This document shows positions 1 through 46,735 of a stretch of DNA of 46,735 nt, in pieces. How positions within the stretch are numbered: the first letter of the stretch is position 1; each line of letters begins with the position of its first letter. The notes beneath the pieces were generated by a model. It was given only the letters and a program-made list of their open reading frames with translations, had not been told where the DNA came from and searched no databases. Source of the stretch: a virus; IMG/VR virus record IMGVR_UViG_3300028197_000026, positions 1 to 46,735 of that record; one strand, given 5' to 3'. The position numbers and the translations under genes are program-made.

Positions 1-720
1 CAGTCTTGATAGTTTAACAGTTCTATATTTAGGACAGTTCCACCAGTTAATATATTGTGGCTCACCTCCAGCTTCTAAGATCATCATTCCTCTTTCATCA
101 TCCCAAGCATCTGCATAGTTGTGAGGTAATGCATTGCCAATATAATGAATAGGACCTTTGACTTGACGCTTATGGAAGTGTCCACTAAACACATATTCTT
201 GGTTCTTAAAATGATCTGCTTGTAGTTCACCTGTATCAGGCATCTGTACCATAGCATTCATGTAGAAACTAGGAAGTTCAAAGTGACCAAATATGTATTT
301 GCTTTTAATCTTTGGAATCTTTTTCCATTCATCACCAACTAACCAAGGAATCAAAGTAGTATCACCATCGGTCATCATCTCATTTACCATAGTGATGCCC
401 GGAATGTGCCTTCCAAAGTCAATTGAATTAATATCTCTTTTATCTTTATAGTATAAATCGTGGTTACCAGGAAAGAAGTAGAACTTTTCAAATGCCTTAC
501 CTAGCTTTTCAAGGCACCGAATGGTTGCGTCCATGGTAGTAATGTTTAGACTGTTTCGATTATGATGCCAGTCACCACAAAATATTCCAGTTTCACAACC
601 GTTTTCTTTTGCTTGTTCTATATACCAATCTATAAATTCTTCACAGTCATCATTATGAATCTTTGAGTTAGACTTCAACCCAAAGTGTATGTCTGTAAAT
701 ACCGCTACTTTTTTAAACAA
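1..720 (-). CDS. gp47: T4 gp47-like recombination endonuclease subunit (Mre11/SbcD family), partial
   Basis: I translated this open frame myself; it runs off the left edge, so only the N-terminal 240 residues are visible. The calcineurin-like phosphoesterase motifs are in order: FTDIHFG (D10, H12), CGDWHH near residue 48, PGNHD, FGHFE and SGHFHK. These are the metal-binding residues of Mre11/SbcD nucleases. In T4, gp47 pairs with the ATPase gp46 and processes DNA ends for recombination-dependent replication. Gene 46 would be expected further left. I chose the TTG at 718-720 because GAGG sits 7 nt upstream and the next residues (FKKVAVFTD) form the expected first beta strand. It lies downstream of gp55 on the same strand. 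T4 gp47 is about 340 residues, so roughly 100 are missing. Confidence 0.92.
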   Translation of the reverse strand, partial: MFKKVAVFTDIHFGLKSNSKIHNDDCEEFIDWYIEQAKENGCETGIFCGDWHHNRNSLNITTMDATIRCLEKLGKAFEKFYFFPGNHDLYYKDKRDINSIDFGRHIPGITMVNEMMTDGDTTLIPWLVGDEWKKIPKIKSKYIFGHFELPSFYMNAMVQMPDTGELQADHFKNQEYVFSGHFHKRQVKGPIHYIGNALPHNYADAWDDERGMMILEAGGEPQYINWWNCPKYRTVKLSRL

Positions 721-749
721 AATAAATCCTCACAACTTATATTCTTATT

Positions 750-778
750 AGTGTACATGAAAAAACAACATTTGTCAA
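750..778 (-). promoter_or_regulatory. Sigma-70-type promoter for gp47
   Basis: On the minus strand TTGACA (773-778) is separated by exactly 17 nt from TACACT (750-755), a consensus -35 and a 4/6 match to the -10. It lies about 30 nt upstream of the gp47 start and just after the gp55 stop. It would allow gp47 to be transcribed by unmodified host RNA polymerase early in infection. Confidence 0.55.
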
Positions 779-783
779 ATGTT
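760..783 (-). terminator. Possible weak intrinsic terminator after gp55
   Basis: On the minus strand a perfect inverted repeat (AACATTT, loop GAC, AAATGTT; forward 767-783) is followed by G and six T (765-760). It overlaps the gp55 stop codon. The stem is only 7 bp and AT-rich, so it would be weak. It also contains the TTGACA of the gp47 promoter, so it may be a coincidence of that box. Confidence 0.3.
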
Positions 784-1618
784 ATTTGTCCGATGTTTTT
801 GTTGCCTTATTATGATCTGCAACCTGCTTTTCCCATTGACCTTGATTCTGTCTAGTAAAGGAAGGATTCATATGATTCATTTCTAATATGTCATCACGAA
901 TATTTTGATTACGTTTTTCAATGTTAATGATTCTAACAAATGAATTCGTTACCGCCGCAGTATAGTATGCAAATGGATTGTTTGACTTTGACTCATCAAA
1001 CTGTAATCCAATCTGTGTTAACTGTAATATAGCTTGACCTTTCATTTCGTCATTGTATGTGTATCCTCTTACGTTACCTCTTGTTGCATAACGTTCACAC
1101 AGTTTCATCCACATCAAAGCTAATTTATTGGTTGCTTGACCATGTACCTTACTAAAGTTACCATTGTCCATACCACCTTCCCAGTGACTTTTACCTACAA
1201 CCTTTGCCTCACCGTTTTCATCATGTTTATAATGTACAAATGGTGGAAAGTTTAGTTTAGTTTTAGTATCAGCAATAGTCTTAGGATTCTTCTTACGTCC
1301 TTTTTCTTCTGGAATGTGATCATATGTCATTACACGGAAGATAAGCTCTTCTTTAGTAATCTTTTTATAGTCTATGGCACATTCTGCCTGTTTAACCTTT
1401 TCGCCTAAACCTTTTCTTCGCTCGTATTCAGCTAATCCAAGTCTTTTGGCCTTATTTCTCTTTGCTTCTGCTATTGTTCTAATATTGATCTTGTCTACAC
1501 TAGGCAAAATAATATCAAACATAGCATGATCGTCGTCTGTATAACTACAAAACGTGCTTTTTGATTTATGTATTTCTTTTAAAATGTCTCTATTGTTAAG
1601 ATAATTCACTCTTTTCAT
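782..1618 (-). CDS. gp55: Late-transcription sigma factor gp55
   Basis: This 278-residue protein resembles the gp55 late sigma factors of marine T4-like phages. The conserved block is in the C-terminal half: ILQLTQIGLQFDESKSNNPF, then YYTAAVTNSF and NIEKRNQNIRDDILEMN, a region-2-like segment that binds core RNA polymerase and recognises the TATAAATA late -10 box. T4 gp55 is 185 residues; the extra length here is N-terminal and lysine-rich. A TTG at 1633 is in frame, but I chose ATG at 1616-1618 because GGAG lies 9 nt upstream of it and the TTG would consume that site. A near-consensus sigma-70 promoter precedes it. Its presence agrees with the TAAATA boxes found across the window. Confidence 0.9.
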   Translation of the reverse strand: MKRVNYLNNRDILKEIHKSKSTFCSYTDDDHAMFDIILPSVDKINIRTIAEAKRNKAKRLGLAEYERRKGLGEKVKQAECAIDYKKITKEELIFRVMTYDHIPEEKGRKKNPKTIADTKTKLNFPPFVHYKHDENGEAKVVGKSHWEGGMDNGNFSKVHGQATNKLALMWMKLCERYATRGNVRGYTYNDEMKGQAILQLTQIGLQFDESKSNNPFAYYTAAVTNSFVRIINIEKRNQNIRDDILEMNHMNPSFTRQNQGQWEKQVADHNKATKTSDK

Positions 1619-1650
1619 ATTTGTTTTCTCCAAACCTTAAATATAGTACT

Positions 1651-1679
1651 ATTATAAACTACGCAGTTAAAAAAGTCAA
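1651..1679 (-). promoter_or_regulatory. Strong sigma-70-type promoter for gp55
   Basis: On the minus strand TTGACT (1674-1679) is 17 nt from TATAAT (1651-1656), an almost perfect host promoter, about 33 nt upstream of the gp55 start. It fits early expression of the late sigma factor. Its -35 box lies one base from the late promoter for gp48 on the other strand. Confidence 0.7.
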
Positions 1680-1686
1680 CTAAATA
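1679..1686 (+). promoter_or_regulatory. Late promoter (ACTAAATA) for gp48 and the baseplate operon
   Basis: ACTAAATA matches the T4 late -10 motif TATAAATA in its core six bases. With T4 spacing the transcript would start near 1692, giving a leader of about 23 nt that contains AGGA (1706-1709), 5 nt before the ATG at 1715. Confidence 0.55.
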
Positions 1687-1714
1687 CTTATAGAAGTTAA
1701 CCAAAAGGATCGTA

Positions 1715-2674
1715 ATGGGAAATGTAGTAGACAGCAATGGTAATCCGGTAAGAGATAGTAAAGGGAATCCAGTTCGATCTGGATCAACTATTGATAGTGG
1801 ATCACAACCTAATGCAGTATCTAATGCTTCTCTAGAAGGAGCAATGGCTTCTGTATCTAATTTTATAGATCCCAAAGGATTTGGTAAATCTCTGCGTGAC
1901 AAGTTTATTCCTAAAAATGGAGAAGGTCCTATTAAGGACTTAAAGTCGGAACCAGCAACTTTTAAAAAACAAGCTGATCGTGATTGGCGTGTTAGGTTAA
2001 GTGTGCCTAAAGTTGAACCGTACATTAGTTCTCCGTTGTTTAACCCTTTGGTACCAACTAACGGGTTAGTGTTTCCTTATACACCTACAGTAATTGTAAG
2101 TCATAGTGCAAACTACAATTCTATTGCACCTACACATAGTAATTATCCGTATTTTGCTTATCAGAACTCACAAGTGGACCAGTTGGTTATCACTGGAGAC
2201 TTTTTTGTACAGAACGCAGGTGAGGCACAATATTGGGTAGCAACTTTACATTACTTAAGAAGTATGACTAAAATGTTTTATGGTGGCGCCGAAGAAACAA
2301 TTGGATCACCTCCACCGGTAGTAAAGCTAAACGGATATGGAGATCATATTTTTAATAATGTTCCTGTTATTATAACACAGTTTCAAATTGATCTACCACA
2401 AGATGTTGACTACATTCAAACAGGAATAGTACAACAAAGTGCAGGACAACCAGAGGCATCAAAGGCAGGCATTGACGGACCTGCAGGTAACACATCAAAG
2501 AGTCAAACGTCAGAAGAAAAAAGATTAGCAACCATGACAGGTTATGCACCTTCACAGAGTTTAGTAACAGTTACAGTACAACCTCTTTACAGCAGACGTG
2601 AAGTTGAACAATTTAGTTTACAAAAATATGTTAACGGCGGCTACATTGGTAGTAGCGATAAAGGATTCATCTAA
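1715..2674 (+). CDS. gp48: Baseplate tail-tube cap protein, gp48-like
   Basis: This 319-residue protein probably caps the tail tube at the baseplate, where T4 gp48 and gp54 stack on the hub and start tube polymerisation. The N-terminal 90 residues are polar and low in complexity. The core starts at DWRVRLSVP (about residue 91) and includes LVFPYTPTVIVSHSANYNSI and a stretch ending in ATLHYLRSMTKMFYG, a pattern I associate with tube-like and tube-cap proteins of marine T4-like phages. It is the first gene of the plus-strand baseplate block and overlaps gp53 by one base (TAATG). AGGA precedes the ATG by 5 nt. It could instead be the gp54 tube initiator, since the two are related and only one is seen here. 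Confidence 0.65.
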   Translation: MGNVVDSNGNPVRDSKGNPVRSGSTIDSGSQPNAVSNASLEGAMASVSNFIDPKGFGKSLRDKFIPKNGEGPIKDLKSEPATFKKQADRDWRVRLSVPKVEPYISSPLFNPLVPTNGLVFPYTPTVIVSHSANYNSIAPTHSNYPYFAYQNSQVDQLVITGDFFVQNAGEAQYWVATLHYLRSMTKMFYGGAEETIGSPPPVVKLNGYGDHIFNNVPVIITQFQIDLPQDVDYIQTGIVQQSAGQPEASKAGIDGPAGNTSKSQTSEEKRLATMTGYAPSQSLVTVTVQPLYSRREVEQFSLQKYVNGGYIGSSDKGFI

Positions 2675-2976
2675 TGGAATACAGTCAATCAAGTCCTTGG
2701 AAATTAACTCCTGAAAACGCAACAGGAGAGCATTTGGATCTACTAAGAATTAGACCAATCCCGTCACAATCCGACGATGTACTTTATACTATAGAACCAC
2801 AGTATAATCAAAGACCAGATCTACTAGCTTATGATATGTATGGCAATCCTCATTTATGGTGGGTGTTTGCACAACGTAACCTAGACACAATAGAAGATCC
2901 TATATATGATTTTGTTTCAGGAACAGATATTTACGTACCAAAAGGCGGACCGTTAAAAAGTTTGCTAGGAGTATAA
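2674..2976 (+). CDS. gp53: Baseplate wedge protein gp53 (LysM-like)
   Basis: This 100-residue protein is a short form of gp53, which joins neighbouring wedges in the T4 baseplate. The segment at about residues 38-90 carries the conserved features YTIEPQYNQRPDLLAYDMYG, NPHLWWVFAQRN and a terminal IYVPK, as in the LysM-like gp53 fold. T4 gp53 is 196 residues, so this has only the core. It starts one base inside the gp48 stop; AAGGA within the end of gp48 lies 8 nt upstream of the ATG, so translation is probably coupled. Confidence 0.85.
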   Translation: MEYSQSSPWKLTPENATGEHLDLLRIRPIPSQSDDVLYTIEPQYNQRPDLLAYDMYGNPHLWWVFAQRNLDTIEDPIYDFVSGTDIYVPKGGPLKSLLGV

Positions 2977-2977
2977 G

Positions 2978-5578
2978 ATGGCCTTAACCCAAAAGCAACA
3001 AGATGCACTCAGCGGTAGAGGAGAATTTGCCACAGAACAAACAGGTGGTTCAGCTACAACTGATGCAAACGGCAATAAAACTGATGCAACAGAAGGAACC
3101 ACAACAGTAGGACCAAACGGCGAAGAAAAGAAAACTCCACCTACTGAAGTAATTTATAAAGACAGCAAGAATATTGTAAAAAATGTTTTAGAACAGTATC
3201 GTTCTTATAATACAGTCTGGTCATTGTTTATCTTAACACCAGACGAATATGCCAAACCCGATGACACTTTTATGAAAAGCGAACCTTTGATCAATGTTAT
3301 CAAAGGAGCAGGTGGAAGTCAAAACGTTGATGGTGCAACTGCTGGAAGAAGAGTTACAACGCAGATGGAAGATAAACTTGGCAGGGTAGAATATTACATC
3401 GACAATGTTGAGATAGAAAGTCTACTTGGTAACAGTGGACCAACCAGAGTACCACCAGTTCACCAATTTAGATTTGAAGTAACAGAGCCATACAGTATGG
3501 GACAGTTTTTGGAATCACTACAGGTTGGAGCCATAACAGCAGGATATATGTCTTACATAGATGCACCTGTGTTATTAATGTGCGAGTTTATTGGACACAC
3601 CGACGATGACAGAACTGTAAGAGTTGCAAAAAGATATTTTCCAATGCAGATGATGGCCGCAAACATGACAGTAGATGCCGGTGGAACAAAATATGCTTGT
3701 GAAGGCATTGGTAAGTCAGGTAATATGTATAGAGATTCTGTGCAAACTTTAACAACTGATGTTATGATTGTTGGAGGTAGCGTAGAAGAAGCATTACAAA
3801 GTGGAAGTCAAAGTTTATCAAGAGTACTAAACACTACTCTGTTAGAAAGAGAAGCAACAGAAACTCAGCAATTTGCTGATGAATATATTATTATGTTTCC
3901 TAAGGAAGAACAACTTGCCAGTAACAGTAACCCTGGTGAAGATCAAGGCAGTGGCGACAAAGCAACTTATGATCCTAAAGAAGTATTTGAATCTAGATAC
4001 GGTGAAGGCCAAGGTAAACAAATTGTAAACTATGAAGACTGGATACAACACATCACAGGATTTAGTGTTAAGCGATCCAATACATCAGATGCTCTAAGAG
4101 CCAACACGGTTGAGTTAGAAACTATTAACAACATAGGAAAAGCTAAACTGTTAGAAGACAAACTAGGCAAAGGCGGAATTAAGCCAGGCACATACTACGG
4201 AAGTTATGATGCTAAGAAAGGTGTCTTTGAACAGGGCATGATTACAATACCTAGTGATAAGAGAGCATTTAAGTTTACCAAAGGAACAAAGATAAATCAA
4301 ATAATTGAAGAAATGGTAATAGCTAGTCAGTACGGAAAAGACTTAACTAAAAAACCTGTTGATGCTAAAGGGTACAGAGATTGGTTCAGTATTAAAGCAA
4401 TGATGTTTCAACTTCCTGTAAAACAGGTAGAATCAATCAAAGCTAGAATGCCTAGGATCTATGTCTTCCAAGTTATTCCTTTCAAGGTCCATGCAAGTCT
4501 ATGGATGGCACCGGGTGATGTTGCACCAGGAACCAAAGAGCTGTTAAGAGAAATTAGAAAAGAATACAATTACATTTACACAGGTAAAAACAAAGACGTA
4601 CTAAATTTTGACATCAAATATAACTTTGCATTCCTTACAAGAACTCCACAGGACAAAGGTCAAGGAGCTCGACAGGAAGGAGATGCCGAAAGTGCTAGTG
4701 CTAAGAACAACAACCAAGTAGCAGGTGTTGAAAATAAATCAACTGGAACAAAAGTAGAACCTGATTCTAATCCGTTAAAGCCAATTGGATCTCTTGATGT
4801 ACAACAGATAACAACAGGCATGGGTGCAACGGGTATAGATGCCAAGGATAAGATAGCTAGAGATTTCCATTCTGCATTGATGAATGCCAAGGTTGACTTG
4901 GTTGAATGTAACATGAATATTTGGGGCGACCCGTGGTTCCTAAGTGATAGTGGAATAGGAAACTATCAAGCAGAACCAGGACCAGTCATGTTTGACGACA
5001 AGACAGGACAAATGGATTATATAAGACAGCAGGTGTTTGTTAATGTAGTATTTAGAACACCGTTTGATTACAATTCTGTTGAAGATGGCGGTATGCTTAA
5101 AGTAGCAGGGGAAGGTGCAACAGTTAAACAGTTTAGTGGTCTATATAGAGTAGTTTCAGTAAACTCCTCGTTCACTAACAATCAGTTTACACAAGATTTA
5201 AAAATGCTTAGAATGCCTAACCAAACAGATCTTGACACAAAAGATAAACCATCTAGCTCAGATGTTGGACCAACAAAAGAACAGACAGGTAAAACAGATT
5301 TAAATTCTCCACCTGACAGAGCTGGAGAAACAAAAACAGCAAAAAGCCAAACTAATACAAAAGAGTTTACTGGAAAGAGCATATCAGAACAACAGAAAAT
5401 TTTAGCAGATATTGTTAACCAAGCCAAAGAAGGCACGTTAACTGATCTTATCGGTAACGGTGAAGCACCAGGAGAGTTTACAACACTAGCGGGTAAACTT
5501 GAAAGCCTTGGTACAGACGTAGCTGAAAAAATAGCCGCAGTACGAAACAGAAACTTTAATACGGATATAGGAACATAA
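2978..5578 (+). CDS. Large baseplate hub protein, gp27-like (inferred)
   Basis: This 866-residue protein sits directly upstream of the gp5 spike, where a gp27-type hub is expected, and overlaps gp5 by one base. The first 60 residues are Gly/Thr-rich and probably disordered. A core begins near residue 66 (VLEQYRSYNTVWSLF). At about residues 222-260 a segment (YFPMQMMAANMTVDAGGTKY) looks like the tube-fold strands of tail hub proteins. Near residues 705-745, SGLYRVVSVNSSFTNNQFTQ followed by LKMLRMPNQ resembles the end of gpD/gp27-like hub domains. The last ~120 residues are low in complexity. It is much longer than T4 gp27 (391 residues), so it may combine hub and extra domains. AGGAG lies 7 nt before the ATG. 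The family call rests on position and these local patterns. Confidence 0.6.
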   Translation: MALTQKQQDALSGRGEFATEQTGGSATTDANGNKTDATEGTTTVGPNGEEKKTPPTEVIYKDSKNIVKNVLEQYRSYNTVWSLFILTPDEYAKPDDTFMKSEPLINVIKGAGGSQNVDGATAGRRVTTQMEDKLGRVEYYIDNVEIESLLGNSGPTRVPPVHQFRFEVTEPYSMGQFLESLQVGAITAGYMSYIDAPVLLMCEFIGHTDDDRTVRVAKRYFPMQMMAANMTVDAGGTKYACEGIGKSGNMYRDSVQTLTTDVMIVGGSVEEALQSGSQSLSRVLNTTLLEREATETQQFADEYIIMFPKEEQLASNSNPGEDQGSGDKATYDPKEVFESRYGEGQGKQIVNYEDWIQHITGFSVKRSNTSDALRANTVELETINNIGKAKLLEDKLGKGGIKPGTYYGSYDAKKGVFEQGMITIPSDKRAFKFTKGTKINQIIEEMVIASQYGKDLTKKPVDAKGYRDWFSIKAMMFQLPVKQVESIKARMPRIYVFQVIPFKVHASLWMAPGDVAPGTKELLREIRKEYNYIYTGKNKDVLNFDIKYNFAFLTRTPQDKGQGARQEGDAESASAKNNNQVAGVENKSTGTKVEPDSNPLKPIGSLDVQQITTGMGATGIDAKDKIARDFHSALMNAKVDLVECNMNIWGDPWFLSDSGIGNYQAEPGPVMFDDKTGQMDYIRQQVFVNVVFRTPFDYNSVEDGGMLKVAGEGATVKQFSGLYRVVSVNSSFTNNQFTQDLKMLRMPNQTDLDTKDKPSSSDVGPTKEQTGKTDLNSPPDRAGETKTAKSQTNTKEFTGKSISEQQKILADIVNQAKEGTLTDLIGNGEAPGEFTTLAGKLESLGTDVAEKIAAVRNRNFNTDIGT

Positions 5579-7140
5579 TGTCTGATCTTCCACAAAAGAA
5601 TCAACAGATTGATAGAGTAAGTAAGCACACTGAACCTAAAGGTTCACCAGGTCCCTACGAAGCTAGAGTTGTTAACAATCTTGATCCTGAATTCCACGGT
5701 GCTTTAACAGTACAGCTAATAAAAACAAATACAGACAGTAACGTTCCGTTTGCAGAAGGAGAATTATATACAGCAAAATATCTTTCACCCTTTGCAGGTA
5801 ACACCCCATTACACGCCAACACGGAAAACAACGGATACAGAGATAGCCAACAGTCATATGGATTCTGGGCTGTTCCACCTGATGTAGGTACAAAGGTACT
5901 TGTAATTTTTGCAGAAGGTAACCCCAACTTATGTTATTGGTTAGGATGTATCAATGACAAGTTTATGAACTTTAGTGTTCCTGGCAATGCATCAACAACA
6001 AACCATATAGGATCACCAGACAATCTTAGAGGAAAGAAGCTACCCGTAGTTGAATACAACAAAAAAGTTGAAACAGCAGTTGGCTTCGACCCAACAAAAT
6101 TTTTTAAACCGTATCAACAAAAATTTGTTGAAAACCTGCAGACCAGAGGTCTGCTCGAGGACGAGACCCGCGGTACGACTTCGTCGTCCGCACGGCGTGA
6201 AGTACCTAGTGCAGTTATCGGCATAAGCACTCCTGGACCTGTAGACAAAGCCAAAGGTGCTCCTAAAACTAGAGTAGGATCTAAGGAAGATTTTGCAAGT
6301 ATTTTTAAAGCAAGACTTGGCGGAAGTAGTTTAGTGTTTGATGATGGTAATGACAAATACCTAAGAAGAAAAACTGCAAGTGAAGGTTCACCTGATTATG
6401 CAAATGTTAATTTAAATGAGCTAGATGGCAAACCAGATTTATTGCATAATGAACTTGTACGTTTACAAACAAGAACAGGTCATCAAGTATTATTACACAA
6501 CACAGAAGATTTAATTTACATTGGTAACAGCAGAGGAACAGCTTGGATAGAATTAACAAGTGATGGTAAGATAGATATATTTGCTGAAGACTCAATCAGT
6601 ATGCATACTAAAAATGATTTCAATCTAACAGCAGATAGAAACGTAACAATTGAAGCTGGTGCTAATCTAAGTTTAAAAGCATCAGGAGATTATATAGGAA
6701 CAAAAATTACTAAAGGTAGAGTACAGATAGAATCAAGCGAAAACACAAATGTATTAGTAGGTGGTAGCACACAAATCACAACAACGTCAAATTTTGATGT
6801 TAACACAACCGGAGCAAACAAACTTACAGCAGGTGGATCAATTGATATACTCAGTGGAGGCAATCATACCGAAACAGCGGCCAACATTCATATGAATGGT
6901 CCACAGGCGGCCACAGCTTCTACAGTATCAGCATTGAGTACACACAAGATTCCAGGACATATGACTCATAGCATACTTGCACAACGTTCACCACAGCACG
7001 AACCTTGGACACACCACGAAAACTTAAACCCATTGGCATTTAAAATTGCACTTACGGATAGAGATGTTGTTACAACAGTAACCAATCCTTTACCAACTCC
7101 AAGTACAGCCGACATCTTCAAGAAGGAGTTTTCCGCATAG
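5578..7140 (+). CDS. gp5: Baseplate spike/hub protein gp5, without lysozyme domain
   Basis: This 520-residue protein is the central membrane-puncturing spike. Residues ~25-130 form the OB-fold (YEARVVNNLDPEFHGALTV ... YGFWAVPPDVGTKVLVIF), as in gp5 and VgrG. Residues ~270-430 are the repeated strand pattern of the trimeric beta-helix needle (GTAWIELTSDGKIDIFAED, DFNLTADRNVTIEAGANLSL). In T4 a lysozyme domain lies between these; here the ~140 residues between them show no lysozyme-like sequence. Within that linker, RGTTSSSARREVP and GISTPGP look like a conserved motif. It is encoded by an unusually GC-rich, hairpin-forming patch (6138-6189). AGGA lies 6 nt before the ATG. Confidence 0.85.
   Translation: MSDLPQKNQQIDRVSKHTEPKGSPGPYEARVVNNLDPEFHGALTVQLIKTNTDSNVPFAEGELYTAKYLSPFAGNTPLHANTENNGYRDSQQSYGFWAVPPDVGTKVLVIFAEGNPNLCYWLGCINDKFMNFSVPGNASTTNHIGSPDNLRGKKLPVVEYNKKVETAVGFDPTKFFKPYQQKFVENLQTRGLLEDETRGTTSSSARREVPSAVIGISTPGPVDKAKGAPKTRVGSKEDFASIFKARLGGSSLVFDDGNDKYLRRKTASEGSPDYANVNLNELDGKPDLLHNELVRLQTRTGHQVLLHNTEDLIYIGNSRGTAWIELTSDGKIDIFAEDSISMHTKNDFNLTADRNVTIEAGANLSLKASGDYIGTKITKGRVQIESSENTNVLVGGSTQITTTSNFDVNTTGANKLTAGGSIDILSGGNHTETAANIHMNGPQAATASTVSALSTHKIPGHMTHSILAQRSPQHEPWTHHENLNPLAFKIALTDRDVVTTVTNPLPTPSTADIFKKEFSA
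6138..6189 (+). other. GC-rich double hairpin inside gp5
   Basis: GCAGACC (6138-6144), loop AGA, GGTCTGC (6148-6154) is a perfect 7-bp stem. It is followed by GGACGA (6159-6164) pairing with TCGTCC (6184-6189), 6 bp, which encloses a smaller ACGA/TCGT pair (6175-6184). The surrounding ~66 nt is about 65% GC in a genome in the mid-30s. The codons here (CTC, GAC, ACC, CGC, TCC, CGG) are unlike those around it. Confidence 0.5.
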
Positions 7141-7147
7141 GTAAATA
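7140..7147 (+). promoter_or_regulatory. Late-promoter-like box (GGTAAATA) abutting gp25
   Basis: TAAATA (7142-7147) is followed by GTATTATGG. With T4 late spacing the transcript would begin at the A of the gp25 ATG (7153). The downstream TAAATAGTATT is identical to that of the gp6 promoter at 7607-7617. Confidence 0.4.
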
Positions 7148-7152
7148 GTATT

Positions 7153-7584
7153 ATGGCAGACTTATACAAAAAAATCACAGTACCAGCAGGTGAAAGAAAC
7201 AAAGCAGTTACATCAAATCGCTCTTACAAAGGTATCAGTACGGTTAATCCAAACAATAATAGTCCTACTTTGTTCGATCTGTCTCTTATTAAGCAAGATT
7301 TAATAAATCACTTCCACATTAAGCAAGGTGAGAAGCTGATGAATCCAGAATTTGGCACAATTATATGGGATGCCATATACGAGCCGTTAACAGAAGATAT
7401 GAAAGAAGCAATAGCGAAGAACGTTTCAGACGTTGTAAACAGCGATCCTCGTGTAGTTGCTAACAAAATAGAGATAGATTCGTACGAAAGCGGAATTATA
7501 ATTGACGTAGATTTAATGTTTTTGCCCTATAATATATCAGAAAAACTAAGGCTTACATTTGATGAGGAATCTGCACAGTTTTAA
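7153..7584 (+). CDS. gp25: Baseplate wedge protein gp25
   Basis: This 143-residue protein has the gp25 / W-family signature of contractile tails. DLSLIKQDLINHFHIKQGEK (about residues 37-56) is followed by MNPEFGTIIWD (about 60-70) and EPLTEDMKEAI, and the last strands are IIIDVDLMFLPYN. In the baseplate, gp25 forms the core bundle with gp6 and links the wedge to the sheath. Its size matches T4 gp25 (132). No ribosome binding site is obvious: only a TAGG 12 nt upstream of the ATG. The late promoter box directly ahead suggests a leaderless transcript is possible. It is followed by 47 nt and then gp6. Confidence 0.93.
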   Translation: MADLYKKITVPAGERNKAVTSNRSYKGISTVNPNNNSPTLFDLSLIKQDLINHFHIKQGEKLMNPEFGTIIWDAIYEPLTEDMKEAIAKNVSDVVNSDPRVVANKIEIDSYESGIIIDVDLMFLPYNISEKLRLTFDEESAQF

Positions 7585-7604
7585 GTACGCACTTTATGAA
7601 TTAC

Positions 7605-7612
7605 CATAAATA
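7605..7612 (+). promoter_or_regulatory. Late promoter (CATAAATA) for gp6
   Basis: CATAAATA matches 7 of 8 bases of TATAAATA. The predicted start near 7618 leaves a 14-nt leader that carries AAGGA (7621-7625), 6 nt before the gp6 ATG at 7632. Confidence 0.65.
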
Positions 7613-7631
7613 GTATTAACAAGGAACACAA

Positions 7632-10600
7632 ATGTCATCAACAAATAGACAAAACAGATTATTGTTAGCTGAAGATTGGAAAAAGGTCTATCAGTCATTT
7701 AGAAACGCAGAGTTCAAATCTTACGATTTTGATAACTTGCGTAGAACAATGATTAATTATCTGCGTCAAAACTACCCAGAAGATTTTAACGATTACATTG
7801 AATCAAGTGAATACCTTGCATTAATTGATCTTATTGCGTTCCTAGGACAAAACCTTGCATTTAGAGTTGACATGAATGCTAGAGAAAACTTCTTAGAATT
7901 AGCAGAACGTAGAGAGTCTATCTTACGTCTAGCACGTTTGCTGTCTTACAATCCTAAAAGAAATCAAACAGCAAATGGATTACTTAAATTTGAAAGTGTT
8001 GCTACATCAGAGTCTGTTGTAGATTCCAACGGAACTAACCTAGCAAGCCAAACAATTTTATGGAATGATCCGTCAAACTCAAACTGGAGAGAACAGTTTG
8101 AAAAAGTACTTAATGCGGCACTACCAACAAACAGTATTGTAGGGAAGCCAATTAAGAAAAGTGTAGTTGAAGGAGTTCCAACGTTCCAATACAGATTTGA
8201 TGCAAACAATACAGACGTTCCTGTTTATACTTTTAGTAAAAACGTTGACGGAAAGAATATGCAGTTTCAAATTACATCAACAGATGTTAACAATGGTATT
8301 ATTTCAGAAGAAGCACCATTACCTGGAAACAGTTTAGGATTTTTATACAGAGATGATGGTAGAGGTCCAGGATCAACTAACACAGGATATTTTTCACACT
8401 TTAGACAAGGTGTGCTAGACACTGGTACATTTAATGTACAGAGTCCAAGTACTAATCAAACAATTGGCCTCGAAGCAACAAACATTAACAACACAGACGT
8501 TTGGCTTTATAAGTTAAACTCAATTGGTGCTGAAGATGAAGCATGGGCAAAAGTTGATTCACTAGAAGGTAACAACATTGTTTATAACAGCTTAAGAAAA
8601 AGTGTTAGAAACATTTATAGTGTTTTAAGTAAAACACAAGATAAGGTAGACTTAATCTTTAGTGATGGAACATTTGGTAACTTACCGCAAGGAAACTTTA
8701 GAGTTTACTACAGAACAAGTATCAATGATAGATACAATATTGTTCCTGCAGATTTAGTTGCTATCAGTATTGTAGTACCATACACTTCTAAAGCTGGTAA
8801 TCCAGAAAACTTAACACTTTCATTGGAGTTAAAATATACTGTAGACAATGCAACTACCAGTGAGTCAAATGCAAGTATTAGAGAAAATGCTCCAAGTACT
8901 TACTATACACAGAATAGAATGGTTACTGGTGAAGACTACCAAGTTAGTCCACTAGGCATCAGTCAAGAAATTATTAAAGTAAAAAGTGTAAACAGAACAA
9001 GTAGTGGTATTTCAAGATACTACGATTTATTAGATGCTACAGGAAAGTATTCAAGTACTAACTTGTACGGTGCTGATGGTATTGTTTACAAAGATGATTT
9101 TACAGAAAAGAATTCATTTAACTTTACAACTAAAACAGATGTACAAGGAGTTATTGCAAATACTATAACACCTATTCTAAGTCAAAAGCAAATGTTAAAT
9201 TACTATTTGACAAACTTTCCAAAGACACTAGTTGCTGACTTAGGTGCTAAATGGGAAAGCACAACTACATCAACAAATATTTCAACAGGTTCATTTAAAG
9301 ATAGCCAGGATACTACTTTACAAGTAGGATCTTTTACAAGTAGTGCGTTAAAATTTATTGAAGCAGGAACGTTATTAAAATTTACTGCTCCAACAGGATT
9401 TCACTTTATGGCAGACAACAGTCATAAACTTATGGCTGGCACCACAAACCATCCTAATGCAATTACTTACAAATGGGTTAAGGTTGTAAGTGTAACTGGC
9501 GATGGTAGAACTAACAATGCAGATGGAACAGGACCTATAATATTTAATGATATAATTCCTTCAACAGCAATTCTTTCAGAACTAAGACCAAAATTTGGAA
9601 AAACATTATTATCAGATGTGCAAACACAGATAACAGATCAAATTTTTGCATATAAAACATTTGGATTAAGATATGATGTTAACCTAAGACAATGGCGCAT
9701 GATTACTGAAAATAATTTAGATATTACAAGTAACTTTAGCACAGGTAAAACAGGCGATGTTACAGATCAACAACTAGATGCAAGTTGGTTACTATTGTTT
9801 GAAACTGATGGTGAAAAATATACAATTACTTCAAGAGCACAAAGATTTATTTTTGAAAGTGATGAAGAAATACGTTTTTACTATGACAGTACAAGTAAGA
9901 TATTTGACAATAGAACAGGACAAATTATTAAAGATAAGATTAGTGTGTTAAACATTAATAAAAAACCTGACAGCAATGATCCGTTTACAATAGACTACCC
10001 ATTTGAAGTTTCTAAAGAGTACAGAGATGGTGATGGTTATATTGATAGTAAAAAGATTGAAGTAAGTTTTTATGATTCAGACAGCGATGGTGTTGTAGAT
10101 GATCCAGAAACTTTTAACACTCTTGTTGCTGAAACAGTTAATCCATTAACAAAGTATACATTCCAAAAGAAATATACTACAAGTGACGGAATTGAAGATT
10201 TTAAATATATTAATAACAGCACAAACACAGTTGTAGTAAAACAGAGCGAAAGTTTTGTTGGTGCTCTAAGTCAGTATACAGACGGGCAAGTATTTTACCT
10301 AGTTACAGAAGAAGTATTTAAAACATACAGCTCAACATCTAAATCACTTGTATTAACAACAGATTATAAAGCATACGTAGGTAGAGATAAACTTAAATTC
10401 CATTACGTACATTCAGCAGACGATGACAGCAGAATTGATCCAAGTTCAAGTAATATTGTTGACACTTATTTGTTAACAAGAACTTATGACACAAACTTTA
10501 GAAAATACTTAGACGGTGTAGTTGACAATAAACCTTTACCACCAAGTAGTGATAACCTGTTTAACAACTATGGTTCAGAAATTAATAAAGTAAAATCTAT

Positions 10601-11159
10601 TAGTGATGATGTAATTTATCATCCAGTAAAATACAAAATATTATTTGGTGCTAAAGCTGAAGCTAGAGTCCAAGCAACAATTAAGGTTGTAAAGAATCCA
10701 GGTAGAGTTGTTAATGATAACGACATCAAAGCAAGAGTAATTACAGCAATGAATGAATACTTTGCTTTAGAAAATTGGGATTTTGGTGATACTTTTCACT
10801 TCTCAGAGATGGCCACGTATATTATGAACAACGTTGCACCTGATCTAGTAAACATTGTAATTGTTCCTAAACAAGACTCACAAGCATTTGGAAGTTTAAT
10901 GGAAATTAATTCCGAGTCAGATGAGATCTTTATTAGTGGAGCAACAGTTGACGATGTAGCAATTATCGATGCACTTACGGCTAGTAAGTTAAAAGCATCA
11001 GGTAATGTTGTTACAAGCACAGTAGGGTCAACAACTGGAGTATCAAGTGGATCTAGTTATTCAAATGCATCAGTACAAAGTTCAAGTAGTTCAAGTAGCT
11101 CAAGTAGTTCGAGCAGTTCAAGTTCAGGCAGTAGTGGTAGCTCTGGGAGTGGTTATTAA
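7632..11159 (+). CDS. gp6: Baseplate wedge protein gp6, expanded
   Basis: gp6 forms the inner ring of the baseplate with gp25, gp53 and gp7. The N-terminal ~120 residues are characteristic: FKSYDFDNLRRTMINYLRQN, then SSEYLALIDLIAFLGQNLAF, RVDMNARENFLELAERRESI and LARLLSYNP. Near residues 405-460 the pattern YYTQNRMVTGEDYQVSPLG is a further wedge/J-type protein signature. The final ~180 residues (ARVQATIKVVKNPGRVVND, MNEYFALENWDFGDTFHFSE) resemble the gp6/J C-terminal dimer domain. At 1175 residues it is nearly twice T4 gp6 (660); the excess lies in the middle and in a serine-only C-terminal tail encoded by 9-nt repeats. It overlaps the next gene by one base. Confidence 0.9.
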   Translation: MSSTNRQNRLLLAEDWKKVYQSFRNAEFKSYDFDNLRRTMINYLRQNYPEDFNDYIESSEYLALIDLIAFLGQNLAFRVDMNARENFLELAERRESILRLARLLSYNPKRNQTANGLLKFESVATSESVVDSNGTNLASQTILWNDPSNSNWREQFEKVLNAALPTNSIVGKPIKKSVVEGVPTFQYRFDANNTDVPVYTFSKNVDGKNMQFQITSTDVNNGIISEEAPLPGNSLGFLYRDDGRGPGSTNTGYFSHFRQGVLDTGTFNVQSPSTNQTIGLEATNINNTDVWLYKLNSIGAEDEAWAKVDSLEGNNIVYNSLRKSVRNIYSVLSKTQDKVDLIFSDGTFGNLPQGNFRVYYRTSINDRYNIVPADLVAISIVVPYTSKAGNPENLTLSLELKYTVDNATTSESNASIRENAPSTYYTQNRMVTGEDYQVSPLGISQEIIKVKSVNRTSSGISRYYDLLDATGKYSSTNLYGADGIVYKDDFTEKNSFNFTTKTDVQGVIANTITPILSQKQMLNYYLTNFPKTLVADLGAKWESTTTSTNISTGSFKDSQDTTLQVGSFTSSALKFIEAGTLLKFTAPTGFHFMADNSHKLMAGTTNHPNAITYKWVKVVSVTGDGRTNNADGTGPIIFNDIIPSTAILSELRPKFGKTLLSDVQTQITDQIFAYKTFGLRYDVNLRQWRMITENNLDITSNFSTGKTGDVTDQQLDASWLLLFETDGEKYTITSRAQRFIFESDEEIRFYYDSTSKIFDNRTGQIIKDKISVLNINKKPDSNDPFTIDYPFEVSKEYRDGDGYIDSKKIEVSFYDSDSDGVVDDPETFNTLVAETVNPLTKYTFQKKYTTSDGIEDFKYINNSTNTVVVKQSESFVGALSQYTDGQVFYLVTEEVFKTYSSTSKSLVLTTDYKAYVGRDKLKFHYVHSADDDSRIDPSSSNIVDTYLLTRTYDTNFRKYLDGVVDNKPLPPSSDNLFNNYGSEINKVKSISDDVIYHPVKYKILFGAKAEARVQATIKVVKNPGRVVNDNDIKARVITAMNEYFALENWDFGDTFHFSEMATYIMNNVAPDLVNIVIVPKQDSQAFGSLMEINSESDEIFISGATVDDVAIIDALTASKLKASGNVVTSTVGSTTGVSSGSSYSNASVQSSSSSSSSSSSSSSSSGSSGSSGSGY
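11079..11150 (+). repeat. 9-nt tandem repeats encoding a poly-Ser tail of gp6
   Basis: Eight in-frame 9-nt units start with AGTTCAAGT at 11079; the first five are nearly identical and the last three drift to Gly/Ser codons. They encode about 15 serines and then SGSSGSSGSGY at the C-terminus. Slippage-prone DNA like this can change length between relatives. Confidence 0.8.
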
Positions 11160-14100
11160 TGGCATATGATGATAGTCAAAACGAATATCCATTACCGGTT
11201 CCAGGACAAAAAAATAAACGTTCTAGAACTAGTGCAGAACACCTGCCTAGATACTTTCGTACATCACACAACAAGAAGTTTTTAGCCGCAACACTTGATC
11301 AGTTATTAAATCCAGGTGTAGCAGAAAAGATCAGTTCCTACTACGGTAGACGTATTGCAAAAGCACGTAAGGCAAGCGACAACTATGTTAGTGACGTTAG
11401 CACCCAAAGAGAAAACTATCAGTTAGAACCTGCAACCGTTGTTAAAGATGATTTAAAAAATGTTACGTTTTACAAAGACTATAACGATTTAAAAAATCAA
11501 ATAAAAGCATTTAACGGTACTGTTGAAAATGACGATAAACTTTTTAGTCAAGAATATTATTCTTGGAACCCTAACATTGATTGGGATAAGTTTACAAACT
11601 TTAGAGATTACTACTGGTTAGAAAACGGTCCACTAGCAATTAGTGTAGTTGGACAAGCAAAAGGATTAGTAAGTACATACACAGTTACAAGTCAAGATAA
11701 CTTAGATAACAAAGCATATCTTTTTACACCTGACGGAAGTACACAAAATCCAACACTTAAATTATATAGAGGACAAACATACAAGTTTGAGATTAATACT
11801 CCTGGTATGCCGTTGTCCATTAGAACTGCTAGATCATTAGACGACACTTACTTGTATAACACAGGTATTAGTGATAGTACGCATAAAACAGAAGTAGGTA
11901 CTATTGAATTTACTGTAGACTTACTTGCACCAGATACATTATATTATGTAAATGGAAATGATATTAATGGTAGTGGCTTAATACAAGTTTATGATATTTT
12001 AGAAAATACAGCTATTGATGTTGACGATGAAATAATTGGAAAGAAAACATACTCAATGACAAGCGGTTACGAAATGTCAAATGGTATGAAGATTAATTTT
12101 AAAGGTACAGTAACACCAGCCAAGTACGCAGAAGGTAATTGGTATGTTGAAGGTGTTGGTAATGAGATTAAATTAATTGCAGAAAAGGACTTAGAAGTAC
12201 CAGGTACAGTAAGTACTAACCAAGCTATTCCTTTTGATAGCCAAAGTTTTGATAGAGCTCCATTTAGTAATGCAAATGCTTGGGCAACAACAAAAGACTA
12301 TATTGTACAAAACAGATCAGCAACAAGTAAAAGTCAATGGGCAAGATATAACAAGTGGTTTCATAAGTCTATATTAGAAACAACCGCGGCAATTAATAAT
12401 CAACCTAGTGATATTAATCAAACAGGTAGAGCGGCCAGACCTATTATTGAGTTTGAATCTCAACTTAAACTTTGGAACTTTGGAACGTATGCTAAACAAG
12501 ATGTAGAATTATTAGATACATTTACTACAGACGTATTTTCAACTATTGAAGGAGCAATAGGCTATAACATTGACGGCGTTGATGTTGCAGATGGAATGAG
12601 AATTCTGTTTACTGCTGATCCTGATACAAGAGTTGCAGGTAAAATTTTTAAAGTAAAATTTATCACACATAACTTTATTAGACAAATTAGTTTAATTGAT
12701 GAAACTGATTCTACACCATTAGAGAATGAAACAGTATTAGTCAGAGATGGTACAGATTACAAAGGTAAGATGTGGTTTTATAATGGAACAACATGGAAAG
12801 CTGGACAAGACAAAACAGCAGTTAACCAAACACCAACATTTGACCTGTATGACCAAAACGGTATAGACTTTAACAACACAATTACATATCCTGCTTCAAC
12901 ATTTACAGGTACTAAATTGTTTAGTTACAAACAAGGTACAGGAACAAATGATATTGAATTAGGATTTCCTTTAAGTTACAGAGCATTAGAGAATACAGGC
13001 GATATTGTATTTGATTTTAATCTATTACAAGATCAATTCACATACCAAAGCAATAGTGCAAATGTTATAGCAAAGACAGAAGTTGGTCTTTTAAGAAAAT
13101 ATTCAGATAGAACTGCATTTTCATATACTTCGGGTTGGACTAAAGGTTATGAAGAAAGTAAGCAATTAGTTAATAGACAATACATTGTAACAACTCAATA
13201 TAATAACTTTGCAGTTGACACTTATAAAAACAGTGGCGACCTTAATGACTTATGGGTAAGAGTTTATGTAAACAATAAACGTAAAAAATCTCTTGTAGAT
13301 TACACAATTAATAGAATTAACAAAATAGCATTAATTACATTTACAACTGACTTGAAAGAAGACGATGTATTAGTAATTAAAACTAAAAGTGCTACAAAGA
13401 AAAATGTAAATGGTGTTTATGAACTAGCAAGTAATTTAGAACACAATCCACTTAACGATAATATTGGATCATTTACACTTGGAGAAGTTAACGACCATGT
13501 TTTAAGTATTTGTGAAATGCGTGACGACTTTGTTGGTGAGTTTCCAGGTACAGGTAATTTAAGAGATTTAGGAAACTTGTCTGCATATGGTACATCATTT
13601 GTACAACATAGTGGACCGTTTAATTTAGCAAACTATCATATAACTGATAAAGATGCAAACATTATTAAGTCCTTACAGTACGCTAAAAAAGAATACGGCA
13701 AGTTTAGAAAGTTGTTTCTACAAGTAGCAAACACTTTAGGCTTTGACGGACTTAATGTAATACATTTTGATAAGGTCATGGAAAAACTTAACAGTGACAA
13801 GTCAAGTGATATGCCTTTTTACTTTGGAGAAATGATTGGTTACAAGAGTCCTAAGAAAACAGAACATATTGTTAACAATCCTAATTCAAACTATTTTGCA
13901 CTAGCTCAAGACTTTGATCTTCTTAGTAATACTAACAGAGCAGTATATGTATATCAAAACGGAGTACAGCTAGTACACGGAACAGATTATACGTTTGAAG
14001 CAAACTATCCTGGCTTTGTAACAGTTACAAAAACTAAAGCATTAAATGATGTAATTGACATTTATGAATATGAAAGTACAGATGGTTGTTACATTCCGCC

Positions 14101-17100
14101 AACTCCAACTAAACTAGGTTTGTATCCTAAGTTTGTGCCAACGAAGTTTATAGACGACACATACCAAACTCCTACTACTGTTATACAAGGACACGATGGT
14201 AATATATTTGTTGCGTACAACGACTTTAGAGATGACTTACTGTTAGAACTTGAAAAAAGAATTTATAATAATATTAAAGTAAACTACGATCCTACATTGG
14301 TGGACTTACATGAATTTGTAGGCGGAGAAGATAGAGATACTAGATTTCCTAAATGGGCTAGAGACAAAGCATTGTTACCAGAGTTTATTGAATGGAACAA
14401 TACTGTAGGATCTCCAGACTATTCAGACTACAGCTTCTGGGAAAGAACAAACAGCTTTACCTTTAACTACTCAAATACTAATTCACCTAGCGGTAAACAA
14501 AATGCAGGATACTGGAGAGCAGTATACAAAGAAGCATTTGATACTGATCGTCCACATACACATCCTTGGGAAATGTTAGGCTATAGTGAAAAACCAACTT
14601 GGTGGGAAACTGTCTACGGAATTGCTCCATATACTAATGGAAACAAAGTTATGTGGAAAGACCTTGAAGATGGTGTATTTAGAATTCCTAATCAACCAGT
14701 GTCTTACAATAGCAAGTATGCAAGAACTAATTTAACAAAGCATATTCCAGTTGACGAAGGCGGAAAATTATTAAGTCCGTTAGATTCAAACTATGCAAAA
14801 GACTATATTAGTAATAGAACTCAAAGACCGTTTGTGTTTGGCGACGAAGCACCTACAGAAACAGCCTGGAGAAGAAGTAGCGAATATCCATTTTCATTAA
14901 TGATAGCTTGGATACTAAACCAGCCTACTAAAATTATAGGTCTTGGTTTTGACAGAGCAAGAATTAAACGTAATCCTGCTAAAGAAGTCATTTATAGTGA
15001 AACTAATAAAAGGTTAAGACTTGCAGATTTAGTATTTCCTAATACAATTTCAGATACAACAAGAGTAATGTGTTCAGGATTAGTAAACTATGTTGCTGAA
15101 TACATGAATAGTAAAACAGTCAAGTACTATTCAGCATATCAAACTAATTTAAAAAATGTAACCAACCAACTAGGTTTAAAGATTGGTGGATATACAGAGA
15201 AGACAAAGTTTAAATTAATACTTGATTCAAGAACTCCTTTTAACGAAGGAAATGTTTTTGTACCTGAAGAAAATTATCAGGTATTTCTTAACAAGTCAAG
15301 TGTAATTGACCTTGTTGCATATAGTGGTGTAATTATAGAAAAACGTGAAGCTGGATTTGTTATCAAAGGATACAACTATAGTAATCCTTACTTTAAATAT
15401 TATACAAATGTTAGCCTTGCAGACGATCCTGTAGTAAGAGTAGGTGGTGTAACAAAAGATTTTGTAACTTGGACAGGCGGACAAAGTTATAGTCCAGGAC
15501 TAATTGTTGAGTTTGGTAGCGAATACTATATGACTAAAACTCAGCACACAGCTGAAGACGATTTTGACGGAACTAAATTTCAAAAACTTGCTGAACTTCC
15601 TGTAGAGGGTGGCAGAACTGCATTCTTCAGAAGAACATTTAATGACGGGATTAATGACGAGCCACTAGAGTTAGCTTACGGAACACGTCTTGATACTATC
15701 CAAGAAGTAGTAGACTTTTTACTTGGATATGAAAAATATTTAAAAGTACAAGGATTCCAGTTTGAATCTTATAATACAGAGATTAATCAAGTTGAAGATT
15801 GGTCATTAAGTGCAAAAGAATTTATGTTCTGGACAACACAGAATTGGGCAGTCAATAGTGTAATAACATTGAGTGCTGGTGCTAATAGAATTAACTATTA
15901 CAAAAAAGACCATGTTGCAGATAGTATCTTTGATAACTTTTATGGTTACAATACATTTAAAGCTGACGGTAAAAAATTAATTCCTGAATACATTAATGTA
16001 TATAGAGACAACGACAACTTAATACAAGTTAGCACAAAAAATACAACAGACGGAATTTATTCAGTCAAGATACCTTTAGTACAATTTGAACACGTTGTTT
16101 TATTAGATAACACAACAGTATTCAAAGATTACATTTATGATCTTGCACCTGGTTACAGACAAGAACGTATTAAGGCACTAGGTTATAGAACAGATGGTTG
16201 GACAGGTGGATTTAACATTCCGGGATTTGTTTATGACAATGCTGAAGTTACTGAATGGACTGATTGGAAAGATTATTCCATAGGTGATACTGTTAAGTAC
16301 AAAGAATTTTATTATGTTGCTAAAGTTAAGATTCCTGGAGAAAGTATATTTAATGCATCTAACTGGGAACGTCTAAGCAAGAAACCTACATCAGGCTTAC
16401 TTGCAAACTTAGATTATAAAGCAAAACAGTTTGGTGACTTCTACGATTTAGACACAGATAATTTTGATACAGATCAACAAAGAGTTGCACAACATTTAAT
16501 AGGATATCAGAAACGTAAGTATTTAGAAAATATTATTAACGATGATGTTTCTCAGTATAAATTCTATCAAGGATTTATTCAAGATAAGGGTACAAAGAAT
16601 AGTTTAACTAAACTGTTTGATGCGTTGTCTAATACAGATAGTGATAGTGTTGAGTTTTATGAAGAGTGGGCAATTAGATTAGCACAGCTAGGATCTGCAC
16701 AATCATTTGATGAAGTTGAATACAAACTAGACGAAGCTAAATTTAGATTAAGCCCACAACCGGTTGAGCTAGTACAAAGTGTAACTGGAAAAGAAACAGA
16801 CTTAATTTATAGACAACGACAGTTTGAAACTTATTTAAAACCAGATGGGTATGATCATAAACCATTCCCTACGTTATATAAAGATACAGATTATATTCCA
16901 ACAGCAGGATATGTAAATTCATCTAATGTTAAAACAACAGTTGCTAACTATGACGACATATTAGGACTAACACTTACAGATTATAACATTGGTGATTATA
17001 TTTGGACAGGTACTAGTAAAACTCAAGAGTGGGATGTCTTAAAATACAATCGTACTGATGATGAAGTAATAGCTTTAACACTTAATTCAACAACAAACGA

Positions 17101-20100
17101 AGTTGAAATAAAAATTAAAAAACAAGCTAATTATGTAACAGCTGATATTATAGGTCTAGTTGATGTTACTGGTAATGAAAGATTCTATAAAGTATTACGC
17201 TCAGAGCTAGATACAATTTATTGTAGCGAAAACCCAACACCAGGTGTTGCAACTACAGATGTAGATCCAGCAAACGGATTCCTTACAAACTTTACTTCAG
17301 CCAGAGTTGCAAGTTTAGATGATGCTAATGCAAAATTAATTAACAGTGAACTTAAGGTTGGAGAAATCCTTTGGGTAGACAATGACAGTAACGATCGTTG
17401 GATAGTATTACAGAATAATCCAGTACACAGCCAACACCAAGTTATTTCAAATGTTGAAACAGGTGACGTTAGTACAAACTTTGGTAAAGTAATTGCATCA
17501 GACGAAAGAAACACTACATTAATGGTAGGTGCTTCGGAATCAAACAAAGTATATGTTTACCAAAGAACTAGTGATGTTGGACAGTATGTTCATGCACAAA
17601 CTATTGACGCTCCAACAGGGTTATACACAGGCGATGGTAAGTTTGGTACAGGACTTGCATTATCAAGAGATAGCAAATGGTTAGTTATTGGTGCTCCAAA
17701 TGCCAGCAACTTAAAGACAAAATTTAAAGGAACGTTTACAGGTTCTTTAGCTTATGCAACAGATGATGTTGTTAACTATCAAGAAAACTTTTGGGAGGCA
17801 CAGTTTCCTATTGCACAGGCACAAGGATCGTTAACATTTAATAGTTACTACGACCCAGCACAGATACACGAAACAATTTGGAACGGTACAGCTTACCCTT
17901 CAATAGTTTATGCAATTAGAGGAAATTACCACTTTAGTGTTCCTACTGATCATATGTTGATTAGAGCACCGTCGGCACAATACGAAGGATCAGCGGCAGG
18001 AGATTCACTAGTACTAAACTGGAATCAATATCCGCAAAGTTATCCAACTGGAATATTACCATTTGGAACTAATGGTCCGGGTGTAGCACAGTTTGAAGGT
18101 ACAAAAACTATCACAAGCAAAGTTGACGCAATACTTTACTTTGATAACTTGTTAAGAACTCCAGTTGTTGGAGATTTAATATCAACAGCTACAGCAATAG
18201 GTACAGTTGATTATATCCATGTTGAAAATGTTAACCAAGCAACTATCTATATTAAAGAGATGAATGGTGCGTTTGCTGACACAGGAACAGCAACGATTGA
18301 AAATGTTACAATGGGAACTTATGTAGCATACAATCCTTTAGAGCAAAACACATTATTTGGCGGTTGGTGGAAAGTTACAGGACTTACAAGTTTCAATACA
18401 AGTACGAAAGAAGTTACAGAGCCAGTATTTGTTGTACAAGATATTATTACAGCATCAGAAAGCAAATCACCAGAAATTTATTATAATACTACTGATGATA
18501 TCTATGCATTAAATCAAATAACTGATCCAACAAAAGGCGGAAAGATAGGACACCTTAGTTACTATAATAAACAAGGTATGCCAGACCTAAGTCCTAAATG
18601 GTTTTTCAGAGCTTCTAAAGCCTGGACAGATACATTAAGCAACGGCGATCCGTTTACTATGGAAGTAAATGAAGTAAGAGGTGGTGCTGGTATGACTGTG
18701 TTTGATCCTGCAACACTAGGATTAGCAACTTCGTACACTAACCAAACAGCAGGACATACTGTAAATGACTTATGGGACGGATTTTTAGATATAACATTTA
18801 CAAATTTTGACAACAGCGGTAATGCTTTTATTCCACAACCAGGTGACGTTGTTATTGACGGTACTACAGGTGCTGAAGGTACAGTTGCATACTTACAAGA
18901 ACAATTAATAGATTGTAGAATATATATTAAAGCTAGATCAGGAACATTTAAGTTTGGTAATCAAAATGCTGATGTTTCAACTATATTAATTAAAGATGGA
19001 GTAAGTGTAGGAATTCATAGACTGGTTGGTAGATTAGATCATGCAGATCTGTCAAGTGCTACAGTTGGTAAAATGGTTGTAGTTAGATTTACTGATTCAA
19101 CAATGTTACCGGTAACAACGCCAACATTTAGAAATGAAGTTGAAATAAAAGTATTCAACAATAGAACAGTAAGCGGAGTAGCTAGAACACCTAACTTTCC
19201 TAATCCACTTAACAAGGACTGGAAACAAGTTTCAGCAATTGAAGCCTCTAGTACAGGAATATCAAGCGGTCTATCAAATGAAGGTGCATACTTTGTTTAT
19301 GAAAGATCTGGTTCAGGAGCATACAGTTTCCAACATGGTTACACTAACCCACAAAAAGATAACGATAGATTCTTAGGTACTCAGATTGAATTATTAAAAT
19401 CTAATTCAACAACAGATTTTTATAGAATGTATGTAAGTGCTCCGGGCAACGGAACAACTTCTAACAGTGGTAGAATACATTTTGTTAATCACGGCACTGA
19501 TACAGATGGTACAGTTTATGAATGGGCAAGAAGCAAGGACTTAAACTTTAAAGGTGAGTTCAATGTTAACCTAGCTTACTATACAAACGATATTGTACTA
19601 TACAATGGAAGTTTTTATCAGTCTAAAACTAATTTAGTTGCAGGAATTTGGAATCAAGCATACTGGACCTCATTAACAAGTCGAATAGATTATGTAGGTT
19701 ATGTTCCTAATGATACAAGTTTAACAGTTAGTGATGACAGTACATTTAATCAAACAGAGTTAACAAACTATGCACACCCGTTTGCAGTTAGCAAGTACGG
19801 AGACGTAATTGCAACAGTGGCTGACTTTGGTATTACTAGTGATCCTAAGATTATAACTTACAGACTTAATAATGGACATTACGAATTTTCACAAATCATA
19901 CAAACTCCTGCCGCAGGCGTAGGGTTTGGTACTTCATTGAGTATTAATGATACAGGTGATATGATTGTTGTAGGTGCACCACTAGACGATACACGGTCAA
20001 ACGACAATGGTAAAGTTTACGTTTACACAAGTACAGCAGGAGTATTTGCACAGACACAAACAATCTTTAGTCCAAGTAATGATGTAGCAGAAAGATTTGG

Positions 20101-23100
20101 TGCTTCATTAGACTTTGATGGTAACAACTTAATTATTAGTGCCAAAGGTGGAGACCTTGTAACATCAACAACGTTTGATACATTAACAACATCATTTGAT
20201 AACAACCTAACACAGTTTGAAAGTGTTAACGCAGATAGTGGTCAGGTGTTTATGTATCAAAAGGTTAATAACAAATTATTATACTCAGAGAAGTTTAATT
20301 ATAAAAATGCTTCTGTAGAAAGATTTGGCGAGTACTTATTGTTTAATGAAAACCACGTTTATGTACCAATGCCAGAACTTTCAGTAACAGATAATAACTT
20401 TATTGGAACACTATTAGATTACAAGAGAGACAGAGAAACTCTTCCATGGAATACATTACATAGTCCACAAGACCAAGTTGACTTGTCTAAATTTAAAGGT
20501 GTATTCATTTACAACATAACTTCTAACCCTGTTGCACAACAGATAGATTATATTGATCCTATACAAGGAAAAATTGCTGGAGCGGCGGAAGAAGAATTAA
20601 CTTACAAGACACATTATGATCCAGCTGTTTATACAAATGGTACAGCAGGACCAAAAACTGTAATAGATCCAGAGAACTATTGGGATTCTACAAACGTTGG
20701 TCGACTATGGTGGGATCTAAGTACAGCTAAATTTGTAAATCCATACCAAGGTAACATTATCTACAATACTGCTAACTGGAATAAATTATTTGTAGGAGCA
20801 AGTATAGATGTTTACGAATGGGTTGAGTCAACAATTACTCCTACACAATGGGCAGAGTTGGCAGATACAGAAGAAGGACTAGTAACTGGTATAAGTGGTA
20901 CGCCTAAAGACGTAACTACTTTTGTACAAGTACAAAAATACGATAACGTAGCAAAATCTTTCTTCCAAAAATATTACTATTGGGTTAGGAATAAAAAACT
21001 TGTTCCACAACTAGAGTGGAGAAAAACTTCTGCTTATGATGTTGCACAATTAATTACAGATCCTGCGGCAATGGGACAAAGATTTGTTGCAATATACTCA
21101 AACAACAGATTTGGTTTATACAACTGTCAATCACTTGTTAGTGGTACAGAAAATGCAATTAACTTCCGTTACTGGAAAATAGCTAATAAAGATATTAATA
21201 CACACAATCAATATCAGATTATTTCTGAAGGTTTAGGAACAAGTATGCCTAATCCAGAGATAGAACGTAAATGGTATGACAGTTTAATTGGAGTTGACAA
21301 AAACGACAAACCAGTACCTGATGTTATATTAAGTGAAAAACAAAGGTATGGTATTTTAGATAGACCAAGACAAGGAATGTTTAAGAATAGAGTTGAAGCT
21401 CTAAAACAAGTTGTTGAAAGAGCTAACGGTGTATTACTTAAAAACTTAATTGTTGATGAGTACGACTTATCTAACTTCTTAAGTAAAGATACAGCACCAA
21501 CATTGTTAAGTAAAAAGTTTGATAAGTCAGTAACAACCTTTGCTGAACTACAGTTTGTTGGAGTATCGAATGTTATTCCAGCAGTATTAACTCCGATATT
21601 TATTAACGGTAAACTTGATAGAGTAACAATTACTAACGGTGGTAAAGGTTATGTAACAACACCAACATACGATTTTGGAAACACTGGTGACGGTAAGGGT
21701 GCTGAGATAATCTTAACAAAAGATGCTAACGGTACAATTACAAGTGTAACAGTTAAAAATCCAGGTTCAGGATATTCAGCTACTACAACACTAGACGTTA
21801 GAAAGTATAGTACACTTGTTACAGTTGACGAAACAGTTAGCAACAAGTGGGCAATATATTCCTACAACAATGTAACTAGAGCTTGGGAAAGAACTTCAAG
21901 TCAATCATACGACACAACATTTTGGTGGAGTTATGCAGACTGGTATGATACTGGATACACTAAATTTACACAGATAGATTACTTAATTGATTATTCATAT
22001 CAGTTAGATAGTTTAGCTGATGTTATCGGTGACGTTGTTAAAATTAGTACAATAGGAGCAGGAGGTTGGTTGCTATTAGAAAAGATTAGTGATGAAGGTA
22101 CAGACTATACTACAAAATATAAAACTATAGGTAGACAGAACGGAACTATACAATTATCAAATGCATTGTTTGATCCATCAAGCAGTAACATTGGATATGA
22201 CGGATTAAGTTACGATACTAATTTTTACGATGATCAACCTACTATTGAACTAAGAAAAATACTAGAAGGTTTACGAGATAGTATCTTTATAGATGAACTT
22301 GCTGTAGAGTATAACAACTTGTTCTTTGCAAGTATAAGATATGCTTTTGCAGAACAGTCTAATGTTGACTGGATATTTAAAACTTCGTTCTTAAAAGCAA
22401 AACACAATGCAGGTGGGTTAACACAAAAAATTACTTTTGAAAATGATAGTTTACCAAGTTACGAAGAGTTTGTTAAAGAAGCAAAACCTTATAAAACAAA
22501 AATTAGAGAATATATTAGTTCTTACACTAGCACGGATCCAACTAGCACAGGTGTAACAGACTTTGATATTCCACCAGCATATAGCAGTGATGACGGTAAG
22601 ATTGTTCCTGCAAGTTTAAAAGTTAAAGATAACTTAATTGTTGGACAAGATGCAAGTATTACAACTTACCCTAACAAGTACTGGGCAGACAATGTTGGCT
22701 TTGAAGTTACTAAAGTTAATATTAAAAACGGTGGATCAGGATACTTAGAAGTTCCACAAATTAAATTTGCTGGCGGAGGCGGAACAGGCGCTAAAGCAAC
22801 AGCAACACTTGGCAGTGGTGGTTCTATAAAATATATTACATTAACTGAGCCAGGTAGCAAATACCTAAGTGCTCCAACAGTTACAGTTGACGGAACACAA
22901 GAGTCAGGGGCAATAGCCGCAACGATATCAGCTCAAATTGGAAATAGTAAAGTAAGAAGTATACACCATATTAGTAAGTTTGATAGAGTTAGCGGAACAT
23001 TCTTAATTACAACTTTGTCACAAACAGAAAACTTTACAGGTACTGGTAGTCAAACTACATTTAACTTAACATGGCCTATGGATTTAAGAACTACACAGGT

Positions 23101-25879
23101 TGACGTTACTGTTGATGGTATTGAATCGTTACAAAGTGAATATACTTTTAGTAACACAGAGTATAACGATAAAACATATACAAGACACAAAGGACAAATC
23201 AAGTTTATTGAGCCACCAGCAACTGCTAAAGCTATTGTTGTTAAGTATTCTAAGTCTGTTAATATGCTACAAGCACAGGATAGGATTAACTTATTCTATC
23301 AACCGACAACAGGAATGTTAGGAAATGATGTTTCACAGTTAATGGACGGTATTGATTACGGTGGAATAGAAGTTAAGAGCTTTGAGTTTGGTTCAGGCAC
23401 AGGTTGGTCAAGTGACCCTTACTACACAACAACTTATGACACATATGATAACACTTACGAAGATGAAGTCTTCACACTTGATGGAAGTACAAACTTATTC
23501 ACACTAGCTCAACCTTTAGCAAATAGTGTAGTATATAACGTATACAAAAATGGTGTAAGAATTGATGACGAAAACTGGGACGGAAGTAGTATTGGAACAA
23601 CTAATAATCCGGCGGCAGTTATGCTACCAATTACAGGAGCAGGACAAACTACAATTCAACTAGATGAATCACTAATTCCTACAGTAGCAAATGATGTTAT
23701 TGTAATTAGGAAAGCAACTAGTGATGGATCTTTTATTCCAGATCCAGATGGTTATGACACATTATTACAAGGTGGTAATTTAACTTACGAATCTGCAAAA
23801 GGTATTCGTGCAGAAGAGATTGTAATTGACGGTGATGGCTTTGTAACTCCACTAACATCAAAAGGACCTGAAGAGTTAGTTCCAGGACAAGTATTAGACA
23901 CAGTTGACATCAAAGTTTATGAAAGAACTGGTGATGGGTCAAGTGTGTTACACAGTTACAACTTCTTAGGAGACGGAAGTGGCAAAGATTTTGATATTAA
24001 CTATGTACCAATGAGTCAAAAAGACGTTTGGGTAAAAGTACATGGCACTATTTTATCACACTCACAGTTTACAGTTGATTATCAAAACAAACAAATTAAG
24101 TTAACAACTGCTCCAGGAAATGCAGAGTCAGTACATATTATTACAATGAGTAACAACGGAGAGAAAATACTAGACGTTGATCAATTTACAGGTGATGGTT
24201 CAACTGCACAGTTTGTTACAGGAATTAAATTTAAATCAACATTAAGTTTCTTCCTATCAGTTAACGGCGAATCAGTTAATGTAGATATGTCAGAAACCGA
24301 CGGAACATATTCTGCAAAAGGAATGTGTGTATTTAAACTAGGTAACGCACCACTTAACAATGCAGTAATACAATATGCAATATTTGATAGTGCGGCTAAG
24401 TCATTCTCACAAATTGCAACAGATACATTTACAGGTGACGGAAATACTACACAGTTTACACTTGCACAAACTCCACTAAACCAAAAACCATTAGAACATA
24501 ATGTAATTGTTAAAGTTGGAAACAAAATATTAAATGCAGGACATAATGAGTCATTCAATGTAGTAACAGCAACTAGAGAGTATGCGTTAAGAGATTATCA
24601 AATTGCTCAAGCTGGTGTTGGAGCAAACGAAGTCAGAGTTTTCTTAAACGGAACAGAAATAATAATTTCAGAAAGCTGGAACTGGGATACCTTCAATGCA
24701 ACAGTTAATCTTTTTGCAGATGTAGGGGTCACAGGAGATACATTAGATGTTTACGTAATCAATGATGGAGAATATGCATTTGGTTACTTAGATGGTAATG
24801 GGTTATGGGTACAAACACCAAACATAGTTCACTTTGATACTGCTCCAGCTAACGGACAAAGCATAACAGTTTATCAATTAAGTAATCATGATGTTAGAAA
24901 AATTGAAAGAGAAAACTTTGATGTAGTTACTAGAAATCCAATTACTGTTGGAACAGACAACTATTCAGAGTATCATCAGTTAACAAATGGTATTATAAAA
25001 TTACGTAAAGCGGCCATTGATGCAGAATATGTTTGGGTCACACTCAACGGTGACTTATTAACACCAAGTGTTGATTACTACTTACAAGATGACAAGATGT
25101 CAATAAGGATTTTAAAAGATATTAATTTAAATGATGTGGTTGAGTTGATACACTTCTCAAACAGCACAATAGTTGGTAAGTTTGGTTATAGACAGTTTAA
25201 AGATATGTTAAACAGAACACACTTTAAACGTTTAGGTGATGATGTAGAATACTTACTAGCAGAGAACTTAAACTGGTACGATACTAAAATATTTGTATCA
25301 GGTGCGGCAGGATTACCGGTTCCAAACAAGGATAAAGGCATTCCAGGAATTGTGTTTATAGGTGGAGAACGTATTGAGTACTACTTAAAAGAAGAGAATG
25401 TACTTAGACAGTTACGTAGAGGAACATTAGGAACAGGTATTAAGCCATTGCATAGTGCAGGAGCTCAAGTACTTGATCAGAGTATCTATCAAACTGTACC
25501 ATACAAAGATGAAACTAAATCACAAACATTTACAGCAGATGGGTCAACTAACTCATATACTATTGATTTTATACCAAACAACGTAAATGAATTTGAAATT
25601 TTTGCAGGTGGACGCAGGTTACGTAAGAATAGCATAAGTTCTTTCGATGTAACCCAAGATTTAGACAGTCCAGAGGGCGATATAACGCTAGCCGCAGAAT
25701 TTAGTGTTGATGGAGTAACTCCAGTAGTAACACTAACAACAACACCAGCGATTAACACCAAGATAACGGTGGTTAGACGCATAGGGAAAAGATGGACAGA
25801 CCCTGGAACTCCACTGAGATTGCAAGAAAATAACATTGGAAGGTTCTTAAGGAACAAAGAGGTGACGTTACCTAAATAA
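11159..25879 (+). CDS. Giant modular virion protein (4906 residues), possibly gp7-equivalent with adhesin modules
   Basis: One uninterrupted frame of 14.7 kb. The N-terminus (RTSAEHLPRYFRTSHNKKFL, then TLDQLLNPGVAEKISSYYGR and SWNPNIDWDKFTNFRDYYWL) resembles the very large structural proteins that follow gp6 in marine T4-like phages, in the position of T4 gp7. Downstream it is modular. CBM5/12-like segments (W..Y..GD.V.Y....Y.A...W) lie near residues 1436-1480, 1700-1745 and 2795-2840. FG-GAP/integrin-type blades (FGTSLSINDTGDMIVVGAP) are spread over about 2110-3090. Two GSGY modules with Gly-rich turns are near 3478-3550 and 3850-3927. At least six F.GDGST..F.L strand modules lie between about 3957 and the end. 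GGGAG lies about 9 nt before the ATG. Role in baseplate wedge plus host-surface binding is inferred. Confidence 0.85.
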   Translation: MAYDDSQNEYPLPVPGQKNKRSRTSAEHLPRYFRTSHNKKFLAATLDQLLNPGVAEKISSYYGRRIAKARKASDNYVSDVSTQRENYQLEPATVVKDDLKNVTFYKDYNDLKNQIKAFNGTVENDDKLFSQEYYSWNPNIDWDKFTNFRDYYWLENGPLAISVVGQAKGLVSTYTVTSQDNLDNKAYLFTPDGSTQNPTLKLYRGQTYKFEINTPGMPLSIRTARSLDDTYLYNTGISDSTHKTEVGTIEFTVDLLAPDTLYYVNGNDINGSGLIQVYDILENTAIDVDDEIIGKKTYSMTSGYEMSNGMKINFKGTVTPAKYAEGNWYVEGVGNEIKLIAEKDLEVPGTVSTNQAIPFDSQSFDRAPFSNANAWATTKDYIVQNRSATSKSQWARYNKWFHKSILETTAAINNQPSDINQTGRAARPIIEFESQLKLWNFGTYAKQDVELLDTFTTDVFSTIEGAIGYNIDGVDVADGMRILFTADPDTRVAGKIFKVKFITHNFIRQISLIDETDSTPLENETVLVRDGTDYKGKMWFYNGTTWKAGQDKTAVNQTPTFDLYDQNGIDFNNTITYPASTFTGTKLFSYKQGTGTNDIELGFPLSYRALENTGDIVFDFNLLQDQFTYQSNSANVIAKTEVGLLRKYSDRTAFSYTSGWTKGYEESKQLVNRQYIVTTQYNNFAVDTYKNSGDLNDLWVRVYVNNKRKKSLVDYTINRINKIALITFTTDLKEDDVLVIKTKSATKKNVNGVYELASNLEHNPLNDNIGSFTLGEVNDHVLSICEMRDDFVGEFPGTGNLRDLGNLSAYGTSFVQHSGPFNLANYHITDKDANIIKSLQYAKKEYGKFRKLFLQVANTLGFDGLNVIHFDKVMEKLNSDKSSDMPFYFGEMIGYKSPKKTEHIVNNPNSNYFALAQDFDLLSNTNRAVYVYQNGVQLVHGTDYTFEANYPGFVTVTKTKALNDVIDIYEYESTDGCYIPPTPTKLGLYPKFVPTKFIDDTYQTPTTVIQGHDGNIFVAYNDFRDDLLLELEKRIYNNIKVNYDPTLVDLHEFVGGEDRDTRFPKWARDKALLPEFIEWNNTVGSPDYSDYSFWERTNSFTFNYSNTNSPSGKQNAGYWRAVYKEAFDTDRPHTHPWEMLGYSEKPTWWETVYGIAPYTNGNKVMWKDLEDGVFRIPNQPVSYNSKYARTNLTKHIPVDEGGKLLSPLDSNYAKDYISNRTQRPFVFGDEAPTETAWRRSSEYPFSLMIAWILNQPTKIIGLGFDRARIKRNPAKEVIYSETNKRLRLADLVFPNTISDTTRVMCSGLVNYVAEYMNSKTVKYYSAYQTNLKNVTNQLGLKIGGYTEKTKFKLILDSRTPFNEGNVFVPEENYQVFLNKSSVIDLVAYSGVIIEKREAGFVIKGYNYSNPYFKYYTNVSLADDPVVRVGGVTKDFVTWTGGQSYSPGLIVEFGSEYYMTKTQHTAEDDFDGTKFQKLAELPVEGGRTAFFRRTFNDGINDEPLELAYGTRLDTIQEVVDFLLGYEKYLKVQGFQFESYNTEINQVEDWSLSAKEFMFWTTQNWAVNSVITLSAGANRINYYKKDHVADSIFDNFYGYNTFKADGKKLIPEYINVYRDNDNLIQVSTKNTTDGIYSVKIPLVQFEHVVLLDNTTVFKDYIYDLAPGYRQERIKALGYRTDGWTGGFNIPGFVYDNAEVTEWTDWKDYSIGDTVKYKEFYYVAKVKIPGESIFNASNWERLSKKPTSGLLANLDYKAKQFGDFYDLDTDNFDTDQQRVAQHLIGYQKRKYLENIINDDVSQYKFYQGFIQDKGTKNSLTKLFDALSNTDSDSVEFYEEWAIRLAQLGSAQSFDEVEYKLDEAKFRLSPQPVELVQSVTGKETDLIYRQRQFETYLKPDGYDHKPFPTLYKDTDYIPTAGYVNSSNVKTTVANYDDILGLTLTDYNIGDYIWTGTSKTQEWDVLKYNRTDDEVIALTLNSTTNEVEIKIKKQANYVTADIIGLVDVTGNERFYKVLRSELDTIYCSENPTPGVATTDVDPANGFLTNFTSARVASLDDANAKLINSELKVGEILWVDNDSNDRWIVLQNNPVHSQHQVISNVETGDVSTNFGKVIASDERNTTLMVGASESNKVYVYQRTSDVGQYVHAQTIDAPTGLYTGDGKFGTGLALSRDSKWLVIGAPNASNLKTKFKGTFTGSLAYATDDVVNYQENFWEAQFPIAQAQGSLTFNSYYDPAQIHETIWNGTAYPSIVYAIRGNYHFSVPTDHMLIRAPSAQYEGSAAGDSLVLNWNQYPQSYPTGILPFGTNGPGVAQFEGTKTITSKVDAILYFDNLLRTPVVGDLISTATAIGTVDYIHVENVNQATIYIKEMNGAFADTGTATIENVTMGTYVAYNPLEQNTLFGGWWKVTGLTSFNTSTKEVTEPVFVVQDIITASESKSPEIYYNTTDDIYALNQITDPTKGGKIGHLSYYNKQGMPDLSPKWFFRASKAWTDTLSNGDPFTMEVNEVRGGAGMTVFDPATLGLATSYTNQTAGHTVNDLWDGFLDITFTNFDNSGNAFIPQPGDVVIDGTTGAEGTVAYLQEQLIDCRIYIKARSGTFKFGNQNADVSTILIKDGVSVGIHRLVGRLDHADLSSATVGKMVVVRFTDSTMLPVTTPTFRNEVEIKVFNNRTVSGVARTPNFPNPLNKDWKQVSAIEASSTGISSGLSNEGAYFVYERSGSGAYSFQHGYTNPQKDNDRFLGTQIELLKSNSTTDFYRMYVSAPGNGTTSNSGRIHFVNHGTDTDGTVYEWARSKDLNFKGEFNVNLAYYTNDIVLYNGSFYQSKTNLVAGIWNQAYWTSLTSRIDYVGYVPNDTSLTVSDDSTFNQTELTNYAHPFAVSKYGDVIATVADFGITSDPKIITYRLNNGHYEFSQIIQTPAAGVGFGTSLSINDTGDMIVVGAPLDDTRSNDNGKVYVYTSTAGVFAQTQTIFSPSNDVAERFGASLDFDGNNLIISAKGGDLVTSTTFDTLTTSFDNNLTQFESVNADSGQVFMYQKVNNKLLYSEKFNYKNASVERFGEYLLFNENHVYVPMPELSVTDNNFIGTLLDYKRDRETLPWNTLHSPQDQVDLSKFKGVFIYNITSNPVAQQIDYIDPIQGKIAGAAEEELTYKTHYDPAVYTNGTAGPKTVIDPENYWDSTNVGRLWWDLSTAKFVNPYQGNIIYNTANWNKLFVGASIDVYEWVESTITPTQWAELADTEEGLVTGISGTPKDVTTFVQVQKYDNVAKSFFQKYYYWVRNKKLVPQLEWRKTSAYDVAQLITDPAAMGQRFVAIYSNNRFGLYNCQSLVSGTENAINFRYWKIANKDINTHNQYQIISEGLGTSMPNPEIERKWYDSLIGVDKNDKPVPDVILSEKQRYGILDRPRQGMFKNRVEALKQVVERANGVLLKNLIVDEYDLSNFLSKDTAPTLLSKKFDKSVTTFAELQFVGVSNVIPAVLTPIFINGKLDRVTITNGGKGYVTTPTYDFGNTGDGKGAEIILTKDANGTITSVTVKNPGSGYSATTTLDVRKYSTLVTVDETVSNKWAIYSYNNVTRAWERTSSQSYDTTFWWSYADWYDTGYTKFTQIDYLIDYSYQLDSLADVIGDVVKISTIGAGGWLLLEKISDEGTDYTTKYKTIGRQNGTIQLSNALFDPSSSNIGYDGLSYDTNFYDDQPTIELRKILEGLRDSIFIDELAVEYNNLFFASIRYAFAEQSNVDWIFKTSFLKAKHNAGGLTQKITFENDSLPSYEEFVKEAKPYKTKIREYISSYTSTDPTSTGVTDFDIPPAYSSDDGKIVPASLKVKDNLIVGQDASITTYPNKYWADNVGFEVTKVNIKNGGSGYLEVPQIKFAGGGGTGAKATATLGSGGSIKYITLTEPGSKYLSAPTVTVDGTQESGAIAATISAQIGNSKVRSIHHISKFDRVSGTFLITTLSQTENFTGTGSQTTFNLTWPMDLRTTQVDVTVDGIESLQSEYTFSNTEYNDKTYTRHKGQIKFIEPPATAKAIVVKYSKSVNMLQAQDRINLFYQPTTGMLGNDVSQLMDGIDYGGIEVKSFEFGSGTGWSSDPYYTTTYDTYDNTYEDEVFTLDGSTNLFTLAQPLANSVVYNVYKNGVRIDDENWDGSSIGTTNNPAAVMLPITGAGQTTIQLDESLIPTVANDVIVIRKATSDGSFIPDPDGYDTLLQGGNLTYESAKGIRAEEIVIDGDGFVTPLTSKGPEELVPGQVLDTVDIKVYERTGDGSSVLHSYNFLGDGSGKDFDINYVPMSQKDVWVKVHGTILSHSQFTVDYQNKQIKLTTAPGNAESVHIITMSNNGEKILDVDQFTGDGSTAQFVTGIKFKSTLSFFLSVNGESVNVDMSETDGTYSAKGMCVFKLGNAPLNNAVIQYAIFDSAAKSFSQIATDTFTGDGNTTQFTLAQTPLNQKPLEHNVIVKVGNKILNAGHNESFNVVTATREYALRDYQIAQAGVGANEVRVFLNGTEIIISESWNWDTFNATVNLFADVGVTGDTLDVYVINDGEYAFGYLDGNGLWVQTPNIVHFDTAPANGQSITVYQLSNHDVRKIERENFDVVTRNPITVGTDNYSEYHQLTNGIIKLRKAAIDAEYVWVTLNGDLLTPSVDYYLQDDKMSIRILKDINLNDVVELIHFSNSTIVGKFGYRQFKDMLNRTHFKRLGDDVEYLLAENLNWYDTKIFVSGAAGLPVPNKDKGIPGIVFIGGERIEYYLKEENVLRQLRRGTLGTGIKPLHSAGAQVLDQSIYQTVPYKDETKSQTFTADGSTNSYTIDFIPNNVNEFEIFAGGRRLRKNSISSFDVTQDLDSPEGDITLAAEFSVDGVTPVVTLTTTPAINTKITVVRRIGKRWTDPGTPLRLQENNIGRFLRNKEVTLPK

Positions 25880-25882
25880 ATA
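25875..25882 (+). promoter_or_regulatory. Late promoter (AATAAATA) for the 25.9 kb gene
   Basis: Two overlapping TAAATA boxes (25873-25878, 25877-25882) cover the stop codon of the giant gene. The second is AATAAATA. A start near 25888 would leave a 14-nt leader with AGGA (25890-25893) before the ATG at 25902. Confidence 0.6.
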
Positions 25883-25901
25883 CACTTGTAGGAAAGAAAA
25901 T

Positions 25902-26513
25902 ATGACAGACAATTTTAAAGACAAATCAGGGGTTCTTTTGCAGGGCCACATAAAGATACACAATCCAGAGAGTGGTGAAATCTTTGTGGATAAGCGAAAT
26001 GCTATTCACTATGAGAATATGAGTATCTCACTAGCTGAAAGTTTAGCTAACCAAGGACAGGGAATGATATATTCAATGAACTTTGGTAATGGCGGAACAT
26101 CAGTGGATCCAACGGGTATTATTACATACCTTTCACCAAACAGCACAGGAACAAATGCTAGTTTATACAACCAAACTTATACTAAAGTAATTGACGATAA
26201 TTCAATCAATAATACAGATCCTACAAGAAATAAGATTGAAACACGTCATGTAAGTGGTACAAACTATACAGATATTGTTGCTACCTGTTTATTAGACTAC
26301 GGTGAGCCAAGTGGGCAAGATGCATTAGATAATGCAACCAGTGCCGATAGCTTATATGTATTTGATGAACTAGGTCTAGTAAGTTATGCAACTAGTGGAA
26401 CAGGTAGATTGCTAACACACGTTATTTTCCACCCAGTACAAAAATCGTTGAACAGATTAGTTCAAATTGATTATACTGTTCGTGTACAGAGTTTAACAGG
26501 ATTTAATGAATAA
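25902..26513 (+). CDS. Conserved virion structural protein of unknown role
   Basis: This 203-residue protein was not assigned to a T4 gene. It lies between the giant protein and the fibre genes, so a role in baseplate or fibre attachment is likely. Visible features: an N-terminal HIKIHNPESGEIFVDKRNAI, a Gly-rich loop NFGNGGTSVDPTGIITYL, and a C-terminal strand set YVFDELGLVSY ... LLTHVIFHPVQKSLNR that ends in IDYTVRV, a pattern seen in phage tail/fibre proteins with an FDELGL motif. It has its own late promoter and a good AGGA site. It overlaps the next gene by one base. Confidence 0.65.
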   Translation: MTDNFKDKSGVLLQGHIKIHNPESGEIFVDKRNAIHYENMSISLAESLANQGQGMIYSMNFGNGGTSVDPTGIITYLSPNSTGTNASLYNQTYTKVIDDNSINNTDPTRNKIETRHVSGTNYTDIVATCLLDYGEPSGQDALDNATSADSLYVFDELGLVSYATSGTGRLLTHVIFHPVQKSLNRLVQIDYTVRVQSLTGFNE

Positions 26514-28540
26514 TGGCTTATACAGTAAATTATACAGACGTTGCTAATAAAGGTAGTATAACTGTTGAGGATAACACACTCAACCAGCAAACTTCGTTGT
26601 CACTACCAGGTAGAAATACGACTGCATATGGTACTGCAATAGCTGAAAACTTTTTACACTTATTAGAAAATTTTGCAAATACAACTGCACCAACGAATCC
26701 AGTAGAAGGTCAAGTATGGTATGATAATACTGTTGGAATAGATCAATTAAAATTATATGATGGTACTACTTGGATTAGTGCATCAGGATTAAAGAAAGCC
26801 ACTAACGCACCGGCGGCGGCACAATCAGTAACAGGCGACCTTTGGGTTGATACAGATAATCAACAGTTATATTTGTTTACAGGTTCAGGTTGGATCTTAG
26901 TAGGTCCACAATTTAGTGATGGTCTTTCAACAGGTGTTAGAGCGACAACTGTAGTTGGAACAAACAATGTTAGTTATACTTGTTTAATAGTAGAACTGAG
27001 TGCAAAGACTTTAGCAATTTATTCAACAGCGGCATTTACACCGAAGACAACACTTACAGGATTTACATCAATCAAAGCAGGATTTAATTTAAGTTCAGCA
27101 GACATTACAGGTTCAGGTGCAGGAAAATATTACGGAACAGCAGAAAAGGCCGAAGCACTAGTTGTTGGCTCAGATGTTATTCCAGCAACAAACTTTATGA
27201 GAAGTGATGCAATATCGCAGACAACTTCTCCAATAGTAATTAAAGCAAACGGCGGCCTTACAGTTGGTGCTTCAAGTTCAATGACATTTGGTGTTGAAGG
27301 ACAAGCTGGTATTATTAGTCACCAAACATCAGGATCAAACATTGATGTTAGAGTAAACAACAATGGTACAACAACTACAGTAATGAGAATAGATTCAACT
27401 GCTAAAGTTGGTATCAATAATTTAGCACCAGATCAACCATTAGATGTTATAGGTAATATTCAAACTGATAGTGCGTTACTAGTTGAAGGTACAACAGATG
27501 CTTCAACAATAGCAACTGGAAGTATTATTACCAAAGGTGGTGTTGGTATTGCTAAAAAACTTTTTGTTGGTAGTGATACAAACATAGCAGGATTATTAAC
27601 AACACAAAATATTGTTCCTAATGCTAACTCGGCACGTAACTTAGGTACTGCTAACGAACAATGGTTAAATGTTCATGCACAGAACTTTATAGGTAACTTA
27701 ACAGGTAACGTTACAGGAACAGTATCAGGACGTTCTGGATCAACAGATAAACTTGCTAGTGCAACAACATTTAGTATGAACGGTGATGTAACTGCACCGT
27801 CATTTACGTTTGATGGACAAGATGCAAGTACTAAAACATTTACAACATCTATTTCAAATGCCTTTGTTGCTAACAAAACAGAAGTTTCAACATCATTAAC
27901 AACTGATGAATTTCTAGTTAACAGAGTAACTGGCGATACTGGCGTATTTAAAATTTCAAGAACTAACTTGTTTAAAGCAATTCCTACATTACCAATTGGA
28001 ATGATATCACCATTTGGCGGAGATACTGCTCCAACTGATTGGGTATTGTGTTATGGACAAGAAGTTAATATTGCAAACTATCAAAACTTGTTTAACGTAA
28101 TTGGCTACAACTTTAAAGATCAATCACTAGTAGCGGCAGGTAAATTTTCATTACCAGACTTAAGAGGTAGATTGCCATTAGGTAAAGATAACATGGGAGG
28201 CGGATCAGCTAACGTTGTTACAGGAGCCGCGGCAGATACAATAGGTAGTGTTGATGGTCAACAGAATCAAAGTATTGCACTTACCAACTTACCAGAACAC
28301 GAACACGATTTAAGAGGTCCAAGTGGAGACCAATACTATGCATTAAGAGATGTAAGTGGTACTCCAAACGATCCACAAGGTATTCAGTATGATGCTCCAA
28401 CAGGAACAGGTGCCGGTCAAGCGTATGCTACATCAGGTGGAGTATTAACAAACAATGCTCTAGGTACAGCAATTGATATTATGAATCCATATATGACTTT
28501 AAACTATATCATGTATGCCGGGGAGAATACAGCGATATGA
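26513..28540 (+). CDS. Tail-fibre-like protein with tail collar domain (fibre paralog 1)
   Basis: A 675-residue trimeric-fibre-like protein. The first ~125 residues hold two copies of a module ending in G.(V/L)W.D.....L..(Y/F).G..W (GQVWYDN and GDLWVDTDNQQLYLFTGSGW), shared with the next two genes. The middle is rich in Ser/Thr/Gly with VGINNLAPDQPLDVIGNI, common in fibre shafts. Residues ~490-600 are a tail collar domain as in T4 gp12: PIGMISPFGGDTAPTDWVLC, then FSLPDLRGRLPLG and NLPEHEHDLRG, the last with the His pair that binds metal in gp12. It probably ends in a receptor-binding tip. It overlaps the next gene by 4 nt (ATGA). Confidence 0.8.
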   Translation: MAYTVNYTDVANKGSITVEDNTLNQQTSLSLPGRNTTAYGTAIAENFLHLLENFANTTAPTNPVEGQVWYDNTVGIDQLKLYDGTTWISASGLKKATNAPAAAQSVTGDLWVDTDNQQLYLFTGSGWILVGPQFSDGLSTGVRATTVVGTNNVSYTCLIVELSAKTLAIYSTAAFTPKTTLTGFTSIKAGFNLSSADITGSGAGKYYGTAEKAEALVVGSDVIPATNFMRSDAISQTTSPIVIKANGGLTVGASSSMTFGVEGQAGIISHQTSGSNIDVRVNNNGTTTTVMRIDSTAKVGINNLAPDQPLDVIGNIQTDSALLVEGTTDASTIATGSIITKGGVGIAKKLFVGSDTNIAGLLTTQNIVPNANSARNLGTANEQWLNVHAQNFIGNLTGNVTGTVSGRSGSTDKLASATTFSMNGDVTAPSFTFDGQDASTKTFTTSISNAFVANKTEVSTSLTTDEFLVNRVTGDTGVFKISRTNLFKAIPTLPIGMISPFGGDTAPTDWVLCYGQEVNIANYQNLFNVIGYNFKDQSLVAAGKFSLPDLRGRLPLGKDNMGGGSANVVTGAAADTIGSVDGQQNQSIALTNLPEHEHDLRGPSGDQYYALRDVSGTPNDPQGIQYDAPTGTGAGQAYATSGGVLTNNALGTAIDIMNPYMTLNYIMYAGENTAI

Positions 28541-30354
28541 GTTATAAACTAAACAAAACAGATGGAACGTTATTAATTGATCTAGTTGATGGATCTTTAG
28601 ATACTACTACAACAAGTATTGGCCTAATTGGTAAAAACTATTCAGGGTTTGGTGAAACACTAAACGAGAACATGATTAAGATGCTAGAAAATTTTGCATC
28701 AACATCTGCTCCTTCAGTACCATTAAAAGGACAACTATGGTACGATAGCACACAAGGTAGAATTAAAGTTTACGATGGTACAACATTTAGAGAAAGTGGC
28801 GGACCAATTGTATCAACTTCACAACCATCAACAATGGTAAGTGGAGACCTTTGGTTAGATAGTTTAAAGAATCAATTATATTTTTATGATGGCACAGACT
28901 TAACACTAGCTGGACCAATATACACAGCTCAACAAGGCAAGTCAGGATTTGAAACTGTTACTGCATTGGATACACAGAATAATAGTAAAACTATTAACAA
29001 GCAGTGGATCGGCGGAGCATTGGTAGGTGTTTGGGCTAACGAAGAATTTACTCCAGCAGTAGGTTACGAAGTACCAGGAATTACAGGAAACGTTAAAAAA
29101 GGATTTACACCAATTGACGGTTCAGCAACTGGATTGGTATATAGAGGCGTAGCAAATGCGGCACTAAACTTAATTAACTCAGCAGGAGTTAGTAAGAGTG
29201 CGGCACAGTTTATACCTGCAGACGCAGATGGTACAACAACAGGTGCATTAACAATTAGTAACACTGGTGGTGTAACGATTGGTACTGCTCAAAACAATAT
29301 ACAAAAAATTGTTGGTACATCATTTGTAAGTGAAAACCAACTATCCAATCATGACTGGAAAGTCAGAGTAAGAAAAACTACAGGATACATTGATGCTATT
29401 ATAGTTGATACATCAGAATCACACGTAGGAATATTTAAAGACGCACCAGGATATACATTACACGTTGGCGGAGACATGAAAGTTGAAGGCGACTTAATAA
29501 TAGCTGGTACACAATTAAATGTTGAAACAACAGTATTAAGAGTAGAAGATAAGAATATTGAACTTGCTATACAATCAGATAGTTCAACAGGTAACAATGC
29601 CGCAGTAGACGGTGGTGGTGTTATTCTTAAATCTTCAGATGATGATAAAGAATTTGTATGGCGTAACGCAGAGCAGGCTTGGACATCAACAGAAAATGTT
29701 GACCTAGCGGCAACTAAAGTTTACAAAGTAAACGGCAACGAAGTTTTAAGCGGAACAGCATTAGGATCAGTTGTAACATCAGCCAACGGTTTAACTAGCA
29801 TTGGTACACTAACTAGTTTAGCAGTAGACAATGTTATAATAAACAATTACGCAATTAGCACATCAGGTAGCGGATTGCAGTTAACAAGTGATGGTTCAAT
29901 CACTATTACTAATAATCAGAAGATTACAGGGTTAGCTGAACCAACAACTAATACTGATGCGGCAACTAAATTTTATGTAGATGATTCATTTGATAATGAA
30001 CCAGTTATTGTACCATTAGATATCACAGGACTAACTAATGCCAATATTGCTACAATTATTGAGGATATTTACCCAGCGGCAACTAAAAAAACAGGATCAT
30101 ATGCTTATGTTCCAACTAGTTCGTTAACGGGTGCAACAGTTACAGGAGTTGATGTAAACTCCGTAGCAAACAAATCATTTGTGGCCGTTGATGCAAACGG
30201 AGTACAAAATCAGAGTGTAGTACAAGATATTGCGTTTACGGACGCGGCAGGAACTGTAAATGCGTCAGTAACCAGAGGGTTGAAACGTTTTAAAGTCCAA
30301 GCAAGTGCTTGGGTGTTTGACACTGATCTAGGTAGCAGTGGCGGACTATGGTAA
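28537..30354 (+). CDS. Tail-fibre-like protein, fibre paralog 2
   Basis: This 605-residue protein is homologous to its two neighbours over about the first 230 residues: IGLIGKNYSGFGETLNENMI, then MLENFAS, GQLWYDSTQG and GDLWLDSLKN. The middle contains a fibre-type module VGIFKDAPGYTLHVGGDMKV followed by VLRVEDKNIELA. The C-terminal ~140 residues are unlike the other two (VIVPLDITGLTNANIATIIE; SVTRGLKRFKVQASAWVF) and carry neither the collar domain nor the YADLAEKYT domain. The start overlaps the previous stop; GGGGAG lies about 11 nt upstream. A structural or receptor-binding fibre role is inferred. Confidence 0.75.
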   Translation: MSYKLNKTDGTLLIDLVDGSLDTTTTSIGLIGKNYSGFGETLNENMIKMLENFASTSAPSVPLKGQLWYDSTQGRIKVYDGTTFRESGGPIVSTSQPSTMVSGDLWLDSLKNQLYFYDGTDLTLAGPIYTAQQGKSGFETVTALDTQNNSKTINKQWIGGALVGVWANEEFTPAVGYEVPGITGNVKKGFTPIDGSATGLVYRGVANAALNLINSAGVSKSAAQFIPADADGTTTGALTISNTGGVTIGTAQNNIQKIVGTSFVSENQLSNHDWKVRVRKTTGYIDAIIVDTSESHVGIFKDAPGYTLHVGGDMKVEGDLIIAGTQLNVETTVLRVEDKNIELAIQSDSSTGNNAAVDGGGVILKSSDDDKEFVWRNAEQAWTSTENVDLAATKVYKVNGNEVLSGTALGSVVTSANGLTSIGTLTSLAVDNVIINNYAISTSGSGLQLTSDGSITITNNQKITGLAEPTTNTDAATKFYVDDSFDNEPVIVPLDITGLTNANIATIIEDIYPAATKKTGSYAYVPTSSLTGATVTGVDVNSVANKSFVAVDANGVQNQSVVQDIAFTDAAGTVNASVTRGLKRFKVQASAWVFDTDLGSSGGLW

Positions 30355-30356
30355 AA

Positions 30357-30364
30357 GATAAATA
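30357..30364 (+). promoter_or_regulatory. Late promoter (GATAAATA) for fibre paralog 3
   Basis: GATAAATA lies 3 nt after the stop of the second fibre gene. A start near 30370 leaves a 16-nt leader with AGGGG (30372-30376), 9 nt before the ATG at 30386. Confidence 0.6.
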
Positions 30365-30385
30365 GTAACATAGGGGTTAATAACA

Positions 30386-31873
30386 ATGGCATATACTATA
30401 GACAGATACAGTGGCGTTACTTTAACAACAGTTGAAGATGGCACAGTTGACCAAACTACCGATATCAAGCTCGTAGGTAAAAACTACGCTGGATACGGTG
30501 AAATACAGAATGAGAATTTTTTACATCTGCTAGAGAATTTTAGCGGAGCTTCACAACCACCCAAAGCGATTTCAGGGCAAATTTGGTTTGATGCTACAGC
30601 ATCTAAACTTAAATTTTATGATGGTTCTAAATTTAGAACAACAGGCGGTGCAGAAGTAAGTGCAACACAACCAGCTGGTTTAGCCACTGGTGATTTATGG
30701 TGGGATAGCACAAACGAACAATTATACGCATACAACGGAACAGGTTACGTGTTAGTTGGACCACAAGGTAGTGGTTCTACAGTAACACAGATGAAAACAG
30801 TAACAGTACGTGATACAACTAGTACAAATAGAGTAGTCATTCAAGCCATTGTTAATGATGAAGTAATTTATATCATTAGTGCAGTATCATTTACTATTGA
30901 TTCAACTGATCCTACAAATGCAATTACAGGATTTGATGTAATCAAAAAAGGTTTAACCCTAAGAAACACAATGAATGCATCAGGCGGTGTTACAACTTCA
31001 ACAGATTACTATTGGGGTACAGCAAGTAACTCATTAAAACTTGGTGGATTTACTGCTTCAGACTTTGCACTAGCAGGGTCAGGATCATTTACATCACTTG
31101 TTAGCTTTGCAGATGCAGGTATTTCAATTGGTGATTCAAACGATCTTAAGATTTTCATTGAAAGTGATAACCAAGCTGTTATACAAAACGATGTAGGTAC
31201 AGTAATTAAAATAAGAGTTGATGATACACTAGGTGTAGCACAAGATCCGTTGCACATTTACGCAACAGATGTAAGACCATCAGCAAATAATACATTTAAT
31301 ATTGGTACATCATCAGCAAAATTTAATACAATGTATGCAACAACATTTAGTGGTACAGCTTCACAGGCTTCAACACTAGCCGTTGGAGCAAATTATCGTT
31401 CAGGATCAACAGCGGCAACTAATGATACAGTAGCAGTTAGAGATGGTGCAGGTAATTTAGTAGCAAACTTATTTACAGGTACAGCTACACAGGCACAATA
31501 TGCTGACTTGGCTGAGAAATATACCACTACAGAAGAATTTCCAGTAGGTACTATTATGACAGTAGTAATAGCAGATCCTACAGAGTCAATTGATGCCGAG
31601 ATGGAGGCTTGTAGTGAAAACGAAATACCATGTGGAGTTATATCTGAGAAACCAGCTTACTTGATGAATGCAGATGCAGACGGTCAAGCAGTTGCACTTA
31701 AAGGTAGAGTTCCAGTTAGAGTTACAGGACTTATTATTAAAGGTGAGCCTATATATACAGCAATGGAAGGTATAGGTGATCAAGACAACACTAAAGGTAC
31801 AATGGTAGGTATTGCACTAGAAAACAATGACGAAGATGGCGAGAAGCTCGTAGAAGTCTTCTTAAAAGTATAA
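30386..31873 (+). CDS. Tail-fibre-like protein, fibre paralog 3
   Basis: A 495-residue third member of the set. It shares the N-terminal repeat (KLVGKNYAGYGEIQNENFLH, GQIWFDATASKLKFYDGS, GDLWWDSTNEQLYAYNGT). The C-terminal ~125 residues start at YADLAEKYTTTEEFPVGTIM and run to IALENNDEDGEKLVEVFLKV. This is a domain often seen at the ends of fibre-like proteins of marine phages; it resembles the peptidase-G2-like fibre tips, but I see no clear catalytic set. ATG start with AGGGG upstream. It has its own late promoter, unlike paralog 2. Confidence 0.75.
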   Translation: MAYTIDRYSGVTLTTVEDGTVDQTTDIKLVGKNYAGYGEIQNENFLHLLENFSGASQPPKAISGQIWFDATASKLKFYDGSKFRTTGGAEVSATQPAGLATGDLWWDSTNEQLYAYNGTGYVLVGPQGSGSTVTQMKTVTVRDTTSTNRVVIQAIVNDEVIYIISAVSFTIDSTDPTNAITGFDVIKKGLTLRNTMNASGGVTTSTDYYWGTASNSLKLGGFTASDFALAGSGSFTSLVSFADAGISIGDSNDLKIFIESDNQAVIQNDVGTVIKIRVDDTLGVAQDPLHIYATDVRPSANNTFNIGTSSAKFNTMYATTFSGTASQASTLAVGANYRSGSTAATNDTVAVRDGAGNLVANLFTGTATQAQYADLAEKYTTTEEFPVGTIMTVVIADPTESIDAEMEACSENEIPCGVISEKPAYLMNADADGQAVALKGRVPVRVTGLIIKGEPIYTAMEGIGDQDNTKGTMVGIALENNDEDGEKLVEVFLKV

Positions 31874-31884
31874 AGGTAAACTAA

Positions 31885-32775
31885 ATGGCAATCGGCGATA
31901 TAATCACAGCGGCAAGATATAACAACTTGCAATCAAGAGTAGAAACTGTAATGGGAACTGGCTCTGGTGACGATGGTTACGGTCAATCATTAAATTCAAG
32001 TCAAGTTTCAGCAAATACTACAATTAATGCAACTCATATGTCAACACTTTATACTGACATGGCAAACGGTAGAGTACACCAAACAGGTACAGCACCAACA
32101 GAGATTGCAATTATTGCCTCAGCAGATACTATCTTAGACAGCGACACAGTTAACAAAAAAGGTGTTGCACAGTTTGAGAACTTAACAACCACTTTAGAAA
32201 ACGATAAGTTTGCAATTCACAGTAGTCAAGCTACAGCAGAAGCGGCCACTACAGCAACATATACAAGTTCATGGAACGGTACATTAATACATTTACTAGA
32301 TGTTACATTTAGTACAGCTGATCACAGAAGACAGTTTTTTAATGCAGGTGGAGAAATCCGTTTTGCAAGTAATATTACATACACAGGCTCTAGTGCAAAA
32401 ACTATTGACTGGATGAACGTACTTGTAAATATGGGAACTATTAAAATGGGGTACACGGCAACAAGTGCAACTGGTTCAGGGTCAGGTTCAACAACAGGAT
32501 TTCATGATTTAACAACTTCCTTCCAAACACTTTTTGTTAAAAACGGTACTGGCTTATATGCGGCCAACAACTACACACTAAAAGCTAAATTGGTTGGTAC
32601 AACTCAAATACAATTCCAAGCAGAATGGAACGATGCAGACACTGGTAATCCAAACTACGATGAAAACGTGCTAGGTACTGTAAACAGTACTGTTACACAA
32701 TATCGTGCAACAGGTGTTTACGTAGAACTTCCAACTCCAACACACAGTACGAACGCAGGTTCAAACTTAACATAG
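31885..32775 (+). CDS. Virion structural protein, probable fibre/baseplate component
   Basis: A 296-residue protein whose opening (GDIITAARYNNLQSRVETVM, GYGQSLNS) resembles small structural proteins found after the fibre genes in marine T4-like phages. The rest is beta-rich and Ser/Thr/Gly-rich (HRRQFFNAGGEIRFASNITY; LFVKNGTGLYAANNYTLKAK). Conserved aromatic and Gly positions suggest a jelly-roll-type virion protein, but no function is recognised. It follows paralog 3 by 11 nt with AAAGGT as a moderate ribosome site, and is probably cotranscribed with it. Confidence 0.65.
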   Translation: MAIGDIITAARYNNLQSRVETVMGTGSGDDGYGQSLNSSQVSANTTINATHMSTLYTDMANGRVHQTGTAPTEIAIIASADTILDSDTVNKKGVAQFENLTTTLENDKFAIHSSQATAEAATTATYTSSWNGTLIHLLDVTFSTADHRRQFFNAGGEIRFASNITYTGSSAKTIDWMNVLVNMGTIKMGYTATSATGSGSGSTTGFHDLTTSFQTLFVKNGTGLYAANNYTLKAKLVGTTQIQFQAEWNDADTGNPNYDENVLGTVNSTVTQYRATGVYVELPTPTHSTNAGSNLT

Positions 32776-32813
32776 TCTACTAAATTTTTGTCTAAATAGT
32801 TGTAGGAGACTAT
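32772..32813 (+). promoter_or_regulatory. Hairpin across the ribosome site of the 32.8 kb gene
   Basis: ATAGTCT (32772-32778) is a perfect 7-bp complement of AGACTAT (32807-32813). The right arm covers the end of the Shine-Dalgarno AGGAG (32804-32808). The late promoter lies in the loop, so a late transcript would lack the left arm. T4 genes e and soc use this kind of arrangement to block translation of read-through RNA. Confidence 0.35.
32791..32798 (+). promoter_or_regulatory. Late promoter (TCTAAATA) for the 32.8 kb gene and the accessory operon
   Basis: TAAATA at 32793-32798. A start near 32804 would fall at the first base of AGGAG, giving an 11-nt leader to the ATG at 32815. Confidence 0.5.
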
Positions 32814-32814
32814 T

Positions 32815-33171
32815 ATGGATGAACGTTTACAAAAAGCTCTAGATTTTTCCAATTACATGGTGACGCTTAATAATCAAAAGCGAATCCTAAAAGAGAAGTT
32901 TTTGGAAAGCAGAGTACACTATTTTAACGGTGGACAATTTTCAGTAACACAGGAACTATTAACGTTCTGTGGTATGCTTGTTGAAAAAGATGACACAAAA
33001 AATATCGTTATAATTGACGATAATGATACCCCCATTAGAATAGCAGACTTAGAAGAGTTTCTTGACGATATTTTAAATATCTATTTTACATCAGCAAATG
33101 AATATCATACCGAATACGAAAAAATAAGAACCAAACGTAAGGTATCGGGACTTGTTGAGCATGAAGAGTAA
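32815..33171 (+). CDS. Small conserved T4-like phage protein, unknown function
   Basis: A 118-residue acidic protein: KALDFSNYMVTLNNQKRILK, YFNGGQFSVTQELLTF, IIDDNDTPIRIADLEEFLDD. It resembles small proteins that follow the structural genes in marine T4-like phages; I do not know a function. The sequence is predicted mostly helical with a central beta hairpin. It starts the segment that leads into the glycosyltransferase operon, with AGGAG 6 nt before the ATG. It overlaps the next gene by 11 nt. Confidence 0.7.
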   Translation: MDERLQKALDFSNYMVTLNNQKRILKEKFLESRVHYFNGGQFSVTQELLTFCGMLVEKDDTKNIVIIDDNDTPIRIADLEEFLDDILNIYFTSANEYHTEYEKIRTKRKVSGLVEHEE

Positions 33172-34009
33172 AGGTGCATTAATCTTTGCTCGTAATAATG
33201 CACAAATAGATTATATCAAACAAGCCCATTATTCAGCAAAACGTATCAAACGGTATCTTAATATACCGACTAGTATCGTTACGGATAGTGTAGACTATCT
33301 TAAAGAAAAGTATGCCGACTGGCTAGAAGTATTTGATGTAGTAATTGAAGTTCCTTTCACTAACAACTCAACAACCAAAAGATATTTTGATGGTTCAGGT
33401 GTTGCAAAACACTTAGAATTTAAGAATGATATGCGTACCAAAGCATATGAGCTATCGCCTTATGATGAAACAATACTGTTAGACAGTGATTACGTTATTG
33501 CTAATGACCTATTCAAACATTGTTTTGAACAAGACCATGATTTTTTAATATACAAAGATGCACATGATCTAACAGGACATAGAGATGCAGAAGAATTTAA
33601 GAAAATAAGTGATACAAGTGTGGACTTTTACTGGGCCACTGTTATATACTTTAGAAAAACAGAAACAAACAAGGTATTCTTTGACCTAACCAAACATATA
33701 CAAGAGAACTGGGACCACTATAACAGTATCTTCCAAGTTAACAGAGGACTATTTAGAAATGATCATGTGTTTAGTGTAGCAATACATATAATGAACGGTT
33801 ACCAAGAGGGTGACTTTGCTCATAAGCTACCTGGCAAAAAGTATTACACAGCAGATAGAGATATATTATGGGATCTCAAGGACGATAACTTTTTATTCTT
33901 GTTAGAAAAAGAAAAGTTTCTCGGAGAGTATACTCCTCTGCGTATTAAAGGAAGTAGTATCCATGTCATGAACAAGTTTAGCCTTAATAGGATGATCGAT
34001 AATGAGTAA
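33161..34009 (+). CDS. GT-A glycosyltransferase-like protein (paralog A)
   Basis: A 282-residue protein with a GT8/GT-A-like layout: an N-terminal Rossmann-like strand (GALIFARNNAQIDYIKQAHY), then SPYDETILLDSDYVI at about residue 105, where DSD fits the metal-binding DXD motif for a nucleotide-sugar donor. It is paralogous to the next gene (SPYDETIVLDTDMLV). I chose ATG at 33161 over in-frame TTG codons at 33152 and 33155, because the protein then begins MKSKGALIFA like its paralog MSKGFVLIA; there is no strong ribosome site for any choice. It overlaps the previous gene by 11 nt and the next by 8 nt. Substrate unknown. Confidence 0.7.
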   Translation: MKSKGALIFARNNAQIDYIKQAHYSAKRIKRYLNIPTSIVTDSVDYLKEKYADWLEVFDVVIEVPFTNNSTTKRYFDGSGVAKHLEFKNDMRTKAYELSPYDETILLDSDYVIANDLFKHCFEQDHDFLIYKDAHDLTGHRDAEEFKKISDTSVDFYWATVIYFRKTETNKVFFDLTKHIQENWDHYNSIFQVNRGLFRNDHVFSVAIHIMNGYQEGDFAHKLPGKKYYTADRDILWDLKDDNFLFLLEKEKFLGEYTPLRIKGSSIHVMNKFSLNRMIDNE

Positions 34010-34835
34010 AGGCTTTGTATTAATAGCACAAAACAGCGAATACGATTACGTACAGCAGGCGTGTGCGTTGGCTATGAGTATTAGAGCTACTAATGAAGCT
34101 AACATCTGTTTAATAACCAACGATAAAGTGCCATCTAGGTATGAAAAGTTGTTTGATGTTATCAAACCTATACCATGGACTGATGATGCTAAGGATAATG
34201 AATGGAAGGTAGACAATCGTTGGAAGTTATACCATGCAAGTCCGTATGATGAGACCATTGTACTTGATACAGATATGTTAGTACTACAAAATTTAGACAG
34301 TTGGTGGAAACTTTTGTCTAATTACGAAGTATTCTATACCTCCAATGTATATACTTATAGGGGTGAACGTGTAGATGACCATTATTATAGAAAAGTTTTT
34401 AGAGCAAACAATTTACCTAACGTGTACTGTGGATTTCACTACTTTAAAAAGTGCGACTTTGCAAAAGAGTTTTATTCAATGCTAGAAGTTGTTATGAATA
34501 ACTGGCAATTATTCTATGGAAAGTTTGCTAAAGAACAATATCAAAAATTTTTAAGTGTAGATACTAGCACAGCTATTGTAACAAAGATATTAGACTGTGA
34601 AGATAAGATTACAAACAAACGTGTTAAGTTTCCAACGTTTACACATATGAAACCTCATATACAAGGTTGGAAAAACAGTAGTGCTACTTGGCGTAGCAGA
34701 GTAGGTGCATACCTTACAGATGATTTAACACTTAAGATAGGTAATCATTTACAAACAGGAATATTTCATTACACAGAAAAAGACTTTCTAGATGATGATA
34801 AAATTAGTAAGTACGAGAATTATTTAAAAATATGA
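34002..34835 (+). CDS. GT-A glycosyltransferase-like protein (paralog B)
   Basis: A 277-residue paralog of the preceding gene. The first strand is KGFVLIAQNSEYDYVQQACA; the DXD-type motif is in ETIVLDTDMLVLQNLDSWWK at about residue 84. A later FHYFKKCDFAKEFYSMLEVV and THMKPHIQGW match the layout of GT8-like enzymes (metal/donor-binding His near the end). AGGA lies 8 nt before the ATG, inside the previous gene. It shares a 4-nt ATGA overlap with the next gene. It probably transfers a sugar from a nucleotide-sugar in the cytoplasm; acceptor unknown. Confidence 0.75.
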   Translation: MSKGFVLIAQNSEYDYVQQACALAMSIRATNEANICLITNDKVPSRYEKLFDVIKPIPWTDDAKDNEWKVDNRWKLYHASPYDETIVLDTDMLVLQNLDSWWKLLSNYEVFYTSNVYTYRGERVDDHYYRKVFRANNLPNVYCGFHYFKKCDFAKEFYSMLEVVMNNWQLFYGKFAKEQYQKFLSVDTSTAIVTKILDCEDKITNKRVKFPTFTHMKPHIQGWKNSSATWRSRVGAYLTDDLTLKIGNHLQTGIFHYTEKDFLDDDKISKYENYLKI

Positions 34836-35419
34836 AATTAGGTATACAATTAGTTAGCGAACGTTATGCAGTCTTTAATCCTACAACAGGAGAACTGTTA
34901 TCGTTGCCTAATACAAAGCCAACCGAAGGTAGTTTTATATCAGTTGCAGAAGATGATGTAAAAGGAATACTTGACGGATCAGAAAGCATGAACTTTTATT
35001 ATGTTCATTATTTTAAAAGAGCTAATACATATGAACTTAGACAGCGTAGCAATCACGATATCGATAGTTACTTTGTAAATGACCTTATACATGAAATTCC
35101 TACAGAAGCTGATAATCCAGATATCACAGTAACTAAAAATGTAAAAGACACCTGTTGGAAAATTACTATTGGTGGCGATTTAGAAATGAATATACTAGCA
35201 CAAAAGATTAGTTTAACAAAAACACAAATTAGTTTTAGTGTTACAAAGAAAGACGACCCAAATATACTGTATAAAACACTAAAGTTTTCATTTGATGAAC
35301 TAATTAATGGAAAGTATGTGGTATTACCGTTTTCAGACAAGTTTGAGTTTGACAACGAGACAGTTTCAGTGTATACTATTAAAAAGTTTGACAGTTACAA
35401 ATACGAGGAGATACTATGA
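34832..35419 (+). CDS. Unknown protein in the glycosyltransferase operon
   Basis: A 195-residue protein I do not recognise. It begins MKLGIQLVSERYAVFNPTTG and is rich in alternating beta-strand patterns (ITVTKNVKDTCWKITIGG, TQISFSVTKKDDPNILYKTL), without a signal peptide or membrane segment. It overlaps both neighbours by 4 nt (ATGA at each end), so it is translated with the glycosyltransferases. No clear Shine-Dalgarno precedes the ATG, which points to translational coupling. Confidence 0.6.
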   Translation: MKLGIQLVSERYAVFNPTTGELLSLPNTKPTEGSFISVAEDDVKGILDGSESMNFYYVHYFKRANTYELRQRSNHDIDSYFVNDLIHEIPTEADNPDITVTKNVKDTCWKITIGGDLEMNILAQKISLTKTQISFSVTKKDDPNILYKTLKFSFDELINGKYVVLPFSDKFEFDNETVSVYTIKKFDSYKYEEIL

Positions 35420-36057
35420 AGTCTGTAATACTAGCTGAAAACATTGTTAAAGGTTCTGGAGGACACGGTCTTAAGAAAGCCCAGCTTGTTAAGATCTTTG
35501 ATAAAATAGATAATTTGGAAGATTTCACATATACATTAAAAAAAGTATTAGAGCATGGAGGCAAGGATTACCTTACAACACAATCTCATCAATTATCTCC
35601 ACCTGCATTTAGTAATTTTACTAAATGGCATCATATTGATGAAAAGCATGACCTAAGTTGGGGCTTTGATAAAAAAGATGCAGGGTGTTATATGTATGGA
35701 TTGTTTAGAGACAAGCCTCCTGCAAATGCAGATGTACTACAACCAGGTGTAATATACATTGGTGAAAGTAGAGCAACAACTAGGAACTGTATGTTAGGTA
35801 GACGCACAGACTTTAAAGGAACAGTACGTAATAATAGACTGTCACCATATGGGTGTGGAACAGCATTTAAAGAAAAGTATGGTAAAGAAACAATAGGATA
35901 TGTTTATCAAGCATACTTGCCAATGCACAATAGTTTAGTTAAAGACCGTGAACTTGATATGTTGGTTATGTTTTATAAGTATCATGGAAGTATACCAGAA
36001 TGTAATCCACCTAGTGATCTACGTAGGGTACAGTTAAGGATAGAAAATGAAAATTAA
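35416..36057 (+). CDS. GIY-YIG-like nuclease domain protein (tentative)
   Basis: A 213-residue protein. Around residues 92-125 there is CYMYGLF, then ~15 residues and VIYIGES, then R...C.LGRR.DF, which fits the GIY...YIG pattern followed by a conserved arginine; the later KDRELDMLVMF and ECNPPSDL could supply the acidic residue and Asn. GIY-YIG domains are found in homing endonucleases and repair nucleases. The spacing between the two halves is longer than usual (about 15-18 rather than 10-11). GAGGAG lies 5 nt before the ATG. It sits inside a sugar operon rather than next to an intron or a split gene, so a homing role is not evident. Confidence 0.55.
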   Translation: MKSVILAENIVKGSGGHGLKKAQLVKIFDKIDNLEDFTYTLKKVLEHGGKDYLTTQSHQLSPPAFSNFTKWHHIDEKHDLSWGFDKKDAGCYMYGLFRDKPPANADVLQPGVIYIGESRATTRNCMLGRRTDFKGTVRNNRLSPYGCGTAFKEKYGKETIGYVYQAYLPMHNSLVKDRELDMLVMFYKYHGSIPECNPPSDLRRVQLRIENEN

Positions 36058-36928
36058 TATTGCAGAACAGGATATCATATTTTTAAGTTATGATGAGCCT
36101 AATGCAGAAAAGAATTATGTTGATCTAGTTAATAAAGTGCCGTGGGCAAAACGTGTACATGGCGTAGATGGGTCAGATGCGGCACACAAAGCCTGTGCAG
36201 AATTATCAGATACAAAACACTTTGTTACAGTAGACGGTGATACAATAATTGATCAGAAGTTTTTAGATGTAGTTCTTGATCTAGATGAATTAGGTGTAGA
36301 TGATGACTACCAATTTAGTTGGTGTGGTAATATTGATATCAACGGATTGAAGTATGGTAACGGAAGTTTAAAGATGTGGACTAAAGACTTTGTTGCCAAT
36401 ATGAAAACACACGAAAACACCGATGGTTCAGATGATACACAGATAGAGTTTTGTTACTTTGACAACTATTATCAACTTAATCAAAACTACTCAACAAGTA
36501 TTATTAGTTCAACTCCACATCAAGCCTGGAGAGCAGGATTTAGAGAAGGTGTTAAGATGTCACTAAACAGAGGTGCAAAGGTACAAGACCTTGCAAACAA
36601 CACTTGGTGGCAAAATTATCATAGACTGCTTGTCTGGTTGAATGTTGGTGCAGATGTTGATAACGGATTGTATGCTGTTATGGGTGCAAGAGACGGTTGT
36701 CAAAAGATCTTAGCAACCGATTGGGATCATTCTGTAACAAGAGATTTTAAATGGCTTAATGAATACTGGAATGAAATTAAAGACTATCCTGTAGAACAAA
36801 TGATTGCTGAGTACGGACAAGTATTACAAGAGCAAGGCTTGCCTATAAGCAAGGTTGCACTAGATGAGGAGCAAAGTAAATTTTTTAAAGCTGTTTATGT
36901 AAACAGTGATAGAGTTTTAGGTAGGTAA
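36047..36928 (+). CDS. Glycosyltransferase-like protein, type 2 (paralog 1)
   Basis: A 293-residue protein: DIIFLSYDEPNAEKNYVDLV, then AKRVHGVDGSDAAHKACAEL, then HFVTVDGDTIID near residues 58-70, where DGD resembles the DXD motif of GT-A transferases. It is clearly paralogous to the 42508-43203 gene (FISYNEPDAN, AKRVHGVKGIHNAH, VIDGDAD). Both also share a later AWRAGFRE/TWKSAFRE motif (F.E.VK.S). AAGGA lies 6 nt before the ATG. It overlaps the radical SAM gene by one base, and the same pairing recurs at 42.5 kb. Function and acceptor are inferred only. Confidence 0.65.
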   Translation: MKINIAEQDIIFLSYDEPNAEKNYVDLVNKVPWAKRVHGVDGSDAAHKACAELSDTKHFVTVDGDTIIDQKFLDVVLDLDELGVDDDYQFSWCGNIDINGLKYGNGSLKMWTKDFVANMKTHENTDGSDDTQIEFCYFDNYYQLNQNYSTSIISSTPHQAWRAGFREGVKMSLNRGAKVQDLANNTWWQNYHRLLVWLNVGADVDNGLYAVMGARDGCQKILATDWDHSVTRDFKWLNEYWNEIKDYPVEQMIAEYGQVLQEQGLPISKVALDEEQSKFFKAVYVNSDRVLGR

Positions 36929-38307
36929 TGAGCGAACTAGAAAAAATTAAAGAACTAATGCCAAAGATCGAGGAGCAAACATCTCCTACGTTCTGCCTAG
37001 CTAAATGGCATCACACTACAATATATCTTGCAACAGGCGAAACACATAGTTGTTATCATCCTGCTCCACACCCTATACCATTAGAAGAACTAAAAGATAA
37101 TCCTAGTGCGTTACACAACACCATAGAGAAGAAAGACCAACGTAAGAAAATGTTATGTGGCGAAAAGCCAGATGGGTGTAGTTACTGCTGGAAGATTGAA
37201 GCTATGGGTAAAGACTTTGTAAGTGATAGGCATATTAAAACAACAAGTATCTATAATGAAGAAAGACTAGCGGAAATAAAACAAAATGGGGCGGATTTAA
37301 ACGTAAATCCTGAATACATAGAAATAAGTTTTAGTAACGAGTGTAACTTTAAGTGTGGCTATTGTCACCCTAAAGCATCAAGTAGATATTACAATGAAAT
37401 AAAAGAACACGGTCCATACAGTATGTCTAGCAAACATAGACAAGATATTGATTGGTTTAAAATTTATAAAAAGGAAGAAGAAAATCCTTATGTAAAAGCA
37501 TGGTGGGAATGGTGGCCTGAAGTAAGTAAAACATTAAATATTTTACGTATCACAGGCGGAGAGCCTTTAATGCACAAAAGTTTATGGGAACTATTTGACA
37601 AACTAGAAGCAGATCCAAAGCCAAACATACAGATAGAAGTTAATACCAATATGGGTGTTAAGCCTAAGCTAGTTGAAAAGTTAACAGAAACAGTATTACG
37701 TCTAAAAGAAAAAAACTGTATTAAGAGTTTTAAATTATATACAAGTATAGATAATTGGGGACCTAAAGCAGAGTACATTCGTACTGGATTAGATTTGAAA
37801 ATATGGGAAAAGAATTTAGATTACTTTCTAAGTAACACTCCTTTCTCTGTTATTTTTATGATTACATTTAACATTTTTAGTGTAACAGGATTTGATTCGT
37901 TGTTAGAAAAGATATTAGAATGGCGTCACAAGTATAATGGAATAGTTGAGCCTCAAGTAAGATGGCAGAAAGTACAATTTGATACTCCGCATTTGAAAGA
38001 ACCTCATATGTATGACATGAACATACTACCTAAGAAAGAGTTTATGCCTTACATGGAAAAGCATTTACAATTTATGCATGACTACCAAGACGACAGAGAC
38101 AGAACTAAATTTAGTAATCTAGAAGTAGAAAAGTTTAGGCGTGTAGTAGAATATATGCGTACGACAAAAATGGATCCTGCACAAAAGGATCTTGCACGTA
38201 GAGATTTTTATCGATGGTTTACTGAACACGATAAACGTAGGAATTGTAATTTAGTTGAAACTTTCCCTGAACTAGAAAAATTTTATAACGATTATTCTAG
38301 CGAATAA
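36928..38307 (+). CDS. Radical SAM enzyme with N-terminal cysteine (twitch/SPASM-like) domain
   Basis: A 459-residue protein. The radical SAM cluster motif is CNFKCGYC (C139, C143, C146), followed by the ITGGEPL motif near residue 210 that contacts S-adenosylmethionine. The N-terminal ~90 residues contain cysteines at TFCLAKW, HSCYHP and LCGEKPDGCSYC, an auxiliary iron-sulfur (twitch-like) arrangement placed before, not after, the barrel, as in the phage twitch-domain radical SAM family. The reaction is not predictable; such enzymes act on peptides, sugars or tRNA. It starts one base inside the previous stop and ends 11 nt inside the minus-strand SGNH gene's end (tail-to-tail). Confidence 0.85.
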   Translation: MSELEKIKELMPKIEEQTSPTFCLAKWHHTTIYLATGETHSCYHPAPHPIPLEELKDNPSALHNTIEKKDQRKKMLCGEKPDGCSYCWKIEAMGKDFVSDRHIKTTSIYNEERLAEIKQNGADLNVNPEYIEISFSNECNFKCGYCHPKASSRYYNEIKEHGPYSMSSKHRQDIDWFKIYKKEEENPYVKAWWEWWPEVSKTLNILRITGGEPLMHKSLWELFDKLEADPKPNIQIEVNTNMGVKPKLVEKLTETVLRLKEKNCIKSFKLYTSIDNWGPKAEYIRTGLDLKIWEKNLDYFLSNTPFSVIFMITFNIFSVTGFDSLLEKILEWRHKYNGIVEPQVRWQKVQFDTPHLKEPHMYDMNILPKKEFMPYMEKHLQFMHDYQDDRDRTKFSNLEVEKFRRVVEYMRTTKMDPAQKDLARRDFYRWFTEHDKRRNCNLVETFPELEKFYNDYSSE

Positions 38308-39190
38308 AGATGTGTGTTGTATAGCTAGGACCAACTATCTTAGTTTCATAGAAAAACATATCTTGATAACGTTGCTTTGTTTGGTTTATATTAAAGTTCT
38401 TTTTACCCTTACTTGCATCTTGTAACATTTTAACCCAAGTCTTTTGTGCTTCTTCTACAGCTCTGTCTGTAGTATCTTTCCACTCGTGATTAAAAACTCC
38501 TTTAAGATACATCAAGTGTTCTATAGGACTAGGATGTCCGTCAAAGAATCCTTTGTTAATTAGTTTTCTATCTTTATCAAATTTGTTTTGTATGTTGTTG
38601 TTATATAATATGTTGTAAAAGCTAGGCTTTATATGGCTTAAAGGTTCATGATACATTTTTATTAATTCGTCTAACTCATCATCTTTTACTCTTGCGTCTA
38701 CTTTGCCCTCCTCATCTCCCCATTGATTTGGCTGATCTACAATATCACACATCTGTAAAAAGTGCCATTGTGTTTTATGTTTAAGCATTTCATAGGTAGC
38801 TTTAATACTTGCTAGATCTCTTACGTATGCACCCTTTTCGTTAAAATACTTTCTTACAAACTCACCATTGTACGTTTGCTGTGAATAAATGTTACCCGGA
38901 GTATGCCAACCGCCTTCTCCAAGTTGTGGCACAAACCTATCTTCTCTGCATACATTGGTCCATTGTACAACAACTAGGTCTTCGTGTGTAAAATTATAAA
39001 TGGCATCAGCCTGCATAATCATATTAAAAATATATTGATTACCAGCACCACTTCTGCCTAAGTTTATAAATTCAACTGGTTCTAATTCCTTTGCCAAAAC
39101 GTTAGCCCAGGTACCCCAGTTATAGTGCGTAAAACTGCAACCAAAGGTAAACAGTCTTTTAGGTTGATAATTATGTAGTTGTTTGTTCAT
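38297..39190 (-). CDS. SGNH/GDSL hydrolase-like protein (minus strand)
   Basis: A 297-residue protein with SGNH-hydrolase features: FGCSFTH (block I, catalytic Ser) near residue 17, NLGRSGAGNQYIFN (Gly of block II and Asn of block III) near 44-57, VVVQWTN, and DGHPSPIEH near the end (His of block V). Enzymes of this fold remove or add acyl groups on lipids and sugars. It overlaps the upstream minus-strand gene by 20 nt, and its end overlaps the end of the plus-strand radical SAM gene by 11 nt. It is related in fold only to the other SGNH protein at 41.7 kb. Confidence 0.75.
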   Translation of the reverse strand: MNKQLHNYQPKRLFTFGCSFTHYNWGTWANVLAKELEPVEFINLGRSGAGNQYIFNMIMQADAIYNFTHEDLVVVQWTNVCREDRFVPQLGEGGWHTPGNIYSQQTYNGEFVRKYFNEKGAYVRDLASIKATYEMLKHKTQWHFLQMCDIVDQPNQWGDEEGKVDARVKDDELDELIKMYHEPLSHIKPSFYNILYNNNIQNKFDKDRKLINKGFFDGHPSPIEHLMYLKGVFNHEWKDTTDRAVEEAQKTWVKMLQDASKGKKNFNINQTKQRYQDMFFYETKIVGPSYTTHIFIR

Positions 39191-40481
39191 TTGCTATTTG
39201 ACTCATTTTTTCTGCTGTTTGTAAAAACACATACTTACTATACTTACCTTCTAATAGTGTCTTGAAGTTTCTAGTTAGGACTCGCTCATTTTTAAACTTC
39301 CAAAGCACTTGATCCTCTAAACGCATTTCTCTAATACTTCTAATTTGTTTTCTAACTTCGCTCCACAAAGCAGTCCATCTTCTTGCTGGATCCTTTATGC
39401 TATCAAAACTCATGTCAAACCAATCTTCATAAGTTGTGTACCCGTAGTCTGCTAACTTTTTATTACAGTCTACTTGCCCCCATATAACAAACGGTTGCAT
39501 ATGGTATATACTTCTAAAAGTTTTTTCACTATAAAATAAACTAGTACCACCCCAATCATCGACGTGTGTTTCGTTTACTATTTGAAATAAAGTTTTGTCA
39601 TGCAACCCACTGTTTAATGATTCTGCATGATTAGTTTTAAAGTCTGTGGTATCTACTACAAGAGGAGTTTTTGCCATAAACTGTTGTAGCTGTTTTACTT
39701 TGATACCAGGGTTAGTATTAAAAGGAACTTGGGATAGATAATGGTTTAAGTCTCTATCTTTAATTTGATTATGGCTAATAAAGAAGTCGTGTCTGTTATC
39801 ACTATTAACTATATCCATTGTACTATAAACTCTAGCAGGTCTATTTACTCTACTTAAACTTAACCCACATCTACTAGCTTTAGGATCTTGATAAAGCTGT
39901 CTAGTTCTTGCTATAGTTGTGTCTAACCTTTTACGCACAATAGCATCAATGGTAGAAGTATCTTCTATATGATATCTTGTATTATCCATTTGAACTTCTG
40001 TTTGGCCTTGCACTCCTAGTATCATTCGTTCAAAGTTTAGGTAAGTAAAAACGTTAATTGAATTTTTAATATTGTTTTCTCTATTGTATGTTTCAAGGTT
40101 TTCTTGATCACGCATATTACTAGAACAAAAGAATATCTTGTTAGCAGGTATTCCATAGTTTTTTACTACTTTATATAAAATAGTAAGAAATGGTGTACTG
40201 TCTGCAACAGGACTAAAGCCTTCGGTACTTGCATCAAATATAAAAAATGCATTAGGATTCTTGCGTAGTTGCTTTCTAGCTTTTGGTTTTATATATTGAA
40301 AGAAGTCACTCTTAGCTGTCCAAGGTGGGTATTGAATTAGCACAGGATATACATCTATATCCTTATGATTAATTTTTGAGTTTTCAAAAGCCTCATTTAA
40401 GCACACCATAGTTTGGGTGCTTTTAGGGGTATATACCCATTGGTTAAAACTTAAGAAGTCTTGAATAACATTCATTTTCAT
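39171..40481 (-). CDS. Glycosyltransferase-like protein (minus strand)
   Basis: A 436-residue protein. Near residues 317-335, LFYSEKTFRSIYHMQPFVIW, followed by LADYGYTTYEDWF..SFD.I.D..RR, is a pattern found in phage and bacterial glycosyltransferase-like proteins (the SEK...PF..G segment is also seen in GT10-like fucosyltransferases). The N-terminal half includes VYPVLIQYPPW and FFIFDASTEGFSP. No DXD motif stands out. The start is ATG at 40479-40481, with a second in-frame ATG two codons later. It is the first gene of a two-gene minus-strand cassette and has its own TATAAATA late promoter. Confidence 0.6.
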   Translation of the reverse strand: MKMNVIQDFLSFNQWVYTPKSTQTMVCLNEAFENSKINHKDIDVYPVLIQYPPWTAKSDFFQYIKPKARKQLRKNPNAFFIFDASTEGFSPVADSTPFLTILYKVVKNYGIPANKIFFCSSNMRDQENLETYNRENNIKNSINVFTYLNFERMILGVQGQTEVQMDNTRYHIEDTSTIDAIVRKRLDTTIARTRQLYQDPKASRCGLSLSRVNRPARVYSTMDIVNSDNRHDFFISHNQIKDRDLNHYLSQVPFNTNPGIKVKQLQQFMAKTPLVVDTTDFKTNHAESLNSGLHDKTLFQIVNETHVDDWGGTSLFYSEKTFRSIYHMQPFVIWGQVDCNKKLADYGYTTYEDWFDMSFDSIKDPARRWTALWSEVRKQIRSIREMRLEDQVLWKFKNERVLTRNFKTLLEGKYSKYVFLQTAEKMSQIANEQTTT

Positions 40482-40488
40482 ATAGATC

Positions 40489-40496
40489 CATAAATA
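40489..40496 (+). promoter_or_regulatory. Late promoter (CATAAATA) for the 40.5 kb operon
   Basis: CATAAATA on the plus strand; predicted start near 40502, with TAGGAG at 40525-40530 before the GTG at 40537. It faces the minus-strand late promoter at 40503-40510. Confidence 0.6.
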
Positions 40497-40508
40497 CTAC
40501 TGTATTTA
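40491..40508. repeat. Inverted repeat holding two opposing late promoters
   Basis: TAAATAC (40491-40497), TACT, GTATTTA (40502-40508) is a perfect 7-bp inverted repeat. Each arm is the core of a late -10 box, one per strand. Confidence 0.7.
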
Positions 40509-40510
40509 TA
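40503..40510 (-). promoter_or_regulatory. Late promoter (TATAAATA, perfect) for the minus-strand cassette
   Basis: The forward TATTTATA reads TATAAATA on the minus strand, an exact match to the T4 late consensus. Predicted start near 40497, leaving a 16-nt leader with GGAT before the ATG at 40481. Confidence 0.7.
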
Positions 40511-40536
40511 TACGCATTTAATGGTAGGAGATTAGT

Positions 40537-41658
40537 GTGAAGATTAGTTTTATCGGTTTGGGTAAATTAGGTTTACCTTGTGCAGAAGCTATTGCAACAA
40601 AAGGCCATACAGTTAGCGGATACGATGTTGTAGACGTAAAAAGCAAAACAGTTAATGTAAAAGATAGTATTGCAGAAGCAGTAGTGGGACAAGATATTGT
40701 GTTCATTGCAGTACCAACTCCGCACGATCCTGCGTATGATGGCAGAGCTCCTACGGCTCATTTAGAACCAAAAGATTTTAGTTACAATATTGTAAAAGAA
40801 TGTTTAGAAGAAGCAAACAAGTATATGAACAAAGATCAATTACTTGTTCTTATTAGTACTGTACTTCCTGGAACAACACGTAGAGAATTTGTACCATTAG
40901 TACCCAACACACGTTTTGTATATAATCCTTACTTAATTGCTATGGGTACAGTAGCCTGGGATATGATAAATCCAGAAATGGTTATGATTGGAACTGAAGA
41001 TGGTTCACTAACAGGTGATGCAAAACAACTTAAAGAATTTTACGAATCTTGCATGGAAAATAATCCACGTTATGAAATAGGTACCTGGGACGAGTGTGAA
41101 TGTATAAAAGTTTTTTATAATACATTTATTAGTACTAAAATTGGACTTGTTAATATGATGCAGGACGTAGCACAGAAGCAAGGAAATATAAATGTTGATG
41201 TAGTTACCAAAGCACTTGCAGATTCAACAATGCGTATTATTAGTAAGGCGTACATGAAAGCAGGAATGGGCGACGGTGGTGCTTGTCACCCACGTGATAA
41301 TATTGCATTACGTTATATGGCCAAGGAACTTGGTCTAGGTTATGATATATTTGATGCTGTAATGAATGCTCGTGAAATACAAGCTGAAAATATGGCTATT
41401 GAAATATTAAAGCACGGACAACGTATTCAGTTCAGTAGCGACAGTTACAAGCCAGGCGTTGATTATGTTGACGGTAGTTACAGTTTGCTAGTTCAACATT
41501 ATGTAAAAAAACACGGTGGCTTTATAGTTAATGACAAAGCTACTGTATGGGTAAGAGTACATGAAGAAGATAATAATCCACCACAGGGTATAACAGTATT
41601 TGATCCATGGAGATCTTTTAAAGGAGATACTGTAGTACATTACGGAAACACAAGATGA
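40537..41658 (+). CDS. Nucleotide-sugar dehydrogenase (UDP-glucose/GDP-mannose DH family)
   Basis: A 373-residue protein. The N-terminal Rossmann motif is FIGLGKLGLP (GxGxxG), followed by IVFIAVPTPHDP and VLISTVLPGTT, as in family members that oxidise the C6 of UDP-glucose, UDP-ManNAc or GDP-mannose to a uronic acid. The catalytic-cysteine motif is GGACHPRD with C250 (usual form GGxCxPKD), and the central-domain region around residue 191 (ECIKVFYNTFIS) matches the conserved E.K...N motif. It is shorter than the usual 400-450 residues, and the C-terminal substrate domain is altered. The start is GTG, supported by TAGGAG 6 nt upstream. It leads an operon with ATGA overlap to the next gene. The sugar used cannot be told. 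Confidence 0.85.
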   Translation: MKISFIGLGKLGLPCAEAIATKGHTVSGYDVVDVKSKTVNVKDSIAEAVVGQDIVFIAVPTPHDPAYDGRAPTAHLEPKDFSYNIVKECLEEANKYMNKDQLLVLISTVLPGTTRREFVPLVPNTRFVYNPYLIAMGTVAWDMINPEMVMIGTEDGSLTGDAKQLKEFYESCMENNPRYEIGTWDECECIKVFYNTFISTKIGLVNMMQDVAQKQGNINVDVVTKALADSTMRIISKAYMKAGMGDGGACHPRDNIALRYMAKELGLGYDIFDAVMNAREIQAENMAIEILKHGQRIQFSSDSYKPGVDYVDGSYSLLVQHYVKKHGGFIVNDKATVWVRVHEEDNNPPQGITVFDPWRSFKGDTVVHYGNTR

Positions 41659-42515
41659 GTAAAATATTAATAGTAGGTGATAGCAACGGTCTAGGAGAAT
41701 GGGGTACACTTATTCCAGGACCAGCAGTTGCCAATCCTGATAACCCAGAAGTGTTTAGACCTTATAACGATGAATTATATATTGAAGGCGACCATGCTAA
41801 ACCTTTTAACGTAGTTTGGCCAGGGTTTGGGTACTATCTAGATTTAAAAGGTCATGCTACTGTAAACTACAGCATCGGTGGCGGATGTAACAGTGAGTCG
41901 TTATTTAAAGTTGAAGAAGCATTAGGACTTGCTCCACCTTTCACTAGTCCTGTATTTTATAACCCAGATGTTATAGTATGGATAGTAACAGAGCCTATTA
42001 GAGATTTACAACCACCACGTTGGCCAGCAGAAGCAGGGCTTAAAGATTTAGAAAAGTATTTTATACAACGTGATAAAATTGTAGCAAACGCAACTAGCAT
42101 TGATGATATGAATTCACAACTTATAAAGATGTGTTTAGATAATGCACAACAAATTTATAATGAAACTAAAGTACCTTGGATTATTGTAGAAGGTTGGGGC
42201 AAACTTACACAAGATTTATCACAGTATAGTTTTATCAAACACGTTCATCGCAACTGGATGGATAAAATATTAGGTCATGAAATACCTCTTATGAGTAGTT
42301 GGCCTACAGTAAACTTATTAAGACGTGCTAGACCAGACTTGGTAGATGTAAGTGCAGTAGTAAAAGATGGCCCGGAAACATATTTTAAAAGTATAGTTGA
42401 TGCATACGAAAAAACTATAGAAACAATGAAGGCAAGTAAACACTTTCCTGATAACTGCCACCCAGATAGAAATATTCACAAGGAGTTGGCACAAGAGCTA
42501 GAACAATATGTATGA
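41655..42515 (+). CDS. SGNH hydrolase-like protein
   Basis: A 286-residue protein with KILIVGDSNGLGEW (GDS block I), NYSIGGGCNSES (block III Asn), and NCHPDRNIH near the end (block V His). It is likely an esterase or acyltransferase-type SGNH enzyme acting on acylated sugars or lipids. It overlaps the dehydrogenase by 4 nt and the following glycosyltransferase-like gene by 8 nt, indicating one transcription unit. A sister SGNH protein lies on the minus strand at 38.3 kb. No signal peptide is visible, so it probably acts in the cytoplasm. Confidence 0.75.
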   Translation: MSKILIVGDSNGLGEWGTLIPGPAVANPDNPEVFRPYNDELYIEGDHAKPFNVVWPGFGYYLDLKGHATVNYSIGGGCNSESLFKVEEALGLAPPFTSPVFYNPDVIVWIVTEPIRDLQPPRWPAEAGLKDLEKYFIQRDKIVANATSIDDMNSQLIKMCLDNAQQIYNETKVPWIIVEGWGKLTQDLSQYSFIKHVHRNWMDKILGHEIPLMSSWPTVNLLRRARPDLVDVSAVVKDGPETYFKSIVDAYEKTIETMKASKHFPDNCHPDRNIHKELAQELEQYV

Positions 42516-43203
42516 TATAGTATTCATAAGTTATAACGAGCCCGATGCAAACATCAGGTATCAAAAATTATGTGAACGTTATCCTAATGCTAAAAGGGTA
42601 CACGGAGTCAAAGGAATACATAATGCTCATATTGCCGCGGCAAAAAAATGTTCAACTAAAATGTTCTGGGTCATTGACGGTGACGCAGATTTATTACCCG
42701 AATTCAATTTAGATCATATAGTCAACGACTATGATTTAGATTGTGTCCACGTGTGGCGTAGCGAAAATCCTATAAACGAACTAATCTACGGTTATGGTGG
42801 TGTTAAACTCCTACCAAGAAGACTTACTATAAACGTAGATACTAGTACCCCGGATATGACCACAAGTATATCTAAAGGATTTAAAGCTATGCCTCATGTG
42901 AGTAACATCACTAGATTTAATACAGACCCATTCAATACTTGGAAGAGTGCGTTTAGAGAATGTGTTAAGTTATCAAGTAGAACTATTAAAGGACAAGTAG
43001 ATGAAGAAACAGAAAAACGACTTATCACTTGGTGTTCAAAAGGAGAAGAAAAAGAATTCGGATCATTTTGCGTACGAGGTGCTAGGAGCGGCAGTGACTT
43101 TGGTATTGTTAATCGCGATAATATCAGTAATCTAAAACTAATTAATGACTTTGATTGGTTAGAACAGCGTTTTGCTATGGAGGAAAGTCTTGATACCGTT
43201 TGA
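42508..43203 (+). CDS. Glycosyltransferase-like protein, type 2 (paralog 2)
   Basis: A 231-residue paralog of 36047-36928: DIVFISYNEPDANIRYQKLC, AKRVHGVKGIHNAHIAAAKK and VIDGDADLLPEF (DGD near residues 58-60), then PFNTWKSAFRECVKLS and FCVRGARSG, matching GAR(D/S)G in the other copy. It is shorter than paralog 1, which has an inserted loop and a C-terminal extension. It has no clear Shine-Dalgarno and depends on an 8-nt overlap with the preceding gene. Its end overlaps the next radical SAM gene by 14 nt, repeating the pairing at 36 kb. Confidence 0.65.
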   Translation: MYDIVFISYNEPDANIRYQKLCERYPNAKRVHGVKGIHNAHIAAAKKCSTKMFWVIDGDADLLPEFNLDHIVNDYDLDCVHVWRSENPINELIYGYGGVKLLPRRLTINVDTSTPDMTTSISKGFKAMPHVSNITRFNTDPFNTWKSAFRECVKLSSRTIKGQVDEETEKRLITWCSKGEEKEFGSFCVRGARSGSDFGIVNRDNISNLKLINDFDWLEQRFAMEESLDTV

Positions 43204-44152
43204 TAAAATAGTAAAACTTGGGCATAAGAACTTATTGAATACTAAACTGTTCACAGTTAGTTGGATACTTGGTCGTTTCTGTAACTATGAATGTAGTTAC
43301 TGTTGGCCGTATGCAAGAAGTAAAACAGTTGACCACAGACAGTTTGAAGTGTACACTAACGCAATAGACGAGATCAAAAAACAAGCAAAAGCAAACGGCT
43401 TTGATCAATTTCATTTTAGTTTTAGCGGTGGAGAACCTACTGCATACAAAAAGTTAGTTGATCTAATTAAGTACTACGAAGATTATGAAAGCGAATATTT
43501 AAGTATACACATGACAAGTAATTGCAGTCCTGCAAAGACTTGGTGGAAACGTTGGCTTGACGCAACGGAACTAATGGACAGAAGAAGTATTACAGCAAGT
43601 TACCATGCAGAGTTTGCCAACGAACAAGACTTTGGAGATAAACTTTTATATCTTCAAGATGAAGGAGTACTTGTAACTATCAATCAAGTTATGGTACCAG
43701 AGCTATGGGAAGAATATTATGAAAGAAGTAAAAGATTTAGTAATAGAGGCTTACACGTCACTCTTAAACCGCAAAGTGACCCAACTGCGTCATATGTGGT
43801 CGGTGGTTACACAGAAGAACAAAAAACAATACTTCAATACGAAAACCAGCAAGACTACGAACCGCAAATCATACTCAAAGATGATGAAGGAGTAAAGCAT
43901 TATGTTGATCAAGCAGAAAGATTAAATGCATTTGGTTTCAATAAGTTTAAAGGTTGGAACTGTAACGCAGGATATCAAAGCTGTATTATACGAGAACCAG
44001 GCGGAGAAGTAAAACGTGCATATAGTTGTCATGATGAACCTTTAGGCACGTTACAAGACGGATTTGAGCTGTTTAAAGCACCAATGCCGTGCATAACTCC
44101 AACGTGTGTTAGTAGTGCAGACAGTAAGATACCAAAGGAAAAGAATGTATAA
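43190..44152 (+). CDS. Radical SAM/SPASM-type enzyme
   Basis: A 320-residue protein with the radical SAM motif CNYECSYC (C31, C35, C38) and FSFSGGEPTAYK near residue 83. The C-terminal part has several further cysteines (GWNCNAGYQSC, AYSCHDEPLGTL, PCITPTC), as in SPASM auxiliary-cluster domains. I chose TTG at 43190: GGAGG (43179-43183) lies exactly 6 nt upstream. A longer frame from a TTG at 43172 would begin before that site. It overlaps the upstream gene by 14 nt and the next radical SAM gene by 8 nt. Substrate unknown; many such enzymes act on peptides or sugars. Confidence 0.85.
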   Translation: MIPFDKIVKLGHKNLLNTKLFTVSWILGRFCNYECSYCWPYARSKTVDHRQFEVYTNAIDEIKKQAKANGFDQFHFSFSGGEPTAYKKLVDLIKYYEDYESEYLSIHMTSNCSPAKTWWKRWLDATELMDRRSITASYHAEFANEQDFGDKLLYLQDEGVLVTINQVMVPELWEEYYERSKRFSNRGLHVTLKPQSDPTASYVVGGYTEEQKTILQYENQQDYEPQIILKDDEGVKHYVDQAERLNAFGFNKFKGWNCNAGYQSCIIREPGGEVKRAYSCHDEPLGTLQDGFELFKAPMPCITPTCVSSADSKIPKEKNV

Positions 44153-45140
44153 GTTAGAAGACATAAAGTCTATACATTTAGAAGTTACTACTAAATGTCA
44201 AGCAAAGTGTCCTATGTGTGCAAGACGCATTAACGGAGGACCTCTACTTGATGGATTAGTGCTAGATGAAATTACTGAAGAAAAATTTAAAAAATGGTTC
44301 AGTATAGATTTTATAAAACAACTATGGCATCTTAATATGTGTGGTAATCTAGGAGATCCTATTATTGCAAAGGATACGTTAGAAATATATCAGTACCTAA
44401 GAAGATATAACAAAACTATGGGACTAACAATGCATACTAACGGAAGTGGTCGTGTAGCACAATGGTGGAGAGACCTTGCAAAGGTAGATGTAGTATCAGC
44501 TTTTGCTCTTGACGGGTTAGAAGATACCCATGCAAGATACAGGGTAAACACAAACTGGAATAAAATTATAGAAAATGCACAAACTTTTATAGAAGCTGGT
44601 GGTAATGCACGTTGGGATATGATTGTATTTCAGCACAATGAACATCAGATTGAAGATTGCCGTGCGTTATCTAAAAAATTAGGATTCAAAGAGTTTCAAG
44701 TTAAGCACACTACACGTTTTAGAGATGGCAAGTTTGATGTTGTTGATGAAAACTATAACAAAGTTGATACTCTTTATCCTTCAAAGAAAAGTTTAGAAAT
44801 GATTGAACCTATGGAAAAAGCTAGAGAAGAAAAGCTACCAAAGATAACTTGTAAAGCAGTAGAAGATCATATGCTATATGTTAGTGCATATGGAAACGTA
44901 TCTCCTTGCTGTTGGTTAGATTTAAAATGGGTACCTCAAATACACCCAAGTAGAATAGACTACATGATAAAGGTTGGAAGGTATCCTAACTTACATGATG
45001 AAAGTTTAGAAGATGTATTCAATAGTGGATATTTTACTAAAATTAGTAACTGTTGGAATACAACAGGATTAAAAGAGTGTTCGAAACAATGTGGAAGTTT
45101 TGATAAACTCAATGAACAGTTTGTGGAGAGAGGACAATGA
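44145..45140 (+). CDS. Second radical SAM/SPASM-type enzyme
   Basis: A 331-residue protein. The cluster motif is CQAKCPMC (C18, C22, C25), with CGNLGDPIIAKD as the GGEP-equivalent. It has a C-terminal SPASM-like end: ITCKAVEDHMLYVSAYGNVS, CCWLDLKW, then CWN....ECSKQCG. I chose ATG at 44145 because AAGGAA lies just upstream and the protein starts cleanly with MYKLEDIKSIHLEVTTKC; a longer in-frame start at 44106 adds an arginine-rich tail with no ribosome site. It shares 8 nt with the preceding gene and 4 nt (ATGA) with the next. Confidence 0.87.
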   Translation: MYKLEDIKSIHLEVTTKCQAKCPMCARRINGGPLLDGLVLDEITEEKFKKWFSIDFIKQLWHLNMCGNLGDPIIAKDTLEIYQYLRRYNKTMGLTMHTNGSGRVAQWWRDLAKVDVVSAFALDGLEDTHARYRVNTNWNKIIENAQTFIEAGGNARWDMIVFQHNEHQIEDCRALSKKLGFKEFQVKHTTRFRDGKFDVVDENYNKVDTLYPSKKSLEMIEPMEKAREEKLPKITCKAVEDHMLYVSAYGNVSPCCWLDLKWVPQIHPSRIDYMIKVGRYPNLHDESLEDVFNSGYFTKISNCWNTTGLKECSKQCGSFDKLNEQFVERGQ

Positions 45141-45898
45141 AGTTAATAATTGCAGGCCATGGATATGTAGGTAAAGCATATCACGAGATACTAAAAGGTA
45201 GCTATGATATAGTAGTGCATGATCCAAAGCAAGGATATGATGCAGTAATAGGTGGAGACATCCACGGTATAATTTGCTGTGTTTCTACTCCTGAACTACC
45301 TAATGGAAATTGTGATTCGTCAAACGTACTTGACATATTAGAAATTGCAGATAAACTAGAAGTTCCGGTACTTATTAAAAGCACAATAGACTTACAATGT
45401 TGGAACATTATTAAAGAAGAATATAGTGATGTACAAGTAACATTTAGTCCAGAGTTTTTACGTGCCAAAACAGCTCTTGAAGACCTGCGTAATACAGAAC
45501 ATTTTATGTTAGCAGGAGGAGATACTAATCGTTGGGCTAGTGTGCTTATAGAAGCACTAGGTAAGATTACTATTGGTGTTGACTGTAGTCCTGAAGAATT
45601 AATTATGATTAAATACTTTAGAAATAGTTTTTTAGCAAACAAAGTTGCGTTCTTTAACCAAATGCACGACCTATGTGAAGCGGCCGATATTAACTATGAT
45701 GCAGTTGCAGTAGGTGTAGGTGCAGATAGACGTATAGGTACAAGTCATACAGAAGTTACAAAACAAAGAGGTTATGGAGGACATTGTTTTCCAAAGGATA
45801 TAAAAGCAATAATTAATACTGCAAAAAAGTATGAAGTTAATTTAAGCATACTTGAAGAAGTACAAAGTTATAATAAAGATATAAGAAATGAAGATTGA
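45137..45898 (+). CDS. Short UDP-glucose dehydrogenase-like protein
   Basis: A 253-residue protein: LIIAGHGYVGKAYHEIL (GxGxxG Rossmann motif), VSTPELP, VLIKSTI, VTFSPEFLRAKTALEDL (conserved NPEFL-type motif), and GYGGHCFPKD near residue 212-221 with the catalytic Cys. It resembles UDP-glucose/ManNAc dehydrogenases but is about 150 residues shorter: it ends soon after the cysteine motif and lacks the C-terminal UDP-sugar-binding domain. Short phage versions of this kind exist, so it is probably not a broken gene. The first dehydrogenase in this operon (40.5 kb) is a distant relative. AGAGG precedes the ATG by 4 nt. Confidence 0.85.
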   Translation: MKLIIAGHGYVGKAYHEILKGSYDIVVHDPKQGYDAVIGGDIHGIICCVSTPELPNGNCDSSNVLDILEIADKLEVPVLIKSTIDLQCWNIIKEEYSDVQVTFSPEFLRAKTALEDLRNTEHFMLAGGDTNRWASVLIEALGKITIGVDCSPEELIMIKYFRNSFLANKVAFFNQMHDLCEAADINYDAVAVGVGADRRIGTSHTEVTKQRGYGGHCFPKDIKAIINTAKKYEVNLSILEEVQSYNKDIRNED

Positions 45899-46493
45899 TA
45901 TAGACGATATAAAATTCTGGATGGACGCAATTCGTAACAGCGAGGATCGTGATCGCACACTTGAAAGCTTCTGGGGAGGACAGCTTAAAAGTAAGTTGTG
46001 GTTAATTGAATTTCTTGAAAAGCATAAGGCAGTTAGAAATGCAGAGTGCGTAATACATGGTGGATGGAATGGCGTGTTGGCTAGTATGATATTCAATAGT
46101 GAACTAGGAATGAAACATATTACAAGTATTGACATAGATCCTAAGTGCAAAGAAATTGCCAGTACAATGAACAAGCGTCAAGAGATAGACGGATTGTTTA
46201 CAAGTGTAACTGCGGATATGTGTGATTACGAATACGAGAGAGAACCTTATTTTGTTATCAATACAAGTTGTGAACACATAACACAAGAGCAGTATGAAAA
46301 GTGGTTAGACAAAATTCCTCATGGAGCACAAATTGTTTTACAAAGTAATAATTACTTTGAACATGAAGAACACGTAAACTGTATGAAAAGTCTATCAGAA
46401 TTTAAACGCAAATCTAAACTAGACGTATCAGAAGAAGCAGAACTAGAGCTACCTAAATACACAAGGTATATGCTAATAGGGAGAAAACGATGA
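45888..46493 (+). CDS. SAM-dependent class I methyltransferase-like protein
   Basis: A 201-residue protein with a Rossmann-fold methyltransferase layout: CVIHGGWNGVLASMIF (motif I-like; GGWNG in place of GxGxG), then ITSIDIDPKCKEIA (acidic end of strand 2), TADMCDY, and VINTSCEHITQEQYEKW. The SCEH and Gly-rich loop pattern is like that of phage methyltransferases found near glycosyltransferases. Acceptor unknown. It starts 11 nt inside the dehydrogenase and ends with an ATGA overlap with hemC. No strong Shine-Dalgarno. Confidence 0.7.
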   Translation: MKIDIDDIKFWMDAIRNSEDRDRTLESFWGGQLKSKLWLIEFLEKHKAVRNAECVIHGGWNGVLASMIFNSELGMKHITSIDIDPKCKEIASTMNKRQEIDGLFTSVTADMCDYEYEREPYFVINTSCEHITQEQYEKWLDKIPHGAQIVLQSNNYFEHEEHVNCMKSLSEFKRKSKLDVSEEAELELPKYTRYMLIGRKR

Positions 46494-46735
46494 AAGTAAG
46501 ATTAGGTTGTAGAGGTAGCGAACTATCGTTAGCTATGGCAGAACTAGTAACTAAAAAACTAGAACAGCTCGATTGTACTGTAGAAATAATTCCTATAAAG
46601 TCAGACGGTGATATCCATGAACATAAAGTTATTGCTGACATAGGAGGCAAAGGAGTATTTTGTAAACGTATAGAAGATGAATTGTTTAACGGAACTATTG
46701 ATATTGCAGTACACAGCACAAAAGACTTGCCAACT
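46490..46735 (+). CDS. hemC: Hydroxymethylbilane synthase (porphobilinogen deaminase) HemC, partial
   Basis: I translated this frame myself; it starts at ATG 46490 and is open to the right edge (82 residues). It matches the N-terminus of HemC: VRLGCRGSELSLAMAELV (usual IGTRGSxLALxQA), IIPIKSDGD (usual T.GD), GGKGVFCKRIEDELFNG (usual GGKGLFTKEIExALL), and IDIAVHSTKDLPT. The catalytic Asp84 of E. coli corresponds to D79 here, and the substrate-contact Arg11 and Ser13 to R8 and S10. HemC joins four porphobilinogens into hydroxymethylbilane in heme and related tetrapyrrole synthesis. AGGGAG lies 7 nt before the ATG. It is the last visible gene of the accessory operon, with a 4-nt overlap with the methyltransferase. 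The active-site Cys that holds the cofactor (E. coli C242) is beyond the window. Confidence 0.88.
   Translation, partial: MKVRLGCRGSELSLAMAELVTKKLEQLDCTVEIIPIKSDGDIHEHKVIADIGGKGVFCKRIEDELFNGTIDIAVHSTKDLPT

Follow-up and report, generated by a model that had tools for sequence, protein, structure and literature searches.

The virus contig analyzed here (the window, i.e., the entire IMG/VR record IMGVR_UViG_3300028197_000026, 46,735 b) ends within a phage hemC gene, which probably encodes a working hydroxymethylbilane synthase that would add capacity and keep protohaem synthesis going in the infected cell. Its product belongs to a virus-only clade of HemC proteins, and virus-branch HemCs in other marine phages adjoin up to four more haem-pathway genes. 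Phage tetrapyrrole genes have so far been discussed chiefly as cyanophage light-harvesting pigment genes or as the AlaS first step. The repeated company of a virus-only HemC with HemE, joined in one group by HemB, HemF, and AlaS, suggests a common need during marine phage infection, namely protohaem and hence respiration. It makes testable which pathway steps limit the infected cell, and raises the question why some of the enzymes are carried by phages when HemD and ferrochelatase have so far not been met in them.

The hemC Gene and Its Product

The frame starting with ATG at 46490 is open up to the contig end (82 aa). It matches the porphobilinogen deaminase domain PF01379 above the cut-off (E 8.9e-25) and the TIGR00212 hemC model with E 1.1e-22 and 80.5 bits, the latter below the cut-off of 164 bits for the sole reason that the frame is truncated. 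L002, another IMG/VR contig, matches window positions 39869–46735 without a difference (100% over 6,867 b), extends 948 b further, and carries the complete gene. An earlier note on this DNA had named the gene hemC from its first 82 residues and had advised reading past position 46735; the name holds, and the reading gives an intact 278-aa HemC with the dipyrromethane Cys229 in the motif DGDCHSAIG. No frameshift or premature stop was found in the full L002 frame, and a remnant or frameshifted gene is thus ruled out by the overlapping contig. The ribosome site, described in that note as good, is indeed a GGGAG close to the ATG (Table 1).

The L002 HemC scores 216 bits with PF01379 (cut-off 22.1) and 26.3 bits with PF03900 (cut-off 26), its C-terminal domain (PF03900) being short and barely at the Pfam cut-off. 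The near relatives L005 and L012 reach 263.7 and 270.3 bits, respectively, with the TIGR00212 hemC equivalog model (cut-off 164). These scores, together with the Foldseek match below, rule out a different protein family.

The residues singled out from the 5′ part of the gene, R8, S10, the GGKG lysine (K54), and D79, are all found, at the equivalents of E. coli R11, S13, K59, and D84. In E. coli numbering, 13 positions are invariant in the 52 distinct viral HemCs (R11, S13, K59, F62, K83, D84, S129, R131, R132, R149, N151, R155, and C242), including the dipyrromethane-carrying Cys (C242; 52/52). The 14th position checked, D46, has Asp in 45 of the sequences and Glu in the other seven. R176 is not retained in viral HemCs, and is variable in SAR11 HemCs too. 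All pairs within the window group have dN/dS of 0.08–0.28, well below 1, and hemC in this group is under purifying selection.

The AlphaFold2 model of a relative (L028; pLDDT 93.6) has a three-domain fold with E. coli porphobilinogen deaminase (1pda) as the best Foldseek match (TM 0.90, E 1.5e-31). Short HemCs of 246–258 aa, found in one group of relatives (group C below; e.g., L063:9998–10738), are missing most of domain 3 and retain every catalytic residue as well as the cofactor Cys. The short form is predicted to have the same enzyme fold (pLDDT 89.5, TM 0.89 to 1pda).

Table 1. Features of the window discussed in the text, with strand and supporting evidence.
Feature	Position	Strand	Evidence
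Late sigma factor, gp55-like	782..1633	-	47% to annotated T4-type late sigma factor of Pseudomonas phage MIJ3
Baseplate wedge gp25	7153..7584	+	PF04965, 4e-7
Baseplate wedge gp6-like	7632..11159	+	36% to Salicola phage SCTP-2; 35% to annotated baseplate wedge protein of Sinorhizobium phage Phosso
Empty hemE site, two genes overlapping by 4 nt	34832..34835	+	hemE lies between the two genes in G005, G006, G010, and G012
UDP-glucose/GDP-mannose dehydrogenase-like, start of overlapping chain ending in hemC	40537..41658	+	PF03721, PF00984
Radical SAM protein	43172..44152	+	PF04055, 1.9e-11
Radical SAM/SPASM protein	44145..45140	+	PF04055, PF13186
UDP-glucose/GDP-mannose dehydrogenase-like	45137..45898	+	PF00984, 1.2e-25
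Methyltransferase-like gene, 201 aa, 4-nt overlap with hemC (46490–46493)	45888..46493	+	Weak PF13649
Shine-Dalgarno-like GGGAG	46479..46483	+	Sequence; 6 nt 5′ of hemC ATG
hemC 5′ part, 82 codons of 278-aa hydroxymethylbilane synthase	46490..46735	+	PF01379 match; remainder on L002 (gene at L002:6622–7458)

The Phage and the hemC Neighborhood

The window encodes T4-type baseplate proteins along with a late sigma factor, which bears out the T4-like phage setting proposed before. The closest phages by the gp6-like protein are large T4-like ones (SCTP-2 and Phosso, 34–36%), and the late sigma factor and gp6 together give PA5oct, MIJ3, Phosso, and SCTP-2 as the nearest sequenced phages, none of them a cyanophage. 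The hallmark block of the window is also present in four related contigs (G002, G005, G010, and G012), and the major capsid protein of another related contig, G033, shares ~70% identity with its counterparts in Vibrio phage 2.275.O and Phosso and 67% with the PA5oct protein. The sigma factor, baseplate, and G033 capsid matches thus indicate a marine phage akin to known large T4-like phages, and not a cyanophage. Judged on the late sigma factor and gp6, it is distant from cultured pelagimyophages, and an HTVC008M-like pelagimyophage is ruled out by the relatives of these two proteins. Among the tail genes, a single frame encodes 4,906 aa (window 11159–25879); it has equal length in G005 and 5,082 aa in G033.

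The overlapping-gene setting noticed earlier is real, the chain running from 40537 through hemC and ending with a 4-base overlap between hemC and the gene upstream. The 201-aa product of this upstream gene scores 18.9 bits with PF13649, below the Pfam cut-off of 27. Its close relatives in G017, G033, G046, and G050 lie away from hemC, which in these contigs is found at another place. Adjacency of the two genes therefore looks positional, and a functional tie is probably absent; the copies without adjacent hemC speak against the methyltransferase as a HemC partner. The link with methyltransferase and sugar genes that the earlier note had drawn is accordingly not supported, and late expression, also suggested there, has the operon position as its sole point in favor. 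The late-promoter motif TATAAATA, the one promoter form scanned, was not found on the + strand of the window.

A third radical SAM gene (window 36928–38307) lies in the same variable region as the two listed in Table 1, and relatives hold more of them, including a 434–442 aa ‘twitch domain’ radical SAM gene directly 3′ of hemC (431 bits, cut-off 170). The window radical SAM genes were considered as HemN or AhbC/D and rejected, their best scores being far below every haem-model cut-off.

Viral Relatives and Their Genomic Contexts

Near relatives of the window HemC numbered 19 in the initial IMG/VR scan. A profile scan gave 183 relatives, the best 80 of which were kept, and these sort into four contexts. 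In group A, to which the window belongs, hemC lies between methyltransferase-like and radical SAM genes in a variable region downstream of tail genes, with the same neighbors in ~25 contigs of the window group. In group B, hemC is inside a haem operon. In group C (L057–L092), it lies behind gp46, in phages having sigma factor and tail genes in common with the window phage. In group D, it adjoins the capsid gene.

PHROGs contains no matching HemC family. Ten hemC matches in INPHARED (33–42% identity) were rejected because they look like bacterial DNA under phage names. Such records (OR851535.1, OR845321.1, OR844993.1, MT836327.1, CAKLQH020000023.1, and others) call for caution in surveys of phage metabolic genes. 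A DAHP/KDO8P-synthase-like gene (PF00793) is found in G005 (L094:10665–11438), and also in G006, G017, and G050, i.e., in phages of different groups.

Phylogeny of Viral HemC

The earlier note had called for a HemC tree with host and viral copies; the tree of bacterial and viral HemCs built here gives a single viral clade. In a tree of 52 distinct viral, 30 SAR11, and 40 other bacterial sequences, the clade is supported at 100/99, its stem measuring 0.57 changes per column. With 22 other alphaproteobacterial sequences added and the viral set cut to 23, support is again 100/99 and the stem 0.51. Viral HemCs are thus one clade outside the sampled SAR11, other alphaproteobacterial, and other bacterial HemCs. 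Since the bacterial sample consists chiefly of best matches and Alphaproteobacteria, the donor may have been a group outside it. Recent capture from SAR11 is not borne out, the viral HemCs not being nested in SAR11; a tree in which the window group is constrained with SAR11 gives a borderline result (log-likelihood lower by 37 units, p-AU 0.049). The cofactor motif of viral HemCs has a GDC form that also occurs in 17 of 30 SAR11 sequences and in one of 79 from other bacteria, which hints at an origin close to SAR11, a point on which the tree does not decide.

Haem-Pathway Partners

Partner genes were counted in 50 HemC contigs, including many fragments and a few that nearly duplicate others. 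HemE is present in 23 of the 50, HemB in 12, HemF as a strong match in 12, AlaS above the TIGR01821 cut-off in three (G017, G014, and G023), and haem oxygenase in one (G017). No HemD was found in any of the 50 contigs by a HEM4 search that was positive in 12 of 14 control genomes, and no ferrochelatase by a search positive in eight of the 14. A crude motif search for HemJ-type protoporphyrinogen oxidase gave nothing convincing.

The group B operon has the order hemF-hemC-hemE-hemB on one strand, with 4-nt overlaps at hemC/hemE and hemE/hemB. Its HemF is above the equivalog cut-off. Its HemE and HemB have hemE and porphobilinogen synthase as their best models with scores below the curated cut-offs, and align with solved enzymes over most of their length. 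The most complete set is in G017 (IMGVR_UViG_3300000101_000007, 107,186 b, covering L098–L103), where hemF-hemC-hemE-hemB, AlaS, haem oxygenase (PF01126), bilin reductase, and a fatty acid desaturase are present (loci 84655–88184, 95840–97045, and 53270–54506). The bilin reductase is of the ferredoxin-dependent type (PF05996, 7.4e-16) and adjoins the haem oxygenase. A GMP reductase/IMPDH-domain protein is also encoded; hemD and ferrochelatase were not found in these 107 kb.

Window-group HemE has ~32% identity to that of group B and is of a different lineage. It is encoded at one site, at 32433–33374 in G005 (L094:12433–13374), which is empty in the window (Table 1) and in G002, the phages being otherwise collinear. 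Because the site is filled in some relatives and empty in others, hemE comes and goes there, hemC being constant in the window group. No second haem gene was found in the 46.7 kb of the window phage. In group D (L299, L300, L301, and L307), hemE lies ~8 kb from hemC of the opposite strand.

One further candidate, a 373-aa aminotransferase two genes downstream of hemC in G005, was considered as a HemL-like (glutamate-1-semialdehyde) partner and rejected. BioA/ArgD-type models match it best, far below their cut-offs, and hemL is not among the best 25 listed.

Proposed Role and Alternative Explanations

In the proposed role, HemC would build its own dipyrromethane cofactor on Cys229 and join four porphobilinogens into hydroxymethylbilane via Asp79. 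The host HemD would carry the product on, in the window phage probably along with other host enzymes, and host protoporphyrinogen oxidase and ferrochelatase would complete the haem branch. The added capacity would sustain protohaem synthesis, and hence respiration, while host gene expression fails. From the sequences we infer catalytic activity, a rise in flux, and a gain in the form of haem (for respiration) rather than another tetrapyrrole. That HemE and HemF recur alongside HemC favors the haem branch over sirohaem or cobalamin, and the absence of HemD and ferrochelatase from the phages suggests that the host supplies them. As the window phage shows no second haem gene in its 46.7 kb and has an empty hemE site, HemC may be its sole haem enzyme, working on substrate from the host. 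A speculative reason for the choice of genes is that phages carry slow steps, such as those of HemC and HemE, and omit HemD, which is very fast.

The same enzyme could instead serve bilin synthesis, its porphyrin feeding a phage haem oxygenase and ferredoxin-dependent bilin reductase to give linear tetrapyrroles. The G017 product could also take this route, the two genes standing there with AlaS, HemB, HemC, HemE, and HemF, and valaS-hemO-pcyA cassettes are known (PMC11480375). The common pattern, however, is HemC with HemE and without HemO, and haem oxygenase is absent from the window as from all but one of the 50 contigs, although its absence is weak evidence as the contigs are fragments; bilins as the benefit are unlikely. 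Slightly less likely still is a supply of sirohaem or cobalamin, e.g., for a B12-dependent ribonucleotide reductase. Hydroxymethylbilane precedes all tetrapyrroles, and the window phage as seen has no hemE, which would fit such a use; but the relatives pair hemC with hemE and hemF, committing carbon to coproporphyrinogen and protoporphyrinogen, and the NrdA/NrdB-like genes of G017 read as class I-type, which is B12-independent.

A HemC serving no haem supply, such as a porphobilinogen drain or a binding protein, is improbable. HemC activity is a prediction, and some viral forms are short of most of domain 3, yet the catalytic residues and cofactor Cys are invariant, the short form is predicted to fold as porphobilinogen deaminase, and the partner enzymes belong to the same pathway both upstream and downstream. 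That the gene is an assembly artifact, host contamination, or a decaying pickup is the least credible explanation. Just 82 codons stand at the contig end of the window, but the 6,867 b shared with L002 contain no mismatch, the same neighbors recur in ~25 contigs, the reading frame is unbroken, and dN/dS stays well under 1; contig agreement, shared neighbors, and dN/dS refute this reading, and the first two rule out host contamination specifically.

Beyond the preferred role, haem supply by a working HemC, there is a wider picture for which the case is evenly balanced: an old virus-only HemC lineage, spread over several marine T4-like phage lineages and moved between genome sites, which in part anchors a phage-encoded haem pathway (AlaS, HemB, HemC, HemE, and HemF), the host being left with HemD, protoporphyrinogen oxidase, and ferrochelatase only. 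If so, these phages would themselves provide the greater part of porphyrin synthesis instead of strengthening individual steps.

Comparison with Known Systems

The window hemC is a phage tetrapyrrole gene, a class with known members. The virus-only HemC clade, the HemE pairing, and the four-gene operon (hemFCEB) are new in that they were not found described in the literature searched (subscription journals and preprints lying outside the search). The same literature contains one mention of a phage HemC (PMC7029224), in keeping with the earlier remark that a phage copy of the porphobilinogen-deaminase step is rarely described. There, a single sentence assigns coproporphyrinogen oxidase, porphobilinogen deaminase, and GMP reductase to the pelagimyophage PMP-MAVG-4 (‘deep ecotype’), with no mention of hemE, hemB, an operon, catalytic residues, or phylogeny. 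PMP-MAVG-4, compared by its published description, and G017 both have HemF, HemC, and GMP reductase(-domain) genes. Since G017 has this gene set, group B and PMP-MAVG-4 are probably related. The late sigma factor and baseplate gene place the window phage in another lineage than PMP-MAVG-4.

Phage AlaS, haem oxygenase, and PcyA have been described and tested, and valaS/hemO/pcyA cassettes cover the first pathway step and haem breakdown; the main text of that paper does not name hemB, hemC, hemE, or hemF (PMC11480375). The likeness to the present phages is in the tetrapyrrole genes of marine T4-like phages, AlaS being carried by G017, G014, and G023. Haem biosynthesis is listed among viral auxiliary functions in passages of PMC13184970 that leave the genes unnamed. 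The earlier comparison with cyanophage ho1, pcyA, and pebS is apt in that these are also phage-borne tetrapyrrole genes, and passed over hemE, hemB, hemF, and alaS, which are closer partners and occur in relatives. The cyanophage genes act after haem, on bilins, unlike HemC, whose step is at least four steps before haem.

Bacterial HemCs (TIGR00212; E. coli 1pda; SAR11) are like the viral ones in fold, domains, catalytic Asp, cofactor Cys, and arginines. Nearly all viral HemCs have 246–281 aa (one has 307 aa counted from the first possible start), as compared with 302 aa in SAR11 (L113) and 313 aa in E. coli, and they differ from bacterial HemCs in forming their own clade and in their reduced C-terminal domain.
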